DNA of 64,000 bases, from contig JAAPAO010000035.1 in NCBI GenBank assembly GCA_013115145.1, forward strand, positions 1-64,000, given 5' to 3'. The stretch comes from Perkinsus chesapeaki (Eukaryota > Perkinsozoa > Perkinsida > Perkinsidae). Under the pieces are notes generated by a model that saw only the letters and a program-made list of their open reading frames with translations, did not search any database and was not told the origin of the DNA. Positions 1 through 64,000 of this stretch are shown here, piece after piece (the first letter of the stretch is position 1; each line of letters begins with the position of its first letter). Position numbers and translations under genes: made by a program.

Positions 1-2
1 TT

Positions 3-845
3 GATGCTTTTACTGGCTTTATGGTACATCGCGTGTTATCAGACCATGGTAAAGCTCCTGTATTAGTTGAAGCTCTAAACTCTGTTATGTTAGAACATGG
101 GTTCGTGATGGGTATCTTGTCAGATTCAGACCCCCGGTATAGTTCCGCCGAGATTCTAGCTTGGACGAAAGCTACAGGTATTCGCTGGTCTAGATGCCCT
201 GGTTATACCAGTTATCTCAGTGGATTTCATGAAGCTAAGCATAAATCTATAAATCGTATATTGCGAGGTTTATTACAGAAAAGTCGTTCTAATGGTTATG
301 AAACGGACTGGTATAAATTATTACCGAGAGCTGTTTATTTATGTAACAATGTCTGTCGTCCTTCTCTTGGATGTCCTATATTTCCAGCTGATGGTCACTA
401 TGTTTATGGTAGATCTTTACCCCCTAGTATTTGTCCACTACGTACCTTAAGTGCTGATGCTAAACAATCTCTTGATGATTTGCTACCTTTACCTATACCT
501 ACTACTCGTGAAATTACTAGATTGTTATGGGAGTATTCACAGGTTATTTCTGATGATCACCAATGGGTTGCTGAGAATATCGAAATTGGTCTGAGAAATC
601 GTGATGTGTATGGTGGTGTTAGTATTGCTAGATCAGATTTTGCTAAGTTGAAGATTGGAGATAAGGTGGTGAGATATAACTTTGACTGCTTAACACATAA
701 GCTATCTCAACGTTGGTTGAGTGATATTTATGTGGTATTGGACACTCGTGGTGTTATAGCTGCTATTGCCAAATCTGCTACAGACACTAATATCAAATAT
801 GAATATATTGGTAATTTGAAGAAGATTATAGATGATGATGAGTAA
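3..845 (+). CDS. Ty3-like retrotransposon integrase, 3' part of polyprotein
   Basis: The frame is open from base 3, so the 5' part lies outside the window. The first codon is the Asp of a DAFTGF block, fitting the first catalytic residue of a DDE integrase core. A second Asp follows in the SDSDPRY block (about residue 41) and the catalytic Glu sits in the FHEAKHKSINR block (about residue 77). After the core comes a C-terminal region with a KIGDKVVRYN stretch, like the chromatin- or DNA-binding tail of Ty3-type integrases. Codons are AT-rich and unlike those of the conserved genes further along, as expected for a mobile element. The ORF is intact to a TAA stop, so this copy may be young. I found no clear LTR or primer-binding site downstream. 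Reverse transcriptase, RNase H and gag would have to lie upstream of the window. Confidence 0.82.
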   Translation, partial: DAFTGFMVHRVLSDHGKAPVLVEALNSVMLEHGFVMGILSDSDPRYSSAEILAWTKATGIRWSRCPGYTSYLSGFHEAKHKSINRILRGLLQKSRSNGYETDWYKLLPRAVYLCNNVCRPSLGCPIFPADGHYVYGRSLPPSICPLRTLSADAKQSLDDLLPLPIPTTREITRLLWEYSQVISDDHQWVAENIEIGLRNRDVYGGVSIARSDFAKLKIGDKVVRYNFDCLTHKLSQRWLSDIYVVLDTRGVIAAIAKSATDTNIKYEYIGNLKKIIDDDE

Positions 846-1275
846 ATGTTATGCTGTATAATAATAGTTAGTTTGCACCCGGCCCCCGGAGTGTTAGCTA
901 AGTGGCTAAGTATCTTGATATCTTGATATCTTGCTTTCTCACTTTTCTTTATTATAGCTTAGCTGACATAGCAGAATATCTGAATTTCATAATTATTCTG
1001 AGTATACCACTCGTCAGCAGTTATACAAGTACTTTGCGTTCTACCCAGTATCTAGAAGTTACCCGAGTTCGTTAACACCGCGATCGCCAGGATCTCCGTA
1101 ACAATCCTACAACGATCGCACGGTAGTATTGCCGCGATGAAATACAAGTTACACCATCGAACATTTCAATAGTAACTCCAACTGGCACAAACATCGTGCC
1201 AGTCGGACTGGCCCAGTCCCACAATGTGGATTCCATAGTGATCTTCTCAGGCTTTATAGTTGACCAATAATTACA
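846..1275. other. Intergenic region between retroelement and family copy 1
   Basis: There is no supported gene. A short repeat (tatcttgatatcttgatatctt) lies near 910-930. The C-rich patch at about 880-890 could mark the end of the element, but no LTR was confirmed. Unlike the other family copies, no TTTCGTGCA/TGCATTTAGG promoter block is visible upstream of 1276. Confidence 0.5.
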
Positions 1276-1785
1276 ATGCACATCTGCAAGACCGTCGTAG
1301 TTCTCACTCTATCCGTGTGCGAGGGGCAGAGTCTGGCTAAGACCACTGAAGACCCGTTATTGGATGCCATTGAGAAAATGTTCAAGGGTTTCGTCGACGG
1401 AACAACGACTAGTCCGAGTTCTGACCACTCGGATGGAGAGAACAGCTTCTTCGACGGCATCAATCTCGATCTCTTCACTCAAAGGCCCTCAACCACGTTA
1501 GATGCTGTCGCTTCCAGTCCGGCACCATCAACATCCAACTCTTTCGGCGGTCTCACTATCGACCCAACGGAAGCGGTTGCAACCCCAGGATTAAGCATCG
1601 TGACAAAACAGGAGATTCTTGAAGATTACACCAGTCTCCTTGTTGCTATACTCATAGTCTTGATCTTAATCCTGGCTATTTTGGTGCTGCAATTGGTTTT
1701 GCCGAAATGTATGACTGGAAAAAGGTCAGAGGCCGCCGATGATCTAGAAGAGAATGCGGGGACAGTTAGCAGTTGTAGAGCATAA
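1276..1785 (+). CDS. FFD-module family protein, copy 1 (divergent, intronless)
   Basis: This is a 169-residue predicted type I membrane protein of the family that fills 8-23 kb. A hydrophobic N-terminus (residues 1-18) looks like a signal peptide. Two weak modules follow, SFFDGINLD (about residue 57) and FGGLTID (about residue 88), set in a Thr/Ser/Pro-rich stretch. A long membrane span follows the DYTSLL sequence (about residues 117-142). The tail DDLEENAG resembles the DLEQG tail of the others, and an ENAG motif also occurs in the spliced tail of the copy at 9.1 kb. It differs in having no tail intron, no shared promoter block, and a position outside the main array behind three conserved minus-strand genes. 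It may be an old member or one that lost its intron. Function is unknown. Confidence 0.72.
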   Translation: MHICKTVVVLTLSVCEGQSLAKTTEDPLLDAIEKMFKGFVDGTTTSPSSDHSDGENSFFDGINLDLFTQRPSTTLDAVASSPAPSTSNSFGGLTIDPTEAVATPGLSIVTKQEILEDYTSLLVAILIVLILILAILVLQLVLPKCMTGKRSEAADDLEENAGTVSSCRA

Positions 1786-2399
1786 AACATGTATATTACA
1801 TGATGTAATGCTGACGTGACGTTAATAACGTCAACCGGCTTTACTATAATTAAGAACATGAAAAACGGCCCGATTATTTTTTGCTGGATCCCCTTGTATC
1901 GCGTTGAGCTTTTTGAGTCTCCATTAGGACCTCCAAGATGTTATCCCCTGAGCTAATGTAGCTGTTGGTTGCCAGTACTACTGGCCCGGTAGCACCCGTG
2001 ACGTCTAAGACATCACTGCTTCCATGATATGGTCACACATGATATGAAACACCAGTAGTTCCTCTCATCGAGGGCCCCGAGTCAGGACTCCCGATACGAC
2101 TCGTGCGTGGCGTGCAATACGCAAATAAAATGGTTACGCAACGAATGGAGCTGCTGGCCTGCTATCAGCAGTACCAGTCAGTCCTACAAATCTCAAGTCC
2201 GAGTTCTGCAGCACAGGTGGCCTGAACACCCTACTTCTCATGACGCTGAAAGTTCCAACCTGAGACACAACGAGAACAGTGTGAGAAACTACTTTTGTCA
2301 TACACTAAGAGAAAGATGAGTATTATATCTGATAATTTAATTATCATCATTATCTTGCAGAGCATAAAGCAAACTGTTGCTCGCATGATATCGTTTGTT
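1786..2399. other. Gene-free interval
   Basis: A palindromic stretch near 1812-1835 (TGACGTGACGTTAATAACGTCA) follows copy 1. No coding frame longer than about 70 codons looks real and no RNA gene is recognised. Confidence 0.5.
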
Positions 2400-3812
2400 T
2401 CACGTTCGCACTAAAGGCTCGAATGTACCTGCCGAACCATCCTGCAGGGTTGGTACAGGTCTGAACCACGAAGATGGGTCCACAAGAGCCGACGGGCTAG
2501 ATGATAAGCGCGCCCAATCGGTATTAGTGAGTCTAATACTGCTCACCGCCAAGACCAATGAGAACTCTTTTACTGTAGTCATGTTAGCATACTGGGTTAA
2601 GTCCATGTTATCATACATGCCTCGCTTATGCGCCAGCTTAGCAAATATACCTTCGGTTTGCCAGCAATGGACATGCTTAATCCGGTCGGTCGAAGCCCGC
2701 TCATCACTATGAGAGAATTCATCAAGATTGCCGAATCCCTCACCAGACTTCACAACATTACCGATATGATTCAATGCCACATGACCGCTGTACAAGGAGG
2801 TAACGGGCCAGTGCCAATGAGGCCAGCTCAAAGTTGACGCGCAGCACTTCTCGTACTCCGAGAACTCTTGCGTGAGTAACCACCGCGCTACCGATACACT
2901 CAGTCGAGCAGCTGCTCGGACCAGGCGGAACTCTCCAAACCAGGTGCTGCCAAAATTGTGCTTGTCGAAGTCGTTCCGAAGTTCCAGAGTGGCCGACACA
3001 TACGGCAGATGCCGTGCAGTATTCTCGATCATATAGCCCCCCGTTCCAGCGATGAGATTAACCTCTTGTGGTAGCGTCCAATTGTAAAAGCCTGGCATCA
3101 GGAAAACGTCGGCATCCGTTCTCAGTGCACTATCATAAATGTAACCGTCGTACTCGGCCATAGATAATATGCTATTCATATAGGCAGCATACCCCATGAG
3201 AGGATCCTCAGGTTCACCGATCGGTGTGCTTCTCGACTCGATAGGCGTGTAAGGAGCAATGACGCAGCTCGACGGGCCCCAATCGTTATGGCGGGGTTGA
3301 GTTTTACACCCAAGGCTTACAGCGAGATCGGAACCAGCTAGCTCGGTTAGAACGACGAGATCCGTTTTCAGTGTAGCCGGCTCGTGTGCCACCGCCAGGA
3401 GCCATGAAAGGTATAGAGCCTTGAACTCACGGGTGAAACCTTCAACCTTATCAGCCGGGAGACACACAAACACTCCGCGAACGTGAATGTGCGACTTGTT
3501 GCGCCCTTGCGCTAGAACTTCAAGTACAGAATCCACCTCCAGGGCCATTTCGTGAGTTTCGGCCTTCAGTCGGGCCCGTCCCTGGGGAGTCTTCCAGTAG
3601 GCCTCACTCCCGATAATCTCCCAGATGGGTCGAGACGTAGCCGTGGCATAAGTGAGCGAATTGTTGGTCTCAATGGAATGACGAAAACTTCTAGAAGGAA
3701 CCAGGAACGGTTTTCGTTTTAGATCATCATAGTGCAGGTGTGGCCACATGCCGAATTGCAAGCCCAAAAGGATGATTCCAGCGGTCACCGTAAAGACTGT
3801 TAGAACCACCAT
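2400..3812 (-). CDS. Type II membrane protein, glycosyltransferase-like (DUF7164-like)
   Basis: This is a 470-residue single-exon frame with a clear ATG. Residues 5-22 form a signal anchor, giving the type II layout usual for Golgi enzymes. The middle carries RTDADVFLMPGF (about residue 238), an acidic D-x-D setting expected of a nucleotide-sugar-binding GT-A-like site, and a conserved-looking HNFGSTWFGE block follows. From memory this resembles the DUF7164 proteins common in alveolates and stramenopiles, but I could not search. Donor and acceptor are not predictable. The last 40 residues after SSIRLTNTDW are low in family character and may include intron read-through. It lies on the minus strand, tail to tail with copy 1. 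Confidence 0.7.
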   Translation of the reverse strand: MVVLTVFTVTAGIILLGLQFGMWPHLHYDDLKRKPFLVPSRSFRHSIETNNSLTYATATSRPIWEIIGSEAYWKTPQGRARLKAETHEMALEVDSVLEVLAQGRNKSHIHVRGVFVCLPADKVEGFTREFKALYLSWLLAVAHEPATLKTDLVVLTELAGSDLAVSLGCKTQPRHNDWGPSSCVIAPYTPIESRSTPIGEPEDPLMGYAAYMNSILSMAEYDGYIYDSALRTDADVFLMPGFYNWTLPQEVNLIAGTGGYMIENTARHLPYVSATLELRNDFDKHNFGSTWFGEFRLVRAAARLSVSVARWLLTQEFSEYEKCCASTLSWPHWHWPVTSLYSGHVALNHIGNVVKSGEGFGNLDEFSHSDERASTDRIKHVHCWQTEGIFAKLAHKRGMYDNMDLTQYANMTTVKEFSLVLAVSSIRLTNTDWARLSSSPSALVDPSSWFRPVPTLQDGSAGTFEPLVRT

Positions 3813-4236
3813 TAAAATAAAAAACTGTCAACAGTAGCTACCCGCACTTCAAAAACTTTCGGGACTAGAAGCAATAACAGTGCTGCACTGCCAGTGCTAC
3901 AGCAGCACGCCCCCTCATAAGATGCCCAGAAAGCAATTCAGCCATGGACATTCCGAATCGAGATTCGAAATTTTCGTTATCAGGCGAAAATCTCAATAAT
4001 TCACTCGCCCACAACACAGCCAATGCGCGTACCTCAGGCGCAGTACCACAGCTGCTATGCCAGATGCTTGGCTACCCAACAATATTTGTTAAATGCGATC
4101 TCGAACTCGACACCCATGGTAAAAGAATCACCACTACACAGAACGATACTCCACTGGGTTGGGAGCGATTTGAAGCTATCAATGCTATTTCAGCAGCGGT
4201 AAACAATGACTTTGAGCAGGGCAGCAGCGTCTATAT
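3813..4236. other. Intergenic interval between the 2.4 kb and 4.2 kb minus genes
   Basis: This holds the presumed promoter of the type II membrane gene and the 3' flank of the dehydrogenase. A 98-codon plus-strand frame at 3944-4240 exists but has no family match or splice logic, so I do not call it. Confidence 0.4.
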
Positions 4237-5765
4237 CTAATTCTGATCACGGCTCTTAACACAGCAAGGAGCGTGGCTTTCGTCTTCAACGACTTTCACC
4301 TGAAAGAAAGTGTTCCGATGGATGCGGCCACCATGGCCAAGCCACGTCGAACTTACAATCTCGGTATGGTCGGCCTCGGGACCCAATTTAGCCTCGGCCT
4401 CATTGACCAGTTTCATGGCCAACTCCGACATAGGATTATAAACTCCTTCGCCCTGAATAAAGGTTACGTAAGATAATACACTTGCTGATATACCCGCTAA
4501 TGCTAGTGACTTACCTCCATAAGGCGCAGCGCATTGGCAACATCCTTCTGGAGACCGGCCATGTTGAAGCCGTAATCGAACTTCCCTGGAACGAACAAGT
4601 TGCTGCTCAGCAAATAACGAGCAGGTTATTATTACGTGTCAAAATATTCTTGGGAAAACGTCCCTGGAGTACAAAAGTGCGCCCGCTAGAGGTATCGATG
4701 GCATCTAGAGCAGCCTGGACGTCAACTCCAGCCTTAGCCAGGGTAACCATTGCCTCCGAGCCCATCAATAAGTTTGCTGCCAGAAGTGCATTATTTATGG
4801 ACTGAAATATGAAATCAGAATGGATTAATAGAGGATTGCCCTACTTTAACAGCGTGGCCACTGCCAACAGGCCCCAGCCCAAAAACATGACCGCCAGGCG
4901 CGCCAGACCAGCAGTTTATCAAACGGCGAACGCCTGAAAGTCCTCACATGCATGCATGTACCGATTCTCCCGACGTCACACCTGATTCTTGGTCGTCCAC
5001 AAGAGACGGGTCCTGCGACCCCACCATTGACGTTAAAACACCTGCCTTCGCTCCCTGGCATCCACGTAATTGTCACAATTGGCAATGTAATAACGTGTCT
5101 TACATGTGGTCCTCCGCTAACAGCGCAATCAGTAAAAACTGTTTCCCGTCGAGCAGCACTATCCTGCGCAGACACTGTGGAAAGCCTCTCTGCGACGGCT
5201 TTGGTGAGAGGTGGGTAGCCGCTTGTACAGTCAACCCAGTACAGCTTCGGACCTTGAACAGAAAGCATGGACTCCGTGCTTCGTGCGCAGTAGAGTAGTT
5301 TCACGTGCGTTCTCCTTGTGTGGTGCTTCAAGCATAGTAGGATCCTTAACAATTGTGTCCGCTAATTGCGACACTTCGTTGGATGTCGGCACGCAGGTTA
5401 CCATATAGAGGGACGATACCGACCGGTTCGCCTGATTGAAGGAAACGATGCGGTCAACTGCGGCTTGCCTTGCATAGTCGCGAGTACCTCTAGCCACGAT
5501 CGTATCGAAGGTACTGGCTTGGTATCAAAGCCTACGTCCTCAGAGGCTTTAGTAGCACGATCGATACCACTTGTCGAAAAAATATTAACACGATGCCTGA
5601 TCACAAGTGAGGAATGTCAAGACGGAACAGGCGAACGGAGATACGATGCTACCCAGCAGCGGCAATACGACGACAGAGGGGAAGTCCAAGTTTCCCCAGA
5701 CCAATCATTAACACATTTAGCGGCTTGGCACCAGAAGCGGCCGCAACGGAGCTGACTGAGGACAT
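4237..5765 (-). CDS. 3-hydroxyisobutyrate dehydrogenase-like (6PGDH-family) enzyme
   Basis: This is a split gene of about seven or eight exons. It starts at ATG 5765 with a short leader, then a Rossmann GLGKLGLPLC block (exon 1, 5653-5765, intron after GG). Next come YMVTCVPTSNEV (around 5400), a WVDCTSGYPP block (around 5240) and CAVSGGP (around 5115), matching the DCST and APVSGG motifs of beta-hydroxyacid dehydrogenases. GLGPVGSGHAVK follows near 4860, with the catalytic-type Lys, then SINNALLAANLL, where a catalytic N-x-x-x normally lies. The C-terminal exons carry YGFNMAGLQKD and PMSELAMKL. The enzyme would oxidise a beta-hydroxyacid with NAD(P), as in valine catabolism or glyoxylate/succinic semialdehyde reduction. 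The substrate cannot be told. Exon borders between 5120 and 4900 are uncertain. Confidence 0.78.
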
Positions 5766-6099
5766 GAACAAAGAGGAAAGTTAAGAAACCTTAAATGAAC
5801 TCCCGAAAAGAGAGAACCCCGATACTTCCAAGTTAAGAGAATTGGAGTCTGCAACATCAAGAGCCACACGCCAAACCCAACTGACATATTATTCACTGGA
5901 AGGACATATCACTGGAAGGTTTTTCAATTGCGACGTCAATCTCCATTTCTTTGGGGTCTTCTCTTTATGGGCTCACAATAAGCAAGAGCACTCAGTTACT
6001 ACGACCCGTGTTCAATGTACTACAAAACTCGACAGTTACTTGATACGTACGGTGATCTAGAAACGTAAAAAGCTGGTAGGTCATCGATTGTGTAGCCTT
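5766..6099. other. Intergenic interval
   Basis: This is the promoter side of the dehydrogenase and the 3' side of the methyltransferase. I see no gene or clear repeat beyond a short direct repeat (cactggaagg) at 5895-5920. Confidence 0.4.
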
Positions 6100-7759
6100 C
6101 TATTCATCTTTCTTATCGGCGCTTTCCTCTTCTTCGTCTTCATCGTCATCATCCTCGTCGTCACCCTCATGGACATCAACTTCGATGTCCTCGAGAATCT
6201 TCTCGATCAGGGCCTTGGTATCTTTGGGAGCGTCGGCGGGCTTGGCGATCTTCTCAATCATCCACACGGCGAGTGTCTCATTCTCGGCCAAGGCTTGCAT
6301 GAGGATCTCGTTGATGTCGCCTAGTTCGGCCATATCAATTTCATCACCCTCTTGCAGCTCAGCATTTTCGCCTTCTTCGGCAGTATCACCTAACGCCCCG
6401 AAACACAGAATTCGCTATCAAATTCATATCAGATTTGTTACCCTCAGGGGCGTTGTCGTCCGTTGCGGCTTTCTCCACCGTCTCTTTCTGAGGAGCTGCT
6501 TCTGTCTCTTCCTGGCCTTCTTCTTCCTCCTCATCCTCATCATCAATATCAGGTAGTTCAATATCATCCCCACCATCATCTAGTACATGGCATGAAATCT
6601 TGTACGAAACATCGTCGGCTCCGGACAGCAAACCAGGTAAAATAGTCTCCCTCAAGACCTACAATAGCATGGTGGCAACGTCTATGGACAAAAGATGTCA
6701 CCTTCACTCCGGATTCCTCGAATGGGCCAAACATTGTGCTCCAGACCAGCTGACCGCCGACCTTCAGGGCCTCTCCTTCGGCCTTGCACAACTTCTGGAC
6801 ATGTTCAGCGCCGGTCTCATCAGCAAGGAGACCATCGATAGTCGCCTTATCAAGGAACATATCGACCTCACCTGACAAACAGCAGTCCTTTCCCGTCACT
6901 AAATTTCATCCAAAAGAGAGAGAGGGTCCGGCCCTCGGGGCCTTTCACTTTGTCCACTGACTCCAGAAATCGTGCGTGTGCTAATCCACATCGGAGTATG
7001 TGGAACATACCCGGAAATGCTCACCTGGCTTGACTATCTCGGGGCACATCTCGGCAGCCTCCTTATTGTGATACTCCACATCTTTGAAGTGTTCCTTGCA
7101 CAGCTCAATAGCGCTGGGGGAGTAGTCGAGACCAACCAAGCGACCAGTATATCCAGCATCGCGCATTGACTTGAGAAACGATGACACCTATGGACAGAGC
7201 CTATGAACTTGGGGAATGTTTGCAGACTCAACATTATAAAGCTGATGTACGTGTGGATTGTCTTCAATATAGTTACGCTGCTGTAGCCTCTAGTCAAGCA
7301 GCAGCAAGACATTGACTACAATTCATAATGAATAATTCATTAAAATATCCTCGAAAAATGTTATTCGGAAACAGCCAAAAGGACAAATGTAACCACCTAC
7401 TCCGCATCCTATGTCAACCACGGTGATGTCTTTTTTCTCAGGCAAAAGCTCCTTCATAGCCTCAAAACTGAAATGCCACTCGTCGGTAGAATCGGCATCA
7501 TCATCTTCAGCGGCATCCTCTTTATCTGATAGCAAATCTCTGACCAGCTCCATAAGACCCGACTGCCATTACTGGCCTTCTTTTCATCGTTAGTTCCCTC
7601 GTCGGTAAGCCTTTGTTTTTTTGCCTTATAACGCTTCTCCCAATAGCTAGCATCGCCATAGTGACGGAAGTCCTTCTCGCCGTCCTCATCGGCATCAGCA
7701 ATCTCATGAGCTGCTCGCTTCTTACTACCCGTTTCGGTGGCGGATGGGGTGACAGTCAT
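6100..7759 (-). CDS. Class I SAM methyltransferase, EEF1AKMT/METTL13-type, with acidic tail
   Basis: The start chosen is ATG 7759; another in-frame ATG lies at 7801. Near the N-terminus is YWEKRYKAKK, the SYWdxRY signature of METTL/EEF1A lysine methyltransferases, followed by motif I VVDIGCG (around 7405), GLDYSPSAIELC (motif II, around 7120) and DKATIDGLLAD (around 6840), the typical D-K-G/A-T-x-D-x-L-L box. GGQLVWSTM then gives the last strand. The C-terminal third is extremely Asp/Glu-rich and ends DKKDE. Introns lie after GCG (about 210 nt), after VKP, after SGVK and after APEG. The frame changes near 7560 within about 20 nt, so either a tiny intron or a frameshift is present. It flanks the family array on the left, and a fragment of it is duplicated at 10.6-10.9 kb. 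Confidence 0.78.
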
Positions 7760-8340
7760 TAGAGACGGGGCGAAGGGAAGAACTGATCGAAATAAATGCA
7801 AGAGTGGAAGACTTTAAAATCCTAGCTAGCACGAGTCCGGCTACACTGAAATAACGAACGTACTGCCACAACCTACGGCAGCCGTCGTTGTACACAGTCT
7901 TCAGAGTTCTGGCGAATTCGGGTATTTTTTTGACATGCTTGAATATGTGTGGTGGCATGGCCGCCGGAAGCCTTCGCCCTGATCTTAGATTAGTGATGAA
8001 TCATCACTGATGATCACTGATTGATCTTATAGAAAGAAGTCATTACAAACGATTTAATACGGAAAGGTGGCTTGCCATAAGTCCGCAGGTGATACAGTAC
8101 CCTCATGAAGCAGATCTGGGGAGATAATCACCGAATTTACCGAAGGGGCAATCGCTAGCTCTTCAGCCAATATACTCGAGGAGTTTTCAAGCAGGTACCA
8201 AAGGCCGCATAAGGACTGAGAGAACGACAGCCTCTCGTACGTATGAACCCTAAACCAACGATCGTGACTTTGCCTCGTGCTCTGCTTCTGGACGTTACAC
8301 GCCAAGACGGTGGTGTCACGGTGTCATAACAGCTGCCGCG
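7760..8340. other. Left boundary of the array; duplicated upstream block
   Basis: The stretch at about 8070-8330 is recognisably similar to about 11095-11320. Shared pieces include an accgaaggggcaat/accggagggacaat block and a ctaaaccaacgat/ctaaacccacgaa block. It therefore belongs to the segment copied together with the family promoter. Short palindromes (tgatgaatcatcactgatgatcactga) lie near 7992-8020. I see no gene. Confidence 0.55.
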
Positions 8341-8357
8341 TCGTGCGACACATCCGA

Positions 8358-8409
8358 TTTTCGTGCAAGTTTCCTGCATTTAGGCAAAAAAGGCGTCGAC
8401 GACCGCTGG
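8358..8409 (+). promoter_or_regulatory. Shared upstream element, truncated copy
   Basis: TTTTCGTGCA (8358-8367) and TGCATTTAGG (8375-8384) are followed by a gcgtcgacgaccgctgg block ending at 8409, with a 17-nt start-to-start spacing. The same pair with the same spacing occurs before copies 2 and 3. The elements lie about 95-120 bp before the ATG at 8480. Confidence 0.65.
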
Positions 8410-8479
8410 TCGTAGGAATGGGCACTAGTCGAGGTAACAGCTGGTTTTCTCAGATATAATTGGTTTATCTGATCGTAGA

Positions 8480-8569
8480 ATGAAGTTCTCCACTATACTC
8501 TGCGCTCCCTGCATTGCTTTCTGTGGCGCATGGTTTGAAGGCCTGTCTGTCGAAGCCTTCGACTCATAG
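8480..8569 (+). pseudogene. Truncated FFD-module family copy
   Basis: An ATG opens a 29-codon frame: a signal-peptide-like start, then WFEGLSVEAFDS and a stop. WFEGLSVEA is the family's first module (compare FFDGVTVED). Everything after it, including the Thr/Pro-rich region, membrane span and tail, is missing, and AT-rich inverted repeats begin about 30 bp later. The promoter block upstream is well preserved. It could still be transcribed and make a short secreted peptide, but a broken copy is more likely. Confidence 0.7.
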
Positions 8570-8600
8570 GAGAATTCACTGCTTTACAGGGAATACCCAC

Positions 8601-8790
8601 CACTGGATTAGATAATGTAATTTAAATAAAGTACTGTATTAAATCCAGTGCTTTATTTAAATTACCCAAAGTTTGGGTCATTATTCGGGATTATTTGGGT
8701 CAAGCCATTTAATATATAGTTTGGGTCCCAAACTATATATAATATATAATATAATATATAATATAACATATTAATATATAATATATTAAA
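8601..8790. repeat. Nested AT-rich inverted repeats
   Basis: Arms are CACTGGATT (8601-8609) with AATCCAGTG (8642-8650), and GTAATTTAAATAAAG (8617-8631) with CTTTATTTAAATTAC (8651-8665); the two pairs interleave. A CCCAAA/TTTGGG palindrome follows (8665-8677), then a 14-bp-arm palindrome at 8712-8740, and long TA-rich sequence to about 8790. This may be a small mobile element (MITE-like) or its remains. Confidence 0.65.
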
Positions 8791-8964
8791 TATCATACAT
8801 AAGAATCTCATGATAAAATATATCACTTAGCTAATAAAAAAATAAATTCGTGAATAAATACACTAAATACCCATGACTTGAATTGTTGGGGCCGAATGCT
8901 ATCTCATCCGGTTCGAGGAAAGCCTTTCCCGAAAAGGTATACTCCCGCCAGGGCTCGCGCAGGG

Positions 8965-8991
8965 ATTTCGTGCAACTAACATGCAATTAGG
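8965..8991 (+). promoter_or_regulatory. Shared upstream element, copy 2
   Basis: ATTTCGTGCA (8965-8974) and TGCAATTAGG (8982-8991) have the same 17-nt spacing as at 8358 and 11330. A cgcgaccgcaggcg stretch follows, comparable to the GGCGACC block of other copies. The ATG is about 140 bp downstream. Confidence 0.6.
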
Positions 8992-9127
8992 TCACTTTTT
9001 CCGCGACCGCAGGCGCGGCGGTCGCGGTCGGGAGGATTTGTGGAGCTTGCACTCAGTGCAATGCACTGCGCAACTGTGGTTGGTCCTTGAAGCGAACATT
9101 TTCAGCTATTTAAAAGCCTATATTGTT

Positions 9128-9707
9128 ATGATTAGACAAGCTATCCTTCTCATTCTCTGCGTGCCTTCAGGGGCATTCTTCGAAGATTTGCATGTTGAAG
9201 ACTCAAGTGCGCTTGCCGGGTTGAACTTGGACGATGCTTCTTCGGCGACAAGCCCGAGGCCACTTGGTACACTCAAGCTCGGCACAGCAGTTACTCCGCG
9301 GCCGGGCTTATTCGAGGAATTGGCGATCGAGTCTATTCTCACGACAAGTACGGCCTCACATGTGGTGGATGAAGGCGAAGACACTGCAGCCCCAGGAATG
9401 AGCAACAGCTCTAAGCAAATGGAGAGCCCTAACTTAGGTGGACCTAGGGACTACCATGTGGTCCTAACTGCCTTACTTATCATTACCTCATTAGTCTGGG
9501 TAGTAGGCATGTTGCAGCTATGGGCCCTGATGAAGCTTGCTTCGGCTGCCCATCGGGAAAGGATAATTACAGACTTGGAGCAGGGGTAATAGCGATTATC
9601 TTGCCACTCCATGGCGGACACGCTTTAGTCTGAGTCATTTTAGGCATACGCTCGAGAAAGGGAGCATCAACTTCGACAATGAAGAAAATGCCGGAGTCGG
9701 CTCATAA
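9128..9707 (+). CDS. FFD-module family protein, copy 2
   Basis: Exons 9128-9585 and 9644-9707 give 173 residues; the intron is 58 nt. I chose ATG 9128 because it places a signal peptide (residues 1-15) directly before AFFEDLHVEDSSAL, as in the paralogues; the frame extends upstream to 8981. A second module GLFEELAIES lies near residue 61. A Thr/Ser/Pro-rich spacer leads to DYHVVLTALL and one membrane span with the family signature VGMLQLWALMKLA. The tail is DLEQG, then a short acidic end containing ENAG. The splice falls after the second base of the Gly codon in DLEQG, as in the other split copies. It is predicted to sit in the plasma or endomembrane with the modules outside. Function is unknown. 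Confidence 0.78.
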
Positions 9708-10600
9708 TTAAACAAACGATATTAGTATTATCATATTACACGTCAACGACGTGACGTCATGGCCGGGAAATGATGACCCTGACGCTGTGCCATAAGTAGT
9801 GGTGTCTGATAAAATCATCAATCCGGTTTTGTGTTAATATTAGTTCGATTCAAAACATGCCCACACTGTGCGTCGTAAAACAATACTTAGGATGTCCCAG
9901 CCTGGCTGTCTAGCTAACCCGAAGAGCAGAACAATGAGACAATCACCCGCGGACGAACTTCACAAAGCGGATAAAGTTAGTAGTCCGATTGGGACTTCCG
10001 ATGGACGAGTACCACTGGGAATACCTCTTGTTATAATATTATGAAAACGATGGGAACGTCGCAGAGTTCTTCCTCTACCTGTTGATCCAAAATCTGTATA
10101 ACAACACACTAGCTTGAGGGAGTCAGCGCCGCGAGGCTCTCAGAGGCTCTGAAGCAGAGCCTGGCTCTGACCTACTACTTGCAGCTCAATGTACTCATCC
10201 GCTGTGATATACTGTGAAACTTCAAGTTTCCAACTTGCCAAGCTCAGCTTGGTCCAAAGCGTACACAACATTAGAAATCCCAAGTCTTATGTAACAGTTA
10301 CATAACAGTTACATTGTAACTTACCAGGAGGAAAGCTGAAGTTAAATCACGGTTTCCAGTCAGCTCACTCGTGCCTCTGAAGCACGGGGTGACGAGTTTG
10401 TGAGAAATGCCCTATGAGATTTGTGAGACTTCATCGTTCTATCGTACTTGTACGTACCAGAATACTCCGGGAGTATTACTCCCCCATTGAAATTTGATAC
10501 TTCCCACGAAATTTAACGGTTAAATTTTAACCGGTGCCCCTATTCAGTAGTCAAGCAGCAGGGTAGTGACTATCATAGACTTCAGAGTGATGTTACTCGG
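9708..10600. other. Gene-free array spacer
   Basis: No coding frame is supported. Present are a short palindrome near 9738-9760 (gtcaacgacgtgacgtca), repeated gaggctctgaagcagagcctggctctga units near 10130-10170, and a cataacagttacataacagttacat repeat near 10290-10315. The sequence looks like diverged intergenic or element debris. Confidence 0.5.
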
Positions 10601-10614
10601 CAACACGTGTCAAA

Positions 10615-10905
10615 AGGACAAATGTAACCACCTACCCCGCATCCTATGTCAACCACGGTGATGCACTTTTCTCAGGCAAAAGCTCCTCCATAGCCTCAAA
10701 ACTGGAATGCCACTCGTCATTAGAATAAGCATCATAGTCTTCAGCGGCATACTCTTCATCTGACAGTAAATCTGCGACCAGCTCCATGTAAGCCGACTGC
10801 CATTGCTGGCCTTCTCCTCATCGTTATTTCCCTAGTCGGTAAGCATTTGCTTCTTCGTCCTATAACGCTTCTCCCAATAGCTAGCGCCTCCATATAGTAC
10901 TGTAT
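10615..10905 (-). pseudogene. Duplicated fragment of the methyltransferase gene
   Basis: This stretch matches about 7375-7665 base by base with scattered substitutions. It covers the end of exon 1 (YWEKRY region), the frame-change region, and the exon with motif I. Several substitutions would break the protein, and nothing of the other exons is present. The fragment is followed, in the same order as the original, by the copied upstream block (about 11095-11360) and then an intact family gene. It therefore marks a segmental duplication of the left array border. Confidence 0.82.
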
Positions 10906-11329
10906 ACGATTGTATATGTACGACCGCCCTTTATAAGCCGAGCGGCCGACGGCCTCATCTAATAGAAACAAGGGCCTTGTTACAAGGCACGACTAACAAA
11001 TGGGTACCACTCAGACAAGTGACCTGACCCTAGCGAGCAGAGAATGCAGTGGCCTCATAGTATAGATAAGAACCAGATTAAGAGTCTCTTAATAAGAGAC
11101 ACAATCGCCGATTCTACCGGAGGGACAATTGCTAGTTCCTCACTGAGGAGTCCTCAGCCATTATTCGTATAAGAGGCGAGATCAGGATACGGGGAACGAC
11201 AACTGTTTACCCATAGCGTTTTCCCAGTGAAGGCTAAACCCACGAACGAGGGTGCTTCATATTCAACCTCCGGACACGTCGTGCCCCATACGACACTCGA
11301 CAGCTGTCGCACGCGGGCGACACGTCCGA

Positions 11330-11356
11330 TTTTCATGCAAATTACCTGCATTTAGG
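11330..11356 (+). promoter_or_regulatory. Shared upstream element, copy 3
   Basis: TTTTCATGCA (11330-11339) and TGCATTTAGG (11347-11356) have the 17-nt spacing seen at 8358 and 8965. An aatgtccgcagcattctgcgatcaacgcag block follows, similar to the one before copy 6. The start codon is about 170 bp downstream. Confidence 0.65.
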
Positions 11357-11524
11357 CCAATGTCCGCAGCATTCTGCGATCAACGCAGATTAATCCCTAA
11401 AGAGAGTCGTGGCAAATAGGTAGCCCCATTCTTGGAAGAGCTATGTTTCATATTATGAAATTCATAAGCACTGTTCCATTGAGCAACGTGCTTTCAGCTT
11501 CATTAGTTTTAATACTATATTGAT

Positions 11525-12113
11525 ATGTGGTGCGTAACTGCCATCCTTCTGGCTTACCTCTCCAAAGGGGTGGCTGACTTTTTTAGTAGCTTTTCTGTCG
11601 AGGATCCTAGCACACTCGAGAATTTGGCGCTTACCGGGCCTTCTCCCACCCAAAGCCCGCCCATCGATAACACCGGCTTCTTTGATAGCATCACTGTCGA
11701 GAGCGCCCTCCCAGAGTATCCGGCCCTGCATGATAGGGAAAGTTCAACTACGACTGCGATGCTTGAAGTTGAGAGCTCTACCCCGTCAAGCCCGGGAAAA
11801 TTGGAAGGCGCGGCTCAACAGATAGGCGACCCGCTGAACCCGTCCGAGGTTAATCAAGACTACAATGGTATTATCAGTGCAGTGTTAGCCATCTGTGGTA
11901 TCACGTTGATGGTTGGGCTGTTGCAGCTGCTAATCTTGAAAAAGATTGCTCTGGGAGTATCACAATTGCAGCAAGCCGCGGATGTGGAACAAGGGTAAGT
12001 ATGAAGCCCGTTAAAACGTTAGTGTTCACATGCTCATTTCCATCTTCAGGTACAGGTTGAGCAAGGGGAAGACTAGTGATGGCGAAGACGTGGCGATGGG
12101 CAGCCTATCATAG
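11525..12113 (+). CDS. FFD-module family protein, copy 3
   Basis: Exons 11525-11994 and 12050-12113 give 177 residues; the intron is 55 nt, gtaagt to cttcag. A signal peptide (residues 1-17) is followed at once by DFFSSFSVEDPSTLENLAL and then a second module GFFDSITVES (about residue 51). The middle is Ser/Thr/Pro/Glu-rich. The span after QDYNGIISAV carries VGLLQLLILKKIAL. The spliced tail is VEQGYRLSKGK and then an acidic end. This is the cleanest short member and the best template for the family. It sits on a duplicated segment whose left part carries the methyltransferase fragment. The role is unknown; the layout suggests a surface protein or receptor-like adaptor. Confidence 0.82.
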
Positions 12114-12640
12114 GCTCCTGAAAGATAAGACGCTTTGTGCAGCATGACCAATCTGAGTTGTACCGATTAAACTAAGGGCCTTAGGTCTAAGGCTATTGTG
12201 CTGCGTTTCAAGTTGTTTAATAAACAGTTTATTGTGGTAAGGCTATTCCTCTCAACTCAGAAGTTCCAAGCTAGTACCAAACTGGTGGTGCAGCATAATG
12301 CTACCAGCATATTACTGGCGCCACCAGAGCCCATTTGGTTATTTCAAAGCATACATTGTATACTATACAGTGTATAGTATACACCCCTCCATGTGATTTT
12401 AGCATAATCGGTTTTTCCCACGTATCTGTGCTGTACATAAGTGTTTGAGTCTATCCTTCACAGTGTGAAGTTCACACAGGGTTATGACAATACTAGTCTA
12501 CCATAAGTTATAGTATAGGTTATAGTTATAGGTGTATATTAGTCATATTAAGTATAGTTATAGTATATGTACTAGGTCTTCGTGACGAAGCGGCGGAGCT
12601 CGTTCAGCTGTTATTTTGCTCGTTGTTAGTTCGTCATCAC
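12114..12640. other. Gene-free spacer with palindrome
   Basis: The palindrome GTATACTATAC (12358-12368) / GTATAGTATAC (12372-12382) has 11-bp arms and a 3-nt loop. Runs of tatagttatag/gtatatt repeats lie near 12505-12570. I see no gene. Confidence 0.6.
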
Positions 12641-12644
12641 ACGC

Positions 12645-12731
12645 GTAGTGCTTTGGAGGTCCGAGCGAGTGATCAAATCGCGCGGAAACGATTTAGAGAA
12701 GAAGTCGTGGGTTCAAATCCCACATGCCACA
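12645..12731 (+). tRNA. tRNA-like sequence (long-variable-arm type) or tRNA-derived repeat
   Basis: A perfect T-arm (12707-12723, 5-bp stem, loop TTCAAAT), a B-box and a 3' stem ATGCCAC, followed by a T run typical of Pol III stops, suggest a Leu/Ser-type tRNA. The A-box region (ggtccgagcgagtgatc) is only partly right. The 5' acceptor strand pairs badly, and no convincing anticodon arm is visible. It may be a decayed tRNA or the head of a SINE. Confidence 0.35.
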
Positions 12732-15700
12732 TTTTTCCGTCAAATAATGTTTTTGCTTTTTCACTCGACACACGGGGTAGCTTTGAAAAAATTACAAATT
12801 TTCTAGGCATCCCCAGAGGAAGAGGAGTCTTTTCGTCTATAGATCATCAGCTAGTTCGCTCTGGTTAACGAGAAATAATTCGTACGCACGCACGCACGCA
12901 TGGCGAAATGCTCCATTTCCAGATAATAAGCTCCGCTCGCTTCGCTCGCTCCGCAACTTATAGGTTATAGTCTGTAACCTCAAAGGTCCAGGTCTTAACT
13001 TATTAGCTTCAGCTTAGCTGGAAGCCTAAGCAGGGTCAGACGGTCCCGTCTGTCACCAGATAATTTGAAAGCCTTGATGGTCTTACGATCGTGAGTTGGA
13101 CGCTTGTTGAACTCTCCGTGTTCGCTGTGGCAGTTTTTGTGTTTCTGAGTATAAACATGTTGCATTTAGTCAAATTTGAGTATGGTGTAGTGTTGCGAGT
13201 AGAAACCGTTAGCCTTAATCCGTATTGAGCCGTATCGTAAAAAGTTACGAGATCGTAAGTCGTACCGTAACCGTAATCATAATCGTAAAGACGCCCATGT
13301 CTAGGCTCAGAGCTCAGTCCAGGGTGGCAATGCAACAACAGTTGCTAGCTAAGCTAGCCTAACTGGTGTTTGTTGATGATAAACTGTAAAAGCCAACCTC
13401 TCCTCGCTGTGTATGTTCCTACCAATAGTACTGCTACTGCTGCCTCTCGACGGTGACTCACTATTGATGAGGAAACGAGTCTGATGATAATCATTGCTCT
13501 GCGGAGGTTGAGCTTCTACTAGCTCACCGCGCGCATTACGTACTACCATATATGGTCATTGCGGCTAGTAGGACCAGTTGCCAGTCCTTGCCAGCAAAAG
13601 CAGGTCTATAGACACTTTCGCTTGCACGCTTTTTCTTCATGCGTGTTGTATGGCAAGCTACAGTTGACTTTTGGTCAATAACCACCCGGATGAGTATCCC
13701 GGTCAGACCATCTCTCGTCTACTCAGTACTACTCCCAATCTAAATAGTAATCTTGCGTTGAACTATTAACGGACAAATATGCGGTATCCACGGCTGCGGC
13801 TGCCGCAGTCAAAACCTAAACTATTCAATGCGTAAGGAATATGCTGTATCCAAAAGAAGGTACGAATCTACTGGCAGAGATTACGACGGAATCGCGGTAT
13901 AACTGAAAACATCGGTAGTGCTCATATCCTTGGAACTCGCCGTAAGTAACTTGCATACTAAAGCGAGTAATTTTAGTGAATCATGACACGCGATGCCAGC
14001 ACGCGCCACTACAAGCGACTGTTAGAAGATGCGCTGGAAATATTAATAGTGAGAAAGAAGGTATATCAAACGGAGATTTCGTAACGGAGTCCATAATGTA
14101 TTTCATATCATACGGCCGCAGCGAGAAATTCTCACATTTATTCCCCGTGCCGTAAAAAAACAGTGACGACTACCGTAGTAGCTCTATGACATATAGCACT
14201 GGAGATTTCATGAGCAATGAGACTCATTGAACAAGTTACTGCCAATAACGACATAGCGCAGGTAGGAACTTTGTCAAGAGCTATCACGGTGGGAAGCGTG
14301 CACGCGGCGCGAAGCACGCCGCTCCCTCGAGTTTACGAAAGACCCAGCTTATCAACACACGCATCCGCCGGTGAGTATCAAGAAATAAAGAGACCGTCTG
14401 GACTGAAGTAGTGCTAAAAGACTGATCGAACGTAACCTTTACGTTTGGGTTTAAGCCAAGTTCACGTTGAGTTCACAGCTCCAGACTGAGTCAGATATAG
14501 CTGCACAACGAATCGTTGTCAATGACGAAACCGACTCCCACTCACATTAGCATACGCGTATTATGGATACAACATCATCCATGAGGTGGCTCATCGATTG
14601 CTTCTCGCTTTTGTAGCAGCAGTCTTGCAAGCAGCTTGAAGCAAGTTGCCGCGGTCACCGGAAGAAAGACGGTCTTTCAAATACCATAAGATCGCAAAAG
14701 CTGCTGCTGCTGCCAGCTATTGAATACCGCATTACTCAACATGGTAGAAGCAAGCATTTAACTACCCAAGAAGTAAATACCCAAGTCAGAAGAATAACAC
14801 GAGCCCAGTTGTTGGAAAGTTTTCAATTTAAGAGTACTTGTCAACATGACGGGGGATCCGCGTGGCGTCTGGTTAGTCTCGTGCCCGGAGGGCCGAATGA
14901 CCTCGGAGGTCACGTCAATTAAACTGACACAAATACCTGCCTGCCTGTAACTCATGCTGCCTGCTAAACTGCTGCTCATCGGTGCTGCAGATGTTGGGCC
15001 TGCCACATACAGGAAACAAATCTATTAAACCCGACGCGTTCTTTATCATCGACTTAAGAGGCGACTTTACTAATGGTAAGATAGAAAGGTTGTAGAAGAA
15101 GGCAATAACTAGAGACTTGCGAAGAATAAGAGAAGCTTGCTTAACGAAAGTGACACAAAGCCCTGCACACGAAACGTCTGGAGCTCGACGTCGATCCGAC
15201 CAACTCGCTATTAGCGATAAGCTATGCTATAGAACTGCCTGATAAATGAAAACCTCATTGCCGTCATAGGCATCGCACCCGGGCAGAATCCCTGTCGCGG
15301 AAAGAAGTATTTTGAAATTGGAAGTTGAAATAGACACAATCTTGACCAATTTAAAATCAGAAGACATGGAAACAACTCCATCGAGTCAACGCAACTAACA
15401 CAAACTCATTAGATTGAAAATGAGGATCAGTAAATAGTATTTACTACACGTCAACATGGGTCGTGTTGTTCAATACATGCAACTGTCTATTCCTTGTGGC
15501 TGTAACTCGTCGGACTTGTGCACAATACCTGTAGGCGACCTGCTCCATAACAGAACATAGCATGATATACATAGCACATCCAAGAAAATATAACTATTAT
15601 AGTTATACGCAGACTGAATAAGGTTGGAGATTGATGAAAACGATGTCGAGAGTATTTCCAAGTAAGGGTTCCTTGCCAAGGTAAAACGTGCAAAACATTT

Positions 15701-16279
15701 GACAGGCTTCTCAATCTGAAGAATACAGCCTACAACTTCACAACAACGTTTTCCGGTTTTAGTGGACTCTATCAACTAGAGGGGGGGGGTTCCGTCAAGT
15801 TGCTTCATCAAAGGTTATAAGACAGAAAGCCGACAATACTTTTTATCACTATGATAATACAGTCTGCATTGTTTAATAGGATTCGTAATTTGTATCGTCA
15901 TTATCGAATCAAGAGTAAGTACATATTATGCTTTATAGAGCTATAACCTACACAAGCAATATCTTTGAACATGTCAGGATGACGGGATGACAATTCTCTG
16001 GTGAATCTAATCGTTAGACTCTAATGGCCAGATCTAAGAGCTGGAGTCCAAGAAGCAGTGCTGGTCAATGCAGTTAATACTAAATTATCCAATGCCGCCG
16101 AATAGCACTTCATTCAAGACTTTTTCGCCTGGTACTGTCACTATGACAGTGTCATAGCACAGATTATGCTGCACAACAAACCGGAATTCAAGACGACATG
16201 CGATCAAGATCAGAGACGCAAAAAAAAGACTCAACTCAAGCACAATTTGCGCCGCACAATGTGGAAGAAAAATGCATGC
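12732..16279. other. Long gene-free stretch
   Basis: About 3.5 kb has no supported gene on either strand. Visible are an ACGC microsatellite (12881-12900), a cgctcgcttcgctcgct repeat (about 12933-12950), a run of nine or ten G (about 15781), and small palindromes. Minus-strand frames at 13036-13338, 14758-15006 and 15470-15775 have no family match, no splice logic and skewed composition. This is probably decayed intergenic or element DNA within the array. Confidence 0.55.
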
Positions 16280-16320
16280 ATTTCGTGCACTTGGGCGAGA
16301 ATAGAGTGGTCGGCGACCGT
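16280..16320 (+). promoter_or_regulatory. Shared upstream element, copy 4
   Basis: ATTTCGTGCA (16280-16289), preceded by TGCATGCA, is followed by cttgggcga and then TCGGCGACCGT (16310-16320). The whole aligns with 18751-18800 before copy 5. The ATG is about 120-160 bp downstream. Confidence 0.6.
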
Positions 16321-16438
16321 CGCTTATCGGAAGTTGGAATTATAAGGACTACGAGGTTTGATGCTCAACATAAAATGTTCTAGGTCGTAGACTTGGTTTC
16401 TCAGCTATTGTACTCCATTGGTGTAACACCAAGTTAAC

Positions 16439-17291
16439 ATGATTAACATCGCAATCCATTTAACAGTTTTAATATATATTATATGTTTCCCTGGCAATGG
16501 GATGGATTTTTTGAGTGACATAAGCATTGAAGATCCGAGCACCCTTGATGACTTGTACTTGGATGACACGCCTACGATACCGATTCCGGATACTACAGTC
16601 GGAATCAGTCCAAACACTGGTTCTACACCTCAGCCTGGCCTCTTCGACCATTTGACTATCGAAAGCCCCTTTCCATGGTTCAGCCAACCTGGTGGTGCTG
16701 CGCCCGAGTATCCTTCCACCAGGTTCAACCTCTTTGACGGTGTGGTGCTCGAGAACCTGACCACAGCAGCACCAGGTCTGTTTGATGGCCTATATATCGA
16801 AGATCCTCGCTCAGGCGACACCAGCCCCATCGAAGATATGGCACTGAAGAATGGTTTTTCAGAAGATGTGAGCACTGAGAGCCTCTCTACAACTCACCCT
16901 ACCAGCGTTGCATATGCACCTACACCTACGGTTGTCCGAGACCCATCGGGTGAGATCAAACCCGACCTAGTAGCGGTATCCGCTACTAGGAGCCATCTGG
17001 GAACCTCTAATGATTACTCTATTATCCTAGTAGTTGTGGTGGTAATCCTGGGGCTACTGCAATTGGTGGGGTTATTGCAGACGTGGATACTGCAGAGAAG
17101 CTTGCGTGAGTCAACACAAGTGAAATGCACCAAGGACTTGGAGCAGAGGTACAACTGAAACCGTCAAGGGTTCTGAGTTTATTGTCTTTCTCCATTTCAG
17201 GTATATCCGTGATAAAACGGCGGATCTAGAAACCGGCTGCAAAGAAGATATCATCGCGGAAGACTCCACTGGGAATATGGGTGGCAAGTAA
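16439..17291 (+). CDS. FFD-module family protein, copy 4 (expanded)
   Basis: Exons 16439-17148 and 17201-17291 give 266 residues, the longest member; the intron is 52 nt. The signal peptide covers residues 1-21. The first block is MDFLSDISIEDPSTLDDL; three more modules follow: GLFDHLTIESPF (about residue 64), NLFDGVVLENL and GLFDGLYIEDP. So the extra length comes from repeated modules. A Thr/Ser-rich stretch precedes SNDYSIILVV and the span with VGLLQTWILQRS. The spliced tail is DLEQRYIRDK, then an acidic end with Cys. A damaged copy of this 3' exon and the sequence just after it occurs at 21.1 kb. Module number variation suggests the outer part is what evolves. Confidence 0.82.
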
Positions 17292-18740
17292 AAGAATTAC
17301 TTAATCCTACCACGAAGCCATGACAATGTGATGTCCACACTGATTCGCTGAAGAGGCATATCCCGCGTTCATAGTAATGAATAGTTATCAATCGAGATGG
17401 TCTGACCATCATGGTCAGTGCAATACGAATTGGCTGTACCAGCTCGGGTGTGAAAGTCATCCGCGCATATTATGACATTGCCTAGTTACCTTTCTACATG
17501 TGCCGGTGAATCTCCAGAACCACGAGATTTCGACAGGCTGACCTAATTTCTACTGCACCTTGCAGTGACTGCACTGCGCTTCGCGTATAACATATGCGCA
17601 GTGAGGAATTGTTACCAGGAATATCACGCGGCCTGCCAACTAAAGATTTCGCGGCATACGAGTCCCGTACACCGCACTCGATTCACGAATAATTCGTGAA
17701 TTGAACTATTCTTGAAATTATAATTATTAATGAAAAATTATTTTTGAGCCATGGCAAACAATCCGACAAACTCGCCGGGCCGGCTGTCATGCCGCTTGCC
17801 ATGATGGAAATCCGAATTAATCAATTAAATATAGAGCGCCGACAGCCGGAATCTGCGGAAGTGGGAATATCTTTATATTGATTACTGTTATTAGTTTACG
17901 ATTATTTGATTATTAGTTACGAGTGGAGTAAGGTACCACCTTGAAGCTCTCGCCGAGCGATTTCTAATACTGGGTCGCCCACTGCGCCCATTCGAATTGG
18001 GCTCTGAGTAATGGTTTAACAAAGAAATCGTTACATAGAGAAGTGAGAATTTACGAGTTTTCGGAATGCTATTTCAACAGTTTCTCGCCGTTTTTTCGCG
18101 AGATGTGCCTACAGTAGGCAGCCTACTGTACATGCAAAACAGAGTAACACAAACGTCACAGCCGCTGTGGGCCATAGCCTGTGGCATCGAGACTGTGCCA
18201 CAGCGCTGGTGGTATAATAAATGTATCTACATCTTCGTCGAGCAGCCTGCTCGGAGCAGGGTATAGTTTTGGTTCGATCTGCAGAGGGTCGTGACTCATG
18301 ACTCTTGAGTTCGATTCCCAATTGCAACTCCCAACTTACAACGGTAGTTCCTTGTTACACATCTTTCCACGAGCCTAGCGCTAATGCGTGCTTTCGTGTG
18401 TTTTTGCACGTGCATTAGCGTGAAAAAACGCTGTGTTTTGCGCGTGTAGCGTCTCAATGGCATTAAGACAAGAATTAGATTCTACGACTTATTATTGGGT
18501 TTATATGAAGCGTTTACGACTCATTTAGAGGATTCTAGCGTTAGCCAACCGCGGTCAGCCCTATTACGACTGGGCTGCTGAGATAGGGAAGTTCCCTAAG
18601 GTAACGTCGGGTTTAACTTGGTCAGCTTTGTGACTATCCATCAGATCGAGTCCATCTTCTCAGCTAGCCTCTCTACTTCCCCTCCAAGCGGGCGTGCGAA
18701 CGTTTAACTGTATATTTCTTGCAACGCTCCACGCGCGACC
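17292..18740. other. Gene-free array spacer
   Basis: No gene is supported. An AT-rich patch with gaattcatt-type repeats lies near 17690-17745. At 18290-18325 a gagttcgattccca B-box-like motif sits in a tRNA-like half, too incomplete to call. Small palindromes occur at 18108-18130 (gtaggcagcctac). Confidence 0.5.
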
Positions 18741-18744
18741 GCGC

Positions 18745-18800
18745 ATTCGTGCAGTTTTCGTGCATTTAGGTGAAATGTCCACAAGAGTCGGCGACCACCG
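18745..18800 (+). promoter_or_regulatory. Shared upstream element, copy 5
   Basis: ATTCGTGCA (18745-18753) is followed by TTTTCGTGCATTTAGG (18755-18770) and TCGGCGACCACCG (18788-18800), about 75-130 bp before the ATG at 18874. This is the most compact version of the block. Confidence 0.65.
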
Positions 18801-18873
18801 GAAAACTACCTTTAGGCGATATAAGGACATTAGACTAGATGAGACTATTTCAGTTAAAATCCGAAACCTTAAC

Positions 18874-19420
18874 ATGTGGTCTTTGCTTGCAATGTCTTGT
18901 GCCTACGCCTTTCTGGGTGAGGCCAGCTTCTTTGACGGCGTCACTGTCGAAGACCCGAGTAGCCTCGCTCAGCTGCAGCTGGAAGTCTCTTCCGCAACTG
19001 ATCCAGTCAACTCTGGAAGGCCCACTACACCGAGGCCAGGTCTCTTCGATAGCATGGCTATCCATATTCCTGATGAGACCAATCCAGCTGATGACACGAG
19101 CACGACCACGCCTGCGTTCGATGCACCCAGAATGAGCAATGAACGGGGCCAGTCTGGGTTTTACCAGGACTACACCGGAATCCTCATTGTTCTGGTCATC
19201 ATCGTTGGGTTACTCTTGGCAGTGGGGCTATTGCAGTTTTGGATGTTGAGGAAGATCGCTATCGGATCCCATCTAAAACGAGCTACAGACTTGGAACAAG
19301 GGTAAGAGATAATTGGCGAAGTTTCCTCTGAATGAATTAGGTTTGAGATTTATTTTCAGATACCAAGTAGGCAAGGGAGCTGGGGCGGAAACTCACTCAG
19401 AGGCCGTCATAGGACAATAG
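18874..19420 (+). CDS. FFD-module family protein, copy 5
   Basis: Exons 18874-19301 and 19360-19420 give 162 residues; the intron is 58 nt. ATG 18874 is chosen because the paralogues start at the signal peptide; the frame itself is open from 18694. The first block is SFFDGVTVEDPSSLAQLQL and the second module is GLFDSMAIHIP (about residue 57). A Thr/Pro spacer leads to QDYTGILIVL and a span with VGLLQFWMLRKIAI. The spliced tail is DLEQGYQVGKG. Two modules, an intact span and intact splice sites suggest an active gene. Function is unknown. Confidence 0.8.
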
Positions 19421-20950
19421 GTCACAGATTTTATGTCCGATTACATGATAACTGTTGTACTGGTTAATATAAGTGGTAGGAACCGTGTCTAGTTTTGAGA
19501 ATTGTCAATTACAGTGTAGTTATTGCACAACGTATACTACGCTCGAAGGTTTTCACTGGAAGCTACATTAAGTGTAGTACATGTAATTTTCTGAAACCGG
19601 AAGATTTCTGGTTGGTTGACGTTAGTGGAGAGAAAATTTCCCTAAGAAATAGAGACACAACGGCACAATTTGGCACTGGGTGACCCAGTCTGGGTCAACA
19701 GCACGCAGTGCCAGAACACCTAATAGGCGTCCAGTAACTGGACCCCAGTAGGCTCTGTATTGGCATCCGGAGCAAGCACTGGCGGTGACCGGCACAACTG
19801 TTCAATGGCGGCGCGCACCGCGCGCCGCGCATTATTCCTTTCGCAATATGGAGGAATTCGGCGGCAATCTTTGGCTTCTTTGAAGCAAACCTGCTCCTGA
19901 GAGGGCTACTTCAACTCAGAATCTATATAATATCTTTAGGGAAATAATTCTATATTCTAGTTTCAGTATCGCTCTCACACTAGGACTCGGACCATGGCGG
20001 CGGTCGGTTCGAGCCTCTACCTTTCGTCTCTTGTGCACTGAGCATGCACAAAGCGCTTCTCGAACGTCTTGCTAGTGACCGTTTCGTGACTACTACACTT
20101 CCGACTGAGTTACACATTTGCTTTATCACTCTTACATTGTCATAATTGCTCCTTAATATGGGCCCTCATGTCCTACAGTAATTCTCGTTCTGCTTTGATT
20201 TCAAGTCAATTTTTATTTCTCCTTCCACATTGCCACCCTTAATTACTGACGGTAATTGACCGCGATGCAAGGACAGTAGAGCAATAAATTGCGATAATGA
20301 ACACAGCGTGCTAGATGAATACGATGAATAATTTTATTCATATAATATATGACTATATAATAATATAAATATTATTCAACTACACTCACAGAGAGTGATG
20401 ATTGCATGCTACCGAGGGATAGATGAGCACATTCCTAGCTATTCCCGAACATCACTTCTATACCGTATAGTCCCTCAGAGTATATACGGCCAGCACAAGT
20501 AATACCTGATCCCTTTATTTTCACGAAATTTTAGTCCGCAGAGCTACCCCGCACAGATTACTGATGAAATGTTCCCGTATGCCTGGTATACGCGTCTCCA
20601 GGAAGAGATGGCAGTTGCCAGCCGTCACCACTTAGAACCTAGAGGCCAAATGTAACGAATGGCAACCGCAGCGGCTGCACGACCACGTTATAACTACTAC
20701 GTCATATACTAAGTTAACCATATTCTAGTTGGTAATCAGGCTCGAGTGGGAATGGCCCAACTCCCGGCTTCGCTCATCAGAGAGTAGTTCCCATACCCCA
20801 CGCTCGCGCGTATCCCCCCAAATGCCACAGCCCATGCAAAAGGCAGAGCGTCACGGCTAGGTCGTTCGCGTAAGAACGAATTTCCTACAGATGCGATCGA
20901 CTGACTTTTACGAACTGCCTAGGAGCAAGAAATATACTGATACCTTCCAA
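19421..20950. other. Gene-free array spacer
   Basis: A GC-rich palindrome (cggcgcgcaccgcgcgccgcgc) lies at about 19810-19832. The stretch around 20520-20610 resembles 23375-23450, downstream of copy 6 (shared agattactgatgaaatgttcccg / agattcctgataaggggttcccg pattern). This spacer therefore also belongs to a duplicated segment. No gene is supported. Confidence 0.5.
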
Positions 20951-21060
20951 CCGGTAACTACCTCCTTATCGGTGAGAACATGAACAACACCATCCCAACC
21001 CAAGAGATAATCACGATCGAAGTGAAAACCGATGATTGGCCAAGGACCTGAGGACCAGAT
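20950..21060 (-). pseudogene. Fragment of proteasome beta-3 gene
   Basis: On the minus strand this reads LGWDGVVHVLTDKEV, matching the beta-3 exon SGWGGVVYILTDKE at 23986-24060. The DNA match extends across the exon into both flanking introns. Upstream exons are absent. It shows that a segment running from a family copy into the right flanking gene was duplicated into the array. Confidence 0.75.
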
Positions 21061-21079
21061 ATATGCGTGATTGAACGGC

Positions 21080-21200
21080 AGACCCAGAAACCTACTGCAA
21101 AGATGTCATCGTGGCAGACTCCACTTTGAGTACGGGTGGCAACTTGCCACTGGCAAGCAAACGAATTGCTTAATTCTGCCAAGAAGCCACGACACCGTTT
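21080..21200 (+). pseudogene. Damaged copy of a family 3' exon
   Basis: The sequence matches about 17225-17325, the second exon of copy 4 and its 3' flank (aaagatgtcatcgtggcaga against aaagaagatatcatcgcgga, and gggtggcaa...aattgcttaattctgcca). No first exon, modules or span precede it. It directly adjoins the proteasome beta-3 fragment. Confidence 0.65.
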
Positions 21201-22218
21201 TGTACCTTATAATGAGGAAATAAAACAACATCAAGAATATGACGATTATACACCATGATCACATTGACCTTTCCATTGTGAACTAACCAGTTCAAATTTT
21301 CACATTTCAACTTTCAGTTGCTGAAGTCTGTTGAAGTTAGATTATTGATATCAAAACGTTCAGTAGATATACGTAGGAAACTTACCAAACCGTCGGGTAA
21401 GGTCACATCGTGAACCGATTATTCGATTGGAAGCTTTAATAAAGCTACTCAAATACTAAAAACTCAGGAAATATCATTAAAATAATCCATTTCATATGTT
21501 CAAGGAATGCCTAGCCCTGAGATAGTACTCCCGAAAATTTTCAAATCGTCTAAAGAGAAGGGATATGTTATTTTCTGCGTAAGGCGATAACAAATGTCTC
21601 CTCACCTTAGTTCCAACCATTTGAGGCTTGAGCGACTGAGGATGAGCTATCCATGGGGCGACTCGACGGGCTTCTTCGAATACACGTGGATGGGAAGAAT
21701 GTCGTCGTGATATGATCACCTGAAACTTAGTAGTCACATTTACGAAGAAATCATGGTAAATCTTATTGGTTCCAAGATCTATCGGGCCCGATCTGTAACT
21801 AGACACAACACAGGAAGCCTTTCTGAGGAAAACACTTATATGAACCAATCCATGCTAGCCCAAACAACAGGGGTACATGTGCCATATACATCCGCATCAC
21901 GTTCAGTGTGGCGCAGCTTCCTCCCTCCCGTTCAATTCTTGACCGTCAGATTTCGCGACTTTCCACTGAAATCTTCAGCTAGAATAACAAAAACCACATG
22001 AACATCATATAAGCACTCTCCTGCCGAGGACCTATCCAGAACAGGAACATGCGGACATATCAAATTGATAGGTCTCTCCATATTATATACTCTATATATT
22101 AGAATATATATTACTCTTAATATACTATATCTATATAATCTCTACATATCGATATTATCAATGTAACGCTGAAAGCCTGCCTATAGTTAGCGTGGCGAGT
22201 CGCGACTCGCCCATGCAG
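21201..22218. other. AT-rich spacer before copy 6
   Basis: A dense TATA-type stretch lies at about 22080-22160. A minus frame without an ATG at about 21492-21845 (GTNKIYHDFFVN, RVFEEARRVAPWIAHP) looks more protein-like than chance, but I do not recognise it. It may be a fragment of a transposon or duplicated gene. Confidence 0.4.
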
Positions 22219-22282
22219 ACTTCGTGCATTCATGCAAAATGCAAGACGCGCAGCAGTCTGCGATCAATGGTTGCCGACCACC
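22219..22282 (+). promoter_or_regulatory. Shared upstream element, copy 6
   Basis: ACTTCGTGCA (22219-22228), a TGCA-rich core at 22233-22242, then cagtctgcgatcaat and TTGCCGACCACC (22271-22282). A ctggttttgtcagatctgg block at about 22333 resembles ctggttttctcagatat before the truncated copy at 8440. The ATG is about 140 bp further on. Confidence 0.55.
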
Positions 22283-22420
22283 TTGGAAACTATTTGCAAA
22301 CGCTTGTATGGGAGCTCGAAGCAATAGTGAAACCTGGTTTTGTCAGATCTGGTTTTACCTAAGGGCTTCAAGATCAAACTCCTCTGTCTTAGCTATTTTA
22401 ATTCCACACCACTCTATAAA

Positions 22421-23136
22421 ATGCGGTTCACATATCCATTTTTCATGCCCTACCTCCTTGTCTGTGGGATGAGTTTTTTCGATCAAATCGAGATTGAAGC
22501 TCCTGATTCTCTACAAGAACTCCAGGCGTCGGAGCCAATGCCAACTTCAACACCAACCCCCAACAGTATGATCGGTCAAGACTCGCCCACAGGAACGCCT
22601 AGCTTCTTTCACTTATTTGCCGAAGGCTCGTTCACAACAGGGTCTCTGGAGCTCACAGATACTACGACAGCAAAGATGAGCTCACCTGGTGGAGTGAATG
22701 AGGAAAGAGGTCCTCCTACAACTCCTACAACCGGCATTTTCGATGGGCTCTCCATTGAGAGCCCATTTACTACAAGAGCCGGCCTGTTCGACGGCATAAC
22801 GTTGGATACTATCCCCACTTCAACTTCGGTATCGCCAAAGGAGATTCGGCCTGAAGGCACTCAGGCTCCGAGGATAAGAAGTCAGCTAAGACAACCAAGA
22901 GATGAACAGAGTTACTTCGGTTTATTAACTGCTCTTACAATAATCTCCGGATTTATTTTGCTGGTTCTGCTACTACAGCTTCTAAGCCTCAAGAAGATAG
23001 CGCTCAACACCCTACAGCCGGCAGATCAAAGGTAAGACGGCAATACCACAATTGATGCAGGAATTTAACTTGTTTCAGGTACAGGGTGAATACCGAAACT
23101 ATACCAGCCGCAGACATGCTGAAGATACGGTATTAG
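22421..23136 (+). CDS. FFD-module family protein, copy 6
   Basis: Exons 22421-23031 and 23079-23136 give 222 residues; the intron is 47 nt. The signal peptide is about residues 1-16, directly followed by SFFDQIEIEAPDSLQEL. Further modules are SFFHLFAEGSF (weak), GIFDGLSIESPF and GLFDGITLDTI. Thr/Ser/Pro-rich linkers lie between them. SYFGLLTALT opens the span, with LLLQLLSLKKIAL at its end. The spliced tail is ADQRYRVNTE, then a basic end. With copy 4 it is the expanded type. It is the last member before the conserved minus-strand genes. Confidence 0.8.
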
Positions 23137-23895
23137 GACTATAAGTGAAAACCGAAAGACGCTGCATGGGGTACTGTACCACTGATGGATGTTTAGTGTT
23201 GCACTGCACGTCTTGGGTTAATAGTTGTGACTCGGAGATAGCGAACTAAGCGGCCATCTTGTGTGAGGTGATTCTTCTCAACCAGATATACGATCGAAAC
23301 CTCGCAACACGCGTAATAACTAATCGGTTAAGTATTAAGTAATGGAGAGATTTTCGCCGTTCGCACGAACTTCTAACCCGTAGAGCTTTCCCAAAATGCG
23401 TTTGCAGCTTACACCGCATAGATTCCTGATAAGGGGTTCCCGCATAATCACCCTCAGTAGGGGTACCCCACCAAACAACGATATCATAGCCCCGTGGAAT
23501 AACGTAATGAATTCTGCAGTCACTGCAGACCCGATCTTCCATCACTACCTCATGTTAAAGGGGAATCATCCGGTATTCTGGGAGAAAGCGGATTCAAAAT
23601 GGAGATGCCTCTCCTCTCGCCTTCTTCAAATGCCCAGAGGGCCCCTCCAATAGAGGCGTCCTCAGACCTGCCTCTCCAATCACCCGTCACGCCGATTACT
23701 GCATCCACGTCGTGGCAAATTACCAGTAGACGGCATCGAGGCTGCATTCTATGAACTGCCCAGTATTGACAGACTCCCCTCACATGAAGCCCTCTATGCG
23801 AAATTCAGAGTTCTCATGAGACAACACAATCCGAGGATATAGACGAAACCAATCATCGCTATTCAGGTGTACTAGGGGACCACGGATCACTACGC
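23137..23895. other. Interval between array and proteasome gene
   Basis: No gene is supported. Part of it (about 23375-23450) recurs upstream of the beta-3 fragment near 20520-20610, which marks the right border of a duplicated segment. Confidence 0.5.
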
Positions 23896-24793
23896 TTAAT
23901 CCATTCTGCCCTTGAGTGTCTTAGTGATTAACTGACAAGAAATGTGATAATACCTGAGCCCTAATACCATCCACTCCATTACTACCTCCTTATCTGTGAG
24001 AATATAAACAACACCACCCCACCCGGAGAGGCAATCGCGATCGATACCAGAAAGGAGGGACTGGCCGAGCACCTAAGTAGTACAGCATTATACCACAAAT
24101 GAGGCCTTCCCCACAGCTACCTCAGCGAGCTCGTCCGGGCCCATTCCTTCCCTCCAGAAGCTCTCCGCAACTCCCATCAACTGCTCTGTTGCTGTGCCAG
24201 AGACAATGAAATCAGGAGCGGTAGACTCAGTGCCTAACGGTCGACAAATATAAGAGCCATCGCCACGGTAATGACTCCTACCGATGAGGTCAAACGAGGA
24301 GATGAAAGGCTCCCCATCGCTCTTAAGACCAGCAATCACAGGCTCACAGAAATAGGGGCCGAATCTACGAGAAACACTTGCTATAGCCAACAGCTCAATC
24401 TTGCCGCCCACCGCTTCTCATAGAGCATTGTGGCCATCAAGTGGCTCACCACATCACACGGCATCTCACGGTCTTCCTTCAACTTGTATAATTTCAAGCG
24501 GAACTTCAAAAGCTGTGCCCTGGCAAAAGCACCGAACGTTACCCATACCCTGCTGAGACCCGAGTATTACAGAGTTTGAGAATCAGTAGCCAGACCCTGG
24601 AAGCCCACCAGGCACCGAGTGGTCATCGGATACACTTTCTCCATGTTGGCAGAGACAGTCTGTAGCTGGTTAACACCAAACCTTCGATCACAGGCCTGAC
24701 AGAACATTACGTGGCGCGCGGTAAAGTGTATATTACTATTCCAACGCAGCCTTCTCCCTTCATGGCGATCACACTGCCACCATTATACTCCAT
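23896..24793 (-). CDS. PSMB3: Proteasome subunit beta type-3
   Basis: Seven exons join without a frame break: 24737-24793, 24571-24695, 24412-24519, 24282-24364, 24097-24233, 23986-24060 and 23896-23931, giving 206 residues against 205 in human. It starts MEYNGGSVIAMKG, then ACDRRFGVN, LVGFQGLATDSQT, ATMLYEKR, FGPYFCEPVIAGL, PDFIVSGTATEQ and DRDCLSGWGGVV, ending KTLKGRMD. All are beta-3 landmarks in order. Beta-3 is a non-catalytic subunit of the 20S core and, as expected, lacks the N-terminal catalytic Thr. Introns are 36-54 nt by the borders above; the one at 24234-24281 is 48 nt and stop-free, removed by homology. The donor after KASF is the least certain border. A piece of the last exons is copied at 20.95 kb. 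Confidence 0.93.
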
Positions 24794-25088
24794 AATGTTT
24801 TGTCCGGACTAAATGCAATATACCGCTAACCGATTCACCCGAAATCCAGCGGACTTACCATGTTGTTGAAAGAGTCTGCCAGAAAGATGAAAAACTCACT
24901 AACAGCAACAATAACCGCTACTCCCCATTCCTCCACTTAACGCAACACCCTCGAATCGGGTAGCAATGAAATTATATCAGTTGTGACAGCGGCGGCTTTC
25001 CAAACGTCTTGAGGTGCAGCAAGCGTTGCATGAGGGATCAAATTACACTAAGGCCTTCGCGCTCGGGCGGGCCAATACAAAATAAAGT
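24794..25088. other. Short intergenic interval
   Basis: This is the promoter side of proteasome beta-3 and the 3' side of the CHMP5 gene. No other feature was seen. Confidence 0.4.
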
Positions 25089-25995
25089 CTATTGAGGTTT
25101 GTTGGTCGACCCAAGAGCAACCTGAGAGCGATATACCCTTCCCGTCCAACCCCTAGTTACTACCGGTGCCGAATGAGCGGCAGAGCTCTGCGCTGGAGCT
25201 GCCTGCTGCTCGCTTCCTGGTAAAGTAGTAGGCAAGTAAGTAGGAGCTGATGGGCCCTGAACTCCGAAACAAGTGCATTCCACTAAGCTCAGAGTGCTAT
25301 TACCGCAAGTAGCTCATTTTGCTTGTCCATGGCCACTTCCTCCTCCAACATTGAGAACTCGACCTCCAGTGAGACATCATCGCATCCCTCGGGCAAGTTG
25401 TAGTTCCTGCCGAGGATATCGTTGATCTCATCCTGGTCCATCATAAGATCCTAAAGTCAAGCTAAGATACTCCCGAGGCCGGCCAGTCTACCGCCATGTC
25501 ATCTACGACATCCTCAACATGGTCGATGTTAAACTGATTCATCTGGGCCTTCATTGCATGATTCGCAACCTTCATCGACTCAACAACGTTAATATTCGTT
25601 TGCATCTGCTCCTGTGTGAACGCTGCCTGATAAAACCACCTTTGGGTAGCTCCGAAAGATACCCTCCTCTACCTGGTCCACATTGAACTGAGTGTTCATG
25701 AGCTGGTCCCGTTGAGCCTCATACATCTTCTTCCTCTTAAGGACCGCCAAAGCCCTTTGCTTAGCCCCAGCCGCGCCGGACCTGGTTGCCATCTGCTGCT
25801 TGTACCTAAGATATTTTATCCTCCTCTCAGAGACCCCCTTGTACCCTACTTAATAAGCTCCTCGTCACACTGTTTAATTTTCTTATCTAACAAGCTGGTA
25901 CGACTGTCCAAGTGTTCGCTTGTCTCGGCTAGCGAAGGCCCAGTAGGAGCCGGCGGGGCCTCCTTTTTCTTACCAACCCCGAAGATTCTGTTCAT
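25089..25995 (-). CDS. CHMP5: ESCRT-III-associated CHMP5/VPS60
   Basis: Five exons are 25850-25995, 25673-25805, 25492-25626, 25304-25450 and 25089-25256. A further 42-nt stop-free intron at 25122-25163 is possible. The protein starts MNRIFGVGKKKEAPPAP, close to the MNRLFG start of CHMP5. SLLDKKIKQCDEELIKYK follows, then KQRALAVLKRKKMYEAQRDQ, then a helix with FNIDHVEDVVDDMADLMMD and EINDILGRNY. The last exon is Pro/Ala/Gln-rich. Length is about 228-242 residues against about 219 in animals. CHMP5 works in endosomal sorting and membrane scission with LIP5/VTA1. Introns are 41-47 nt. Confidence 0.92.
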
Positions 25996-26633
25996 TCGAG
26001 TCTATTAACAAAACTGATCCATCTTATTTTACGTCAACAACCCCTCAATGGTCCAACAACACTACCATCATCAAACACTGTGCCGGGCGAGCGCGGTTAC
26101 ATTTGCACGCATGCACAAAGGCTCGTTTAAGCATCTGGACGTGCTCATTCCGGCTATACTTAGGGCCGGTCGCTCCCGTATGACCGTTGCTCCGTATGAC
26201 CCCGGTTGGGGTCACTAATCTGGAGGTATAAGTCTTGCATCGTGGGATTCAAACTGATCGATTATCTTAGCGATCGGTATTTCGCGCACCTAGCACGCTG
26301 CCCACTTGTGGACATGTCTGGTGATGACGGCTGTTTTATTGACTGAGTTAACTCAAATAGTGCGTGCGGTCTTATTAACGACATATACAACAACACTCTG
26401 AATCTTTAACACTGTTAACATCATTAGTGTCGCCCATAATTTATATATTTCCCGACACTCCACTACATCGTCGATTTTAACATTTTACCATCTTCCATGA
26501 TTCGTCAATAACTCAGGGGAACCTGTCTTAGAACATCTGATCAAAGTAGATCTTCTACTTACCTCAAAATAAGCATCACTGACTAGCTTTAATATTTAAT
26601 CTTCCTCGTCTTTCACTCTCCCAGTGGGCGTTA
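25996..26633. other. Intergenic interval
   Basis: Promoter side of CHMP5. I see AT-rich sequence after 26340 and no gene. Confidence 0.4.
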
Positions 26634-27140
26634 TCACTTGTCGATGTGTACATGTATTGTTGGTCCCATAGAAGCCACGTACGGTAGCGGTTCAATAGGA
26701 GATGGGATCATCACTATCTGCCGACTCAACGCGGTTATTATACTCGTTGTTGAACTCTCCACAACCTTCAGGAATAAGTGCGGTTCCTCTTCCGATTTAA
26801 CTGGTAAACATATAATAGGATGGTCCATGGTCCGCGAATAATCCAAACCACATTTCTTGAGCAACATCTGCATAGCCTTATCCTCTCGAGCTTCTATCTT
26901 GAAGCATTTCGAGTAACGGTCTTTGAACCTCCGCATTGCGTTGTGAGTACATTCATGTAAAGCACTATGACCAATTAAAGGCTTATCATCGATAGTAGCT
27001 CTAACTCCCAATATATCCTTCCAAAAGGTCACTCTCATATGGACTGAATCTATGCAGTGTGATAGGCTACCATCTATAGATTTTGAGACATAGCTTCCCG
27101 GTGGTATGCTCTGTGTAGAGTCTATAGGCTGCTTACTTCC
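26634..27140 (-). CDS. Unrecognised protein, C-terminal exon
   Basis: A minus-strand frame runs from about 27140 through ATG 27038 to a stop at 26634. It reads through SHCIDSVHMRVTFWKDILGV, HECTHNAMRRFKDRYSKCF and a C-terminal SMGPTIHVHIDK, with even, protein-like composition. Codons upstream of the ATG stay open to about 27140, where an intron acceptor could lie, so this is probably a last exon. I could not find the upstream exons or assign a family. It may also be a transposon remnant. Confidence 0.4.
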   Translation of the reverse strand, partial: GSKQPIDSTQSIPPGSYVSKSIDGSLSHCIDSVHMRVTFWKDILGVRATIDDKPLIGHSALHECTHNAMRRFKDRYSKCFKIEAREDKAMQMLLKKCGLDYSRTMDHPIICLPVKSEEEPHLFLKVVESSTTSIITALSRQIVMIPSPIEPLPYVASMGPTIHVHIDK

Positions 27141-27750
27141 ACCAATTACTTTGGTTATTAGCTAATACCATATAATAATAAACATACGACGGCAGTAGGT
27201 CAACTTCATTACGGAGACAGGAGGAGAGAACTAGTGGGATTGTACATTTACTGCATATTGCAAGATTGGTAATCACTTTGCTGCGTGGTGGAATCGAAAA
27301 ACTGAGACCTGTGAGGCCAGGAGTGTTTGTTGGTAATGCAGTTGTAGACAGTGCACCCTGACAGTATATCGCGAGGAGGTAGGCATTAGTGAGTGTTGAT
27401 GCCTAGATTGCAGGCGTAATGCCTCGGCATCGGAGTCTTATTTTTGGCGTGTGTTGTAGCAGTGGTGACGGAAGAAAACTGAAAGAATAGAAAAATGTAG
27501 AATTAGTAGTGCACGACGGGAATCTCCAAGAGCGCGAATGTGGGATGGTGAGAGTAGTAGATGAGATTGACAAATGGACGGCGACCCTCCCAAGTGGTTG
27601 AGTAGTAAGAGTGCTGTCAGACGGACAGCATGACAGGCTAATGTGCGAGTGGGGAAAGAAGGAGAGCGTGTGAAAAAACTGCGTTATTATACAGCTATTA
27701 TCAATGCTAATATTATATCACATTGGCCGGGCATACTTTCGTGAAGTAAG
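27141..27750. other. Gene-free interval
   Basis: GT/GA-rich sequence on the plus strand (27200-27660) with no supported coding frame. Confidence 0.4.
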
Positions 27751-28050
27751 ATGCAGCGATTGACGCTCGAATACAAATACGAATTAGTGACCGAAGCCGC
27801 TCCATCTCGACCCTGCTTAACTTTCATAGTTGAGCCGCTGCATTATAGGTACATTAGCACCGGAAAGTGGCTGCTTCAGTGTATCACGGTTTTGCTCTCG
27901 ATTGTTTCCTTCTCCGTCGGTCTTTGCAGCACGGGTTCGGTAAACGAAACATGTCCCGTTGGGAATTGGCGTACTTTCATTAAACATTCTTTCCATCTGC
28001 TTCATCTCCTGTCTGGATGTCTTGCGTTGGCAGTTCTTATTTGGTTATAA
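27751..28050 (+). CDS. Unrecognised small membrane protein or first exon
   Basis: An ATG opens a 99-codon frame with two hydrophobic segments (about residues 40-58 and 80-98), which suggests a small membrane protein. From 28036 an overlapping frame runs to 28786 (TVGQYQVYVRNQPDHSV, KTAIRRGRMVMERGWFG), and at 28890-29010 another open stretch reads KIGIAGYDDHKNAYRGKIEN. These may be exons of one gene or pieces of a decayed element; no family was recognised. Confidence 0.3.
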   Translation: MQRLTLEYKYELVTEAAPSRPCLTFIVEPLHYRYISTGKWLLQCITVLLSIVSFSVGLCSTGSVNETCPVGNWRTFIKHSFHLLHLLSGCLALAVLIWL

Positions 28051-28790
28051 GGGACCGTGTCATGGGAAATTGGCATCCAAACCTCAAGGCTGGCGACTCA
28101 AATCAGGTCCTTCGGTAACTCCTATAAAACAGGTTGATCAAAGCATTGATTATACTGTAGGCCAGTACCAAGTCTATGTGCGCAATCAACCCGACCACAG
28201 TGTGGCTTTTCCAATGGGAAGTTTACCTTCACTTTACCCGATTTGCAACTTTAAGTGGTTTTCTCGTTGTAACTCATATGCTTCAGTTCCCTCTTTCCCT
28301 ATGCTTTCGTCTCTTGCCAGCTTGAGTCAGCATGCAGCCCCAACGAGAGCAATAGCAAATCCGTTCGCTGCTGGGCAGCAGCGGTGGAAGATTCATCTCT
28401 CAAAGTCTGTCATATGGCGTTTTTACAACCGCCTTAATGTTCGACGGAAGTATAAGACAGCCATTAGGAGAGGACGAATGGTAATGGAACGGGGATGGTT
28501 TGGAACACCGGTCCCTGTTGAGCTTCACAGCGCTTCTCGTGTCCTTCTCTCTTTGTTCCTGGTACATAAATTTCTCGAATTCATGCGCCTTGTTTCAAGT
28601 CCATATTTCCACCTGGCACGGTGGAAACAGTGCCCTTGTTTATTAAGTGAGTTCTGGGATCCAGAATCGATGCTAGGTCGTTCTGTACGTGTACAAAGGG
28701 GTTTTGAAACTGATCCTGAGTGCCAGATTCATTTATTCAACGACCCTAGTTTTCTGACCTTACTACACATTCCTCGGTCCACTTGAGGTT
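28051..28790 (+). other. Open stretch of uncertain coding status
   Basis: The frame lacks an ATG where it becomes protein-like and has no clear splice link to 27751. Composition resembles degraded coding DNA of an element (basic patch RFYNRLNVRRKYKTAIRRGR, then Trp/Phe-rich sequence). I leave it unassigned. Confidence 0.3.
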
Positions 28791-29117
28791 TTGTCTCGAT
28801 TTAAAGATCGTGAAAAGTTTTCGAATTGATTGAAGATGCCTTAACTCGACCGGTAGATGGTGTAGATTATCAGGGCCCGTCCCTCAGGTATGGAAGGACG
28901 GTCAAGTGCAGTTCCCCAAGATAGGCATAGCAGGTTACGATGACCACAAGAATGCCTACAGGGGGAAGATAGAGAACTGTCGAGCACCTCGGATATGGTT
29001 CGTAGATTAGCTTGCATGTGGCAATGTGAACCGGTTTCTGTGATCCTTGCCGGACTGTAGTGTTATTAAAGTCACCAGGAAACCAGCGCGGCACAGGATG
29101 TATTGGTTTTTAATTCA

Positions 29118-30251
29118 ATGACCACCCTTACGCGATACACTCGGCCAATAACAGTTCTGAGGCCTTATTTGTGGAACGTGTCGAGAAGGTACTTTTCAAC
29201 ACGGCCATGGACAACCGAGGAGGATACTAGGCTCGTCCAGATCTGTGGGGATACCATGAAGTACTCCGCCAGTGAATGCCGACCGCACGCTGCTGTCAGG
29301 GCCCTGCCAGCATGGGTGGCCACAACTAGCGTCTCCCAGTTGATTGATCGTTCCCTTCGTCGAGCATCCCGAGGGGAAGCCATTCTGGAAGGAAGGAGCT
29401 CGGAGGAGCTGCTCGGCCGGATTCGGGACTTGGGCTTGGAGAGCAGGGACAGCGATCGAAGAGTAGGGAATATGCCTGCACTCGACCAGTCTCGCTATCA
29501 GTGGCTTTCCTGCCTCAAACGGAGGCTATCGCAGCTGAACAGGGAGACCGCGGTGGATGCCGACTTCGACCCCGACCACGTGGCCACAACTTTATTAGGT
29601 GACGCTTCTTGTCCAGTTCGTATGACCGTACAACTCTCAGCACCTGTCGGAAAGAAAGCTCCCGAATCGCCAAGCCTGTCCCCGTTGGCTTTCTGCTACT
29701 TCCTCCAGATCTGTTGTCTTCAACCAAGACTATCCCGTATAATGATGGACAGAGTCATTCAACACCTTCATCTCACCGATAGCAGCTTCAGCGGTGATTT
29801 TAGAGCAGCCAAGTAAGACAACCTCAACCGTCGTCAAATCTTCCTTGCTTGCGCTCTTACAGTGTAAAACCGTTAAGGTCTCTAGACACCATGTGAAGCT
29901 TTACGGTATGCCTATAGATCGCCCCTGACCCCAATTAGGTGTCTCAGGGAGAAACTCCCACCCGTTATTGGCCTAGCTTTGCCTGCGGCACTCACGCGTT
30001 GCGCACAACTCGAATTAATGATGCGAGGGATCTGCAGTCTAGAAGATGCGTACTGCGTAATTGTTATCGGATTCAACTCACCTTACAGTCGTATAGGAAC
30101 TGCTAGGTGGACTTCCAGGTTCTTCCACAACCAAGCAGTCGCCATTGTTCGGGAACAGGCCGATGCTATAGCGGATGCATACGTCAACTTCAAACGAGAA
30201 CTCAAGATTAACGTAAGAAAGTTAGGCCGTGAACTGACGGCCCATCCGTGA
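29118..30251 (+). CDS. Unknown protein with organelle-type N-terminus
   Basis: Three exons fit (29118-29812, 29863-29892, 29939-30251), giving about 345 residues with 50-nt and 46-nt introns and good GT-AG borders. The N-terminus is rich in Arg, Thr, Ser and aromatic residues without acids (TRYTRPITVLRPYLWNVSRR), as in a mitochondrial presequence. WTTEEDTRLVQIC next to it is Myb/SANT-like, but only one short piece is seen. The rest has many Arg/Leu helices (VSQLIDRSLRRASRGEA) and no family I know. The stop lies 200 bp before the helicase exons on the same strand, so it could also be the 5' part of that gene. Confidence 0.5.
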
Positions 30252-30450
30252 TGAGTCTCCCAACGTGTGCGAGCAGACGGCCACGTAGACTTTTGGGCGC
30301 TCAGCGAATGAATAATGGTCTATTAGTATGACCCAGCGCAGCTGGTTGTGGAGCTCATGTCTCTTTATCAACTGCGGCATGCAGCTCTGACTGTTGCCTT
30401 ACCGACTGAGTTGAGCCTGTTTTTCAAGTGTCGTAAGTCACATCTTTCAG

Positions 30451-33400
30451 GTGGTCCTTCAAGACGTCCTCACTTCTACCTCTGAAGTCCGTTTCCTGCT
30501 GGATATGGGCCAAGGACGGTACAGCTCTTCACACTACTTAGACGACAGCCGCATGTGGAGCTATGCTAGAGGCGATGTGTTCCTCATCGGCAAAGCCCAT
30601 CCAGATCAGCTCACCACCCTGGACTTTACCGATTCAGTTAAGCTCGCTTATCTCCCTTTTTACTGCGATTTGCTCACATGCTCCTCTCAATCTAACTGGC
30701 AACACAGAGACGGCCTTCCCCGTTTTTGTTGTAACCGTGGTCGTTTCGGAAGTCGCCGAAATCAAGCCGAGCATTCATCTGTCGCTCTTTCTAGTGTCAT
30801 TCAACGCAGTACCGATATCTACAGCGAATTATAAGATACTGTAGAATGCCGTCTGGATCTCCCGTGGAATGTCTACCATTGTTACTAGCATACCGAAAAC
30901 CATTATGCTTTTCGTGAACTCAAATTGTTATTTTATACTACCGCTCTCTCTCCAACTTTGCCCCTTTCAGTGTTCCCAAGCCTACAAGGCTGATACGGAG
31001 TACTTGGCGTATCCACGACTGCGAATCCATACTAACACTCCACTGCAGCAACAGACCATCACCGTCAACTGTGCTGCCTGCGGGCAGTCCGAGCTCAAAG
31101 TCAACGCTGGCGAGCACCTCAAGGGTGACGGCTACCTCCGCTCCTGCGTACATATCTCCCTCATCGCAGGCGCAACTCGTCTGAAGTGCAAATGCCAGAG
31201 CTCTGGGCGAAGACCTCATCCGCAGCCCCCAGTTCAGTTCCCCACCGATGAGCTCTGGCTTGGCAAGGTGACACGAGTAGCGCAGAGTGGCAGTCTCGGA
31301 GAGCTGCGCCTCAAGGTAGCGGGGGTGTCATTGCCTAGAGCACAGACGCTTAGGTATTTCCAGCCTCCTCGGGTGCCTTGGCGGAACTCCTAAGCTCTGA
31401 TGGAGAAGACGCGAGAGTGGCGACAACTCCAGTGTCGGTTTTCAAGGCGGCCCTAGACGACGGACGGGTTGACTGGCTCTGCGCTCCCGTGACCGCCAAC
31501 ATACCGCAGGTAGGCAGCTACGTGGCCAATGCAGCTGCAGAATGGTGAGGAGCTCAGATTACTAGTCGAGTGCTCTCGGCAGTGTTTGCCCTGTGCGCCA
31601 ACGATCCTACCCGACAATCTCCCTTCGTTCGTCGGTTGCTGCTGGAAGGCCATCCACAGGCCGCTGAGGAGAGGATAGCCTGGATTCCCGAGGTAAGGGT
31701 CGCTGTCTTCCCATGCCCTACTGCAGCCTAATCGCTTACTTAGCCCTCCAACGAGGATTTAAGGACCCTCGCAGAGTCCCAGAAATCCGCGGTCAGGGCG
31801 GCTGTGGCCTCCCGCTGCACTCTTATCCAAGGCCCCCCAGGCACCGGCAAGACCTTCGCTGTGGTGGCCATCGTCAAGCACTGGCTGAGGTTCAATTCCC
31901 ACGCCTGCTGTTTTTCACGTCCCCTCTCTTGCAGGACCAATCCTGAGTTTCCCATAATGGTGTGTGCTGGAACCCATGCCGCGAGGGCCCTGCTCCACAC
32001 CCAACTCGAGGCCGAGGGCATCACCGTGACAGCCGTACCAGCTTATATCGGTGACTATGGTGAGACCACGAGGCGGCGTATGGAGCGAGGTGAGCGCGGA
32101 GGAACTCCCCGGCGCAAAGACAACTTCAGATACTACCAAGCCTGGCACCGTATACGTAGAGACAGTCTATAGCGCTGCGCTAGTTGCTGACAGAAAGCTG
32201 ACTCGTGTTATCGTGGACGAGGCCAGTCAGCTTACCGTAGCAGGTACCCTTCTGCCGATCATGCAGGTAAGCACCACCATTGCCGTGTTCCCACTTCACA
32301 CTTCCTCTCCTCCAGGGAGCCGAGCAGGTTGTCCTACTGGGTGACGATCGACAGTTATCAGCGGTCAGTGGTGGCCTCAGTCTATTTGATGAGCTTCTCG
32401 CCTCCGAGTAAGCCATACCTGATCAAGCGATGGCGCGGAGATTTGCCCGTGGCTTGTACCTTTCACTGAGTGAAATTCACTCCATCAATTGTCCAGCTTC
32501 CAGTAAGGCACAGGTTAATCCTCATTTTCAGGTTGATTGCGCCCAAGTTTCTATCGGAGCAGTTTCGGATGCATCCCGAAGTGGCAGCCTTTTCAAGCCG
32601 GCACTTCTACGACGACCAGCTAACCTGTCATCCGAGCTGGCGCTCGAAGGCTTGGCCAGCTCTCCCCTTGCCAGACATATTTCACAGTCGGGTCGCCTCG
32701 GACAACGGAGACCGTGTCATCTTTGTCGATACCGGAGGTGGGCCGCAACTGAGTGAACCGCGCAGTTTCTCTTTAGGTGCCACTCGAGAGGCATTCGACA
32801 AAGGCTGCGATAGCTACTACAACGCTCAGGAGGCTGACGCCGTGGCACTGATGGTGGACTCACTCCTAGCCTCAGGGGCCAGGGACGCAGATGTGAGCAA
32901 TGCCGACGTGACGGAGGAGATTTGAACCATCTCAGGTGGGAGTTGTCACCCCCTATGCCGCACAAAGGACATATATTCGGCGCCAACTGCATCTCTTATC
33001 AGCGAACATCGTGGAGGGCGCCTATGCAGATAGAATATCTCGGAGGTACCCGCCTCGAATGTCGACTAGTGACTTTGTTTCTCAGATCGATGACATCGAA
33101 GTCCGGTCCGGATCCGACCATCGACTCAGTTGACGCCTTTCAAGGAAGCGAACGTTCTTGGATCGTCTTTTCAGCTGTGAGGCTATCTGCTGGTTCCCTC
33201 CGAGCACTCAGCAATGACAGGTCCGAAGCAACCCGGAGTTGTCGGTTGGATTTCTTAACGACTATCGTCGCGTTAATGTGATGCTCACTCGAGCACGTTA
33301 TGGAGTAAGTTGGCCGTAGACCGCTGCTCTAGCAGTTCGCGCTGCTACATAGGTTGTGGTGATTGGCGATGGAGAAACCCTGCACGCCTCCCGTCCTTGG

Positions 33401-33941
33401 AGAGCGTGGTTGGATTGGGTGCAAGACCATGGCAAGATTATCAGACTGGACAAGGACGCGCTCAAAGAAATAGCAGAGGTACGCAGTATTGTCAGCCACA
33501 CTGGCATGGCTCTCTGGGGTTCCCGACCATGCGAGTTTCTCATATCCCTCTACACAGAGGGGCATCGTTGTGACCATGGATCTGTGGCAACTGGACCTCT
33601 TCTGACCCCTTTCAGATACCAACTCCACATGCCAAGCGCGTCCGGTTCGATCCTGATCGCTGGCGCCTTGGCGTTGCCCTCGAAGCGGCTTATGGGAAGA
33701 TCCAAGCGACCCGTCCGCTGGCCGAGGCGTGTATTTGGTCAGCAACCAGTGAATTCAACACCGTGGAAGTAAGATGTTGTTGTGACGCTGTGACGCCTTT
33801 CTCGCGTCAGGTTCAGTTAGATGACAGAACAGGCAATGTTATCCAATGCCTATGTACTTGCCCCGATGGTAGGAGTAACCACGGCAGATGCCACCATGCA
33901 GCAGCTCTCACAATACGAGTAAACGATTGTCATTTCGCCTG
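30451..33941 (+). CDS. SF1 (UPF1-like) helicase with C-terminal SWIM zinc finger
   Basis: Many exons splice in frame. The ordered helicase motifs are GPPGTGKT (Walker A, about 31832), CAGTHAAR (Ia), VDEASQ (II, about 32214), [11 protein letters not shown] (III), EQFRMHPE (IV), [19 protein letters not shown] (V) and [13 protein letters not shown] (VI). This is the UPF1/SMUBP2/MOV10 order. Upstream exons hold a beta-rich part with a Cys-pair patch (VNCAACGQ). After motif VI the protein continues through [18 protein letters not shown] and ends in [21 protein letters not shown]. That is a C-x-C...C-x-H SWIM finger with the usual AL helix. Introns of 39-55 nt link most exons; the one after ASE is about 135 nt. 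The 5' end is not resolved. Likely role is an RNA or DNA helicase with zinc-dependent binding. Confidence 0.85.
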
Positions 33942-34172
33942 AGTTTAAGTGCCTGTTGGCAGGTAAGGCAGCAAGCGCTCGGTATGAGCCGGCAATATGC
34001 TCAAACCGAGTTCCTCCCCTCTCGAGAGCTGCCAAGGACTGTATGAATTCATATCCATTCAAACGTACACTGATTTTTGTGACTATAACAGTTGTTACTT
34101 GTTTCCCCTTCATTGGCCTCGTGTTCGTAACTGAACATAATACCGCTGCAAAACAGTTTGAACTTGCCAAAA

Positions 34173-35564
34173 ATGTGGAAGATCGTAAGAATTCGGTACA
34201 TCATTATTATGGCCATTGCTGGTGTCGTGCTGTGGAGCATTCTACTGCTGCACCACGTCAGGGAACCGCGCAACGAGCATTCTCGTTCGAAACCCCGTAA
34301 TGATCCGCTTTGCTGCCCAGCATGCTCACCGGACCAAATGGCGCTTCTTCGCCGACGCTATGACGCGAGCTGCTTGAATCAACAGCATCAGTTAGATATC
34401 AAACTAGAGCTATCTGGCAATTCCTTTGATGTGATCAACGAGCAGTTCGATATATACCGATTGCCTAGTGGAGAGGCGGAGGCCACAGCTCACGGCATCC
34501 AAGGAGCTTTTGGGGCAATCGACGCTGTTTGTGGACAAGCCCGGCGTTTCGCTCTAGAGGCGACAGCTCCGCGGTCGCTGGCTTATCGGGGCCTCCTCCT
34601 TGATATTTCTCACGTCTTTCTTTCCGTGGATGACCTTAAGCGGATAATTGAATTTATCTCACGACAGGCCGGTTTGAATGTACTCCACTTGCACATAACT
34701 GATCATCAATGCTTCGGCATCGAACTGGCCTCCGCACCAGAGCTTGCTCACGCAAGTCAAAGCGCGTGCAACAGAGATGGTTCGGTGAAGGGGTACTACA
34801 CCAAAGACGAGCTGAAAGACCTTGGCGAAACGTCCGCTGTCTTGGGAGTCCAGCTACTCTTGGAGATCGATCTTCCCGGCCACGCCGGCGCATGGAAAGC
34901 ATCGCATCCAGAGCATGTTACCGATGACTATTTGAACCCCAGTGACGAGACGATGTGGAAGCTTCTATCGACTGTCTTGACTGAGCTCGAGGAGTTCTCG
35001 CCGGATAGCCCGCTGCGTGCAGAGTTGCCTCTGGGATTGCACCTTGGAGGGGACGAGGTGTCCAATCGACGAGCACAGCGAGAGTTCGAAACTAGGCTGA
35101 AGAACTACAAGCGGAAGGGTTCGGCCTGGCACGACCTGCGATGGGAAGAGTCTCTACTGGTCGGCGGCGTCGAGCGTGATGATATCGTTACTGTATGGAA
35201 GTCATTCGAAATGGATGGTCGAATCTTGCTAGAAGATGTCGTCAGCAAGGGCTTCAAAGCCATCAACATGTGCTTAAGCAGGCTCTATCTCGATGCCAAG
35301 TTTCAGCCGACAGTCCAAGCTATACGCAATTTCGACGCCTACCGCAGTGGATCTCAATCGGCAGGGCCTAATGGACGCCTCGTCGATCCTTCGAAGGAGC
35401 ACTTAGTCCTCGGCGCAGCTGTGAGCTGCTGGGGTGAATGCATGAGAGATCTCGCGAACGATTCGTCGGGCCGGAAGCCCTACACTGAATTCTGGAATCT
35501 TGTTCGGGAAGCTGGTCGTAATTTTTGGAATGCACAGAGACCGTCGAAACGGCAGCACTCGTAA
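34173..35564 (+). CDS. Glycoside hydrolase family 20, beta-N-acetylhexosaminidase
   Basis: This is a single exon of 463 residues. I start at ATG 34173; the frame is open a little further upstream, but without an ATG. Residues 6-26 form a signal anchor, so the enzyme is a type II membrane protein of the Golgi, lysosome or surface. RGLLLDISHVF opens the TIM barrel, then LNVLHLHITDHQCFGIEL, LEIDLPGHAGAW, the catalytic pair in LGLHLGGDEV, WKSFEMDG and a final SCWGECM. The DE pair is the GH20 proton donor and its partner. It would remove terminal GlcNAc or GalNAc from glycans. Length is short for GH20, with a reduced N-terminal domain. Lack of introns contrasts with almost all conserved neighbours. 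Confidence 0.9.
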   Translation: MWKIVRIRYIIIMAIAGVVLWSILLLHHVREPRNEHSRSKPRNDPLCCPACSPDQMALLRRRYDASCLNQQHQLDIKLELSGNSFDVINEQFDIYRLPSGEAEATAHGIQGAFGAIDAVCGQARRFALEATAPRSLAYRGLLLDISHVFLSVDDLKRIIEFISRQAGLNVLHLHITDHQCFGIELASAPELAHASQSACNRDGSVKGYYTKDELKDLGETSAVLGVQLLLEIDLPGHAGAWKASHPEHVTDDYLNPSDETMWKLLSTVLTELEEFSPDSPLRAELPLGLHLGGDEVSNRRAQREFETRLKNYKRKGSAWHDLRWEESLLVGGVERDDIVTVWKSFEMDGRILLEDVVSKGFKAINMCLSRLYLDAKFQPTVQAIRNFDAYRSGSQSAGPNGRLVDPSKEHLVLGAAVSCWGECMRDLANDSSGRKPYTEFWNLVREAGRNFWNAQRPSKRQHS

Positions 35565-36172
35565 CGTGTTGAAGTGAGAGTTATTGCGTTATTTGTATCA
35601 GTACGATAATACTGTTAAACTCAAGTCTTTTGATTATTGCATGCACGCTGATGATAATGACAAAACTACATATAATGATCGTCAGAAGTACCAAGTCTCA
35701 AGACGTAGTAGTAATGATGACACTTAGGAGGACGTACAGCGCGACCAACTACGATGACGTTGCCCCATTGGCTGAATAGAACGAGGAATGGATATACCTT
35801 CAATGAGTGAACTACTACCACCATGACCACCACCTTTCAGAGAATAACTGTCTCGCCACTGATGTTTATAGTAATACTACTGCTAAAAGAAACAACCCTA
35901 TTGGGCTAAAGGAATCTTCTAAGCCTCCTTAAGTCGCAGCCATACTTGCAACCAAGGAACACTCATATCACAACAACGATCATGACTCTTTACGAAAGCA
36001 TGCATATAACAAAAAATGGTATCTAACTATATCTACTGCGACACTGGAGCATCGTCATCATCATAACTATAGTAGCGGACGGTAGAAAGTACGCGATAGA
36101 GATTGCTCACACTGGCAGTGTTGGAGGAGGATTAGGACAATATAAAGAGTAACTCTGCTAGGCATGTTTAGG
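35565..36172. other. Gene-free interval between convergent genes
   Basis: Lies between the 3' ends of the GH20 gene and the RRM gene. It is rich in short ATGATGA/CATCATCA-type repeats (35640-36080). No gene or RNA was recognised. Confidence 0.5.
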
Positions 36173-37750
36173 TTACAGAAAGTGCCACACTACTGCTGTC
36201 GTCGGGCAGTCACCATCATTCACATTGAACGGGACAAAATAATACCATCTCATCATATGGCAGAGATGCTCGATGGCGCTTCTGACGCCGCCATCCGCGT
36301 GGGGGGTTCGAGTGACGACTCCGAATTGGCCTGAACACAAAGCAGCGTACGGACCTCTGTGCTGATGAGTACTCACTCGGGCTGCCTTCGTCGAACCGTC
36401 CATGGCCTCTCCAGTTCTTGAGGTTGAGCTTCCACATCTAGTACTCGGAGAGGCATCTCCTCCTTTACGCAGCCTTTCTAAGGCGCTACGACGCACTGTC
36501 TAAAATGAGAACAATATCCTGGCGGTGCATGAACCACGAGGAACCGGTAGCAGTTTCGCGGACTCCTACCTTGAAAACTGTCTCCATAAGGAGAGCCAGG
36601 TCGTCCTGTGAAGTGTGTTCCGTCTTGGAAGCCAGTGCAGCTGCTGCAGCCGCGGCTGCCGCTTGAGAGGTTGCCACGTCCTCAGCCTCTGATGTCATGT
36701 CTAGGAGGTAGTCGATCGTTGGAGGCTGGGGAATCTGGTCAGCTCTATCCACGCGACACCGTCGAACTCGGCTCACAATATCGGGCACTTCAAAGGGAGA
36801 GATCATCTCGCCTCGGGAGGCAGCAGCGATGCTGACATCCGACTGCTGGGCATTCTCGAGCTGTCTCAACAGCTCCCGCGCTTCCTCCGAGGACATCATC
36901 TGGAAATCCCTAGACCAAACTCTGCGGTGGGTTGAGTTACCGGACTAGTGTCCTCCTCGTAGCTGGCTAGCTCCAGCAGGGCCGGTTCGATCGCCGATGG
37001 TGACAGGCCGGGCGGGCCGATCTCATCCGATGCGTCACTCAAAAGCGGCGGAGCAATCCTGAGAGGCAAATCAACTCAAGCCGAGTATCGGAGACTCACG
37101 AGTCGTGGATGGTGGGAGGCGGAGGCGGCGGCGGGATGCCTGGGACTCCCATGGGAGCGTTCTCCTGATTCTCGGGGTAGCCGTTGTAACCGCTCTGTGG
37201 CTCCGTCGGTCCCCTGGGGATCTCGCCGGCCGCTCTCGCGTTCCGGGCCCACTTAACCTCGAAGAACCCTAAAGGCAACTGTACTGCAAGCGCACAATTA
37301 AGTTGCCCCACATGTTCGTCCGAAAGGGTCATCCATTGAGATCTTGCGCTCCTCGCAGGCGTGGTAAGCTTCCAATGCATGTGATCGATGGACAAAGCGG
37401 ACAAACCCATAGCAACGCGGCAGATGCGTAACCGGATCGTAGACGACCTTCACGTGCTCCAGGGGTCCGAAACGGCCGAATCGGCAGGCTGAAGAGGCTT
37501 AGTTTCAGTTTCGACAACTCTCGAGTGGCCTACCCAGGTCAACTTCCTGAGCCTCTCGCGGGAATCGAAACACCATGAGGGTTCTGACGGCCAGGTTGGG
37601 GTCGCTGAAGTCTGTCTGCGGGTAGGGTCTCTTGGCCACACTCGCCGCCCGGCTAGAGTCAGACGAGTACTTCCTCTCAGGGCCAGCGGCAGGGTCAGAA
37701 ACATACCTGCTGCTGCTGTTGGTCGGGGACGGGTCGAAAGTTGCACTCAT
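36173..37750 (-). CDS. RNA-binding protein with one RRM
   Basis: Six exons join cleanly: 37534-37750, 37312-37488, 37100-37268, 36941-37058, 36570-36899 and 36173-36499, giving 445 residues. The Ser-rich N-terminus is followed by an RRM with RNP2 LMVFRFP (about residue 58) and RNP1 CYGFVRF (about residue 99), split by one intron. After it come WARNARAAGEI, a GYNGYPENQEN stretch, a Pro run, an acidic part and a run of eight or nine Ala (near 36645). The C-terminal exon is Arg/Ser-rich at first, then ends in Trp/Tyr/Phe-rich sequence. It likely binds mRNA; target and step are unknown. The exon border after ISMDDPFGRT is the least sure. Confidence 0.82.
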
Positions 37751-37877
37751 TTCCGAGATTGGAAAAAAGAGGGAGTGACGCGAATTAAAGGCGCTGCAGC
37801 GAAGAGGGCTAATTGAACAACTCAGTTTCGAGATAGCAAGTACGGCATTGAAAAGCAGGGAGCATTTAATTCATCAA

Positions 37878-40051
37878 TCATGCTTTATTCTTTTTCTTCC
37901 TCCTCCCCGCCTTCCTCGTAGTTGGGCCCGACTGGACTGTGTCCTCCACTCGGTACCGAATCACGTGTGGAGTCTCCAAGCCCGTTAGTGCCCTGAGTCG
38001 GGATTGCCGACGTGGAGACTGTCGGGCTACTTGAGAGCGCCTCCTCTGTCCCGAAGAGCATGCAAGTTGCGCAAGCAGATCCGCGTTCGTGGGTGGAAAT
38101 CCCCGATAGAGACCTGTCAACAGCTCGCGGTGATCACAGACTACCCACTGGCTCACCGATAATGCCTCCATGGCGACGCTTAAAAAGGCAAAGGCCTCCC
38201 GATCCCGGCCCAGCTCCATGAAGCAGACGCCGATGTTGTGGTACGCTGTAGCGGTGTGAGGGCAGACCTGAGCTCGTCGAGCTGCCATGCGTCACCGAGA
38301 GATTCGCCGTCAGACTTTGTTCTCTCGGCTCTTGTACAGGGAATAGGCCTCCCTACAGTCCCTTGCCTCTAGGTAGGAATGCGCTGCAATGTCGTAGTGG
38401 CCCAATCTAAAGGCCACATACCCTAGGGAGGACCATACCTAGGGAGGCAGAATCATAGGAAATGTCGGAGCAGGCAACCCAACCTGGCCATTCAGAGGGA
38501 AGTTGGCAGGGTCGTCTAGATTGGCCCAGAAGCTCAAGACACAGCCAATGGACCACACTAGCCTCAGGGCTGTCCCGTAGACAGAGTCCTGCGGAATCCG
38601 CCTCCACTACAACGCGGTCACAGCATCACCTTGTCGCAGCATTCGGGTGAGCACGAGGCTATCGCCAAAGAGGCGAGCTCGCATGCGAAGTAACTGGGGA
38701 GTAGAGAGGAGAATAAACGACGGACTGGGTCTACATCTCAGCGGCCACCGGTATCGGAGAGAGCCGACGAGCGCTCGCCATTTTCTCTATGTCCTCGGAC
38801 AGGAGCATGGTCCAGTCGTTTGGGAGTTGGAGGGTATCCAGCGGCACAACTGTATACGCTGGCGGCGCACCCACCTGATAGAAAACCGCCGGACAGAAGA
38901 CCGGCACAGCAAACCAACTCGGACCGCACCGGTAAGGGGATGAAGTCTCCTAGGGGACGGGCGAAATCCTCATCGCGGCTCATTGGGCGAGCTACGTCCT
39001 TCTCCAGAGAGACACTCTGACCAGCTGCTTCATTATTGGATGCGAATCCGCTCGCAATGTACTGGCCGGCTGAGGCCACTGCGCACCACTCCGCTCGTGC
39101 ATGCATCAGTGTCGTCGCTGCTTCCCGATACTTGCGCTCTCGTCTATCCAGCACGTGAGTATACCCTACAGCACGGTACACCTGGTCACCTCAGTACGCC
39201 GATTCGATCAATGAGGTCCTCGACGTCTTCCGAACACTCGCACGGTGGAGGCTCCCAAGGCTCATCGATGACCACTATCACACCGTGGCTGACCGAGCTG
39301 CTGCTGCTGGATGGGTTGGTCTGCGATGCTGGCCCCTCCGGATACTCTTCCTCCGCGGCCGCCTAGAACTTACAGTTCTTCGTCGAGGGCAAACTATGAC
39401 GAGGTAAAGCCGGTTCGGCTCACCAAAACTCGGACACTGTCTCGCATGTATTGAATTGGTACAGGTATCTTTGCTTTCTCGGGGAGTTTTTCATGGTACC
39501 CCCAGACGCCAACAGCTGAGCAGGGCCATCGTGCCACGGCGATCCACGGCTCCTACGCAGGTTGTACGTCTGATCATCATCCTTGCTCGCCTTCGCTTTT
39601 TTCCCTTTTCCTTTCTTCTTCGCTGTCCCCTTAGCCTTCGCCTTGGCAGCTAGTCTTTCCTCAACTGTTATTAATGGCGGCAGTAGCAGACTGCCGAGAC
39701 CAGGGTTAGTCAGAAGAAGCCTTGAAGAATGCAATGTAGTTTAGACCGGCATCGAATCGATGGAGTATCAAACCGCGAAGGCGATACAATCCCTTAGAAA
39801 TGCATCGTACAAGAATGCCAGTCATCAACTGGTTTGAGGCATACAGCACCGAGTGCGAAACTGCCCCCGTCACACTGGGATAGCACACGCTGAACTGGCG
39901 GCATAGAAGGCGGACTCCGGTCACAGTACAGAGCTATACGGCACCACCGAAAGTATTTGCCTCACCTATCTTCACCGTCGAAACCGATGTCCTCGTCCAG
40001 CGGTCCTAGATGGCTCCTCAGTTCGTTCAGCCAGTGATTGACTTCCAACAT
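37878..40051 (-). CDS. TPR protein A (paralogue of the next gene)
   Basis: ATG 40051 opens MLEVNHWLNELRSHLGPLDE. A later exon is Lys-rich (AAKAKAKGTAKKKGKG near 39620). CECSEDVEDLIDRIGVL (about 39220) has a close match in the next gene. Downstream exons carry MHARAEWCAVA, GYVAFRLGHYDIAAHSYLEA and CPHTATAYHNIGVCFMELGR, both TPR-type helix pairs. The protein ends in a Lys/Arg tail (GRRKKKNKA). About eight introns are needed and not all borders are resolved. This makes it a TPR scaffold with basic ends, similar in architecture to co-chaperone-type TPR proteins, but no catalytic or HSP90-binding signature was verified. Confidence 0.65.
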
Positions 40052-40187
40052 ACCCGACGGCACCGCGTTCGGTTTCATCACCGGGCAGAGACGGTGGGGC
40101 TGGTACAGGCGCTGGTCAAGGCATCAACTCAACGGCCATAGACCAGGCAACAACGTGGGAAATCCTGTTGACATGCGTGCATCAGCT

Positions 40188-42116
40188 TCATTTCCGTTTG
40201 CGATTCAACTTAATATTCTTCGGCCGTTTGTCAGCCTTCTTAATAGTTCTCATGGCCGCATTAGGCGACACGTCCGCCCCCGTACTGAGGGACCTGCCGG
40301 ACACGCTAAACCATCCCAGCTTCAGCTGCAGGCCTACATGGCAACATCTGGTCGCTGGTTCAGACTCTCGACAGTCATGCGACACTGTGCGCTCTCTGGG
40401 TGGTCTCGCCCTCGAGTTTTCTGATCGAGCCGGAGATCCGTGGGCTTCGTTAGCGTTTCAACGTAGGTGCTTATCAGCCCGTCCGGCTCACATTCATTAT
40501 CTCTGCGGCACTCCAGGCCAATTTATACGCTTTCCTGTACATCCCCATGGCGCAGAGCGCAAGAGCCTCGTTATGTCCCCAAAGTGCAACGTGTGGACAA
40601 ATCTGCTCCACAAAAGACGACAACTCCCTGCGCAATCGTGTACCATGGGCGTGTCAGTCTTGCGTCTGGTGTTGTAGGATATTCTTAAAATCTTAGCGTT
40701 TTTGAAACACTCTCTGGCGAGGGAGAACTCTCCAAGGTGGTAACAGACGTACCCAAGCGAAGCCATAATCTACGCGGGACTCGCCGAGACTAGTTGGTTT
40801 GAGGCAGCACCTTGCTGACAACTAGGTCTTCCTTGCCGTTTCTCTTTTCGGTTTGGGCTCGGAGGTAGTACATGTGCCACAGGGACCAGACAACGCGGGT
40901 GATCGCCTCGTCAATGCTGTCCTGCGCCGACGTGATCAGACACCCGACTCAGAGACCCCCCACCTTTATAGCGCCCGGCTGCGCTCGCCACAGTAGTGCA
41001 ATTTCTACCAGCTGTGTGGTGAAGTAACTGGAGGGGAAATATTATCACCCCCGAGGACGGCCTAGGCACTCACACTTCCGCATGAGGACTCAGTGGCGAC
41101 TTGTACCCGATCGAGGCGAGGGTTTCGTACTCGACAGCAAGGGTAATGCACCAAGCATCAGGCAAAGAAACACGTGGGCTTTCAGGGACAACGTGAATCT
41201 CTGGAATCTCCAGGAATTCCTGACGAGTCTGGCGTCGGAAAACGAGGGACCGGATTCTATCAAGACCTGTGGGTTTATGTTAACTGCCGGCATTGCTCGC
41301 CCGAGATGTTTTTTCTTCATCGGCGGCAGCCCCCAGCCATTGACCATCTCTAGCGGCGTCAGTGGCGGAGCGGCTGAGCCCTGCCGTATTTCAGCGGCGG
41401 GCCGAAAGCCGTTCGCTGTGTGCCTGCCCCCGGTCTGGACATATAGCCACTCGGCTCTGGCTGTGACGAGGTTAATCACCGCCGAGTAAAAAAGACCATC
41501 CCGCCTGCCAAGCACTATCGGGTGGGCGGCTTGCCAACTATGATGGAGCACCTCAGTCTTTCAATTCTGTCTAAGAGGTCCTCGACGTCATCCGAGCACT
41601 TACACACAGGCGGGCGGAATTGGCGGTGGATCAGAGGCCAGACGGGCGTGTTGGCGGGTGCCGGCTTCCTGTCTTCACTAATTGTTATCTCGTCAGTGAC
41701 GCAGTTCGCAGCGATGAGGTACCCCTGCCCGACTCCTGGAGCGCCGCACGCCGATCTTGACTTACTGGATGCAGAAGCTTCTTCGAAGCCACCGAAGGTT
41801 TGCCGTCTGCACAGCCGCTTTCACCCTGCCCAGGAGCTTTGGCCCTGGTTGAGCCTGAGCAAGTTGGCCTGAAGGGACCCCAGCTGTCTGACCCACCAGT
41901 CTCTATTGGCTCGAGAACTACCACTTCATCCTCCTCGGGGGGCTCAACTTTGTCCCTGCGGACCACAGACAGATGATGACGATCAGCGATGTCAACTCAC
42001 TTCCGGTTCAACCATGCAGTGTTGGTATCGGTGAAGAACTTCTTTAACTGTCGCAGTATCTCCCTTCTCGAAGGACATCGCAGCGGTATCGATACCGGCC
42101 CTGGAGAGACTGTCAT
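40188..42116 (-). CDS. TPR protein B (paralogue of the previous gene)
   Basis: Exon 1 (42001-42116) reads MTVSPGPVSIPL...WLNRK and splices over 45 nt to an acidic exon (KVEPPEEDEVVVLEP). CKCSDDVEDLLDRIERL near 41590 matches CECSEDVEDLIDRI in protein A. NLVTARAEWLYVQT matches MHARAEWCAVA. IMASLGYVCYHLGEFSLA and CPHVALWGHNEALALCAMG are TPR repeats aligning with those of protein A. The last exon ends in a basic tail (NIKLNRKRK). Same strand, same domain order and adjacent positions indicate a tandem duplication. Middle exons are only partly resolved. Confidence 0.65.
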
Positions 42117-42325
42117 CTAATAACCAAGGAACTGCCACCCACAGGAGGAAGAACTATTGACAAACACAGCAGAAAACAGGAAGGGCAGCAGCAGAACAGA
42201 TCTCAATGGTACGAGTGATGGTTGAGCAAGCACAAGAAGAGGCGCGGAGCCCGTGGTGAATGGACAAGCAGAAAATGACATCCGAAGAACCGGAGTGTAA
42301 AAAATACAGTGTGCATCATCATTAT

Positions 42326-44305
42326 TCATTCCTTTGTCGGCCCGGAGTTCCCCGTGCGCGGCACAGCAGTAGACTGAACTTCACCTAGAGTCGTACTGCT
42401 ACTCGCTGCTGTGTTGCCTGTCTCCAGATCGACCTGTGAAACGGTTTGATACTCATTAGTCGCTCGAGAGGGCTTCTTGATTTTGCAATACGTCCACACA
42501 GCTGCGCCCAGAATAGTGGAGAGAACGCCCATGAACTGGCGGGCCGACCAACCCTTCATTTCATCGAGTAGCATCTCAGCTAAGCCCAGCAGTACCACAA
42601 GCTGAACGTTGCCGACTATCGCCGTTCCGGTGGCAGAGACCACCTTGATCATGGTGAAAACGATGATACTGTAGACCACAGAGCATGAGCACCCCACAGC
42701 CATCACCATGACGGTCTCTCCAGGGCGCTCTTGGAAGTAAGTGGCGAAGTCCCAGCCCTCGGCCCAGATGGCCACAGGGACCAAAGTGACACAGGCGACG
42801 GCTGCGGTGTATAAGGTCAGAAGGAGGGGGTGTATTCGGGTGCCAGGGCCGAGGAGACGCTGTGACAAAACCATTTGGAAAGATAACAAAACCGTTCCCA
42901 AAATGCATTGGATAATACCAACGTGAACCTGACGGAAGCAAGACAGTATCATAGGCAACCCATTTAGAGGCATACACTAGCAGAATTGAAGCCTGTTGGC
43001 GTGCGAACTGTCAAAGCCACGCCCAAGGTAAGTAGCAGCAAAGACACCTTTTGCAGTGCAGTAGACGGAGGTGTATGAAGTATAAACCGCCCAAGGACGG
43101 CGATAACAACAGGGGACGCTGAGCGGATGATCTGAGGGAACTGATGCGATGCTGGTGGGCCGGTACGAGTAGTACTTGGTTCATGGATAGTTCTATCCTA
43201 ACGAGACTGGCGTTGTTGAGGGCTAGTTGAACACCGTTAAGGATGGACACCGCACACACTGACCATATGTGCTTTTTAAGGTGGGTTGATACCTAAACAA
43301 AACCGGCATCGTGCCAGCATCCTTGGGGACACTAGACTCCCCCTTAGATAATAAAAAGATATCAATCGACAGGGAATCAGTAAAACTATTTTACTGGTAA
43401 GAGAGTAAAGGTCAGTGACGATTAGATAGCACCAGTTCCACGGCCATCACAGTATGCTTAACGAAGCATTGATATGACTATGTCATTGGACCCGATGCCT
43501 CCCCACTGGTATAGTAGTCATCGATGTCACGTAACAAACCTCCGGAGAGCTCCTCTTACCTGGCGCCTCATCGACGGCCAGCACGCTACGACTGGCCCTA
43601 TGGTGGCAACCATCGCTACCATATTAGCACCGGTAAGAATTAACGGAAAATGAAAACCATGCACACCTGAAAAGATCCTTCATAGAGGGCGGAGAGTCGT
43701 AGATCTTACCCAACGCCCACCGATTGAACAGCCCCATTGTAGCATTGAGTCCGCAATAGAGAAGTATCTGAAAAGGCAAAAGGCTGAATTAGAAAAAGCT
43801 GCAAAAATTATAGGAAGAAGAGGCTTTACTGGCAAAGAGTTACAGGCTATACAGAACTTCAGTTCCACTCCTACTGCCTGCTGTGCAAGGTTAATAGCTT
43901 TCGAGACGCTATATACCGCCGGTATATCGCTACATCCGGGCAAATACCGGGTTCAGACGCACTAAGATACGAACCAGACCGTATGATGATTAAGACGAGA
44001 CAATGCTCAAGATCTCGACGAGGGAACGGTACGGTATCCAAATGAAGGCGAGTGCAGTTTAATGGGCCCATAAGTATTACAATGACTGTGACATATAGCC
44101 GATATAAGGCTGTACTGGAGCAGCGCATTCTGCTGCTAGCACTGCTGCTGCTCCCCTTCTGCTTGGTATCTTCGATATCGTTATTTTCATTAAGAGTCGG
44201 TGCGTAGTCGTGATGGCTTCTTGCAGCGGCGGGCGACATTGATGATGATATGGGTGAGATAGCCACGGATCCACCGTCAACTTTACTCGAAAAAAAAGCA
44301 GTCAT
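42326..44305 (-). CDS. SLC35/triose-phosphate-translocator-type nucleotide-sugar or phosphate carrier
   Basis: The 3' exons are firm: 43710-43767, 43560-43666, 43176-43258, 42976-43140 and 42326-42928. An N-terminal exon begins at ATG 44305 with a polar tail and a membrane span (YRLYVTVIVILM); the join to 43767 is unresolved. LLYCGLNATMGLFNRWAL resembles the N-x-x-x-N-K region of this superfamily. FPLILTGANMVAMVATIGP, then MNQFPQIIRSASPVVIAVL, then LGTVLLSFQMVLSQRLL continue the ten-span pattern. The last exon has four or five more spans and a soluble Thr/Ser-rich tail. Substrate cannot be told. It would feed Golgi glycosylation or move sugar phosphates. Confidence 0.72.
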
Positions 44306-44637
44306 AAAAAACTACTTTGTAGACTAGTAAGCAGTTAAGAGCAAGACCTTTAAATTCAAACAGGTCAATCCGAATATAGCAAAAGTACAGCAACGAAGCC
44401 CGTTGAGACTACAAAAAGCTGGGCGTTGAAGACACGTTCCATTCCCATTTCCCAGATGCCTTCCGAAGCCGCAGCCTACTTGCTATTGGACCAGAGAATA
44501 TCATATTTACCCAGATCCCTCAGTCGGTGTATCCCCTATTTAATGAGACAATGAAAAACATATCAGCACACAGCTGCCCAGAACGCGAACACCAAGCAGG
44601 TTAGAAAGTGTATTTTACCGAAAACAGTTGTACACGT

Positions 44638-47600
44638 TTATTTGCCACCACCTTCGTGAGGAGCTCGCACCGCCGTAATAGTAGCGTCTCCAGGGGACTC
44701 TGCTATCTGTACCAGTATCATATAACAGCTGGGCTCCAATCCGAGGGCTTCTGCACCTGAAGAGAGAGGTAGGTTCGATAAACAACGCGCAACAAGTCGC
44801 ATTAAGTCAAGGGGGGCAAATAAGCAATTCTGAAAACCTGACAAGTCATTGCTATAACCCTCAGGGCCTGAAATCTATCGGCTACACTGTAGGAGCTACT
44901 GCTTGCAAATGTTGATTCTGTGTAGCCGAAATCATACACAAGTAGGCAAACAGCACGCCTCCTCCTCCTCCCCATCCGGGTACGTTTATTACATTCCTTG
45001 GAAGGTGGGCATAGATAATAGTAGTAGTCATCGATATGGATGAAGCCAACACGATCCTTTGATATGAAGTAATCACAAAGCTTATCATACCTGACAAAAC
45101 CATTTACTCTCAAGACAAGTAACTAAGCATTGCCGGGCAGTCGTGTATCGTAATTCGCGTATTCCATCTGTATACCGTCGTATATTTGTATTTGGTCTTT
45201 ACATACCGCTCGATTACCACAGACAGCCTGTATGATACAGATGACATCAAGGGGGTACTATCTCCTGACGAGCCCATTTTGCCCGCTGGATTTCGGTTAT
45301 TTGAGGGCATCCGGAGCAGCCTTTCGGAAGAGAACGTGTGACCGAGGTGCGCACGCGTGCGTGACCGATTCGTGGTCTTTCTGGCCGACGCCCACAAGAG
45401 CATTTCAACGAAATAGTAGTATACTACCAGCACACCTTCCAGCGATTAATTGACAGCTCTTTTGATCAAACCAAACTAGACCTGACTCACCCCTCACAGT
45501 CATCCTTAGACGCTGCGGAAAGATACCAGACAGTTGTGTCATCTGGCTGTCTCTCCGCGTGACTTCGACAATGCTCCATCTTGGTCCGTTGATCAATATT
45601 GAGCTTTGAAAGACTAAGAGCAGCCATCACCAACATACTGCTTCTCCGTAGCTTACTGGGACAAACGGTTCTTCTCCGATCCCCGAACAAAACGCCACTT
45701 TACTTGACAGGCCAGCTCGCCCATCTTCAGCAAGGATAGAGTTTCAACGGCCCGATGCGGGCTTGAGTCACGACTTCGGGACGGTACTCTGAAGAGAGCG
45801 TTGTCGATTACAGCTTTCGGTAAAAATGAACAAAAAGTAATAAAAAGGAGATATGAAGAATTCGAACAATAATGTGCATTCGCACCGATTGTTGCGAATA
45901 CGTATTGGTCAAAAATAAAGAGCATTCTATTCACTCAGTCCATAGCTGACGAATCACACTCATAGGGATTGACAAAAGGCCAAGAGGTGTAGGAGGACAC
46001 CAATAACGCTATCCTTTAGAGTCGGAGTCCGTCCTAGACCCGCCCAATCTGGACTACCTCTGATAATCCCTCCTCCGGCCGAGTTGTCTATCATCTCTGC
46101 TTCGAGATCTATGACGATGGTGGTGATGATGCCGAGGGGACCGGGAACGATCCCGGTTGATACGACGGTTCCTGTATTCATCCAAGGACTGGTGCAGACC
46201 AGGCACATCCTGAAAGTCGCAATAATCCCTAGCGGAGCGGAGCACATCACTAAAGCGCTTACATCTCTGTTCCGATAGAGGAGGGACATGTGTTGCACTG
46301 TAGGCGGGGTAGTGAAGTCAACATTGAGGAAATGGCCGGCGGCTATCTCCAGACCGTACATGTGGTTGTATGCCTTTATAGCATCAGCTACGTGGGAATA
46401 CCTTGCACAAGCACTTGCTCACAATCAATCCCTCGGACGCCGGGCTAATAGCGATCCAGTGCAAAGTTGTTTCGTTTAGAAGAGGCATATTGCTTTATTT
46501 ACCCAGATACCGGACTGAATGACTCGAGACCGTTGATTGCCGACCAAGCTCTGATTCGTTTCCACTTGTGACATTGAGTTTCTATTCAACTATACTGAGG
46601 CGTACTGAGGCCCAGAGTTTCTGGATACCCTCGCCGCGAGGGCCTCGCGCGTATACGCCGTGTGCTGCTACTGCTGCCCTGTCCTCCCCGGCCGCCCTGC
46701 CTACTGTATAAACGCACAGTTTTTATTCTCCAGCATCCTAAAGTCCTCAATATCTGATCACAAGGGAGACTTCCCATCTCGACAACACCACTTTAGCGCG
46801 GAGCCTTACATCCAAAACTAGCAAAGGCCTTGTTAAGGTCAGTTTCTGCCACTTTAAAGCCCATCGGCAGACTCCACCCAACCCAAAGCTTCTTGTCTGC
46901 CTTTAGCGGCGGAGCGAAGGCTACGTGGGTGGCATGACCGTGCTCGTGGAGGTCCCTAATTTCCCCGTATGACAACCCAGGCACGATTCCCGCCTAGTAC
47001 TTCTCGACATGGGACTGCAGAAACGCTGCTGCTCTAGTGGACTTGAGCGTCACGTGAAGGACAGGAATACCAGCGACGATAATCTGAAGGGGACCTTTAA
47101 TTCTAAAAAGGCAACGCTTCGGAAGGCTTTCAGAACCGTCTGTCGCCCCGAAAGAGCAGCGCCTAATATCTGGCGATTGAAGACAGATTTGAAGGAAATA
47201 CGGTATCAGACAAATACCACATTTCCTTCAAATCTGTCAAACTAATACTACCAATTGCAAGCCAGAGTGCACTAATATGAATTTGCCTGTGTACAGTGAT
47301 TAGGGGAACCACAGAGATATACCGGTTACTGTATACCGTGATAGAGCCCTCCTATGAATACCGTCCCCATCAGTACCTTATTAGTATCCACTAGATCCTC
47401 CAGCTTAATCCAGCGGACCAAGAAGCTTTTTATTGACTGTCTCGAATCGATGTCAACTTCCGAGGCGGGAAGGTTACCAAAGAGGACATACCGATTGTTC
47501 AGATACTCCCGGTGTGGGTGCTTGCTGTAATCGTCCAGCCTGCAATGGATGAGAATGAGCAGCACGACTCACTCATGAGAAAACGCCACCGAAGTTCAGG

Positions 47601-48521
47601 AGTGATATCACGGAACCACCCCAGAGGCAAATCCCGATCTTACAGTGCAGCGCAATCGGCATTCTCCAAGTCGTGGACTTCAGTCCAATGGGACACAGGC
47701 TCCACTGGAGGCTCTATCTTCAACGACTGCTTGTCCTCACTCATCATCCGAGGCCGCAAGCCTACCACGGTGTAAGATGGTCTTTTACCCCCACTAAAGC
47801 TACCGCCATTGGCATGCCGAGCCCCGGTGCCGACAACACGGGCTCCTGCGAGGTACTCTCCTGTTAGCGGGTCCACGTCCATTCGGACAGCAATGCCGCC
47901 AATAGGGGCTGGCGCTTCACCGGGCAGACTGCAAAGATACTAAATAGGTCAAGATGATGACCTCCCCCACACACCCCTTCTCTTTTCGGTGATGATCCCC
48001 TTGCTGTGGCCCAAAATAAACATGAACCTGCATTACCGAAGTGAAACGGATCACACTGGCAAGTCTCACTTCGTTGTCGTCGAACTTCGACTTGTCCAGC
48101 TTCTCCCGAGCAGCATAAGCCGACTTAGTGTTCTTGAAGTTTACTACCATCTTTTCCTCAACCTTCTCAACATTCCTAATGACGCCCATTCCCACCCTCC
48201 CAGCCGTCCGCATCCATATTACACAACTTCACCGAATCGTCCGCATCTCATCTCCACTTCAGCCTCGTCTGTATCGTCCGGTGCGTTATAAATATACACC
48301 GTGCCTGATACAACGCCTGCAAGGCCTACTATCACACCATCACTACTGCTAGGCGGATTGCCAAGAAGCTCCTCGGCGTTCTGCGGGACTCCCTCCTGAC
48401 CGGCCATCACCGTATCAGTCGCACCGGCATCGTTGGCATCGGCCTCGTGCCTTGGTGAGAGCTGCTGTTGGCCACCGAAGTCCCCATAATCCACGAAGAG
48501 ATCCTCATCATGATCATCCAT
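44638..48521 (-). CDS. SPEN/RBM15-like protein (RRMs plus C-terminal SPOC domain)
   Basis: The start chosen is ATG 48521 (MDDHDEDLFVDYGD); an in-frame ATG or near-start at 48611 would add a hydrophobic leader, unlikely for a nuclear protein. RRM1 spans about 48290-48070 (VYIYNAP; KMVVNFKN). A second RRM-like part is near 47490 (RYVLFGNLP). RRM3 begins KKLWVGWSLPMGF (about 46880) and continues ASFGYIEDFRMLENKNCAFI. It ends at LNVDFTTPP. An Arg/Ser/His-rich stretch follows (about 46100). The SPOC parts are LACQVKWRFVRG (45700), SLSKLNIDQR (45600), RYDKLCDYFISKDRVGF (45080) and YYYYLCPPSK. SPEN/RBM15 proteins act in RNA processing and m6A deposition. Some introns are unresolved; two genes are possible. 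Confidence 0.68.
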
Positions 48522-48892
48522 TAATGAAGATATGAAGGCGAAGGGGAGGAGGAGGAAAGAACAAACGAGAGAGAGAAGTACAAGCCATAGTCTCAACAAC
48601 AAACCCAACAACAGCGCCCTCCTGGCTCCTGAAAAAAAGATTCAAATTCGCGAGCTTTAATTGCATGATAATAACGAGTCCACCATTTCAAGCTGTCAGC
48701 TCCGAGCATGATGCGCGCGTGATCCCGAACAATTCGCCTAAGTGCAGGAAATGCAGGAAAAAGTCCCGCTCATGCCAAAGGGCACACTTGTATGGAGCGC
48801 TGCGGCGGTGTGAATGCTTCTTTATTGTTACACGCTTTCCAACCAACAGTACTCAACGCTAAACAACTCGCTAAGAAACCATCACTCGAATT
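48522..48892. other. Intergenic interval
   Basis: Promoter side of the SPEN-like gene, with a GA/CT-rich patch at 48538-48575. No other feature was recognised. Confidence 0.4.
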
Positions 48893-49251
48893 CTACAGGT
48901 TCAATTGCAATGCCTTAGGCGCACGGCTGGCAATCCGTTTGGTGTCGACCGTGGCACAAAACTCGGCGACGTTAGCGGTGCCTTCGGCTGCCAAAGCGAC
49001 GGCCCTACACTCGTCCTCAATTGTGGACCAGTGGGCCCGGAGAGCAGAGCCGTCTTCGCCGGCATCGGACATGGCGGTGATCCTGTCGCATATTGCTGAT
49101 ATCGACCGAAGGAGGGGCCTTGAGACTGGCACCTGATAAAAACAGAACATGGCCCAGGCGGAAGGAACGTAAGCCAGCGCTGAGATAAGTCCACTGTGGC
49201 GATGGAAGTCATGACGTCATCGCCCAACAGATCCACACTAAACCTCCGCAT
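48893..49251 (-). CDS. Small unknown protein
   Basis: Exons 49195-49251 and 48893-49132 give 98 residues; the intron is 62 nt. It begins MRRFSVDLLGDDVMTSIATV and continues as a mostly helical, Ala-rich sequence (ALRAHWSTIEDECRAVA, NVAEFCATVDTKRIA). No signal peptide or span is present. I do not recognise a family. Neighbours are CSN6 upstream and the SPEN-like gene downstream, both on the same strand. Confidence 0.5.
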
Positions 49252-49335
49252 GTGACTCAGTCACAGAAGTGTCAGCCTGTGTGGATACAGCTTGTCCCAC
49301 AAGAAATATTACCAGCTCGAAAAGCCCAGAGATTT

Positions 49336-50097
49336 TTACTTAGCTGTGGTGAGCCGTGTTAGCATTTCCGATACGCATGGAGCCTCGTTAGAATAACCAC
49401 AAAGCTTGGTGCTCACCTCCTGGCGTTGAACAGCCTCCACGTACTGCAGTATGGACTCGACCTTCTTGCTCAGCATCGCGATTGCTCCCACTGTGGGCTC
49501 CACCAGATGCTCGTAGGTAGGCGTGGTTCTCGCGGCTTGCATGGCATTCTTCGTCACATGGGACACCGCAATGTTCTCGGCCTCGCTCTCTAAGCACGGG
49601 GTAACATCAAGCTCGATGAAGTTGCCGTCAACGCCCCTTTCGAAAGCCTGGATCGGCAAGGTTTCGCTTTCCCTGCTCAGCCAGGCAGACTCCTCGTCGG
49701 AACGCACCACAAGGGCCACCAGTGCGGAGTCACCACCACCGGCATCGGCTTCAATGATACTCTCCATGAACGAGTGAACCTCCGTGGACGGAGGGCCGCC
49801 AGGGCCTACTGAGTACCAACCAACGGCAGTCCACTGTGGGTAGATCTCACTGTACTGCCGAAGCCGTGTGCATGCGTGCTGCTTACATACCGTCTCTTCC
49901 GGTACGCATTGGAAACTGTTGGTTATAGTGATGTCGGTGCCGTCCGAATAGCCTATAAGAATTCCCCGAGTTGCGGTAATTGGTTGGGCGGCTACGGCGG
50001 TGCCAGAATAGCAGACTCGTGTCATGTGATCGGAGATGTTCAACAACGCCAATGGATGCACCTTCACCGTAGCAGCACGACAACGACGGCTCGACAT
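49336..50097 (-). CDS. CSN6: COP9 signalosome subunit 6 (MPN domain)
   Basis: I choose ATG 50097, which gives 253 residues and begins just before VKVHPLALLNISDH; the frame extends to an ATG at 50211. GILIGYSD, then NSFQC, AVGWYSVGPGGPPST and a C-terminal half with IAVSHVTKNAM and LSKKVESILQYVEAVQRQEV follow the CSN6 pattern in order. The catalytic JAMM signature (H-x-H...D) is absent, as in CSN6 and eIF3f. CSN6 pairs with CSN5 in the deneddylase that controls cullin ligases. It is a single exon. Divergence is high, so eIF3f is the main alternative; the VHPLxxLNISDH start and C-terminal helices favour CSN6. Confidence 0.8.
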   Translation of the reverse strand: MSSRRCRAATVKVHPLALLNISDHMTRVCYSGTAVAAQPITATRGILIGYSDGTDITITNSFQCVPEETVCKQHACTRLRQYSEIYPQWTAVGWYSVGPGGPPSTEVHSFMESIIEADAGGGDSALVALVVRSDEESAWLSRESETLPIQAFERGVDGNFIELDVTPCLESEAENIAVSHVTKNAMQAARTTPTYEHLVEPTVGAIAMLSKKVESILQYVEAVQRQEVSTKLCGYSNEAPCVSEMLTRLTTAK

Positions 50098-50287
50098 GTT
50101 TAAAAAGACTAAGCAACTCGGGAAATCGAAGACCCCTCTGTGAAGAAATCGGATAATATTTCCGACATTCCCACTCAAATCATGCTCTAACTGCCAACGC
50201 GGAGAGCCCATAGATCGGACGTTGTCAAGTAACGGAAGAGCCGAAGAATGGGAAGCCCCAGCCTCTTCAACTCAACACCACAGGATT

Positions 50288-52087
50288 TCATCCCTCAACA
50301 GGTCCCTTCATGAAACTCATGTACGCATCCTCACCAAATGCTCTCGCCAAAACATTCCCTTCGCTGCCGGCTTGCTCCAATAACCGTGCCACTCGTCCTC
50401 GAACATCTCCAGCAAGTCCTCCATTAGGGAACGCCTCGCTGGCAACCGCGTGCCAGGAGAACGGGTAAGAACCATTTGTGGTCGAAAAGACCGGCTCTTC
50501 CACGTACTTCCGAGCACTGCTCTCGTCCAGCGCTATCTCAACCACGGTCTTTGCCGCCTCCCCAAAATCGTTGAAATCGTCCAAGTCAATGAAACTTGCA
50601 GGATTAAAGATGCTCCGAGCAGCGGAATCTCCGTAGTAGATAGGTATAGCTCCGGCAAGGAAGGCGTTAACGATCTTCTCGGTGACGTAACCAGGAGCAA
50701 CTCTGTTCTCCATGGCGATGACGAACTTATAAGGCTTGTAGATCTCAACTGCATCATCATAGAAGTTGCTGGAATATCGCTCCCTACGGCGACCGAGCTC
50801 ACGCGGAACTCCACTGCCATTGCACCGCGATAGAGCCTCCACTTCCAGGCCGAACGCCGATGCCGCCCGGAGCAACGCGAGATAGAAACGCTCCCTACTT
50901 TCAGAAGCGCAGTTGTGGGACAGATAAGCCGCGAATTTAGTTTTATTATCCCATATGGCTAGCCGGTCGCCGTGGAGCAGCTGCTCCATTGCAGCGTCCT
51001 TCCTTTGAGCGAAGGAAGTACTGGCGAAAGGTGCGTAGAAGAAACGGTCACCAAAGGCCATGCCGTGGTCCTGTGGACCGAGATAGATCCCGAGGTCGTA
51101 GGCGGGAAAGTTATGAATGCCGCTGTTCTTCCAGTGGGTCTCGCCGTCAACAAAAATAGCCACACCGCCAAAATTCACGGGAGGGTGCTCTCGGAAGATC
51201 CACACGTCCGCACACTCTACGTCGGCCTTAACCACTGCACCGTCGACGGCACCGAAGATGTGGCGCGCCATGGTCTCTGCGAAGTTGCCACCGAGATGAG
51301 CCGCTTCCTCGCTGGACCAACTCACAACCATGGCAGACTCGATCGCTGGGAGCCCATTAGCCTTGCGAATTCGACTTAGCAGTGCAAATAGAGGCCATCC
51401 AGAGTGCACGGACAGGCTGGCATTGAGCGGTCCCAGCCAATCAAGTATCATCGTAAGCCCTGAGGATGTCGGAGGACATCAGTATCCATCAATCGGCCTC
51501 ACCTCTCCGGGCCGAAAGTCTGCCGCGAGTTAGAGCATGGCACGTCAGAGCGTCAGCAGCCATTGCTAAGCCGACAGCCTGAGCAGGACCCTTCCGACAC
51601 GTGCTGGTCTTTAGAGCCAACCTTCGCTTCGCTATCATCCTCCGCACCGTCCACAACAGCCAGGGCCTCCACCATGGCCGAGCCTCGTCCCCTCAGCACG
51701 GCGTTCCAGGACAGTCGACGGGCCTCGTTGGACCGGAGAATCTCGGGCTCCAGCGAGGAACGCTCTACTTCTTCCAGGACTTCCGCGATGGGCCACTGCG
51801 AATCCAACAATCCGGCCATTCGGAAAGGACCTAGAACTGTTTGGGCCGGAAGAGGCGAACTAGCTCGACTTGCCGGAAGTGAGGCACTTCTCTCCAGTTG
51901 CCCAACATCTGACCAGTTCTGCTACAGCATCACTCTCAGCACCACAGGCACCACAGGCACCGTCGAGGGGGACTTGGCGGTCACCGAGCCATCGCCAAGC
52001 TGTCCGCAGAAGAGCCACGCAATCGGGATGATCGTCGGTATGCCCATAAGAGATGAGAAGCAAGAGAAGAGGGCAACGCATGAGCAT
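50288..52087 (-). CDS. GT10 alpha-1,3-fucosyltransferase-like enzyme
   Basis: Four exons fit in frame: 51907-52087, 51622-51830, 51503-51578 and 50288-51459, giving 545 residues. The N-terminus is a signal peptide or anchor (residues 1-15), which suits a Golgi enzyme. The last exon holds the family core: YKFVIAMENRVAPGYVTEKI, then FLAGAIPIYYG, the hallmark of GT10 GDP-fucose binding. Upstream, GVAIFVDGE and ADVWIFREHPP match the N-terminal acceptor-side domain. The stretch between signal and core (about 130 residues) is Leu/Glu/Ala-rich and looks like a stem. The enzyme would transfer fucose from GDP-Fuc to GlcNAc-type acceptors. The first donor (77-nt intron) is the weakest border. Confidence 0.87.
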
Positions 52088-52167
52088 ACATTACTTGAGC
52101 AAGAACGGAAAGTTTACGGAAATCAACATTGACATGTTACAATGAGACCGATTAACAAGCACGAAAC

Positions 52168-55100
52168 TCATGCATCCTGCGACCCGTCACTGTCCGAGGA
52201 TTCGGTATCCTCACCGGTCACCACCTGGCAAAGCGTTCCAGACACCGCTGGGGCTGAAATGCTGACCTGGCCGGGGTGACGTCCATTCACTAGATCATCC
52301 TTCTGTATCCGAAACAGCGATGCCAAGTCGACAGTTGGGACAGCTGCCTTTGGAGAGTCCCACGGTTCATCAGCCTCACCAGAGCTGCCCTGAGATGGCT
52401 CTCCTTCCTCCTCTTCCACGTCGGCCGCCTCCCTGGGTTCGTCCCTGATGGAGTGCTCGTATCATCCAAGAATCATTTCGTATCATTACGAATAGAAGAG
52501 GTCGAGATCGGCCAATGTCTCGACCATCGGCGGGGCCGGTTTGCTGATCCCCGTCGGAACGCGCACTCTCGATGACGTATCTTCACTGCGGAATGGCAGC
52601 CTTCCAGGAAGTAAGACTACGCTGTCGTTGAGCATCCCCGGATGATAGACTTCTCGCCACCGGTTCGAGTACACGTTCCCGAAGAGCGGACCGAGACGAC
52701 GCTGCAACCGAGGGCCCCTTCATGGCATTGAACGCCTGCCGAATGAAAACGCTCTCAGACGTCCGCCCTAGAGGCCCACCTGCTGCCGCTGTCTTTCCCC
52801 CTCAGCCGCCCGGCTCTGGTCGAACTGCAGTATTTCTTCGCAGCTGGACAGGGGGGTTTCGAGAACAAACGACAGCGACTGTAGGGGAACCTTTACAGGG
52901 GACAATCCGTGGAGCTCAAGTCCCCGGCGGTCCGACCTTGGTCGCTTCCTGTGTGGGCTCAGACGGAGTTAGTTCCCTACCGGCGGAAGCCATCACCGTA
53001 TCGCGACCGGTGAGCCACCGCGGGAGGTGAGCGTGGAGGTAGCCCCTCGCTAGTCTCTGTAGATCACACGTCACCTCCGCGTTGGCCGCCATGACCTGAC
53101 CGACTCTCGGGCCAGCGTGGTTTGGGACTAGCGACACCTTCTCCCAGCCGCCGGTGCACATTCCCCCATAAGCATCTTTCATCATCTTCATGATCGTCGC
53201 TGCGGACTTCAACCGAGGGTGGCCAGGGTCTCGGAGAGCAATCCCAAGCATGTGATCCACTATAGCGGAGAGGCGAGGGAGCAGTTCTGCGGCAACACAG
53301 AAGAAGAGGATTGGTCTATTGAGGGGTCTACGTCGAGAAATAACACCAGGGAACTCCTCGGCCATCAGAGCCTCGGCAGTCAGCGGTTCTTTTTGGCGGT
53401 CTTCCTTCCGAAGACTGTTCAGCTGATGGAACGCCCACAGGCGAATGCCGAGGACCATAACCTGTGGTGAAGTGGGAGACGGCCTGCCGCTACCGGTACT
53501 AGACACACCTGCAACTGGACCATCTCTTGCTCTCCGTCCCACCCCTTTACAAGACTGCGGAAGGTGTCGGCTACGGTATAGGCGCATGCCGACAGTCCTG
53601 AAGGTGCTCGGGCTGATCGGCTTCGACACGGTGCGCCCTACCATCCCTCTGCGCAAGCAGCCACACAACCGAGGCCCTCGCTGCTGGTGCAGTTAGAGAC
53701 TCTAGCGCCCGAGACAGTCCAACCAACACAGCTTCAACGTCTTTGGAGTTGCCACTTCGCTGCCGATGCTCTATTATCTCCCTCACCTAACCATCTGATG
53801 GTCCTCACGCACCCAGGCCACCCCTACGGCAACAACAGCCTCGTTAGCCAGTATCGGGCAGGCACTGTCCAGCATGCTGATCAGGCCGCCCATAACCCTG
53901 TCTGATGTGACCGGGTACTGTCTCGCAATGTGGGAGACCAGTGCCACCACCTTGGCAAGGAACCCTGTCAGACCTGGCCACTACACAATGTGCGACGATA
54001 ATGAAGAGCGCCCCTACCAGGCCGGTTCTGCCAGCGGACGTAGACTTGGAGTTCACCAAGAACATCATGCACGTTGGATTCGTCCACAAGTTCCCGGATA
54101 ACTGCGAGCTTAAGCTCGGCCACAAGAGGGCTGTCGTACGACCTGCGCAGCTGACTGCAGCAGCAGCACTAGTGCATCGTTGCTAGCTACATAAGAAAGA
54201 ACTTTCGCAGGTGCGGCCTGAACAGTAGCGCTCCACCGTCGCCATGTCGTACAAGTTCCAGCACGGTCTTGATCAGAGTTTCGGTAGCTTCGCTGCCGCG
54301 CGCCAAAACAAGCGCGCCTGAGCAGGAGGCTCCTCTAGGCTCCAGGCAGCGATAGGCTGACTTATCAGCTGCTGGCTGACGACTTGAGCGTAGTGTTTTT
54401 GGTCAAGGTCCCAGAGAACGCAGCATGCCAGATGGACAACAAACCGAGAGTGTGATAGCAACAGATGAGATGCCAGTACCTACGGACACCATAAAGTCGA
54501 GGAGTTAAGATGGTCTTCAATGTTCCGACAGGTCGGTCGGCGATCTCGGACGGTTTTTGCAAAACATTATTATGGAGCAGAACCAAACAGGGTGAAGGAG
54601 CATATTCAAGAGGACAGGGGCCGACTATAGATCTAGAGTTACTATATCTAAGACGAATCCTGAAATGCTGAGCTGACGGCTGATGAGCCCAAGAGCGAGG
54701 ATCGCCCACCTCCAGGAAGACACCACAGTGCTGATGGACGACCTCTTCACGGTTGTTGTTGAAGTGAAGCCGACAGTACCGATGTAACAGTTCTGAGCCG
54801 ACACGCCAAGGAGCAGCTACTATCGAGAAATCCACCAACCGATAGTGTAGTATTGGCCAAAAGGCTCCATCAAAGGCAGCAACTTCACAAGCCTCGGGTA
54901 GGCTGAATGAATCATGCTCAAGGACTCTTTGATTCTGTCGGTTCGCAAGGCATCATCCGAGTGCACTACAGGATAAACGCACAGACCTTCCCTCATCGTC
55001 TCAGCGCTAGGCGTGGGGTACCCTCCTGCTGGTCTCGAGGTAGACCATAGAGCTGGACGCATACAACGAAATAGGACATGACAGCTGCGCCAACTACCTG

Positions 55101-56574
55101 GAGGGATTGGTAAGCCTACTAGGGGGACTCACGTGGAACCTCACCAGTTCGGAACCGTCACTTGTCATCATTTTAAGGAGCAAGCTACGGACCAGCGGAA
55201 ACTGGTCAATGTCCGTGGTGAACACCTAAACCAGGCAGAACCGTTCGTGCTCAACAAACGGCACCACTCGGAATGCCCATTCACACGTGACATAAATTAC
55301 CGGGTATTCCTGCAACTCAGCCTCTTTAGAGTCAATGCAACACGATACACAAACGTGTGTGAAGTCCGCAAAGCGAAAATTTTCAAATTTTTTCTATGTA
55401 GAATTTCCAAATTACAGAGATATTAAAGCGACTTCATGCACCTCGCATTCCAGACTGACCTGTGGCAGGCACACAGCAGCTACAGACTTCCTCACATAAA
55501 CCGAGGAATCCACCGCAGCTTGATTGACTGCAGCCATAACCACCTGAGACAGCAGGTGGTCTGGCACAGTTCCACCCCCTGTTCCGTTTCAACTGCTCAC
55601 TTGTATCATCTCCAATACTCTTATCGCCGCCATACTCCTCAGACTTGCCGCTCGAACTAGAGCGCTTCTGGCATCTACCGAGTCCTTCTGGAAGGTGTTC
55701 ACACTCAACAAGGCCAGCTCCCGTCTAGCCTCAGCATGTGAGACGATCCAGGCGTACCTACAAGATGCCATTCCAACATGGCCCCTCCCTGGCCAGTCTC
55801 CTACACAAGCCTCTTCAATTCTAAATTGCTTATCGACATATTCTTAACGACCTCGCTGAACAAGTCGATGCAGATATTGGGGTTACCTGATATACAACAG
55901 AAGTGATGCCCCTGAGTATTATATATTTGCTACTACTACTATAAACTACCTATAGTACCAATAGTGTCAGCTATAGATGACAGATTAACAAGTGTCTGCA
56001 CTCATTGCTCATCTCACTGAGCAAAAATTTGCTATCCGGCCACGCAAAAAAGTTTGGCATCTCCTTCACATAGGGAAGGGATGCCTTGGCAGTATTGCCA
56101 CTATACAAGGATTTCTTCATGCTTCACCTTCTGGACCGTCATTATCTGCGCTACTTGGCAAGCGAGAACTTTGCCGAATTTCGCGAAACTTCTCCATGGA
56201 GTTGTCCGCCAAAACCCCGGCCAAAACAAGACGAATCAGAAAGACCAACAACCACCAAAGGAGAAGAGCAGCACCATAAAGGAGGCCCAATTGCTGACCT
56301 GAGGAGGCCTCCGCTGCCAGTAGCCGCCTCATAGCATCCAACTTAGCCTCTGTGGAGGGGCTATTGAGACCTCTCCTTATCTCTCCTTGACTTAGATTTA
56401 TCGATCCATTGAAGTACTTTGATTCCGAGAAGCTCGCCCCAGAAGATACGTGCTGCAACTGAAAGGACACACCCGCACCTTTCCCTGTTCCCAGCCAGCC
56501 TGCCGTACGTTGCTAATAACACTCTTAACGCCGTTAACGACGCTTGCAGCTCCCGCGGCTCCCCCGCTATACAT
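52168..56574 (-). CDS. AP3B: AP-3 complex subunit beta
   Basis: A long gene of about 20 exons. It starts at ATG 56574 (MYSGGAAGAASVVNGVK), then SESKYFNGSINLSQGEIRRG and STEAKLDAMRRLLAAEASSG. After a long intron (about 370 nt, 56280-55907) comes CIDLFSEVVKNMSISNLELK, then WIVSHAEARRELALLSVNTF and SMAAIRVLE. SVYVRKSVAAVCLPQ, RTDRIKESLSMIHSAYP, KLAVIRELVDESNVHDVLGE, RALESLTAPAARASVVWLL and DTFRSLVKGWDGEQEMVQLQ follow. All are beta-adaptin (AP-3 type) HEAT landmarks in order. The 3' exons have LGPLFGNV and an acidic Ser-rich hinge ending EDTESSDSDGS. A classical ear domain is not seen. AP-3 sorts cargo to lysosome-related organelles. The exons at 54850-54250 are the least resolved. Confidence 0.85.
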
Positions 56575-56688
56575 GGTAAACTCCTGCGGCGCCCTCCTCC
56601 TGTGGGTAACTTTAACACAACAACAACAACTCCGGGGGAGAAGAGACATGCTTCCTGCTCGGCAGTTGATGCTAATTAGAGCGTGCCA

Positions 56689-58014
56689 TCAGCGAGTCGT
56701 CCACCTCAGCAGCTTAGCAGCAGCCAGTCCGACCAAAGGCGCCCCAATGGCCACACCTATCTGCCTCAGTATGGCCCTAGTGTTTCCCACAGCAGTGGCC
56801 GTCTCAACTTTAACTTCACCGCAGGCCACAGCCTTGATCTGGTCCGCCACAGCGCTGGCTGATTGAAAGCCGGCCTGGATGTCGAGAACAGTGCAATTGG
56901 CCAGCCTGCTATCGATGTTGCCCCGACCGTTGAGATGGGCGTCAGGATGCCAAGCGGCTCTCCATTGCCTAATAGCCGCCCCCACTGCGGTGCAGTTACT
57001 CGACGTGGCCAGCACTCGGGCCCACTTACCGTCCAGAGGTGATGTCATCACAGAGTTGAGAGTTCGAGCGCTGCACGCCAAAGGGAGCTGGGCCTTCACC
57101 CACTCCCCGGCCTCCACAGCCTTCTGGGCCACCGCGTCCAGACCGGCCGATACCGGCGGTAATCTTGTATAGAGCTCTATCATACCCGCACCAAGCGCGG
57201 CAATAGCGTCGAGTATTCGGGGCGCGCAGGAAACCAGGATACGGGTGCCAGCATCACCGGCCTTCTCGCCGAGTTGTGTCACACCTGCCAGCACGGGAGG
57301 GCCGAACTTGTTACAAAGAGTAGTGACGGAGAGGACAACGTCATCAGTTAGGGACTGCAGGTTCAGTAGGGATGGCAGGATGGCAGAGTACCACCAGTAC
57401 TGGGCAGAGAAGCCCACCGCCGAGCCGGCTCTCAGGACGGTCTTGCTCACTTCGCCGATCACTACCACCGCCGCATCCTTGCCAGGCGCTGCGACTCGTT
57501 GCATACCCGAGACCGCCCCGGTCCCCATCGCCACTGTGACGTCTCGACACACCGGGTAGACCTCTTTGACCAGCAGCTCTCCAGCGAAGCCGACTCCGCT
57601 CATCACAGACTGGACCACCGGGCTTGCACTGGTCCAGAGATCCCCGGCTCGAGAGCCAACCTCGGTCATCACCGGACGCAGCCTCTCGCCGGCCCCCTTT
57701 ACCGCCGCTCCCACAACGACGGCGGTCTCCTTTGCCTTCACCGAGGCGCTAGAAATAATGCTGATCGCTTTGGTGGCGCACCCGCTCAGTGTGCCGTTGG
57801 CTGCAAATAGATTGGCCAAAACGCCTACATTATCAGATGACATGAGACTAGTATCAGTTACATTAAAAGAAGTGGTATCTACAATAGGAGGATGATGAGA
57901 GCCACTGCTTTGAGAATCGCTGGTCACTAGGGTTTGTTCTTTAGCTTTGGGGACTGCTCCCAGGGCTGCTGACAGACTTAACATAGCCAAGGCCAGACAG
58001 ATGGAGTTGGTCAT
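56689..58014 (-). CDS. Secreted Ala/Val-rich helical protein with HPD motif
   Basis: This is a single-exon frame of 441 residues with a clean signal peptide (residues 1-20). The body is a series of Ala/Val/Gly-rich amphipathic helices (VKGAGERLRPVMTEVGSRAG; LVKEVYPVCRDVTVAMGTG) without clear membrane spans. Near residue 357 it has AIRQWRAAWHPDAHLNGRG followed by IQAGFQSASAVADQI. The W-x-x-x-x-HPD plus following helix resembles helices II-III of a DnaJ domain, but the rest of a J domain is not evident. The last 25 residues are hydrophobic (IGVAIGAPLVGLAAAKLL) and may anchor the protein. Function is unknown. The gene is codon-rich in G/C compared with neighbours and lacks introns. Confidence 0.68.
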   Translation of the reverse strand: MTNSICLALAMLSLSAALGAVPKAKEQTLVTSDSQSSGSHHPPIVDTTSFNVTDTSLMSSDNVGVLANLFAANGTLSGCATKAISIISSASVKAKETAVVVGAAVKGAGERLRPVMTEVGSRAGDLWTSASPVVQSVMSGVGFAGELLVKEVYPVCRDVTVAMGTGAVSGMQRVAAPGKDAAVVVIGEVSKTVLRAGSAVGFSAQYWWYSAILPSLLNLQSLTDDVVLSVTTLCNKFGPPVLAGVTQLGEKAGDAGTRILVSCAPRILDAIAALGAGMIELYTRLPPVSAGLDAVAQKAVEAGEWVKAQLPLACSARTLNSVMTSPLDGKWARVLATSSNCTAVGAAIRQWRAAWHPDAHLNGRGNIDSRLANCTVLDIQAGFQSASAVADQIKAVACGEVKVETATAVGNTRAILRQIGVAIGAPLVGLAAAKLLRWTTR

Positions 58015-58400
58015 TAGAGAGATAATACAAGGCCTTTTGGCGGCAAGGATTTCTTACTAAACCCGATTTGTTTGGTTTTTATCAAGATGTAAAGGGATCA
58101 TGGGATAGTGCATGTATACCCTCCATGAAGTGGAAGATACTCCAGAGCGAGACTCTTAATTACGGATTGCCTTAATATGCAGATAGGTAAGCCCACCAAG
58201 CCCACCGGACTTCTACCACGCACACTTGGTGGTGTTATAGATGGTCTCATTTTCCCCAGCAGCCCTACTAGTGTTTATCAACCGTTCCCTAAATATGACC
58301 ACCTTATAACACACTCAACTCGACTGCCCAATTTGCGAGGAAACTCTTTACGTTTTGCAGCCAGGGAATAAAGCTACGTGAACTGTGCAAACACCTCATC
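58015..58400. other. Intergenic interval
   Basis: Promoter side of the secreted helical protein. Nothing else was recognised. Confidence 0.4.
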
Positions 58401-58950
58401 AGCTGCCTGGTAAATCGGCTGGACCTCCTCCCTTATGAAACCAATGCTGGCTGGCGGCGCGATACCTGATGACCACATGCCGCTGGGAAAGCCCCACCAT
58501 CCCCTTACGGCCTCGCTTGCATTGGTAGTTCACTTCCCTATCAAACAGCTCCCTATCAGTGACCACCAGCATGTCATCCGGAGACACCCTCTTAGCCGTC
58601 TCGGCAAACATATTCGTACGGAACCTACCCATGCCGCCGCTCCTCACGCAACTTGCCCATAGAACTTACAGTTGAGCCAGCCGATAAACCGATGGAGAGT
58701 GGTGCCTCAGTAAGCACTCTAGCTCCCATAGAGAAGTCAACGGGATCACCTAATAACAACCCTTCCAGCCCCACAATGAACAACCCAAACTACTACCTTA
58801 ACAGCCTCATCCAGGCTCATCTCGGCCTTCCAAGGATCTTCCTCCAGCCTGGCATCTACCACAGCCATCAGCATGCATCCAGTGTGGCGGCGCCGCTCCA
58901 ATCTACCTGATCCCTCCACTCCTTTCCGACTAGCTTCCCCTTGGTCATGC
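58401..58950 (-). CDS. Unrecognised split gene or gene remnant
   Basis: Minus-strand pieces look like exons: LEEDPWKAEMSLDEAVK (about 58860-58800) followed by a GT donor, DPVDFSMGARVLTEAPLSIG (about 58750-58690), and MFAETAKRVSPDDMLVVTDR with FDREVNYQCKRGRKG (about 58610-58490). The first piece has a proteasome-like SLDEAVK helix, but the others do not continue that family, so I assign nothing. There is no clear start or stop. Confidence 0.35.
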
Positions 58951-60491
58951 ACTAGCCCTCGACATGATGCAGGGCTCCGCTGCATAATAGTATAGGCTGC
59001 TGTTATCAGCCACATTACCACACTGTGGGACCGTACCTATACCAACAACAAATAAGACGGAGTTCTCCACCAAAGCACCACTTTCATCGAGCATATGCTT
59101 CTCTCTTATCGACCTCTATAAATGACTTATGCAATTAAATAAATTATCCCTTTTCCCTATCTACTAGATTCTTGTTAGGGAAGTCAATTAATTCCCTGTT
59201 ATAAATCCAGCGGTTATCCCCTCCCCTGTATTTACACACCTCTATTTCCCATACGACTCACTAAACTATCATATTCAAGCTTGCGCAGAGACCGCCGGAC
59301 CGTAGCTTTCGCGCCAGTAGATTCGGTATACAACCCTTCCTAGAGCACGCTTCAAGCTACCGCTTTCGAAAGATACTCTTGCCGCGATCACTAAGAGCCG
59401 CTTTTGCCTGTCATATACCCTATACCGCCGTAGTGCTCTTCCGCCTTTGAACAGGATACCTCTACTGCAATTTGACAAGTCTAGTTATCGGAGCTAGTAA
59501 TATGCATGAATTCCAACGGCGCTCCAGGCCAACCCCTCTAGGTTGCCACTGCGAAAGGTAGATATCACCAAGGATGGGGTAGCAAAGTCAAACTTCACCC
59601 TCTAATGACATACTTATCCGCCTCATACAAATCTTATATACATCTATCTAAATATATATCCGCCAATTTCTAAACGTTGTGCAGTAACCAAATACTCTCT
59701 ACCGGTTACATCACAGCTGTCCAACATAAAAATTTCCCGGTTGAAATTCCCTTTTTCCCAACTTGAGAAAAATGATTCTGAGAAGCGAACGGTCCAATGG
59801 GTCTATCGGTACTTATGGATAGGGTCCGTGCCACCCAAGGCAGCTACTATATCCTTGCCTCCCTTACTACCAACATAGCACATCGGAGAAGTTTCTTGGC
59901 GAATGCAGCAACAGACGCCCCAGGCAGCATCGGCGACTTCAAGGCCAGCAATAACAGACGAAGGAAGCGGTGACGATATGGTAGAGTGAGTGTAGTGGGA
60001 GTGAGGAGGGCATACAGACGAGAGTAGAACGCAGATAGGCTGTTGTCTATATACCTGAATAAACCCCTGCAAAAAGGAAAGCCCAATGGAAAGCAGCCAC
60101 TCTAGAGGGTTACGCGTTAAGCGCTGCATCGGTTCATTATATAAAGAACGTTCCGAAAATAAATCTATAGAGGGGCTATCAGTAATGCCGTAGTGATAAT
60201 CAATGTATCCCTTAAATAGGCCACCATTCTGATTCGGTATTGCGGAGAAGCTCACTGGCCTTACCAGAAGCCGGTGCGTTACGCTTTGTACCTTATATAC
60301 TTGGCCGGAGTCGCAGCAAGGCACTTCGTAATAAATAGGCTACAATACAAAAGCCCATGTCATATTGCTGGACAACCACTGACGACCAATATTCTGACGC
60401 GGGGCGCAAATTTGACTAGAAGTCTATCCGATAAGTTCATCGATAAGACGGCGAATATATAGATGTAGAATTTCGAGCCTCCCCTTACTAC
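58951..60491. other. Largely gene-free interval
   Basis: AT- and CT-rich sequence. The minus frame 59803-60324 (RLTRNPLEWLLSIGLSFLQG) may include 3' exons of the NOC4-like gene, but I could not join them. Other frames have no family character. Confidence 0.4.
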
Positions 60492-61550
60492 GATGGATCT
60501 CCAATGTTAGCCTGGGTAAGCAAATAGAACAGGCCGCTGAGAGCCAGCACACTGTTCGTAGTGTCCTCTGCTGTATCGCTGCCATCGAACGCCTACACTA
60601 GCCACTACGAGCAATACGGGGACATGAAATAGTACTTTGAGATAGAAGTCGCCAAGGTACTGCGGTGAAGGCAGGTAAGGGAGGACGTTACTGGGCAAAT
60701 GGCGAAGGACCAGACGAAGAAGGTCCGTAGATAGATCCAAACGGAGGAAGGTTAACCTGGTCACCCATACCACTCCTTCCTCAACAAACCCTTATACTAC
60801 CATGCATCCTGGAAGGCCCGTCTCAGGCTGGGCAGCCCCTTGCATGTGGCCTTACCGCTGGTGTCCAGTGGCTCTGTTTGGCAGATTGCTATTGTTGGTG
60901 GAGCGTAGGCCTCCAGTAGAGTGTAAAGCCTCTCGAGGATCTCCTCAGTATCGACTCCAGAGCCCTTTATAGCTGTTATAACGGGGCGAGTGTTGCTGGT
61001 ATCCACACCATCCAGGGCGGAGCTGACCAGTTTGAGATAGGACAACACTTGAAGGTAGACGTCCCAATGGGCATTGGCCAGCTCTCCGACCAAGACTGCA
61101 GCGGCATAGTCGGGATCATAGACATTGATGATAACCGATAGGACCGTCGCTTGGACCAACTCCAACGGAAAGGCGCCAGCGATGTCGCATTCGGACTTAA
61201 TGGCCTCAACCATCAGCCTGGTGCCGAGAGTGATGGCTTGCTCCGAGTGGGACTGTAGTAGCTGCTCTAGCATCGACTGTAGAGCCTTCCAGTACAGGTC
61301 CAAGGCGGTGTCCTTAGCGTGTTTGGTATAGACTAGACCTCCGGCCTTAACCTTATATACACAGCATGCTCTCAAAGCAGCTTTAAGGCGAACAGCCACT
61401 ACGGGCAAAGGGACGTCACCCTCGATGGCTAGCAATCTGACCAGATTCGAATCTTTCCATTTTGACCTCTAAAGAACCTTACCGTCTGGCCGCTTTGAGA
61501 TCACCACTGGCAGCTATCTTATCGATTTGGACCTTCGTCAATTCCTTCAT
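60492..61550 (-). CDS. NOC4: Nucleolar complex protein 4 (NOC4)-like, 3' end unresolved
   Basis: Exons 61483-61550, 60801-61436, 60624-60756 and 60492-60592 join in frame. The start MKELTKVQIDKIAAS is at ATG 61550. The long second exon is helical. The diagnostic part spans exons 2-4: AFQDAWLTFLRLDLSTDLLR, LPSNVLPYLPSPQYLGDFY, then NSVLALSGLFYLLTQANIGD. This follows the NOC4/CBF pattern W-L-x-F-L...vLP-x-l...DF...LaLnGLF-l-i. NOC4 pairs with NOP14 in 40S subunit assembly and export. The following NOC4 region was not found with confidence; the frame closes at 60490, so more exons or a truncation are possible. The 31-nt intron at 60593-60623 is unusually short. Confidence 0.72.
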
Positions 61551-61580
61551 CTTACCAATGCAATCCTATCATGACGGAAA

Positions 61581-61619
61581 TTCGTGGCGCGCGCCACTTC
61601 TCATTTCGTGGCGCGCGCC
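61581..61619. promoter_or_regulatory. Direct repeat TTCGTGGCGCGCGCC in a divergent promoter
   Basis: Two identical 15-bp copies (61581-61595 and 61605-61619) contain the palindrome GGCGCGCC. They lie between the start of the NOC4-like gene (minus) and the H+-pyrophosphatase (plus), 30-70 bp from the former. They could be binding sites of a shared regulator. Confidence 0.45.
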
Positions 61620-61958
61620 CTAGAGCGCGATTTGGCGTCGATTTTGCTGTTCCTGCTGCTCATGTGCGACCTGTTCTTATTTCAGCCATTTTTGGAATGC
61701 ATGATAATCTACTTCGCGGGATAGTGGACATGTCAAAGATACTCTTGATCTCACTCGTAAAGATTCACCAGAGGTTGATTCATGGTACAAGCTTGCTTTA
61801 GGCGATCAGCGTCGCAGAGGCAACTAAAGCGAGGGTGGCAGTGGACCCGGCTACTAGGGGGCCCACTATAGGGGATGTAGATAATATTGTGGCGCGTGAT
61901 TTTAATCCGCCCGTGGTAGGTAATTCCCGGGCTAAATGTAGAGCCCGGTTCCTATCTC
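61620..61958. other. 5' flank of the pyrophosphatase gene
   Basis: Divergent promoter and leader region. A 76-codon frame at 61571-61801 overlaps it without family support. A short inverted repeat (cccgggctaaatgtagagcccgg) lies at 61927-61949, 10 bp before the ATG. Confidence 0.45.
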
Positions 61959-64000
61959 ATGCCACTTTGGGGCGTCTTCCTCCTCATTCTGGCTCCGGCG
62001 ACCATCGGCCTGTCCTGGAGTATCTTTGAGGTATCTTTGTCCGTATTTCGCACTATAAAGATTCCAAATAGGTCATTCGGCTGCATAAGCTGCCTATAGA
62101 CGGCACAGGTGTAGCCAGATTCCCGGACTCTGGGGAATCCACTAACGGGTATGTCTTGCTCCATCTCTTCGATGTTGCCATCCTTCTATCAGGGACTCCC
62201 CTTTGCTCAGCGAGTCGACCGCTGTAGAGAAGTCTCTTAAGATGATGCGGCAGGTCAGCGCTCATATAGCAGAGGGCGCCACTGCCTTCCTGGTGGAGGA
62301 ATACAAGTCGGTTGGGGGGAGGGCAACAGCCTTTGACTCAGTCGCGGAAATGTGTTCTTTGGAAGGGAACCTTAATAGGAAATAAACTATAAAAATCATA
62401 TAGGAATAGCCATAGTGAATTGTAAAGTATAATACTTTATCGGTATAGTTAAAGCCCACCCCACTATATTTATTATTAATAGAGGGCTCGGCAGTGAAAG
62501 GGGAAGCTTTCAATGGGCCGCACCCGTGGCTGTTGCCACACTGTAGAGCTTCGCTCCGCTGTAGTGCCTTATTATTAGGTACCTGCTGGTGTATATAATA
62601 ATATTCGGTATCGTTATTGGCGTGGTAACGAGCTGGTTTGCCGCACTGTCATTCTTGGTTGGAGCCATCACCAGCTGTCTCTCCGGCTTCATAGGGATGA
62701 GGACCGCTGTCTTCTGCAATGTACCGCCAGCTTTCCAAGGCCTACTTCTGACGGTTAATAGGTACGGACGGCCCACGAGTGTTGGAAGGAGCTTCGGTTG
62801 GGCTATGACGTGGCGATCCGTGGAGGCTCGGTGATGGGGTTCAGTCTCGTGAGGTAGTAACTGAGGAAGGATTCCAATGCATCTGTTTCGGCAGCCTCGG
62901 GGTGTTCACGCTGTTCGGTCTGGTGTCATTACTCAATGCTGTCATGAAGCTGGAGAACTCAGCAAAGAGCTATGATGGGCCCAGCATACTTTTCGAGGCC
63001 CTCGCGGGGTAGTGATAGCGTCGGCTGCCAGGGGTGATGTACTAGTGGGTCAGGTACGGTCTAGGGGCCTCCTCGATAGCCCTTTTCGCTCGAGTTGGTG
63101 GGGGCATATACACCAAGGCGGCCGATGTTGGAGCTGATCTAAGCGGTATTAGGGTCATCAGAATTGGGTGTCACCAATTCTTGGGTAGGTAAGAACGAGT
63201 ACGGTATGGACGAGGACGACCCACGCAATCCGGCCTGTATAGCGGACAACGTTGGTAGGCTGCGGGCGTTGGAAGGCAGGGTCGTCCTTTATGGTGCTGT
63301 TAGGCGATAATGTCGGGGATGTGGCCGGTATGGGAGCGGACCTCTTCGGCTCGTTTGCGGAGGCTACATGTGCTGCATTCGTGCTGATAGGAAAGTAACA
63401 ATCTGGTCGGACCTGCCGTGGTCTAGTGCTATTGCCGTTTCAGTTCTACTTTGTCCCATTTGAACATCTACGAGGCCCCTATAATGTACCCCTTACTGAT
63501 CTCCTCATCGGGTAGGCGTCGAAGGTCCTGTGGGCGGCAGGAGTGTGGGTGCGTAGGTATATTCGTGAGCTGGTTCACGGTGCTGTTCCTTCGGTTGGCG
63601 ATGCCTGTGAAGGACATCCCGTGCATTGAGAAATCGCTTAAGTAGGCGGCGGGTGGAGCCATGACTGAGGGCTCACGGTGGTCCCAGGTATCTGCTATTT
63701 GTATCCACTTTACTCATGACGCCGGTCATTATCGGCTTGTCCTACGTGTGTCTGCCGCCAGAGTTCATGGTCGGCATTCGGTCGCCATTGCTGCCGCAGT
63801 CGCTCAAAGAGGAGGATGCTGGGAAAATGGTGGAGTGGTAGTAAAGGCTATTGGGGGGTAGGAGGATCCCTGTGAGCAGGTACGCCTGTATGGCGTCGGT
63901 TCTGATGGGATTGTGGTCTGGCCTACTGGTGGGGATAGTGACAGAGTAGTTGATGATAGCTGTCTTAAGAGTGGTATGCCGTTGGCAGGTACTTCACCAG
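61959..64000 (+). CDS. Membrane H+-translocating pyrophosphatase, 5' part (runs off the window)
   Basis: Fourteen exons join without a frame break: 61959-62030, 62072-62148, 62193-62306, 62579-62720, 62762-62856, 62895-63008, 63054-63145, 63189-63254, 63304-63394, 63444-63511, 63557-63641, 63688-63834, 63880-63945 and 63989 to the end, about 413 residues. Landmarks in order are [97 protein letters not shown] and [26 protein letters not shown] and [17 protein letters not shown] follow. The Asp clusters bind Mg-PPi. The enzyme pumps protons into vacuoles or acidocalcisomes using PPi. K+ dependence is set further downstream, outside the window. Introns are 35-55 nt except one of 272 nt. Confidence 0.94.

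What the first reader, a model, noticed from the sequence alone, without database searches (positions are those of the whole stretch)
8480..23136. Undescribed-looking multigene family of modular type I membrane proteins
Six intact members (1276, 9128, 11525, 16439, 18874, 22421) and one truncated one (8480) share the same plan: signal peptide, an immediate FF(D/E)xxxVEDPSxL block, further (G/S)(L/F)FDxLxIESP modules, Thr/Pro/Ser-rich linkers, a very conserved span ending VGLLQxxxLxKIA, and a short DLEQG-type tail. The outer part varies in length and module number; the span and tail are conserved. That pattern fits a surface or vesicle protein family with variable outside and constrained inside. 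I know no named family with this plan.
Basis: partly seen in the sequence, partly recalled or inferred. Interest (0 to 1): 0.9.

Follow-up and report, generated by a model that had tools for sequence, protein, structure and literature searches.

The report
Perkinsus modular membrane protein gene family
A clam parasite carries a scattered family of small genes, matching no Pfam family, for membrane proteins that seem to display copies of one short motif outside the membrane on a flexible, possibly sugar-coated stalk.

Summary
The window is a Perkinsus chesapeaki contig. Six paralogous genes (1276, 9128, 11525, 16439, 18874, 22421) and one 5' fragment (8480) lie on one strand. Two corrections: the "DLEQG tail" is the end of exon 1 in five of six genes, where a phase-2 intron precedes 18-29 further tail residues; and 1276 lacks the FF block and the intron. 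Eleven related genes lie on seven other contigs. Shared plan: signal-like peptide; an 11-residue module near (G/S)FF(D/S)(G/S)IxLDP, in 14 of 17 right after it and often repeated; a cysteine-free, acidic, Ser/Thr/Pro-rich outer part; one span with a Gln 5-6 residues before the first basic residue (13 of 15); a D(L/V)E tail motif (9 of 15). One close pair has dN/dS 0.31, so these are constrained genes. Upstream regions share TCGTGCA and GGTCGC/GCGACC elements, resembling two of three site types listed for Plasmodium AP2-I. No Pfam family reaches cut-off for 17 of 17. Best reading: co-regulated type I stalk proteins displaying a repeated short ligand, most likely at the parasite surface. Location, expression and partner are unshown.

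The parts
1276..1785 (+). Divergent family member, single exon, 169 aa: signal-like peptide, inner module SFFDGINLD, span with Gln, tail DDLEEN; lacks N-terminal FF block, intron and the strict upstream elements
8480..8569 (+). 5' fragment: signal-like peptide plus degenerate first module (29 codons) then stop; upstream element present; not read further
9128..9585 (+). Member, exon 1 (intron 9586-9643)
9644..9707 (+). Member 9128, exon 2 (rest of cytoplasmic tail); protein 173 aa
11525..11994 (+). Member, exon 1 (intron 11995-12049)
12050..12113 (+). Member 11525, exon 2; protein 177 aa
16439..17148 (+). Member, exon 1, four outer modules by matrix (intron 17149-17200); NCBI FOL47_006290
17201..17291 (+). 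Member 16439, exon 2; protein 266 aa
18874..19301 (+). Member, exon 1 (intron 19302-19359); NCBI FOL47_006291
19360..19420 (+). Member 18874, exon 2; protein 162 aa
22421..23031 (+). Member, exon 1, three modules by matrix (intron 23032-23078)
23079..23136 (+). Member 22421, exon 2; protein 222 aa
8361..8384 (+). Upstream element TCGTGCA..TGCATTTAGG before fragment 8480
8968..9025 (+). Upstream elements TCGTGCA (8968), GCGACC (9003), GGTCGC (9020) before 9128
11335..11356 (+). Upstream element, diverged copy, before 11525
16283..16318 (+). Upstream elements TCGTGCA (16283) and CGGCGACC (GCGACC at 16313) before 16439
18735..18796 (+). Upstream elements GCGACC (18735, 18791) and TCGTGCA (18747, 18758) before 18874
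22222..22279 (+). Upstream elements TCGTGCA (22222) and TGCCGACC (149 bases before the ATG) before 22421

Best explanation
These are co-regulated, single-pass type I membrane proteins of Perkinsus chesapeaki that act as stalk-like display proteins. SHOWN in sequence: the signal-like peptide; the 11-residue acidic-aromatic module placed right after it and, in many members, repeated along the outer part; the cysteine-free, acidic, Ser/Thr/Pro-rich linkers; the span with Gln near its inner end; and the short tail with D(L/V)E in 9 of 15. INFERRED: after signal cleavage the module forms the free N-terminus. The extended, probably O-glycosylated stalk holds one to five copies of it (five counted by eye in C2a) away from the membrane, so that a partner (another coat protein, a lectin-like receptor or a secretory sorting receptor) binds with avidity. 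The intramembrane Gln packs the spans into homo- or hetero-oligomers. The tail motif binds a cytosolic adaptor that places the protein at the cell surface or in a secretory vesicle feeding it. Copy number of modules, not point diversity, tunes the display. The shared upstream elements would switch the set on together, plausibly through AP2-type factors, and the mRNAs of the window members probably receive a spliced leader.
For: Same plan, with exceptions named below, in 17 gene loci on eight contigs. Module at residues 16-23 in 14 of 17, mostly with small residues before it as expected of signal peptidase sites (rule recalled). A module matrix trained on one group recognises the other at shuffle p <= 0.02 in 14 of 17. 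Outer part: 0 Cys in 15 of 15, S+T+P 27-38%, net charge -9 to -21, at most one N-glycosylation sequon. Gln 5-6 residues before the first basic residue in 13 of 15 spans; shuffled spans average 1.2, at most 7 in 20,000 trials. Phase-2 intron at the same tail site in five window genes and C113. dN/dS 0.31 for C735a/b, third codon positions most changed. GCGACC/GGTCGC in 12 of 18 and TCGTGCA in 9 of 18 upstream regions, p 8e-10 and 1.7e-9 against 318 genome segments, beyond 500 of 500 random draws; either element in 14 of 18 v 1 of 8 other ORF starts. Spliced-leader-like acceptor 26-40 bases before the ATG in 7 of 7 window members.
Against: No transcript, proteomic or localisation evidence was available. 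Signal peptides and spans were judged by hydropathy and by eye, not by SignalP or a topology program. Structure prediction could not be run. Some members break the plan: 1276 has no first module; in C223c and C308 it is degenerate; C735a/b lack the Gln; six of 15 lack the tail motif by the pattern used (tails of C735a/b, C2a and C223a may be incomplete, as later introns were not resolved); C319 has only a weak span; in C308 no span was seen, the gene lying near a contig end. 4 of 18 upstream regions (1276, 11525, C113, C2b) lack both elements in strict form. The control is eight ORF starts, not all proven genes, so a general Perkinsus promoter element is not excluded, and tandem copies are not independent. 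The acceptor pattern was chosen among four tried and is seen in only 9 of 18 overall. O-glycosylation is guessed from composition.
Confidence: 0.5

Rival explanations
1. Secretory-pathway sorting or granule-forming proteins: the module just after the signal peptide is a luminal address read by a cargo receptor, and the D(L/V)E tail couples cargo clusters to coats. The proteins stay in vesicles or extrusomes instead of forming a coat.
For: The module sits at the predicted mature N-terminus in 14 of 17, the position where amino-terminal export tripeptides bind Surf4/Erv29p (PMC6097701, title and start of abstract seen in the listing). Tail motif shared by members on four contigs.
Against: The Surf4 motif is described for soluble cargo, whereas 15 of 17 of these have a strong hydrophobic span. 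Modules are repeated far from the N-terminus, which a position-dependent tripeptide would not need.
Confidence: 0.25
2. Variant surface antigens for evading or engaging host haemocytes, diversified by duplication and module shuffling.
For: Tandem array, scattered paralogues, variable module number. The host takes up Perkinsus through galectins that bind glycans on the trophozoite, and clam MaGal1 binds P. chesapeaki strongly (PMC7053492 and PMC2868825, passages).
Against: dN/dS 0.31 overall and 0.24 in the outer part for the only pair with unsaturated dS. Modules recur across the family. About 17 loci is few for an antigenic-variation repertoire (counts are lower bounds).
Confidence: 0.12
3. 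Bipartite plastid-targeting leaders or remnants of plastid-targeted proteins: signal peptide followed at once by Phe, then Ser/Thr-rich stretch and a stop-transfer span, as recalled for dinoflagellate class I leaders.
For: Phe at or near the predicted mature N-terminus, Ser/Thr-rich stretch, span.
Against: Net charge of the stretch is -9 to -21 in 15 of 15 and only 8-48 residues follow the span in the frames read, so there is no passenger.
Confidence: 0.03
4. Chance open frames or decaying repeats, not genes.
For: Short ORFs on a contig that starts with a retroelement-like integrase frame (below Pfam cut-off) and one clear fragment (8480).
Against: Shared intron position and phase, NCBI models for three members, codon-position pattern and dN/dS well below 1.
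Confidence: 0.02

Closest known systems
Mucin-like / stalk type I surface glycoproteins of protists (general kind; recalled)
   Same: Signal peptide, Ser/Thr/Pro-rich cysteine-free outer part, one span, short tail, multigene
   Different: A defined acidic-aromatic 11-residue module at the predicted mature N-terminus and repeated; conserved Gln in the span; strongly acidic; no Pfam relation found
Apicomplexan lineage-specific surface families such as RIFIN, STEVOR, PIR (recalled)
   Same: Multigene, partly tandem, short few-exon genes for membrane proteins
   Different: No Pfam match to any, single span, tiny outer part without cysteines, low dN/dS in the one pair measured
Surf4/Erv29p amino-terminal export motifs (PMC6097701, listing only)
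   Same: A hydrophobic motif exposed right after signal cleavage
   Different: Membrane-anchored proteins, longer motif, internal repeats
AP2-I regulated gene set of Plasmodium (PMC6631176 passages)
   Same: Upstream GTGCA-type and GGTCG/CGACC-type elements; AP2-I is listed with GTGCACTA and GGGTCGACCC (and a third, TCTTGCC)
   Different: Element spacing and the binding factor in Perkinsus are unknown; resemblance of motifs only

Membership tests
Any named Pfam-A family | profile match above curated cut-off | tested here: not met
   0 of 17 genes (6 window, 11 others, several of the latter as single exons) reach a cut-off; best sub-threshold hits DUF4083 E 0.01, Ninjurin 0.011, Herpes_BLRF2 0.022
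Proteins of known structure | sequence match to a PDB chain | tested here: not met
   best E 0.84 (profile of six) and 0.53 (C113), both integrin beta-3 spans; the other members not searched singly
Type I single-pass membrane protein | cleavable signal peptide then one span, N-out | tested here: inconclusive
   hydrophobic start and a hydrophobic 19-residue segment of mean 2.2 to 3.6 in 15 of 17, basic residues after it; no dedicated predictor or experiment
Mucin-like stalk protein | Ser/Thr/Pro-rich outer part | tested here: met
   27-38% S+T+P in 15 of 15
Mucin-like stalk protein | dense O-glycans | not testable with these tools
   needs glycoproteomics
Dinoflagellate class I plastid leader (recalled) | basic transit stretch and a passenger protein behind the span | tested here: not met
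   charge -9 to -21; 8-48 residues after the span in the frames read
Surf4 amino-terminal-motif cargo | soluble cargo with the tripeptide at the new N-terminus | tested here: not met
   spans present in 15 of 17
Antigenically diversifying surface family | diversifying selection in the outer part | tested here: not met
   dN/dS 0.24 over 72 outer codons of C735a/b; one pair only
AP2-type co-regulated set | shared upstream elements enriched over other genes | tested here: inconclusive
   14 of 18 v 1 of 8 control ORF starts, Fisher p 0.003; control small, factor binding and expression not tested

The most novel reading that the evidence does not exclude
The module is a new kind of luminal or extracellular address: a free N-terminal and iterated FF(D/S)(G/S)IxLDP ligand read by one dedicated Perkinsus receptor, carried on a glycan stalk that also bears the galectin ligands through which bivalve blood cells take up the parasite. 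The whole gene set is switched on together by an AP2-I-like factor using two of its site types, which would place invasion-type gene control near the base of the Myzozoa, before Apicomplexa.
Probability: 0.12. Interest if true: 0.85.

Novelty: new variant of a known kind. Interest (0 to 1): 0.55.

Why it matters
The review seen here in passages (PMC7053492) says the detailed mechanisms of Perkinsus recognition and entry remain to be fully understood, and it discusses glycans and host galectins. A defined set of about 17 short candidate genes with a shared motif and shared upstream elements makes the parasite side directly testable. If the upstream pair really is read by an AP2 factor, it would also say something about when invasion-type gene control arose.

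Tried and rejected
Plastid leader: rejected on charge and absence of a passenger. Chance ORFs: rejected on introns, NCBI models and codon pattern. Integrin beta-3 resemblance (E 0.84 and 0.53): taken as span composition, rejected. Weak genome hits C557 (E 0.165, a stop inside) and C641 (E 0.5): read on the matching strand only (one search had shown the other strand); C557 shows no module or first-exon plan, C641 is an isoleucine run; both rejected. C94:33747 showed no family-like frame; C399 shows two module-like stretches in different frames, possibly a relic, left uncounted. A module codon pattern over the genome gave 31 matches v 16 for the reversed control: 12 of 31 lie in family genes (one gene, C319, new), 18 were read and are not family-like, 1 (C786) had no locus. 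The stricter pattern gave 7 v 1: 4 in the window family, C308, C94 and C399. The 22-base upstream pattern gave 10 matches v 1 control; four (0-1 mismatches) precede family genes in C279; C810 (1 mismatch) showed no family-like frame of 60 residues or more; C189, C390, C428, C749 and C797 (2 mismatches) were not examined as genes. A search with 76 residues of 16439's module region found only itself. Protein searches with single sequences found only the query itself; P0002 did not even find its own paralogue P0001, so the absence of relatives in other Perkinsus species is weak evidence. The module matrix test missed 9128, C2a and C308 (in C308 the scan stopped short of its module).
Full report
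WHERE IT IS. The window is the first 64,000 bases of a 115,623-base contig (C279) of a genome held in 884 contigs, 35.4 Mb. Proteins encoded on a contig of the same length are named Perkinsus chesapeaki FOL47_006290 and FOL47_006291 in public collections. P. chesapeaki is a perkinsozoan alveolate.

WHAT IS THERE. They match one another in tblastn with E down to 1.7e-21. A fragment at 8480-8569 keeps a signal-like peptide and a degenerate first module and then stops. Five of the six genes have a second exon. The frame ends near (D/A)(L/V/D)(E)Q(G/R) because a phase-2 intron of 47-58 bases begins there; exon 2 adds 18-29 residues. NCBI models FOL47_006290 and FOL47_006291 (window genes; tails) and FOL47_003311 (C113; whole length) agree with my splicing, though the first two start at inner ATGs. 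9128, 11525 and 22421 were not returned by the profile search whose query contained them, so they may be missing or modelled differently in public annotation. 1276 differs: no intron, no FF block at the start, no strict upstream elements.

THE FAMILY IS LARGER. Searches of the same genome with single members, then with newly found members and with module codon patterns, gave related genes at C113:49187 (three exons), C735:72597 and 74243 (a pair), C2:67218 and 150433, C392 near 15,613, C223:124833, 200714 and 204984, C319:4237 and C308 near 150 (close to the contig end). That makes 17 gene loci plus the fragment, a lower bound. Links by E-value are a chain: C113 to the window 4e-8, C223c to 9128 2.9e-4 in the genome and 3e-7 in the window, C735a to C113 3.5e-4, C392 to C2a 0.003 and C2b to C2a 7e-15, C223a/b to C735a 0.017 and 0.034. 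C2a to C113 is weak (0.6) and C319 to the window weak (0.016); these rest on the shared plan. C308 and C319 were found by module patterns, so for them the module is not independent evidence.

THE PLAN. I chose 40 module copies by eye (14 in C279, 26 elsewhere). A matrix trained on one set and tested on the other finds a module at shuffle p <= 0.02 in 14 of 17 proteins (misses 9128, C2a, C308). The module reads (G/S/D)(F/L)F(D/S)(G/S)(I/V/L)x(L/I/V)(D/E)(P/D/S)P. By eye and position a clear copy lies at residues 16-23 in 14 of 17; it is degenerate in C223c and C308 and absent in 1276. In the 15 proteins with a readable span, the outer part has no cysteine (15 of 15), 27-38% S+T+P, net charge -9 to -21 and at most one N-glycosylation sequon. 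In 13 of 15, a Gln stands 5 or 6 residues before the first basic residue after the span; shuffled spans average 1.2 and never exceed 7 in 20,000 trials, though the sequences are related and not independent. The tail pattern D(L/V)E is present in 9 of 15. Among the seven closest proteins the span is most conserved (0.44), then module 1 (0.37), linkers 0.24, signal peptide 0.15.

SELECTION. C735a/b: dN 0.20, dS 0.64, ratio 0.31 over 125 codons; outer part 0.24, span and tail 0.41; third positions change most (50 v 22 and 18). So in this pair the outer part is, if anything, more constrained than the inner. The other pairs (18874/9128, 18874/11525, C223a/b) are saturated or nearly so at synonymous sites and agree only in direction.

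UPSTREAM REGIONS. I compared 300 bases upstream of 17 genes and the fragment with 318 segments of other P. chesapeaki sequence held here. GCGACC/GGTCGC occurs in 12 of 18 v 25 of 318 (p 8e-10), TCGTGCA in 9 of 18 v 10 of 318 (p 1.7e-9). The smallest p in 500 random draws of 18 segments was 8e-7 for 6-mers and 2e-8 for 7-mers. Most copies lie 50-200 bases before the ATG. Six of the nine TCGTGCA copies (both strands) in the window lie upstream of family genes or the fragment; the p of 2e-9 uses zones drawn after the fact. Against eight other ORF starts in the window, either element is in 14 of 18 v 1 of 8 (Fisher p 0.003). Eight is a small control and not all are proven genes, so a general Perkinsus promoter element is not excluded. 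In the AP2 review, AP2-I is listed with GGGTCGACCC, TCTTGCC and GTGCACTA, and some AP2 factors are said to be conserved in P. marinus (PMC6631176, passages). This is a resemblance, not a test. A spliced-leader-like acceptor lies 26-40 bases before the ATG in 7 of 7 window members and 9 of 18 overall, v 6.6% of 50-base background pieces; it is the last of four patterns tried. Spliced-leader RNA in P. marinus is stated in the abstract listing of PMC3101222.

COMPARISON WITH KNOWN THINGS. No Pfam family reaches cut-off for 17 of 17 genes, several given as single exons. The best PDB matches are integrin beta-3 spans at E 0.84 and 0.53, which I take as composition. Ten paper searches were made. Those aimed at such proteins in Perkinsus listed no paper on this family by title or abstract start; two searches listed only 20 of 2,990 and 8 of 7,596, and 12 of 15. 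Only open-licence papers are held. I saw passages of four papers (PMC2868825, PMC7053492, PMC6631176, PMC4501334) and no whole text.

HOW IT PROBABLY WORKS. See Best explanation. The anatomy is read from sequence; display, oligomerisation by the Gln, tail binding, glycosylation and co-expression are inferred. I put about 0.5 on a surface display stalk, 0.25 on a secretory sorting or granule role, 0.12 on variant antigens.

VERDICT. A real, constrained gene family, unnamed as far as these searches reach, of a known general kind but with a distinctive N-terminal repeated module and span motif. Interest 0.55.

Noticed in passing
window 50288-51451 (-): Gene matching glycosyltransferase family 10 (fucosyltransferase), Pfam PF00852, E 4e-18. 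A review says fucosyltransferase genes are absent from the Perkinsus genome (PMC7053492 passage), so either the species differ or the statement needs checking.
   Followed up: partly
window 2400-3812 (-): Protein with DUF7164 (PF23741, E 3.5e-51) and a hydrophobic start by eye, between member 1276 and the rest of the array.
   Followed up: partly
window 3-845 (+): Open frame with a weak integrase core match (PF00665, E 0.0024, below cut-off): probably part of a retroelement at the contig edge.
   Followed up: no
window 34158-35564 (+): Glycosyl hydrolase family 20 gene (PF00728, E 3.2e-37) with a hydrophobic N-terminal stretch by eye.
   Followed up: no
window 49336-50211 (-): JAB plus MitMem_reg domains, the layout I recall for eIF3 subunit F.
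   Followed up: no
C399, L055 around 1330-1520: Two module-like stretches (LDGITMEPP, LFDGITLD) in different frames of the same stretch, perhaps a decayed family member. Not mended.
   Followed up: partly
window 8590-8800: AT-rich stretch with what look like inverted repeats directly after the 8480 fragment; an insertion may have ended that copy (by eye).
   Followed up: no
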